This document shows positions 1 to 20,537 of a stretch of DNA of 20,537 bases, in pieces; positions within the stretch are counted from its first letter, which is position 1; each line of letters opens with the position of its first letter. Below the pieces are notes generated by a model that was not told where the DNA came from, made no database searches, and saw only the letters and a list, made by a program, of their open reading frames with translations. The translations under genes and the position numbers were made by a program. This DNA is from a virus: positions 1 through 20,537 of the IMG/VR virus record IMGVR_UViG_3300042673_000995; one strand, 5' to 3'.

Positions 1-904
1 CAATACCCACAATGTCAATTGGAGTTATATAATTTCCAGTTGTAACTTTAAAAGTATCTAAAGTAGTAACACCAGTCAACGTAGGTGATGCAATATTTGC
101 TTTAAGATCTAATTGATCATCAACTGCTTTAACTGATGGATATAAAGTATCATTAATTGTAGCGAATGTAGTTGCTTTATTAGTATTTAATTCAACATTA
201 CTATCTAAAAATGTATCTACCAAATCAGGAACAATAGCTGTTAAATAAGTATCTACAGCCTGAGTAGTTGGATAAAGAGTATCATTAATTATTGTAAAAT
301 CGGTTGCTTTATTATCTAAATCTTCAGCATTTAAAGAACTCAATGTTTGATCTCCAGTATTAACTCCTTCAGTATTATCTAATTTAACTTTATCACTTGC
401 AGATAGTAGTCCAGCATCAATATTTGTAGCTTGTGGTAAAGTAACATCAGAACCAGTAGAACTTTCAATTTTAAAACTAGTTGCAGTTTTTGTACTTAAT
501 GATAAATTAGTTGTTGATGTTAATCCAGCATCAATAAAAGCTCTAATTTCAGCAACAGTAGTTTCATTTACACCACCTTCATCTAAAATAGTATCTTTAT
601 TTTTTTCATGAGCTAAAACAGTAGGAAAAACATCTAACCAATCAGCACTTCCAATTACTGGAGTAACACCAGTTGAAATTTCAGTTGCTATCCACATACG
701 ACCATCATAAGTAGAAAATTCACCTACTAAATAAGTTCTATCAACATCAAATGTTAGTGTAGGATCATTAGCTTGACTTAAAGATATAAAATCGTTATAA
801 ATCTTTATAAAATTACCATCAATTTCGGCAATTGTTAAAACATCTTCTTTATTTGTAAGTGGTAAATTATCAGTACCTCTTAAAATTATACTATCACTAT
901 TCAT
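1..904 (-). CDS. Tail fibre or baseplate-associated structural protein, C-terminus cut by window edge
   Basis: An open frame runs from an ATG at 904 to the left edge without a stop, giving 301 visible residues. The ATG overlaps the stop of the adaptor gene as ATGA, which supports the start. The N-terminal ~100 residues are a compact domain containing TYDGRMWIATE and DWLDVFPTVLAHEK. The rest is low-complexity T/D/N/L-rich sequence typical of phage fibres, with the fibre-like phrase ASPTLTGVTT near residues 271-280. Two copies of a ~24-residue unit (around NDTLYP) lie at residues 198-221 and 242-265. A role in host attachment or as a fibre stem is inferred from composition and from its place after the adaptor gene. 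No catalytic motif is visible, and the missing C-terminus would normally hold the receptor-binding part. Confidence 0.7.
   Translation of the reverse strand, partial: MNSDSIILRGTDNLPLTNKEDVLTIAEIDGNFIKIYNDFISLSQANDPTLTFDVDRTYLVGEFSTYDGRMWIATEISTGVTPVIGSADWLDVFPTVLAHEKNKDTILDEGGVNETTVAEIRAFIDAGLTSTTNLSLSTKTATSFKIESSTGSDVTLPQATNIDAGLLSASDKVKLDNTEGVNTGDQTLSSLNAEDLDNKATDFTIINDTLYPTTQAVDTYLTAIVPDLVDTFLDSNVELNTNKATTFATINDTLYPSVKAVDDQLDLKANIASPTLTGVTTLDTFKVTTGNYITPIDIVGI
110..313 (-). repeat. Two-copy protein-level tandem repeat in the fibre gene
   Basis: Copies at 242-313 and 110-181 each encode about 24 residues sharing the pattern NKAT-x-F-x-x-INDTLYP-x-x-x-AVD-x-x-L. They are offset by 44 residues (132 bases). 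The cores INDTLYP and AVD are identical and the surroundings have diverged. Such repeats commonly form repeated shaft or linker elements in trimeric fibres. More copies could lie beyond the left edge. Confidence 0.75.
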
Positions 905-1437
905 GAGCCTATATTTCTTATTTTAATTCCATTAGTAAAGGTACTATTTTTATCGCATTTAAATAACGGATAACTAGATTTATTTCTTTCTAAATATTTC
1001 TTAATATTTTCCTCGCAAAATGTAGCTCCTGAACGTGCTTGTGATACTAATCTAGCTATAGTTTTTTCTTCTACTTTGTCGCTATATTGGTTCGTTTTAT
1101 GAACTAATCCAGTTGCTGTACTAATTACGTTTGAATTAGCTAAATATCTTGCATAAGTTGAATAAATTAAATATTGTTTTATTCCATCTAGATAATATAT
1201 CTCATTTTGATAAGTATATTGACCACCATTAAATAATAAATCATATTTATCTAGTGATGGTAAAGCAGAAAAATCAGCTATTAAATCTAAATAGAATGAA
1301 TCACCTATTAATTCTCTTAAATCAAAGTTTTGAGCTTCTAAAATATAAGGACTTAATTGTTTAGTTTCATTAACATTCAAAGAAATTGATTTAACTTCCT
1401 GGATATTTGCTAATGTTATTAATTTTGTTGTTATCAT
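901..1437 (-). CDS. Probable head-tail connector (adaptor) protein, 178 aa
   Basis: This is a mostly helical 178-residue protein encoded directly after the portal with a 4-base ATGA overlap. The opening half has the layout of small head-tail connectors in Bacteroidota phages: a short N-terminal strand (MITTKLITLANIQEVKSISL), then a stretch predicting binding or insertion elements (ILEAQNFDLRELIGDSFYLDL) and a helical bundle (GIKQYLIYSTYARYLANSN). The C-terminal region has a conserved-looking SGATFCEENIKKYL helix. Adaptors dock under the portal ring and close the filled head for tail attachment. The assignment rests on position after the portal, size and fold pattern; there is no catalytic motif to confirm it. 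A different small neck protein is the main alternative. Confidence 0.6.
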   Translation of the reverse strand: MITTKLITLANIQEVKSISLNVNETKQLSPYILEAQNFDLRELIGDSFYLDLIADFSALPSLDKYDLLFNGGQYTYQNEIYYLDGIKQYLIYSTYARYLANSNVISTATGLVHKTNQYSDKVEEKTIARLVSQARSGATFCEENIKKYLERNKSSYPLFKCDKNSTFTNGIKIRNIGS

Positions 1438-2771
1438 AGTGTCAACATTTGAGTTACTTGTTCATCTGACAAACCAAATAATACTTTTAAAGTACCTTTC
1501 TTTTGGTCAATAGTTAATAATGGATCACTTAAAATACTAGTTAATGCTTGTGTTCCACCAACTCCTAAAGTAACAGCTAATAAAGTAGTATCAGCTTTTA
1601 AATCACTTGCTTCTTCATCTCCATTTGCTAATCTAATTTCATTTTTTGTATAGTATTGCAGATATTCTGGTGCTATTGCTTTACTATATTTTAAAGGCAA
1701 TATTGAAAAATCATTTGAAGGACAAATATTATAATAAAAATTACTAAATATTTCTGTTAAAATTTCTTCAACAACTAAACGATCATCATAAGTAATACCA
1801 TTATAATAATCAAAAGCATCACTAATTTCTTTTGAAGTTCCTAAACTACCAGCTACACGCAATAATAAAACTGGTGGTATTAAAAACATTTTAATTATAG
1901 CATCTCTAGAACTATTTTCAGTATATTCATATAAACCATCATAATTTTGAATGTCTAACTTCTTTAAATCAATAACTTCTTCATTACTTTCACGTTCAAT
2001 TACCATGATTCTTCCAGCACCTTCTCCACCTTGAAAAGCTCTCATATTTTCATCAAATAATTCTGCATCTTCATCACTCTCAGTTTTACCCATTACAAGT
2101 AAATGACTAGCTAAAAAATTATCTGTTGCTGTAGAATGTTTGAATTTCTTTAATTGACCTTCAGTAAGCATATCTTCTAAAACTGCATCAAATGGAGCTA
2201 ATGGATATTCATTCATAGGTGAATAATATATTTGACCTTTGTAATTTTCCCAACCACCACAATCTTCAACTTCTTGTTCTACATTTGAAGGATTATAAGG
2301 ATTTATATAAACAATATCAGTTTTATTAAACTTTTTATGTTTTGTCATTCCCCAATCATCATAAACTTCAATCATTCCATGTCTTTCATCACCTTCAGGA
2401 ACTAATCTACAAAACTCGAAAGGTATTAAACTAATTTCTCTTTTTTGATATAAACCATTATAATTAACATGAATAGCAACACCACCAAATTTTCCAAAAT
2501 CCTTTACTAATTTTCTGACAAATTTATCTGTAGTTTCGCCATTAGAATTAATCTTACTTTTATAAAAATCAGTATCTTTTAAACCACCACCAAAAACAAA
2601 TTTTTCATATAATTTCAAACAAGTTTTTGCTGTTCCAGAATCATTAACAATATCATTTACCCTTTGTGGATATTTATTGTCAAAGTCGTATTTCTTTACA
2701 AAAAAACCAATGTTATCAATAACATCAATTCTTTGTGTAACTTTTTGAGCTGTAGATTTAACTTTAGCCAT
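1434..2771 (-). CDS. Portal protein, 445 aa
   Basis: A protein of 445 residues, within the usual 400-550 range for siphovirus portals. It forms the dodecameric ring at one capsid vertex through which DNA enters and leaves and on which the terminase docks. Portal-like features are the N-terminal segment followed by FVFGGGLKD, an alpha/beta core (KFGGVAIHVNYNG, then SLIPFEFCRLVPEGD) and a helical clip/stem region. A long acidic C-terminal half (about residues 240-440) includes the TENSSRDAIIKMF and VAGSLGTSKEISDAF helices. The start at 2771 shares one base with the stop of the preceding gene (TAATG), and the adaptor gene follows with ATGA. Portals diverge strongly, so this is a fold-level recognition supported by its neighbours. 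Unusually, it is encoded downstream of the capsid gene. Confidence 0.85.
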   Translation of the reverse strand: MAKVKSTAQKVTQRIDVIDNIGFFVKKYDFDNKYPQRVNDIVNDSGTAKTCLKLYEKFVFGGGLKDTDFYKSKINSNGETTDKFVRKLVKDFGKFGGVAIHVNYNGLYQKREISLIPFEFCRLVPEGDERHGMIEVYDDWGMTKHKKFNKTDIVYINPYNPSNVEQEVEDCGGWENYKGQIYYSPMNEYPLAPFDAVLEDMLTEGQLKKFKHSTATDNFLASHLLVMGKTESDEDAELFDENMRAFQGGEGAGRIMVIERESNEEVIDLKKLDIQNYDGLYEYTENSSRDAIIKMFLIPPVLLLRVAGSLGTSKEISDAFDYYNGITYDDRLVVEEILTEIFSNFYYNICPSNDFSILPLKYSKAIAPEYLQYYTKNEIRLANGDEEASDLKADTTLLAVTLGVGGTQALTSILSDPLLTIDQKKGTLKVLFGLSDEQVTQMLTL

Positions 2772-3235
2772 TATAATTTACGTTTAGCTCTTGTTTTCTT
2801 AACCGATTGAACTACTTCTTTAATATCTTCAATGATCTCTTTAATATCTTCTTTAATTCCAACTATTTTTTCCCAATTCTCAGGAACTTTTTCGAAAAAT
2901 TTAATTAAAGTAGGATTACTTTTTAAAGCAGATATACATTGTGAATCTGTTGAATGTTCAGTAATAGTATCTGCATTGAATGACATGATAACTGCTCCTT
3001 TTTTAACGTGAAATTGTTTTTCCATCTTTTCTATTATTTTGTTTGTAATGTTTGGTCTTTTTAATGCGAAAAATAAATCTTCTATACATTCACATTTTTT
3101 AGCCTTATTTAAACTGATTCCAAATAGTGTTATATTTAGTTTATTCGCTTCAATCCATTCTTCAGAAAGATGATTACCTCTCCATATGTTTTTGGTCTTT
3201 TCGTAACTTAATACTTTGTTAATTTGTTCTTGCAT
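2771..3235 (-). CDS. Conserved phage protein of unknown function, 154 aa
   Basis: I do not recognise a defined family. The protein appears to have three parts. The first is an N-terminal helical region (about 1-70, with GNHLSEEWIEANKLNITLFG and CECIEDLFFALKRP). The second is a small beta-rich segment around residues 76-95 (FHVKKGAVIMSF, ITEHSTDSQ). The last is a charged, lysine-rich C-terminal helix (IKEDIKEIIEDIKEVVQSVKK) ending in a basic tail that could bind nucleic acid or a partner. It lies between the tube-like gene and the portal. It is the first gene after a strong terminator, so it may depend on readthrough or an unseen promoter. A structural or assembly role is inferred from position only. 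Similar small proteins seem familiar from flavobacterial phages, from memory and not from a search. Confidence 0.7.
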   Translation of the reverse strand: MQEQINKVLSYEKTKNIWRGNHLSEEWIEANKLNITLFGISLNKAKKCECIEDLFFALKRPNITNKIIEKMEKQFHVKKGAVIMSFNADTITEHSTDSQCISALKSNPTLIKFFEKVPENWEKIVGIKEDIKEIIEDIKEVVQSVKKTRAKRKL

Positions 3236-3241
3236 ATTTAT

Positions 3242-3272
3242 AAAAAAAGGGCATCAAATAAATGATGCCCTT
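3242..3272 (-). terminator. Strong Rho-independent terminator after the tube-like gene
   Basis: On the minus strand the arms GGGCATCA (3270-3263) and TGATGCCC (3256-3249) form a perfect 8-bp stem with a 6-base loop. Seven T residues follow (3248-3242). Two extra A-U pairs can extend the base. It begins 24 bases after the stop of the 191-residue gene and lies before the next start at 3235. No comparable T-run follows on the plus strand, so it acts on minus-strand transcription. Confidence 0.9.
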
Positions 3273-3294
3273 AAAATTAACAATTATTTTTTAA

Positions 3295-3870
3295 TTAAAC
3301 TAAAATACTATCAACAACTGCTTTTGAAGTTGCATAATCTGTAATAAATAAAGAATTTGGTAAACGTGGTTCTTTATTATTGATAGTTGTAAAAGTAAAA
3401 TCAAATGCTCCTTGTGTATCTGCATTATTTGGATCACGTTCTAAAACTGACATTTCTAATCCAGTTGTTAAACCGTAAATTTCAAATGAAGCATTACCAC
3501 CAACTCCTTTAAAGTAGTTTTCTGTAATGACAACAAATCTACCATCTTTCATTGAGTTCAATTGTTCTTTAATTTCAGGAGAAATATCAAAACCTTTTAA
3601 CTGTACAGAATGGTCAAACATATTGTTGAATCCAACCTTAACCATCATTGCTTTAGGTGCAATTGAATTATTTTTACCATCAATTTGATAAGCAAATTTT
3701 CCAGCTAATAAAGTAATATCTTCAACTGTTGATGTATTTGTTCCATTGTAAACAATAGTTGAAATATCATCAAAATTAAATATAACTGCTCTATCTCTTG
3801 TACCACCTTGCATAGGTGTAGCACAACTTATTAAAATGTTTGAAGCAATTGCTCCACATACTACTGACAT
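3295..3870 (-). CDS. Probable major tail tube protein, 191 aa
   Basis: A beta-rich 191-residue protein directly after the capsid gene, flanked on both sides by hairpin terminators as expected for a gene needing its own high dosage. The sequence shows the pattern I associate with a small major structural protein of Bacteroidota phages: a cysteine-containing N-terminus (SVVCGAIASNILISCATP), then GGTRDRAVIFNFDDI, GKFAYQIDG, GRFVVITENYFKGVGGNASF, and finally LERDPNNADTQGAFDFTFTT. That last motif, placed before a C-terminal strand, is characteristic of the group. Tube subunits polymerise as stacked hexamers around the tape measure. The alternative is a capsid decoration protein, since it sits beside the capsid gene rather than beside the tape measure. 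The start at 3870 has no Shine-Dalgarno sequence, only an A/T-rich leader. Confidence 0.6.
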   Translation of the reverse strand: MSVVCGAIASNILISCATPMQGGTRDRAVIFNFDDISTIVYNGTNTSTVEDITLLAGKFAYQIDGKNNSIAPKAMMVKVGFNNMFDHSVQLKGFDISPEIKEQLNSMKDGRFVVITENYFKGVGGNASFEIYGLTTGLEMSVLERDPNNADTQGAFDFTFTTINNKEPRLPNSLFITDYATSKAVVDSILV

Positions 3871-3893
3871 ATTTATAAATTTTTAAAGTGAAT

Positions 3894-3917
3894 AAAAAGG
3901 GAGTTTTTTAAGCTCCC
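3894..3917 (-). terminator. Candidate Rho-independent terminator after the major capsid gene
   Basis: On the minus strand GGGAG (3917-3913) and CTCCC (3903-3899) form a 5-bp, GC-rich stem around a 9-base A-rich loop, followed by five T residues (3898-3894). It starts 9 bases after the capsid stop. The stem is short and an A·C mismatch blocks its extension, so termination may be partial, acting as an attenuator between the capsid and tube-like genes. Confidence 0.6.
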
Positions 3918-3925
3918 ATTTAATA

Positions 3926-5002
3926 TTAATATGCAACTTGAATTTCGTAATCCAAAACAACCTTAGCATCAATATTGAAAGCAAAATCAATAAAGTTTTT
4001 CTTAGATTTTTTATCGTTGAAAACATCCATTCCTGACATTGCAGTTACTTCTTCAGTACCAATTTGCAAGTTAGTAGGAGTTACTAAAATAGCTCTATGA
4101 GGTAAGTAATATTTAGTTCCATCTGAGTAATAAGAACGAATAATTCTATCCCATAAATTGAAAGAATAAACTTCAATACCACCAGATTTCAATAAAGTAA
4201 TACCATTTTCTAATCTTTCAGTTGTAAAAGCTACATTGTAAGCTAACAATTCTCTTTCATATTGATCTGCTACTGATTGAGTAACAACATAAACTAATCC
4301 AGCTTGTTCTCTTAGTCTGTAATCAGCACCAAAACGCATATTTTGTAGAGCATTTGAAACTACTTTATTTGTTGTATCAGTTGCTGTGAATGCTTGTAAT
4401 GAAAATGTAGATTGTCCATTTCTAGAAGCTAAATCTGTAGTTTTTCTTGTCGCATCTCCAGCTACAATAGCAAAGATTTGTTTCCAAAAACCATCAATTT
4501 TATTGAAATAAGCTAAATCTGTTCCATTAGTAATTACACCACCATCAACAACATTTTCTGCTGTAGTATCACCAAACCAAGCAATTCTATAGATAGCTTC
4601 TTGAATAGCATCTGTTACTAATTCTTCAACAAAGTTTAAGAAATCTGTTCCAGTTAAATCATACTTTTCAATTCCTTTTTTAGTACCATACAAAAAGAAA
4701 GTTTCTTTTAAGTCAGTCCAACAAGATTCAAATCTATCTGAAACAACTGCTGGATTCCAAAATTTCTCAGTATTTACAATTGCATTAGTTGCTGAAGATG
4801 GATCACAAGAACCAGTTCCTTTACCTACTAAACCACCTAATCTACCTAAGATTGCGATTTGTTTTTTTGCTACAATTCCATTAACTACTGAATGAAATTT
4901 TGTTAATTCTGGTTTAGAAAATGCACTTTCAAATACTGCTTCTGATACTGCTTTGATTTCTTCTCCATTAAATGTTAAATCTGTTACGTCTATTAAAGCC
5001 AT
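3926..5002 (-). CDS. Major capsid protein, HK97-like fold, 358 aa
   Basis: A 358-residue protein encoded immediately after the protease/scaffold gene, the usual position for the major capsid protein. It matches my recollection of capsid proteins from Bacteroidota siphophages. The N-terminal arm is followed by a Gly-rich segment (LGRLGGLVGKGTGSCDP) and an E-loop-like region (KFWNPAVVSDRFESCWTDL). Then come a long spine-type helix (residues ~120-143, including FLNFVEELVTDAIQEAIYRI) and P-domain strands near TRKTTDLASRNGQ and YERELLAYNVAF. The C-terminal half contains GGIEVYSFNLWDRIIRSYY. No separate delta-domain cleavage site can be pinpointed. The leader is A/T-rich without Shine-Dalgarno. A hairpin terminator follows the stop. 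It would assemble 415 or more copies per icosahedral head, depending on T number. Confidence 0.85.
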   Translation of the reverse strand: MALIDVTDLTFNGEEIKAVSEAVFESAFSKPELTKFHSVVNGIVAKKQIAILGRLGGLVGKGTGSCDPSSATNAIVNTEKFWNPAVVSDRFESCWTDLKETFFLYGTKKGIEKYDLTGTDFLNFVEELVTDAIQEAIYRIAWFGDTTAENVVDGGVITNGTDLAYFNKIDGFWKQIFAIVAGDATRKTTDLASRNGQSTFSLQAFTATDTTNKVVSNALQNMRFGADYRLREQAGLVYVVTQSVADQYERELLAYNVAFTTERLENGITLLKSGGIEVYSFNLWDRIIRSYYSDGTKYYLPHRAILVTPTNLQIGTEEVTAMSGMDVFNDKKSKKNFIDFAFNIDAKVVLDYEIQVAY

Positions 5003-5017
5003 GTTTACTATTATTTA

Positions 5018-5575
5018 TTATTTGTTTTTACTAATTAATTTTCTCTCTTGCATTTGTTCCTTAACTGTTTTCGGTGTAGCAACTTCACGAAATACAGTAG
5101 CTTGAACTGGTGGTGTGTAATTGCTCCCAACTTTTGCTAATTCTTCCATTTTAGCTACTACTGTTTCAGCTACTGCATTAGCTTTATCTAATTCTAATTT
5201 CAATGCTTCAATTTCAGCTTTTAAACTTTCATTTTCTGCTGTCAATGCATCAATTTCTTCTTGTGTAGGCATTGCAGAAAGTTCAACTTCCAATTCAATT
5301 TCTTGTTCTGGAGCTTCCATGTATTCAGAAACTAATCCATTAAGAATAACAATTGTTGCTCCTTCAGTAGTTACATAAGTTCCATCTGTTGGAACTGTTC
5401 CATCTTCTAATAAAACAGCATCACCAACCTGGATGTCTTCATAAGGTAGGTTTAAAACTCCCTTATCTGTTTCAACCATCATTGCTAACTCGTTTCTTTC
5501 AACTGTAGCAACTACTTCTTCACCTTTCAATATAGACATAGCTAATGCTACTCTTTCCATAAGTGGTTTTTTCAT
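5018..5575 (-). CDS. Possible nested scaffolding protein from an internal in-frame start, 185 aa
   Basis: Met193 of the protease gene lies exactly at the boundary between the ClpP domain and the scaffold-like region. The ~26 bases just upstream on the minus strand contain no G and are very A/T-rich, resembling real gene leaders in this window. Initiation there would yield a free 185-residue protein with only the beta-rich domain and coiled coil. This parallels lambda Nu3, made from an internal start in gene C. The sequence allows it but cannot show it: Met198 is a second option and the start may be unused. Confidence 0.4.
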   Translation of the reverse strand: MKKPLMERVALAMSILKGEEVVATVERNELAMMVETDKGVLNLPYEDIQVGDAVLLEDGTVPTDGTYVTTEGATIVILNGLVSEYMEAPEQEIELEVELSAMPTQEEIDALTAENESLKAEIEALKLELDKANAVAETVVAKMEELAKVGSNYTPPVQATVFREVATPKTVKEQMQERKLISKNK

Positions 5576-6151
5576 ATTTGTTTGTTTTTTATTATAAATT
5601 AGAGCGACAGCTCTCTGTTGCTGTTTTGGAACTATTGCAGAAGCAAAATTCAATTTTAAACATTGATCTACAGTTAATGAAGTTTCAATTTTCATTAAAC
5701 CACTTAATGCTTCTTTACTAACACCAGTTGCTTTAGCATAGTTGTTAATCATTTCGCTTTCTGTTTCCTTAATGTTTTTAGACATTTCTTCTAAAGCATT
5801 TGCATCTCCAGTAACATTCATTAAAAAAGGATTATGAATGATATATGCTGTACCTTCTTGAATAAATCTGTTATTTAATGGAACAGATAAATGAATTTCA
5901 GTAGCTATTGAAGCACAAAGATTTTCTGCTATTGTATTTACATTTCCTAATGATGAAAGAAATTGAGCTATTGAACGACCTACTTCAACGTAACCACCTT
6001 CACTATCAATATGTACATTAATTGTATCTACTTCACCAAGTCCTTGAACTTGTGAAACAACATCAATTAATTCAACTCCCATTTTCGTAATTATACCATT
6101 TTCATCGTATGAATTACCAATTTGACCTTTTATGTAGACATTCCCTATCAT
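5018..6151 (-). CDS. ClpP-type head maturation protease fused to a scaffold-like domain, 377 aa
   Basis: The N-terminal ~180 residues look like the ClpP/S49-like serine proteases that cleave scaffold and capsid precursors inside the procapsid. INVHIDSEGG (residues 44-53) is the oxyanion/substrate strand, the nucleophile is Ser81 in CASIAT and the base is His106 in YIIHNPF. Near residues 155-163, IETSLTVDQ occupies the third-residue region, with Glu156 where Asp is usual in ClpP; Glu is common in phage members. After a Gln-rich linker (~177-180), residues 193-285 form a beta-rich domain (VGDAVLLEDGTVPTDG). Residues ~295-340 form a coiled coil (EEIDALTAENESLKAEIEAL) typical of scaffolds. The fusion resembles lambda gpC/Nu3. 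Position just before the capsid gene supports the call. Confidence 0.85.
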   Translation of the reverse strand: MIGNVYIKGQIGNSYDENGIITKMGVELIDVVSQVQGLGEVDTINVHIDSEGGYVEVGRSIAQFLSSLGNVNTIAENLCASIATEIHLSVPLNNRFIQEGTAYIIHNPFLMNVTGDANALEEMSKNIKETESEMINNYAKATGVSKEALSGLMKIETSLTVDQCLKLNFASAIVPKQQQRAVALIYNKKQTNMKKPLMERVALAMSILKGEEVVATVERNELAMMVETDKGVLNLPYEDIQVGDAVLLEDGTVPTDGTYVTTEGATIVILNGLVSEYMEAPEQEIELEVELSAMPTQEEIDALTAENESLKAEIEALKLELDKANAVAETVVAKMEELAKVGSNYTPPVQATVFREVATPKTVKEQMQERKLISKNK

Positions 6152-6206
6152 ATTGTAAATTTAAGTTATTGTTTTTATGTTAATTTGACTTTAAAACGTC
6201 AAAAAA

Positions 6207-7898
6207 TTATACTAATATTTTAACGACTGAAAAATTTAAATCTGAAACTCTTATATCTGTTGATTGACTGTTTTTCACAAATAATTCAACATAATCATTT
6301 GTAACTAAATCAATTTGATATTGAGTACTTCCAGGATGCTCTTGATTACTTGTCGAAGTTCTAATTGTCATTTCTGAATTAGATAATATAGATCCATTTT
6401 TAGCTATTCCTATACTAATATTTTGATTAGATATACTAGAACGAACAGCAGTATTTACACTTACTAAAAAAGAAGTGTTAAAAGCTCCAGTATATGTTAA
6501 TCTATTATTAGTATGTGTGAATTTAGAATTATTTGAATCAGCAGTTGTAGTACCTAAAGCCTTTACCCATACATTAACATTAGGCAATCCAATAATTGTA
6601 TCAGTTGCATTATTAACCATGTAATAAAAACCTCTTGTTGTTGTATTTTGAATCCCTACACAATTAGTAAATAAAGTTTTATTTGATGTTTGATTAACTC
6701 CAGCAATATAAGTACCACCACCTGAGAAATTAACAGTATCTAAAATATATCTCTCATCTGAAATAGTTGCTGAGCTTGAAACATTTAGCGAAGTCTCGCC
6801 AGACAATGTAACAAAAGAACTATAAATAATCCTAAATCGTCTACTAACTGTTAATGTGCTTGCTAAAGTTATAGCAGTACCACCTGACGAAGTATCGAAA
6901 AGACAGTTACCAAATGCTATAGTTCCAATAGTACCATCGAATGTCAAGCCACTTGCATTCAAGAATGCGCTGTCAGTCATTACGAAATTTGAATAATCTT
7001 TAATAGTTCCAACTGTTGCACAATCTACAAAGTTAATACCGAACCAATCTAAGGCAGTAGTAACACCATCGCCATCTAAATTAAAAACTGTTCCATGTGT
7101 GAATGATATGTTTCTAATAGGTAATGAATAATTAGAAGTAATTAATGCAGTAGCTGAATTTAAACCAGTTGATTTTAAATAGCAATTTTCCGAACTAAAA
7201 CCTAGAATAACTGAGTTTTGACCAGCAACAATTCTATCACCTAATAGATCAACTATTGTAGTTACATAATAAGTTGCGTTATCCAATAAGGTAATTACAC
7301 CACCTACAGCAGTTGGAAAATCTAATTTGCTTGAAACAAATATAAATTCATTCGTTTTATTCTGGTAATTATTCCATTTACTAGCATTTTCAAATGTAGA
7401 AGGAGTTAAGTATTTATCAGTTAATGTTCCAGTATTTACCTCGCTTTGTGTAGCTGTTGTTGGTGCATCTATAAATTCCCAACTAGTTCCATTTGAATAA
7501 TACAGTCCATTTGCTTTGTATGTTCCTAATATTCTATAACCTTGTGTATTTGAAACCCAATAGAAATCATTTGATACTAATGTTGCATCTGGTAAACTTG
7601 CATAATTTGAAACAGTATTTATAACTGTTCCAGCCCCACTACCTCCTGAGGCTGGATTAAAACCCGTATTCTCAGCATACCAAAGTTCCCATGCAGAAAC
7701 ACTAGCATAAGGAGAACCATTTTCTTGCGTTAATTCACTAAATGTAACGTAATTTATACCTAAATCATCTGAATAGATACTATAAGTTTCATTTGATATA
7801 TTTGTTTTTGTGATCTTAACTTCATTTGCATGGTCTTGTTTAATATCTCCACTTGCATTCACTAAGTAAATGTAATTTCCTTTTTTGTAGATTTTCAT
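6207..7898 (-). CDS. Tail fibre / receptor-binding protein with beta-helix body, 563 aa
   Basis: Three regions are visible. Residues 1-75 are a small N-terminal domain (MKIYKKGNYIYLVNASGD and the following strands) that probably attaches to the virion. Residues ~85-190 are Ser/Gly/Thr-rich with fibre-like phrases (NTVSNYASLPDATLVSND, TGTLTDKYLTPSTF). Residues ~195-430 repeat short hydrophobic strands with N/D/G turns (VGGVITLLDNATYYV, RIVAGQNSVILGFS, GTIGTIAFGNCLFDTSSGG), a pattern of right-handed parallel beta-helices of pectin-lyase type. Residues ~450-563 look like a jelly-roll head (YTGAFNTSFLVSVNTA, YQIDLVTNDYVELFVKN). No depolymerase active-site motif is identified, so binding is a safer inference than enzymatic cleavage. 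Its ATG overlaps the stop of the helix-turn-helix gene as ATGA. Confidence 0.75.
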   Translation of the reverse strand: MKIYKKGNYIYLVNASGDIKQDHANEVKITKTNISNETYSIYSDDLGINYVTFSELTQENGSPYASVSAWELWYAENTGFNPASGGSGAGTVINTVSNYASLPDATLVSNDFYWVSNTQGYRILGTYKANGLYYSNGTSWEFIDAPTTATQSEVNTGTLTDKYLTPSTFENASKWNNYQNKTNEFIFVSSKLDFPTAVGGVITLLDNATYYVTTIVDLLGDRIVAGQNSVILGFSSENCYLKSTGLNSATALITSNYSLPIRNISFTHGTVFNLDGDGVTTALDWFGINFVDCATVGTIKDYSNFVMTDSAFLNASGLTFDGTIGTIAFGNCLFDTSSGGTAITLASTLTVSRRFRIIYSSFVTLSGETSLNVSSSATISDERYILDTVNFSGGGTYIAGVNQTSNKTLFTNCVGIQNTTTRGFYYMVNNATDTIIGLPNVNVWVKALGTTTADSNNSKFTHTNNRLTYTGAFNTSFLVSVNTAVRSSISNQNISIGIAKNGSILSNSEMTIRTSTSNQEHPGSTQYQIDLVTNDYVELFVKNSQSTDIRVSDLNFSVVKILV

Positions 7899-8122
7899 TG
7901 TTCAAATCGTTTTATTATTCTGTATACTATTCTTTCACTAACTCCAAAAACATCTGAAACATCCGTAATGGACTGAGTTTTTTTAACTCCATTTTCCATT
8001 TGAAATTGATATGCTTTGTAAATTTTAAACCAAGTTAATACGTTTACAGATATTAAACCTGAACGTAATAAGTCATGAAGTTCCCCACTATCATGCAATT
8101 TTTCTAGTAATTTTATAGACAT
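7895..8122 (-). CDS. Small helix-turn-helix protein, 75 aa
   Basis: A 75-residue protein located between the tape measure and fibre genes. Its C-terminal third (residues ~49-74, TQSITDVSDVFGVSERIVYR) has the spacing of a helix-turn-helix: helix, G-V-S turn, then a recognition helix ending in basic residues (IIKRF). The N-terminal part is helical (LLEKLHDSGELHDLLRSGL) and may dimerise. DNA binding, and therefore regulation or packaging of some kind, is inferred from the motif. It could control the fibre gene or late transcription, but no operator is evident. A structural role is a possible alternative, since small HTH-bearing proteins also occur among phage morphogenesis genes. Its start sits 12 bases after the tape measure stop. 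Confidence 0.65.
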   Translation of the reverse strand: MSIKLLEKLHDSGELHDLLRSGLISVNVLTWFKIYKAYQFQMENGVKKTQSITDVSDVFGVSERIVYRIIKRFEQ

Positions 8123-8134
8123 ATTACAAATGTA

Positions 8135-10924
8135 CTAAAAATTTGCTCTATTTTGAACACTTGCTAAATTACCTTGTGCATCATTTATATCTTGTACAAT
8201 TACAACTGGCTTCGGCATCAATTCAATCATTCTTAATAATTGATTTTGTTCATTTAATTGATTATCTAAACTATTTGATATTGAACTAGCAACTGCTCCA
8301 CCATTAGCAAATTTCAAAGCTCCACCTTTAGCCATTAAAGGTACTCCACCAGTAGATGTATTTAAATTAGATAATTGACTAATCAATGGAGTAGCACGTT
8401 TATTTAAGATAAAAAAACTTTCATCCTTTTCAACTTCTATTTGTGTACCATCTTCAAAATACCCTTTTGTTCCACCATTTGCATGACTATTACCACCAAA
8501 TAAACCCCCTTTAGCAAATTTTGGAGTAGGTTGTGAAGCTATTAAACCAACTTGAACAGCACCTAAAACACCAGCTAAAATAGATAATGGAACATTTGGT
8601 AAAGCTCCAGTAACACCTACAGCTGTATTCATAGTAGCTTTAATTATATTTGCTAACTTTTCTCTTTCAAATGCTTCACGTTTTAATTTACTTTCAGTTG
8701 CTTTAAATGTAGCATCTAATTCACTTTTTTTAGTTAGAAATTCAGCATTTGTAATTAAACCAGCATCTAATTGATCTTGTAAGTTTTTTTGATTTTCATC
8801 ATTTTTATTTTTTTCTGCTGTAAGTTCATTTGCTATTCTACTTTGTGTTATTTGTGAAAGGGCATCAGTTAATTGATTAGCACTATTTAAAGTTATTACA
8901 GCTGTTTTTTGTGCTTTCTCTTGTTCTTTTGTTAATGTATTTTCAACATCTGTTTCAGCTGTTTTTTCTTTATCTTTTAATTCCTCATTTTGAATCTTTT
9001 TAGTTTCTAAAGCAAGTTTTGAATTTATAGCTTCTGCTTCAACACCTACTAATTTATTTAATTCAATTTCTAATTTTGCATTTTCTTGAAGTACTTTAAT
9101 TTTTTCATTTTGATAGTCTAAAAATGCTTGTTTTTCAGAACTTGTACCTTTTGCTTTAAGTAGATTTAATTCTGCATTAATCAATCCAATCTCTTGCTTA
9201 GATTTACGTTCACTTTCAACTTTTGCTTTGTTTAAATCTTCTGTATCTTTTAATTGTTTATTTTCACGTTCTTTTTGTTTATTTTCAAATTCAATATTGA
9301 TTCTATCAATCTCTAATTTATTTTTACTTTTTAATTCAGCTAAAATAGTAGCATTTCCTTTTGCATCTTTTTGTTCACGTTTATAATTTTCTGCTTGTCT
9401 AGATATTGCATCATTATAAATCTCTAAATCTAATTGAGTTAATTTATTATTTTTTTGTTCTTGAATTTTTAATAATTCCTCAACATTTCCTTCTGCTGAA
9501 TCTTCTAAAAATTTATAATGAGCTTCAATAATTTTAGATTGGTTTTCATTTTTTAAATCTTCATTATCTAAAATTAAATCTTTAATCTTATAAGCAATTG
9601 CTAAACGATCTTCTTCAGCCTTTTTATTATCAGCTAATATTTTTTCATTTGCTATTTTATTAGCTTCACGAATAGCATTGTTATTTTCAATAATTAAATT
9701 TCTTTTTTTATCTTCATAAAGTTGATTTTCATTAAATAATTCAATATATGACTTTTCAGCATCTGCTTGTTTATCTTTCAAATCTTTTATTCTATCTTCA
9801 TCATTTGTTTTTTTAATGTCAGATGCTAATTTATTTGCTAATTTTTGAAATGCTTGTTGTTCTTTTATAGAATTTTCATTCGATTCTTTTAAATATTTTA
9901 ATTTTAATTTACCAACTTCTTCAGCACTTTTATTTTCAAGTTCTGCTCTCTTTAATTCTAATGATGTTGTTTTTTCAAGCCATTTTTGTTGCTCCTGAAT
10001 AGATTTTATATTGTTTTCAATAGATTTAGTATGTTTATCTTGTGCTTTTACTGCTTGTTCTGCTGAGTAATCACTCCACATTTTCAAAGCTCCAACAATA
10101 CCAACAATAACACCTACCATTAAGAACAAAGGATTTGCTAAAATAGCTTTACCAAGACTTAATAAAGCAGAACCCATATTTTTCAATCCACCTAAAACTT
10201 CTTTAAATGTCATTCCTTGAGAAATAACAGCCATTTGTTTCATTTTTTCAGAAACTCCAGCAAAATCTAAGTTCATTAGATCATCTTTTACAAGTCCTAA
10301 ATTATTAGATAATTTTTCAAATCCAGTACCACCACTAGAAGCCTTTACATTTTCATTAACTTCTTTTATTTTATCACCTAATTCTCCAGCTCGTTCACTT
10401 GCTTCTTGATATTCTTTTGATCCAGCATCTAATCCGACCATTAAAGATTTAAGGTCTTTTAATTCAGCTTTTAAACCTCTAATTCCTTTGTCATAATTAC
10501 CTACCTCTCTAACATGAACACCATAACCAGCTTCTGATTTTTTTAAACTTTCATTTAAATCATTAACTTCTTTATTTAATTGTCTACCACTCTCAGTATT
10601 TGCTATTTGTTCAGTAGTTAAATTTCTTAATGCAACCTTTCCAGCACTTAATAATTCACCTTGCTCTTTTAAAGATAAGTTTTGTTTATTACCTAACCTT
10701 TCATTTATTTCAATAGCCTTAGACGATTGATTTAATATTAAATTTTGAGCTTTTATTTCTGCTCCTAATTTAGCATAAGCTAAAGCACCTTCTTTAGTAT
10801 TCTTATCTAACTCACTTTGTCTTTTCTTTAAATCTAATAATTTTTCAGAAGCAGTTTCAGCATTCTTTTTTAAATCTCCAGTATCTAATTTGATAGATAA
10901 TAATATTGTTTTATCTTCGCTCAT
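8135..10924 (-). CDS. Tail tape measure protein, 929 aa
   Basis: The longest gene in the window. Residues 1-200 and ~285-740 are highly charged heptad-like coiled coils (for example KEQEKAQKT and long K/E/L runs). A hydrophobic segment at ~252-282 (LLSLGKAILANPLFLMVGVI) is followed by Trp, as in tape measures that insert into the host membrane. Another small-residue hydrophobic region lies near residues 760-800 (TAVGVTGALPNVPLSILAGV). The Gly-rich C-terminus (KFAKGGLFGGNSHANGG, ESFFILNKRATPLIS) is typical of Bacteroidota tape measures. Tape measures set tail length at about 0.15 nm per residue, so ~140 nm is expected. No lytic transglycosylase or peptidase motif is visible. The start overlaps the preceding gene by 4 bases. 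Confidence 0.92.
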   Translation of the reverse strand: MSEDKTILLSIKLDTGDLKKNAETASEKLLDLKKRQSELDKNTKEGALAYAKLGAEIKAQNLILNQSSKAIEINERLGNKQNLSLKEQGELLSAGKVALRNLTTEQIANTESGRQLNKEVNDLNESLKKSEAGYGVHVREVGNYDKGIRGLKAELKDLKSLMVGLDAGSKEYQEASERAGELGDKIKEVNENVKASSGGTGFEKLSNNLGLVKDDLMNLDFAGVSEKMKQMAVISQGMTFKEVLGGLKNMGSALLSLGKAILANPLFLMVGVIVGIVGALKMWSDYSAEQAVKAQDKHTKSIENNIKSIQEQQKWLEKTTSLELKRAELENKSAEEVGKLKLKYLKESNENSIKEQQAFQKLANKLASDIKKTNDEDRIKDLKDKQADAEKSYIELFNENQLYEDKKRNLIIENNNAIREANKIANEKILADNKKAEEDRLAIAYKIKDLILDNEDLKNENQSKIIEAHYKFLEDSAEGNVEELLKIQEQKNNKLTQLDLEIYNDAISRQAENYKREQKDAKGNATILAELKSKNKLEIDRINIEFENKQKERENKQLKDTEDLNKAKVESERKSKQEIGLINAELNLLKAKGTSSEKQAFLDYQNEKIKVLQENAKLEIELNKLVGVEAEAINSKLALETKKIQNEELKDKEKTAETDVENTLTKEQEKAQKTAVITLNSANQLTDALSQITQSRIANELTAEKNKNDENQKNLQDQLDAGLITNAEFLTKKSELDATFKATESKLKREAFEREKLANIIKATMNTAVGVTGALPNVPLSILAGVLGAVQVGLIASQPTPKFAKGGLFGGNSHANGGTKGYFEDGTQIEVEKDESFFILNKRATPLISQLSNLNTSTGGVPLMAKGGALKFANGGAVASSISNSLDNQLNEQNQLLRMIELMPKPVVIVQDINDAQGNLASVQNRANF

Positions 10925-12921
10925 ATCTCTATTATTTCACAACTTGTTAAATTGCCTTTGTAATTTTCTATTTTGTTAATGTAAAAGTAACCACTTAAAT
11001 TTAAATCTGGTCTTTGTATTTGAATAGGTATTGAAAAATCTAAATCTGAAATATCATTAACATTTAATTTAGCTATTATTTTAATAACTTTTGGAGATTC
11101 AACAATTGATTGAATAGTTGCATAGTATTTAGGAATTAACTTTTCAAATCCTATAACTTCACAAAACGGTATATTAGTAGTTTTTGCTACTGTAGTTGAT
11201 CCATTAGTATAGTTAACATCAAATTCAGTATTTTGTACCTTTAAATAAAGCAATCTCCAATCACTTTTTAACCATTCATTTGTTGAATCTTTTAAACCAT
11301 CTATTCTAGGAATAATATAACCATTATAACGATTAAAAATCATTGTAGTAGGATGAACCAATTTAACAACTGTTCTTTCATCTTCTAAATTATCACTACT
11401 TAAATTAAAATAGTAATCATTATTAGTATCTGCATTTGATGTTTTATCAGTATCTTCTTTAAATAAAAAATTGTTTTTCTTTGCATAGTTTCCAAATCTA
11501 AAGCTCATTGAATTAGAATTTTGAATCTTATTACTCCAATCTTTTGCAATTGTTTTATTTAGCTTTAAATCTTCAAAACTATTAAATGATATTGTTTTAG
11601 TATAATTATTTGTTTGTATAATAATAGCTCTTAAATTTAAAATATCTTTTAAAACATCCTTTATTTTCATGGTGAATAAATTAACGAAATTTAAATCACT
11701 TCCAAAAGCTATTTTAGGACTTGGAGTAAATTGATAAAATCTAGGAAAAACATTTGTTGTTGATGATCCTGGAGAAAAGAAACCAATCGGACTACCAGTA
11801 TTTTTAAAAACTTCATATTGATATAATAAAAATTGAGTATTAACATTTTTTTGTTGAATTAAACAATCAATTTGAACTCTATACTTTCTACCAGATAAAA
11901 AAGTTAATTCTGGACTTTCAATATCAATTGTAAATACCTCGCTAATTAATGTATTTTTATCAAATGAAAATGTTTTTACAGTTTCACTATACATTGTGTA
12001 ATTCAAATCATCAATAAAGCTAACCTTAACAAAACAATCTTTTGTATTTTCATTATTCTTTACTTCAGTAGCTCTCCATTTAATTTGATAAGTAGCTGAG
12101 AAATTTAATTTACCTATCTTATTTATAGTAGGTCTATAATCTCCAAAAGCAAATTCTGGAACATTATTTTCATTTCTAAATGTTGGAAAATAAGTTACTG
12201 TACTAACTGAAGAACCAGAACTAATTAATGTACCACCAGTTGTTCCAATTGTTGAAAGTGGTTGACTTGTTTTAATTGCATCACTTGAAGGAATAGTAAA
12301 ATTATTAGGAGTTAAAACCATGTTTAAATGATCTAAACTATTTAAATAATTACCACTAAAAATATAACCAATTTTATTACTTAATCTAGTGAATAAATTA
12401 GGCATTTTAGCAGTTGGAATCATTTGCCTAACATCAATTGTATTTGTACTGAAAAATTCAACATCCTTTCTCCAATTCAACAAAGGATAAACCCAATAAT
12501 TAGACGAATTAAAGTAGCTATTATCTAAGTTCCAAATATGAATACTATCATTTGCATATAATTCACCAACTGTTAAATCTCCTATTGATTCTAATAAGTC
12601 AGTATTACCACTATAAACATTTACATAAAAAAAATTATTATCTACATTTGAAATCTCTGCTATTCCTTCACTAATTATTTCAATACCATTTTGCTTATAT
12701 GTTGCTTTTAACTTATTATAAGGTAAAATACTTGAAGATGTTTGCAAATGAGCCCATTCAAATATCTCTTTATTATTCTTTGAAATAGGTAGTTTAAAAG
12801 TATTTGTAAAATTACCTTGTCGATTTTGTAATTCACCAATATTATTAGCACATAAAGTAACTCCAATATTAGTTGAATCACTTAAATCTACAGTTCTATT
12901 GTTAATTATAAGCTCGTTCAT
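10921..12921 (-). CDS. Tail tip or baseplate structural protein, 666 aa
   Basis: A large beta-rich protein encoded directly before the tape measure with an ATGA overlap. The N-terminus (MNELIINNRTVDLSDSTNIG, then NRQGNFTNTFKLPISKNN) has the pattern of a recurrent tail/baseplate protein of Bacteroidota phages. It continues with strand-rich stretches such as LKATYKQNGIEIISEGIAEI and NVYSGNTDLLESIGDLTVGE. The middle (residues ~230-370) and C-terminal region (~560-660, with DLDFSIPIQIQRPDLNLSGY) also look like beta domains of hub or distal-tail proteins. No enzymatic motif is seen. Such proteins usually form the tip or hub contacting the last tube ring, normally encoded after the tape measure, whereas here they precede it. 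The exact role (distal tail, hub, other) is not resolvable. Confidence 0.6.
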   Translation of the reverse strand: MNELIINNRTVDLSDSTNIGVTLCANNIGELQNRQGNFTNTFKLPISKNNKEIFEWAHLQTSSSILPYNKLKATYKQNGIEIISEGIAEISNVDNNFFYVNVYSGNTDLLESIGDLTVGELYANDSIHIWNLDNSYFNSSNYWVYPLLNWRKDVEFFSTNTIDVRQMIPTAKMPNLFTRLSNKIGYIFSGNYLNSLDHLNMVLTPNNFTIPSSDAIKTSQPLSTIGTTGGTLISSGSSVSTVTYFPTFRNENNVPEFAFGDYRPTINKIGKLNFSATYQIKWRATEVKNNENTKDCFVKVSFIDDLNYTMYSETVKTFSFDKNTLISEVFTIDIESPELTFLSGRKYRVQIDCLIQQKNVNTQFLLYQYEVFKNTGSPIGFFSPGSSTTNVFPRFYQFTPSPKIAFGSDLNFVNLFTMKIKDVLKDILNLRAIIIQTNNYTKTISFNSFEDLKLNKTIAKDWSNKIQNSNSMSFRFGNYAKKNNFLFKEDTDKTSNADTNNDYYFNLSSDNLEDERTVVKLVHPTTMIFNRYNGYIIPRIDGLKDSTNEWLKSDWRLLYLKVQNTEFDVNYTNGSTTVAKTTNIPFCEVIGFEKLIPKYYATIQSIVESPKVIKIIAKLNVNDISDLDFSIPIQIQRPDLNLSGYFYINKIENYKGNLTSCEIIEI

Positions 12922-13361
12922 TAACCTTGAATATTAATGTAAGGTAATTCTAGTGTAATTTGAATAGTAGCTTTTAAATCATTCGTATCATACAATTTAA
13001 AAGAACCTACTTGTGGATGAACTGTATTCCATTTAATTGGATTTTCAGAAACTAACATTTCAACACAAGGTGAATAAAGAATTGTTTTAATACCTTCAAT
13101 ATCTTCAATATCTACTGTAGCATTTATAATTAATAATGGAGTAGCATTTTTTGATATATCATTTATTTGACCTCTTGAATTTGCTAAATCTGAAATATAA
13201 GTTTCAAATGATCCATTGTTTTGAGTTACTAAACCTTTTGTTTGTACTTTATCAAATAACCAATGTTCACGACCACCATAAGTATTTAACCAACTTAAAA
13301 AAACTGGATTTGTTTTACATTCCCTATCTATTTTAATTGTTTTAATTTCTGTTACTCTCAT
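12921..13361 (-). CDS. Phage structural protein, probable tail/baseplate component, 146 aa
   Basis: A 146-residue protein that shares one base with the next gene (TAATG) and 4 bases with the preceding one. The N-terminal half contains the distinctive phrase VFLSWLNTYGGREHWLFDK, which I associate with a small structural protein found beside tail genes in Bacteroidota phages. Most of the rest is strand-rich (PLLIINATVDIEDIEGI, SFKLYDTNDLKATIQITL). The C-terminus ends in ELPYINIQG. The tight linkage with the 353- and 666-residue structural genes suggests they act in one complex, perhaps the tail tip. No known family or activity is claimed. Confidence 0.6.
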   Translation of the reverse strand: MRVTEIKTIKIDRECKTNPVFLSWLNTYGGREHWLFDKVQTKGLVTQNNGSFETYISDLANSRGQINDISKNATPLLIINATVDIEDIEGIKTILYSPCVEMLVSENPIKWNTVHPQVGSFKLYDTNDLKATIQITLELPYINIQG

Positions 13362-14419
13362 TCGTATAAATACTTAATAGGTTTAAAATAATTATCTCTA
13401 GGACCATAAAAATCACTAAAATCAGTTGCATATAAACCATCATCCCATCTAATTGGAATAGTTCCAGTATTATCTGCTTCTAGCCAAATGTCAACCGTTT
13501 TAATATTGCTTGTATAGCCTTGTTTTAACATAAGTCTATTAGCATATAAACGATCATTCATGTTTAAATTATCTGTTGTTGTAGATACTATAGTTCCGTT
13601 AATATCTTTTGTTTGTTCCTTTCTGATAACTTTATAATTTAACATATTATCAGAATAAATAAAATTTAAACTAAATGGATAACCAACAAAATAAGTAGGT
13701 CTGTTAAATACACTTTGAAATTTAGCCTTATCTGTTCTAGAATTATCAAAAGTAGGTACATAACTTCCCATGTTATATCCATACTTATCTTGAATTTGAT
13801 TAGATGAATTAGTATAAAATAAAACATTAGCATCATTTAATGCTGTGTAATTTCCAGCTACTCCATTTATAACTTCTCTAATCTGAATGTTAAATTTAGA
13901 ACCTTCACTCAATTGAAACTTATTTATTGAATTATAAAGAAAGTTATTTTGATTAATTGTTTTAGTTGAAAGTAATTCTTGTACAGAAACTTTAGCTACA
14001 CCAAAATTATCAGTTTTATTTTTAATTGATCCTATTGTTTCATAAGTATAACCATTAATATAAGATACCTTAGTTTCAATATAATGACTATTATAAGCAT
14101 CTACAAATATAAATGAACCAGGTACTCCAGTTAATAAAGAATAATCATAAGCAAATTTTAAATGATTAGTTGAAATACTTTTAATTGTTAAAACCTTTGA
14201 ACTAGCACCTTGAATATAGTATACTTTTTGACCAACTTTTACTGAAGATGGAATAGTAATATTTAATTTAAAATGTATTTCTGTTCCACCAATATTATAT
14301 TTTTGTAAAACATTTGCATCTATTCTTTGAATCTCAAATGTAATAGGTTGATGAACTGGAAACCATTTTGATTTTTGTCCATTTATCAATATACTAGGAT
14401 TCTTTTTAATTGAAATCAT
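13358..14419 (-). CDS. Tail structural protein of unknown specific role, 353 aa
   Basis: A 353-residue beta-rich protein joined by ATGA overlaps to its neighbours on both sides. Visible segments include PVHQPITFEIQRIDAN and FKLNITIPSSVKVGQKVYYI. Others are FNIQIREVINGVAGNYTALN, FQSVFNRPTYFVGYPFSL and IKTVDIWLEADNTGTIPIRW. The repeated short strands with N/D/G turns suggest immunoglobulin-like or jelly-roll domains of virion surface or baseplate proteins. It has no signal peptide, membrane segment or recognisable catalytic residues. I do not recognise the family beyond a feeling of recurrence in Bacteroidota phage tail clusters. Its place between the neck protein and the tail-tip proteins suggests a distal tail or baseplate role. 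Confidence 0.55.
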   Translation of the reverse strand: MISIKKNPSILINGQKSKWFPVHQPITFEIQRIDANVLQKYNIGGTEIHFKLNITIPSSVKVGQKVYYIQGASSKVLTIKSISTNHLKFAYDYSLLTGVPGSFIFVDAYNSHYIETKVSYINGYTYETIGSIKNKTDNFGVAKVSVQELLSTKTINQNNFLYNSINKFQLSEGSKFNIQIREVINGVAGNYTALNDANVLFYTNSSNQIQDKYGYNMGSYVPTFDNSRTDKAKFQSVFNRPTYFVGYPFSLNFIYSDNMLNYKVIRKEQTKDINGTIVSTTTDNLNMNDRLYANRLMLKQGYTSNIKTVDIWLEADNTGTIPIRWDDGLYATDFSDFYGPRDNYFKPIKYLYE

Positions 14420-14874
14420 TCTTTAATAATATTAGTTATTTGAACATAATACCTTTGACCTATCAAATTTACTAAATTATCTATTCTATTATCTGTCAAA
14501 ATAGGTTCAAAAATATTTTGTTTACCACCTTGTTGGTATAATTTAGTACCATTTAAATGAATAGATTTTGACATCATCCAACTTAATTGCTCACTTGTTG
14601 GAATATTTCCTTTTTCATTTGCTTTTCCTGATATACCTTTCTTTTTTATCCAACTTAAAATTGCTTGTTGTAAAGTTGGATTTCCAGTTTTTGCTCCAGG
14701 AGAAGTTGGTTTTCTACCTTTCCATAATACCGAAATAAATGGACTTGCATAAATAGTCAAACTATCCTCAGTATTTTCAGCATACATTGTAGAACCTAAA
14801 GATCCACTAACTTTTTTTAGTTCTGGGATAATTGTATTTGTAAATTGGTCGAATATTTCTTTATTTGTTGACAT
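14416..14874 (-). CDS. Probable neck / tail-completion protein, HK97 gp10-like, 152 aa
   Basis: A 152-residue protein with an amphipathic N-terminal helix (KEIFDQFTNTIIPELKKVSG). A strand (DSLTIYASPFISVLWKG) leads into the phrase GRKPTSPGA, then PTLQQAILSWIKKKGIS and a Gly-containing stretch ending in LYQQGG. The GRKPTSPGA...LQQAILSWIKKKGI arrangement is the type seen in HK97 gp10-like neck or tail-completion proteins of Bacteroidota phages. These proteins sit between the connector and the first tube ring. This is a pattern-level call, not a confirmed family hit. It overlaps the preceding micro-ORF by 14 bases and the following gene by 4. Confidence 0.5.
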   Translation of the reverse strand: MSTNKEIFDQFTNTIIPELKKVSGSLGSTMYAENTEDSLTIYASPFISVLWKGRKPTSPGAKTGNPTLQQAILSWIKKKGISGKANEKGNIPTSEQLSWMMSKSIHLNGTKLYQQGGKQNIFEPILTDNRIDNLVNLIGQRYYVQITNIIKE

Positions 14875-14947
14875 AATAAATTACTGAGCAAATTAATAAC
14901 CAACTCACTATTGAAATTATCCAAAGATATTTTTTATATTTTAACAT
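14861..14947 (-). CDS. Tiny single-pass membrane protein, 28 aa
   Basis: An ATG at 14947 opens a 28-codon frame ending in TAA at 14861. The product starts with a basic MLKYKKY segment, then a hydrophobic stretch of ~18 residues (LWIISIVSWLLICSVIYYV) and a final NK. It occupies the otherwise empty 66-base gap between two genes. It overlaps the upstream stop by 7 bases and the downstream start by 14, in the tiling style of this operon. A positive N-terminus followed by a transmembrane helix fits a membrane micro-protein. Function is unknown; lysis-related or superinfection-related roles are possible but unsupported. Chance is a real alternative for an ORF this short. Confidence 0.5.
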   Translation of the reverse strand: MLKYKKYLWIISIVSWLLICSVIYYVNK

Positions 14948-15381
14948 ACTCCATCAGAATTAATCATTCGTAAACTAAAAGGCATCATTACACCACTCAT
15001 ATTTGTATCAAATAAATTTTGGACTTGAACGCACGTTTCAACACTTAAATCTCTTACATTATCTACATCATTTTCAAGGGCAATCTGGAACTCTCTTTGA
15101 GCATTCTCAGCCTTTACAAATATTTCTTCTTGCTGTATATCGTTATCATCCAATTCACTTTTAAATAGAAATAAAGCTACACAAATATAAGTTCTTTGAA
15201 AAGCTCCAGTACTCATTATTTTAGGAGTATATTTCATAGGCATATCCAAATAAACACATGGTAATAATTGTTCATCAGCCATAAGATTTTGAAACTGTGT
15301 TTCTGAATGTAAAAAAGTATAACTTTCATTATTTGAACTCATTAAAGCTACTTTATCACTTACTAATTGTTTAATTGTCAT
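14941..15381 (-). CDS. Probable tail terminator / tail completion protein, 146 aa
   Basis: A 146-residue protein with alternating helices and strands: an N-terminal helical part (TIKQLVSDKVALMSSNNESY), then LLPCVYLDMPMKYTPKIMST and TYICVALFLFKSELDDND. A charged helix around EEIFVKAENAQREFQIALEN and a C-terminal strand pair ending in SGVMMPFSLRMIN complete it. This size and helix/strand order fit the tail terminator (gpU-like) fold that caps the tube and joins it to the neck. Its neighbours (possible chaperone before, neck protein after) support this. No signature residue confirms it, so another tail-completion protein is equally possible. The gene overlaps the preceding one by 4 bases. Confidence 0.45.
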   Translation of the reverse strand: MTIKQLVSDKVALMSSNNESYTFLHSETQFQNLMADEQLLPCVYLDMPMKYTPKIMSTGAFQRTYICVALFLFKSELDDNDIQQEEIFVKAENAQREFQIALENDVDNVRDLSVETCVQVQNLFDTNMSGVMMPFSLRMINSDGVC

Positions 15382-16028
15382 TTGTCTTGTATTATTTTAC
15401 TGTAGTTACTTTCAAATTTACTACTTATATTTTGTTTTAATAGTATTAAAAATATTAAATTATAAGGAAGTTGTTCAACTTCTTCATGTGTATAGTTATA
15501 TTTTTCAGCGATCATATCAATAGTATTGAAATCACCTAATTCATTAAAGCTATCAATACCAGCCATTTTTTGTTCTATTGTGATCTCAGATTTTAATCGT
15601 TCATTATCTCGTTCAATTATTTTAATTAATCTATTCAATAGATAGCAATATGCTTGAAATACGACATCACAATTTAAATTTAAACAATCTACTCCAGAAT
15701 AAATTTTAATCACTTCATATACGTTTGAAATATCTCTACAAGCTAATATTTTCTTTTCATAACTTTCCTGACCTAAATCAAATGGAAGTTCAATATCATT
15801 AATAAAATTACTTTCTTCAAATTTAGTTGGATCATCCTGGAGAAATTCTAAATATGGAGTAATTACCTCAATATCTAACATCAATATTTCTACCTCATTT
15901 AATCCAGTTAATATTTGAATAGCTTGAATTTCATTTGAACTTTGTAATTTTAAATAGTCGCTAAATTTAATATCACTCCATGAAGTAGGTAAATTGAAAT
16001 CCTTTATTTGAGTTTTAAATTTTATCAT
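15378..16028 (-). CDS. Possible tail assembly chaperone, 216 aa
   Basis: A 216-residue, mostly helical soluble protein starting inside the end of the large terminase gene (ATGA overlap). The N-terminus (FNLPTSWSDIKFSDYLKLQS, then QAIQILTGLNEVEI) resembles phage proteins with a 'W-x-D-I-x-x-x-x-Y' opening followed by a small-number helix, which I have seen associated with tail assembly chaperones or related virion proteins. The rest is acidic and helical (for example ELGDFNTIDMIAEKYNYTHE). Chaperones coat the tape measure before tube polymerisation, and a location before the tail block is consistent. No programmed frameshift is evident. The alternative is an uncharacterised virion protein; certainty is low. 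Confidence 0.4.
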   Translation of the reverse strand: MIKFKTQIKDFNLPTSWSDIKFSDYLKLQSSNEIQAIQILTGLNEVEILMLDIEVITPYLEFLQDDPTKFEESNFINDIELPFDLGQESYEKKILACRDISNVYEVIKIYSGVDCLNLNCDVVFQAYCYLLNRLIKIIERDNERLKSEITIEQKMAGIDSFNELGDFNTIDMIAEKYNYTHEEVEQLPYNLIFLILLKQNISSKFESNYSKIIQDK

Positions 16029-17329
16029 AATAATCTACTTCTAGGTGCTTTTGCTTTTGGTTTCAACTCAAAATAATATCTCATCATTATACTATCCCAA
16101 TGGTCAGGAGAACGACCTATATTAGCTTTTATAACATCTTTAGATATAATACCTAAACGAGTATCTTTATCAATTTCTTTTTGTTTAATTTGCTCCATTT
16201 CTTCACTAACAAGATCACGAATATGAGTATTATTTGAAATCTCACCACATTCTCTATTCTGTATTTTTTTAGCCATTAAAATGGAACATTGACTTTTTAA
16301 ATTTTCATAGTTTTCCCCATTTAAAGCTCTACTATTATTTACAAAACCTTCACATCTTAACATATCTACAAGTCCACCACCAACTCCATCTTCATCTGCT
16401 ATTGTTTGACTATTTGGTATATTGTATTTAGCTTGTAATTTCCTAGCTTCATCAAATGCTTCTACTATTGTATTTTTAGCAAATATAATTACATCAATAC
16501 ACTTCCATTCATTCCATACTCTATAAACGGTTGTATCCTTTCCTTTACGAGCTACATCAATTGTTAAATAATATTTACCTTCATTATTTAAATGTACTGG
16601 ATTAAAATAATCAATAATAGCATCCATATCAATTAATGTAGATGGATCATCATCATATTCCCAATTTCCATAATAAAGTCTTTGTTTTGCATTATTATCT
16701 AATTGCAATAATGATTTTAAATAAGAAGGATGTAAATGTGGATTATCTTGTGGTAATGCTTGAATGAATTTCCTATAATTTTTTAATGTTCCATTCTTAG
16801 ATGGTTGATAAAATTCTTTATATGTCCAATTTTTAGCTGGATTTAAAGTACCTAACATTTTAGGGATTAAATTATATTCTGTTAATTTATATCTTATCCT
16901 TGATTTAACTATTTGCCAGGCTTTGTATACAACTTGGTTACATTCATCAATAAATGCTCCAGTAATCTCCAATGAACCTAAACTATCATAATTAGGATCG
17001 GAAGGATATAAGAATAAATCTTTTAAAATGATCTCACTACCATTTTCAAAGTAAATAACATTTGATTGAGCATTATAATTAAATTCATCACCTATCTCTA
17101 ATTTACTTGCTAATTCAAAGAAAGTATTTAAAGTAGTTTCTTTTAATGTCTTCAGTTTTGCTCTACCCATTAACCATCTTGTTCCTGGATAATTTTGACA
17201 CATTGAAATCAACCAAAGGCATCCAAATGCAGATTTACCACCACCAGCAGCTCCACCATAAAGAACTTCTTCTGTAATTTTATCTTGTAAATAAAATGTT
17301 GCGTGTTCTTGCTTAATCAGTAGTTTCAT
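16025..17329 (-). CDS. terL: Terminase large subunit, 434 aa
   Basis: The packaging motor: an ATPase plus a nuclease that cuts concatemeric DNA. Walker A is GGAAGGGKS at residues 25-33 (Lys32), Walker B is GAFIDE at 124-129 (Asp128, Glu129), and the coupling motif is GTLNP at 160-164. The RNase H-like nuclease has acidic residues at Asp258 (TIDVARKGKDTT), Asp312/Glu313/Asp314 (ADEDGVGGG) and Asp409/Asp412 (SPDHWDS), so all expected sites are present and the protein appears intact. The length is typical for a phage terminase. The start overlaps the small subunit by 17 bases, which also supports co-translation. Transcription proceeds into the tail genes. Confidence 0.95.
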   Translation of the reverse strand: MKLLIKQEHATFYLQDKITEEVLYGGAAGGGKSAFGCLWLISMCQNYPGTRWLMGRAKLKTLKETTLNTFFELASKLEIGDEFNYNAQSNVIYFENGSEIILKDLFLYPSDPNYDSLGSLEITGAFIDECNQVVYKAWQIVKSRIRYKLTEYNLIPKMLGTLNPAKNWTYKEFYQPSKNGTLKNYRKFIQALPQDNPHLHPSYLKSLLQLDNNAKQRLYYGNWEYDDDPSTLIDMDAIIDYFNPVHLNNEGKYYLTIDVARKGKDTTVYRVWNEWKCIDVIIFAKNTIVEAFDEARKLQAKYNIPNSQTIADEDGVGGGLVDMLRCEGFVNNSRALNGENYENLKSQCSILMAKKIQNRECGEISNNTHIRDLVSEEMEQIKQKEIDKDTRLGIISKDVIKANIGRSPDHWDSIMMRYYFELKPKAKAPRSRLL

Positions 17330-17597
17330 TTGGATTTATTCCACTTCCTAATTGAATAACATTTTGTATTTTTTCACCCATTGATGTAATATCTGTTTGT
17401 TGTTTAGGTTTACCAAACATATATTCAAAAAACATTTTAATTGCCCAATCTTTTCCACTATCAATAGCTTCAGAAAGTTTTATAAATGCTTGTTCTTCTA
17501 ATGGCGAAAGTTTTTGTATTAAGTTTTGTTCTTCAGCCTTTGAAGGTCTACCACCATTATTACCTTTAGTACCTTTGTTTTTTACTCTATTATCCAT
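17313..17597 (-). CDS. terS: Probable terminase small subunit, 94 aa
   Basis: A short, basic-to-acidic protein directly before the large terminase, with a 17-base overlap. The N-terminus is Lys/Gly/Asn-rich and leads into GGRPSKAEEQNLIQKLSP, a common opening of Bacteroidota phage terminase small subunits, which recognise packaging sites in DNA. The following helices (EEQAFIKLSEAIDSGKDW and IKMFFEYMFGKPKQQ) and the short tail TSMGEKIQNV fit the same type. It is small for the family (usually ~100-200 aa), but the position, the GRPSK motif and the fused overlap are convincing. A 6-bp inverted repeat lies just upstream at 17604-17625. Confidence 0.8.
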   Translation of the reverse strand: MDNRVKNKGTKGNNGGRPSKAEEQNLIQKLSPLEEQAFIKLSEAIDSGKDWAIKMFFEYMFGKPKQQTDITSMGEKIQNVIQLGSGINPNETTD

Positions 17598-17628
17598 TTT
17601 AAATCAGTTTAAATTAGTTAACTGAATC

Positions 17629-17847
17629 TTATAATATTAATATTATTTTTTTATTTTTCATAGCTTCAATCATACTATCAAAAGAATATTTTGAAAAAGC
17701 TATTTCAATAAATTCTGGTTCATTTCTAATTCTATGACCAAACTTAATAGTAGGTAAAGGACTAATCAATATACCATCTTTAAATACAGCATCAGGAATT
17801 AGTTTTTTTATTTTATCTTCTCTTACTTCTAGTTTTGATCGAATCAT
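17629..17847 (-). CDS. Small unknown phage protein, 72 aa
   Basis: A 72-residue ORF with a mixed charged N-terminus (EVREDKIKKLIPDAVF), a middle segment GILISPLPTIKFGHRIRNEP and a C-terminal helix with FDSMIEAMKNKKIILIL. I recognise no family. It overlaps the preceding gene by 35 bases, longer than other overlaps here, so one of the two could be mis-started. The only in-frame Met near the front is the first one used. The coding strand and reading density are consistent with a real gene. Its position before the terminase suggests an accessory or regulatory role, which is inference only. Confidence 0.5.
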   Translation of the reverse strand: MIRSKLEVREDKIKKLIPDAVFKDGILISPLPTIKFGHRIRNEPEFIEIAFSKYSFDSMIEAMKNKKIILIL

Positions 17848-18001
17848 AGTTCAAATATAATGATTTTAAACAAATAAAATCTTCTGGTTTAGAATTATCG
17901 AATAAATTTACAGTTTTATGAAGGTGTTCAACGTACCCAATCGGAGTAATTACGTTTGTCCGATTAGGTAGGCTCAACAACTTTTCTTTATAATTTAGCA
18001 T
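17813..18001 (-). CDS. Small unknown phage protein, 62 aa
   Basis: A 62-residue ORF with no recognised domain. It opens MLNYKEKLLSLPNRTNVITP and ends in a basic tail (KTRSKRR). It overlaps the end of the MazG-like gene by 7 bases and the next gene by 35 bases. No signal peptide or membrane segment is visible. The long downstream overlap leaves the possibility that either this gene ends early in other strains or the downstream start is later. No function is proposed. Confidence 0.5.
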   Translation of the reverse strand: MLNYKEKLLSLPNRTNVITPIGYVEHLHKTVNLFDNSKPEDFICLKSLYLNYDSIKTRSKRR

Positions 18002-18618
18002 TGCTTAAAAATAAAATAACCTTTAGCAAATAACGATTCAATCATTTCCATTTCACTCATTTCCTTAGATTGGCTTTTCAACTTCTGGATATACAAAGTA
18101 GCATCCATTAATTCTTCTTGTAAATGCTCCAGAAAATCATCTGTATTATTTTCAGCTAAAGTAGTACCATATTTCTCAATACCAACTTTAGAACGATTTT
18201 TAAATTTGTCGGTTACTTGTTTTACTATAGGATCTTTTTTCTTCTTATAAAAGTTAAACCATACATTTGGAACATCTGAAAAATCAAATAGTATTTTATC
18301 GTCTAAATCATCAATAATATAAAATAGATCATGTTCAAAATCAACATCACAAACTTCATAAATTGAACCTTTAGTTGTGCATTTTTCATCATGACAATAA
18401 TAATCATTACAAGCAACTAGCTTTGTTCCTAATCTTATCTCCATCTCATTATCCATTTCTGTAATTAAATTAAAAGATGATGTACTCCAGTAATCAACAT
18501 CACCTATTTTATTAAATCTGTCAGGTTTTAACACTATACCTCTCGTTATATGACTATCCGTATAATTAACTTTAATTGTTAATGGAGATGTTTTCGATTC
18601 AGCTATTATATTTTTCAT
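17995..18618 (-). CDS. MazG-like NTP pyrophosphohydrolase fused to an unknown N-terminal domain, 207 aa
   Basis: The C-terminal part (about residues 132-182) has the all-alpha NTP-PPase pattern of phage MazG-like/dNTP pyrophosphohydrolases: VGIEKYGTTLAENNTDDFLE, then HLQEELMDATLYIQKL. The acidic residues Glu168, Glu169 and Asp172 are in the metal-binding arrangement EExxD. These enzymes hydrolyse nucleoside triphosphates to monophosphates plus pyrophosphate and alter host or phage nucleotide pools. The N-terminal ~125 residues are unlike any domain I recognise and include four cysteines (C70, C75, C80, C90, plus H76) that could bind zinc. The gene is close behind the DUF3127-like gene and the 42-residue ORF, suggesting a shared transcript. 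Confidence 0.7.
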   Translation of the reverse strand: MKNIIAESKTSPLTIKVNYTDSHITRGIVLKPDRFNKIGDVDYWSTSSFNLITEMDNEMEIRLGTKLVACNDYYCHDEKCTTKGSIYEVCDVDFEHDLFYIIDDLDDKILFDFSDVPNVWFNFYKKKKDPIVKQVTDKFKNRSKVGIEKYGTTLAENNTDDFLEHLQEELMDATLYIQKLKSQSKEMSEMEMIESLFAKGYFIFKQC

Positions 18619-18727
18619 TTAAATAAATTTTAATCATTTTCTCTATTGACTTATCAATATGCTTTTCACCATTTTCACGAAACCAAATAAAAAAGTTGAA
18701 TAGTATTATAGCTTCGTTATCTTCCAT
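18599..18727 (-). CDS. Small charged helical protein, 42 aa
   Basis: An ATG at 18727 opens a 42-codon frame to a TGA at 18599. The product is MEDNEAIILFNFFIWFREN followed by a Lys-rich helix (EKHIDKSIEKMIKIYLNEKY). It fills the 87-base gap between the DUF3127-like and MazG-like genes and overlaps each by about 20 bases. This is plausible tiling in such a compact operon. No family is recognised and no Shine-Dalgarno is present, as at other starts here. Chance cannot be excluded for this length. Confidence 0.5.
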   Translation of the reverse strand: MEDNEAIILFNFFIWFRENGEKHIDKSIEKMIKIYLNEKYNS

Positions 18728-18981
18728 GCATTAAGCGAGTTAAAATATTTTTCTTCACCTTGTGGATTTATCCAACATTTACCAGACAAATTAATCTCAA
18801 CTTCCAACATATCTCCAATGTTAAATGCATCAATCAATGCACACTTATCTTTCACTAGCTGAATTAAAATATCATTTGTATAAGCTCCATCCTGAACTGT
18901 GATAACAAATTCACGTTTTGAAAACGATTCCGAAACTTGTATTGTTTCTTTTTTTACTTTTAGTGTTCCTTCTACTTTCAT
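18706..18981 (-). CDS. DUF3127-like OB-fold protein, possible ssDNA-binding protein, 91 aa
   Basis: The sequence has the order expected of the DUF3127 family, which is common in Bacteroidota: an N-terminal strand (MKVEGTLKVKKETIQVSE), FVITVQDG, an acidic helix region (KDKCALIDAFNIGDMLEVEI) and the C-terminal LNAWKITKL ending in an AWKI motif. The family has an OB-like fold, and single-stranded DNA binding is the usual inference. It lies with a helicase and a nuclease, as expected for a replication or recombination cluster. Its start is 23 bases downstream of a promoter-like -7 box. The gene appears intact at the family's usual ~85-130 residue range. Confidence 0.7.
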   Translation of the reverse strand: MKVEGTLKVKKETIQVSESFSKREFVITVQDGAYTNDILIQLVKDKCALIDAFNIGDMLEVEINLSGKCWINPQGEEKYFNSLNAWKITKL

Positions 18982-19003
18982 ATTTTTAGTATTTTATTTG
19001 TCG

Positions 19004-19032
19004 CAAATATAATTAATTTTCTTTAACAACAA
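19004..19032 (-). promoter_or_regulatory. Candidate Bacteroidota-type promoter upstream of the DUF3127-like gene
   Basis: The minus strand carries TTG at 19032-19030 and TATATTTG at 19011-19004, separated by 18 bases. This fits the flavobacterial consensus TTG-N17-23-TAnnTTTG. The -7 box lies in the intergenic gap before the ATG at 18981, leaving a short leader of about 16-20 bases. Part of the -33 region overlaps the end of the nuclease gene. It was found by eye and is AT-rich, so false positives are possible. Confidence 0.5.
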
Positions 19033-19252
19033 CCCATTCACAACCATATTTTTTAACTTCTTCTCCTCTAAATTTTTGTAAAGGTTTTAACGTATCTCCT
19101 TTTTCTTTACATTCAATAAATATAGGATTTTCACCACATTTCAAAGCTAGTAAATCAGCTATTCCATTTTTATTAGTTCGTGTTAGATTTATTACAAAAT
19201 AACCATTACTCTCTAAATCTTTGATAACTTTTGTCTGTAATTTTGAAGCCAT
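19013..19252 (-). CDS. VRR-NUC-like PD-(D/E)XK nuclease, 79 aa
   Basis: A small nuclease of the PD-(D/E)XK superfamily, VRR-NUC type. The active site is visible: GIADLLAL with Asp33, then FIECKEKGDTLKPLQ with Glu47 and Lys49 (E-x-K) and Gln59 in the following helix. These residues bind the metal and cleave DNA, usually on branched structures. 79 residues is at the small end for a standalone VRR-NUC. It starts inside the helicase stop (TAATG), implying translational coupling, and phage VRR-NUC genes are often next to SF2 helicases, supporting a shared role in recombination or replication. No further domain is attached. Confidence 0.8.
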   Translation of the reverse strand: MASKLQTKVIKDLESNGYFVINLTRTNKNGIADLLALKCGENPIFIECKEKGDTLKPLQKFRGEEVKKYGCEWVVVKEN

Positions 19253-20537
19253 TATAATGTTTTTAAAAATTGTTTTTCTGTAAATGTTTTCTTTTGTTTT
19301 ACTACTTTCAATATTTTTTCAGTTAAACTACCTTGTGGATAAACAAAATAAACATTATTTTCTAATCTATTTATGGTTGTTAAACGATCAATTGACTGGA
19401 TAAAATTTGTACCACTAAAACCAAAATTATAAAATACTAAACTATCTGCTGAACTTAAATTAATTCCCATAGCATTGGAATATTGTTGTCCTATGTATGT
19501 TTTATTTGAATTATTAAACTCTTTTATATCTGTAGTATAATTTGTAAAAACTTCTTTTAATAGTTCAAATTCTGCAATGTAATAATAAAATATAGCTATT
19601 TTTTTATCTTTAAATTTATCTCTTATAAAATGAGCTTTTGAATAATCCAAAACTTTAGTATTTCCACTTTCAAATTTAATTGTTCCATTTTCTAACTGGT
19701 GAATCTTTTGCATTAATTTTGATCCAGTATCTGCAAGTATAACTTCCTCTTTACCTTCAATAACTAAATCCTTTTTTAGTCTTTTAATTAATATTTCATT
19801 TATTTTTTCACAATATAAATGTTCAATATTTACTTTTGATTTGAATCCAGAATCTTCTTGTGTATATTTAATTGTGTATTCATCAATTATAGGATTGATT
19901 AAATCCATTTTAGCATTAGAATAATCTTTTACAACTCCATAACCTAAATGTTTCTCAGTTACATCTACAAATATTTTAGACCATTTATAAAAATTACCAT
20001 ATTCTTTAAATGGTGAATAATAAGATAGCCAGAACTGGTGAAATATTTGGGATCCACTTTCAGTACACATTGTTCCACTTAAAAAAATCATAGGTAAATA
20101 TGAATATTTCAATTTAAATTTTTTAGCTCTATTGCTTGGTTTTGGAAAAGCTCCCATTGAATGGTGTTCATCTGAAATAATTAAATCAAAATTATCTTCA
20201 ATCTTATGTAATGATTCTGCATTTATGACAGTTATATTAAATATAAAATTAAAGTTGCTGTAATCGTCTTTAATTGAATTTATAGCCTTCTTTTTAGTTA
20301 TAAATAAAACATTTTTAGCACCGTATAATTTAGCTACATTTAAAGCAGTTAATGTTTTACCAGTTCTAGGTTGCATATTTAAATAAACTATTTTTTTATC
20401 TTGTAATATCTCAACTGCTTTTTGTGAAAGTTCTACCTGGTAATCTCTTAATTTTGGTAATACTTTTTTTTGATTCTCACTTTTTAACGTGAATCTTAAA
20501 GTTGTATTTTCATTATGAAATTTTATAAACTGATCTC
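19252..20537 (-). CDS. SF2 (DEAD/SNF2-like) helicase, 5' end outside the window
   Basis: An open frame continues to the right edge without a start, giving about 427 visible residues, of which the first Met is internal. The residues upstream of that Met (LRDYQVELSQKAVEILQ) look like the helicase Q-motif region. Motif I is PRTGKT just after the Met, motif II is DEHH (20172-20161), motif III-like FLSGTM follows, and motif VI-like QSIDRL precedes the C-terminus. The first RecA-like domain is complete from motif Q to III; the second contains the LVFYNFGFSGTNFIQSIDRL stretch. ATP-driven DNA unwinding or branch migration is expected. It overlaps the nuclease start by one base. The N-terminus is truncated by the window edge. 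Confidence 0.85.
   Translation of the reverse strand, partial: DQFIKFHNENTTLRFTLKSENQKKVLPKLRDYQVELSQKAVEILQDKKIVYLNMQPRTGKTLTALNVAKLYGAKNVLFITKKKAINSIKDDYSNFNFIFNITVINAESLHKIEDNFDLIISDEHHSMGAFPKPSNRAKKFKLKYSYLPMIFLSGTMCTESGSQIFHQFWLSYYSPFKEYGNFYKWSKIFVDVTEKHLGYGVVKDYSNAKMDLINPIIDEYTIKYTQEDSGFKSKVNIEHLYCEKINEILIKRLKKDLVIEGKEEVILADTGSKLMQKIHQLENGTIKFESGNTKVLDYSKAHFIRDKFKDKKIAIFYYYIAEFELLKEVFTNYTTDIKEFNNSNKTYIGQQYSNAMGINLSSADSLVFYNFGFSGTNFIQSIDRLTTINRLENNVYFVYPQGSLTEKILKVVKQKKTFTEKQFLKTL

What the first reader, a model, noticed from the sequence alone, without database searches (positions are those of the whole stretch)
14861..14947. 28-residue membrane micro-protein tiled into a 66-base gap
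The only sizeable gap in the tail block is exactly filled by a frame encoding K-rich residues plus one hydrophobic helix, with a small overlap at each end. Conventional gene calling would skip it. A conserved transmembrane peptide between tail completion genes would be an unexpected location for a lysis, exclusion or membrane-insertion function.
Basis: seen in the sequence. Interest (0 to 1): 0.6.

Follow-up and report, generated by a model that had tools for sequence, protein, structure and literature searches.

The report
Conserved 28-residue phage membrane micro-protein
A tiny gene that standard gene finders would probably miss, coding for a 28-residue membrane peptide wedged between two tail genes of an uncultured phage (probably of Bacteroidota), is real and conserved in more than 20 related phages, but it is absent from more distant relatives, so it is probably an optional accessory rather than part of the tail.

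Summary
Confirmed: window 14861-14947(-) encodes MLKYKKYLWIISIVSWLLICSVIYYVNK, bridging the only real gap (66 nt) in the tail block and overlapping its neighbours by 7 and 14 nt. In one genome this is close to chance (about 6%). Conservation decides it. The ORF lies at the same place in 23 other IMG/VR contigs (16 distinct proteins), always open, with frame-preserving indels only, pN/pS 0.47 against about 1.0 in neutral simulations, and no charged or polar residue in the helix of any of 19 distinct gap sequences. It is a real gene for a basic-N-terminus, single-pass membrane peptide. Its upstream neighbour has a lambda-gpU-like tail-terminator fold. The gene is clade-specific: the slot is empty in the sister clade and in the collinear isolate Bacteroides phage BS-TP3. 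Some relatives have a 68-74-aa protein with a C-terminal membrane helix there, or an unrelated 95-aa ORF. So it looks accessory, not structural. A primary lysis role is unlikely, because a relative carries its lysis genes after the tail-fibre gene. Best guess (about 30%): a late inner-membrane accessory protein that hinders secondary DNA entry, as HK97 gp15 does. Function untested. New member of a known kind.

The parts
14861..14947 (-). micro-gene: 28-aa single-pass membrane peptide MLKYKKYLWIISIVSWLLICSVIYYVNK
   Evidence: ORF; same frame at the same junction in 23 other contigs, 0 stops, pN/pS 0.47
14941..15381 (-). upstream neighbour, 146 aa, lambda gpU-like tail terminator; its stop overlaps the micro-gene start by 7 nt
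   Evidence: AlphaFold pLDDT 84; Foldseek to T5 p142 (8bcu, E 3e-5) and lambda gpU (3fz2, E 6e-5)
14416..14874 (-). downstream neighbour, 152 aa, neck/tail-completion protein (tentative); its start lies 14 nt inside the micro-gene
   Evidence: homologous to Bacteroides phage BS-TP3 gp57 (hhalign prob 93%); AlphaFold model poor; no direct match to HK97 gp10
14875..14940 (-). 66-nt core used for the selection tests (outside both flanking genes)
14882..14926 (-). hydrophobic helix, about residues 8-22 and up to residue 26, with invariant L8, W9, I11, S15, W16, I19
   Evidence: hydropathy; 12-sequence alignment

Best explanation
It is a genuine, translated gene for a 28-30-residue single-pass membrane protein, chained by overlapping ends into the late tail operon and occupying an accessory slot between the tail-terminator gene and the next neck/tail gene. 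Shown: conserved frame, purifying selection, frame-preserving indels, strict absence of polar residues in the helix, clade-restricted distribution and variable slot content. Inferred: translation coupled to the tail-terminator gene during late expression; insertion in the inner membrane with the lysine-rich N-terminus inside (positive-inside rule); action through a helix face carrying the invariant L8/W9/I11/S15/W16/I19 on itself or on a membrane partner. The most likely job is an accessory one on the host membrane, with hindering genome entry by other phages (as HK97 gp15 does) the single best guess at about 30%. The confidence below is for the real-accessory-membrane-peptide statement, not for the exclusion step.
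For: Same ORF in the same gap in 23 other contigs from many metagenomes; 16 distinct proteins. Other forward frames are stopped in all 20 sequences and this one in none; pN/pS 0.47 here against 1.19 and 1.86 in the other forward frames. Neutral simulation: mean ratio 1.0-1.1, P <= 0.003, and no replicate kept all frames open. 0 of 342 helix residues charged/polar/Pro against a minimum of 4 (mean 30) in 200 simulations that forbade stops. Indels are +3, +6 and +3 nt only. The core diverges more slowly (pS 0.30, pN 0.14) than synonymous sites of the flanks (0.55). Accessory nature: absent in the sister clade (L045, L046, L048, L050), 68-aa form in L047, 74-aa form in L061/L064-L067, 95-aa unrelated ORF in L023/L025, absent in collinear isolate BS-TP3. 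HK97 gp15 precedent: 62-aa moron in the tail block, predicted inner-membrane exclusion protein (PMC10883804).
Against: No expression or localisation data. pN/pS is several times that of the neighbours (0.06-0.14), so constraint is only moderate. pS is also lower than in the flanks, so some nucleotide-level constraint is possible. The exclusion step has no direct support: no sequence match to gp15, no integrase in nine relatives and no GTDB prophage relative found, so the phages may not be temperate. Clustering of invariant residues on one helix face is only suggestive (P 0.04 and 0.08).
Confidence: 0.75

Rival explanations
1. Translational-coupling spacer: the frame is kept open only so that ribosomes travel from the terminator gene to the next gene; the peptide itself does nothing.
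For: Start and stop overlap both neighbours by a few nt in every member of the clade, like the 4-nt overlaps elsewhere in the operon.
Against: A spacer needs no particular residues, yet pN/pS is 0.47 and no helix residue ever turns polar, against neutral simulations including ones that forbid stops. Sister phages and BS-TP3 join the two genes directly without it.
Confidence: 0.12
2. Lysis protein or lysis regulator (holin-, pinholin- or antiholin-like) placed outside the lysis cassette.
For: Small single-TM basic peptide encoded in the late operon.
Against: A near-complete relative carrying the micro-gene (G001) has endolysin, a two-TM small protein and a TM-anchored protein together after the tail-fibre gene. 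Sister phages lack the micro-gene. The assignment of the two-TM protein as holin is by position only, and the lysis genes of the other carriers were not resolved.
Confidence: 0.12
3. TM-only remnant or minimal form of the 68-74-aa protein with a C-terminal membrane helix found in the same slot of related phages, sharing its function (compatible with the best explanation; it adds an origin).
For: Same slot, C-terminal helix and similar ends (..VIYYVNK / ..VVYYFTK). The L047 and L061 long forms are clearly homologous to each other (score 66-78 vs shuffles about 24+-4.6).
Against: Short-to-long similarity is inconsistent across pairs (P from <0.001 to 0.40 against shuffles) and weak by profile (hhalign prob 7.6%). 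The VNK end of the short form overlaps the downstream gene's start codons, so end similarity may be coincidental.
Confidence: 0.3
4. Conserved RNA element or chance ORF; no peptide function.
For: The 66-nt core varies less than neighbouring synonymous sites. One gap alone would give such an ORF by chance about 6% of the time.
Against: Variation follows codon position in this frame only (14 variable third positions vs 6 second positions). Consensus fold is -2.5 kcal/mol with no compensatory pair; no Rfam match.
Confidence: 0.04

Closest known systems
Escherichia phage HK97 gp15 (moron superinfection-exclusion protein, 62 aa)
   Same: Small single-TM protein encoded inside the tail-gene block (between tail chaperone and tape measure); a tryptophan-containing helix; predicted inner-membrane protein (PMC10883804).
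   Different: No significant similarity (hhalign prob 3%); gp15 has a charged C-terminal domain and a putative terminator of its own; here there is no terminator and the ends overlap the neighbours.
68-74-aa proteins with a C-terminal TM helix in the same slot of related uncultured phages (L047; L061, L064-L067)
   Same: Same position between the same two tail genes; membrane helix at the C-terminus.
   Different: They have a 40-50-residue charged helical N-terminal part; homology of the helices is not established.
Phage small-gene families in general (reviewed in PMC11323111, citing Fremin et al. 2022)
   Same: Very short, unannotated, unknown function.
   Different: Located by synteny here; no match in Pfam above cut-off, PHROGs, NCBIfam, PADLOC or solved structures, nor in 50,697 phage records.

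Membership tests
HK97 gp15-type superinfection-exclusion moron | sequence homology to gp15 | tested here: not met
   hhalign prob 3.2%
HK97 gp15-type superinfection-exclusion moron | small membrane protein gene inside the tail block, present in some relatives and absent from others | tested here: met
HK97 gp15-type superinfection-exclusion moron | own promoter and terminator (moron) | tested here: not met
   no terminator-like site, promoter-like sites at shuffle level (the scan does not cover Bacteroidota promoters); ends overlap both neighbours
HK97 gp15-type superinfection-exclusion moron | blocks genome entry of superinfecting phage | not testable with these tools
   needs expression and infection assay
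holin / lysis cassette | encoded next to the endolysin | tested here: not met
   in G001 endolysin and a two-TM small protein lie after the tail-fibre gene, far from the micro-gene
68-74-aa C-terminal-TM slot family | homology to L061/L047 long forms | tested here: inconclusive
   shuffle P <0.001-0.40; hhalign prob 7.6%
protein-coding gene | frame under purifying selection | tested here: met
protein-coding gene | translated product detected | not testable with these tools
   needs ribosome profiling or peptidomics

The most novel reading that the evidence does not exclude
The slot next to the tail-terminator gene hosts a family of late membrane proteins that act on genome entry or on the membrane side of tail function, and the 28-aa form is its minimal helix-only version, sufficient for activity through a conserved W/S face.
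Probability: 0.15. Interest if true: 0.6.

Novelty: new member of a known kind. Interest (0 to 1): 0.35.

Why it matters
It is a clean case of a sub-90-nt phage gene, likely to be missed by standard gene callers, that is verified by synteny and codon-level selection, with its relatives and alternative slot contents mapped. It gives a compact, testable candidate for a membrane-acting phage peptide. More broadly, it shows that residual gaps in tightly packed tail operons are worth checking for genes.

Tried and rejected
Profile libraries gave nothing significant for the peptide (Pfam, PHROGs, NCBIfam, PADLOC, PDB sequences). No match in phage GenBank records. No GTDB genome encodes a relative of the downstream protein, so no host or prophage context was obtained. 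No copy of the micro-gene was found elsewhere in 11 other related records (that search had no positive control). The structure of the downstream protein came out at pLDDT 55, too weak for naming. Chance ORF and RNA element were considered and rejected. Homology of the short and long slot proteins was tested and left open. The conserved helix face is only suggestive. TM retention in all 19 sequences does not discriminate by itself, since the null simulation also reached 19. The pN/pS value of 0.62 for the 456-nt group of the downstream gene was discarded because compensating indels misalign those sequences.

Full report
OBSERVATION. The 28-codon frame at 14861-14947(-) exists as described. It spans the 66-nt space between the genes at 14941-15381(-) and 14416-14874(-), overlapping them by 7 and 14 nt. 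All other junctions in the tail block are between -4 and +12 nt. As a single-genome observation it is not remarkable: 13 ATG micro-ORFs with a TM-like stretch exist in this AT-rich window, and resampling the gap yields a bridging ORF in 22% and a bridging ORF with a TM stretch in 5.8% of trials.

CONSERVATION. Relatives were collected from IMG/VR through both flanking proteins. Twenty-three other contigs carry the frame at the same junction: 22 with an exactly 66-nt gap and one (L024) with 75 nt. One of the 23 (L001) is identical to the window over this stretch. The frame is never interrupted, while the two other forward frames carry stops in all 20 sequences compared. Indels are +3 nt (L009 group) and +6/+3 nt (L024), all frame-preserving. 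pN/pS is 0.47 in this frame and 1.19 and 1.86 in the other two. Simulating neutral evolution on the tree of the core gives a mean of 1.0-1.1; the observed value was reached in 0 of 300 (equal rates) and 0.3% (gamma 0.5) of replicates, and no replicate kept all 19 frames open. With stops forbidden, 200 simulations gave 4 or more charged/polar/proline residues in the helix (mean 30); the observed number is 0 of 342. The core diverges more slowly (pS 0.30, pN 0.14) than flanking synonymous sites (0.55), though the peptide is less constrained than its neighbours (pN/pS 0.06-0.14). Consensus: MLKxKKYLWIITIVSWLLIGSIIYYVNK, with L8, W9, I11, S15, W16 and I19 invariant in the helix; these lie on one helix face, but only at P 0.04-0.08.

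CONTEXT. The upstream protein models well (pLDDT 84) and matches tail terminators of T5 and lambda (E 3e-5 to 6e-5). The downstream protein models poorly. Bacteroides phage BS-TP3 is collinear (TerS, TerL, gp55, gp56, gp57, gp58, gp59, gp60, gp61), and its gp56 and gp57 are homologous to the two flanking proteins (hhalign 95% and 93%). gp57 carries an annotation mentioning HK97; direct comparison with HK97 gp10 gave nothing, so the name neck/tail-completion protein is tentative.

DISTRIBUTION. On a tree of both flanking proteins the micro-gene marks one clade. The sister clade joins the two genes directly (L045, L046, L048, L050), except L047, which has a 68-aa ORF with a C-terminal TM helix. 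A more distant clade (L061, L064-L067) has a 74-aa protein with a C-terminal TM helix; L047 and this form are homologous. L023/L025 have an unrelated 95-aa ORF. BS-TP3 has nothing there: gp56 and gp57 overlap. The slot is therefore accessory, and the micro-protein is not a required tail component. Whether the short form derives from the long form is unresolved.

FUNCTION. Lysis is disfavoured: in G001, a near-complete relative that carries the micro-gene, an M15 endolysin (phrog_17001), a 62-aa two-TM protein and a 202-aa TM-anchored protein lie together after the tail-fibre gene; calling the two-TM protein a holin rests on position. A pure translational-coupling role does not explain amino-acid-level selection. 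An RNA element is not supported. The most plausible role is an accessory membrane peptide made late from the tail operon. The best-studied analogue by location is HK97 gp15, a 62-aa moron between tail chaperone and tape measure, cited as a predicted inner-membrane protein that blocks DNA injection (PMC10883804). Membership in that family is not claimed: there is no sequence homology, no terminator here, and the function is untested. No integrase was found in nine relatives and no GTDB genome gave a relative, which weakens a lysogen-type exclusion story; exclusion late in lytic infection is still possible. I put superinfection exclusion at about 30%, another host-membrane function at about 30%, lysis-related at about 12%, coupling only at about 12%, and the rest unknown.

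HOST. The closest terminases of isolates are those of Cellulophaga phage phi10:1 (70%) and Flavobacterium phage 11b (60%), pointing to Bacteroidota; this is an inference.

VERDICT. Observation confirmed and biologically real; the interpretation as a conserved membrane peptide is right within one phage clade, the location has a known parallel, and the function is undetermined.

Noticed in passing
L061:3780-4004 (+); L064:574-798; L065:3780-4004; L047 gap ORF (68 aa): A 68-74-aa protein family (N-terminal RQQKR..LN motif, charged helices, C-terminal TM helix) occupies the same slot in related phages; no family match, and no match to the L065-type sequence in phage GenBank records.
   Followed up: partly
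L023 and L025, gap between the two tail genes: A 95-99-aa ORF without a TM helix, starting with a basic amphipathic stretch, fills the slot in these distant relatives.
   Followed up: no
window 7895-8122 (-): 75-aa helix-turn-helix-like protein directly after the tape-measure gene; its counterpart in Bacteroides phage BS-TP3 is annotated as a Mor-domain protein. A regulator-like gene inside the tail block is odd.
   Followed up: partly
window 16025-17329 vs L088:7055-8224 and L062:2142-3368: Close relatives carry a different large-terminase protein at the same position, suggesting replacement of the packaging module while the adjacent tail genes stay conserved.
   Followed up: no
window 1434-17597: Gene order is terminase, tail neck, tape measure, then ClpP-like protease, capsid and portal-like protein: head genes lie after tail genes.
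   Followed up: no
L057, L059, L060, L062, L063: The gpU-like tail-terminator gene was not found at this position; the downstream gene follows the 220-aa gene directly.
   Followed up: no
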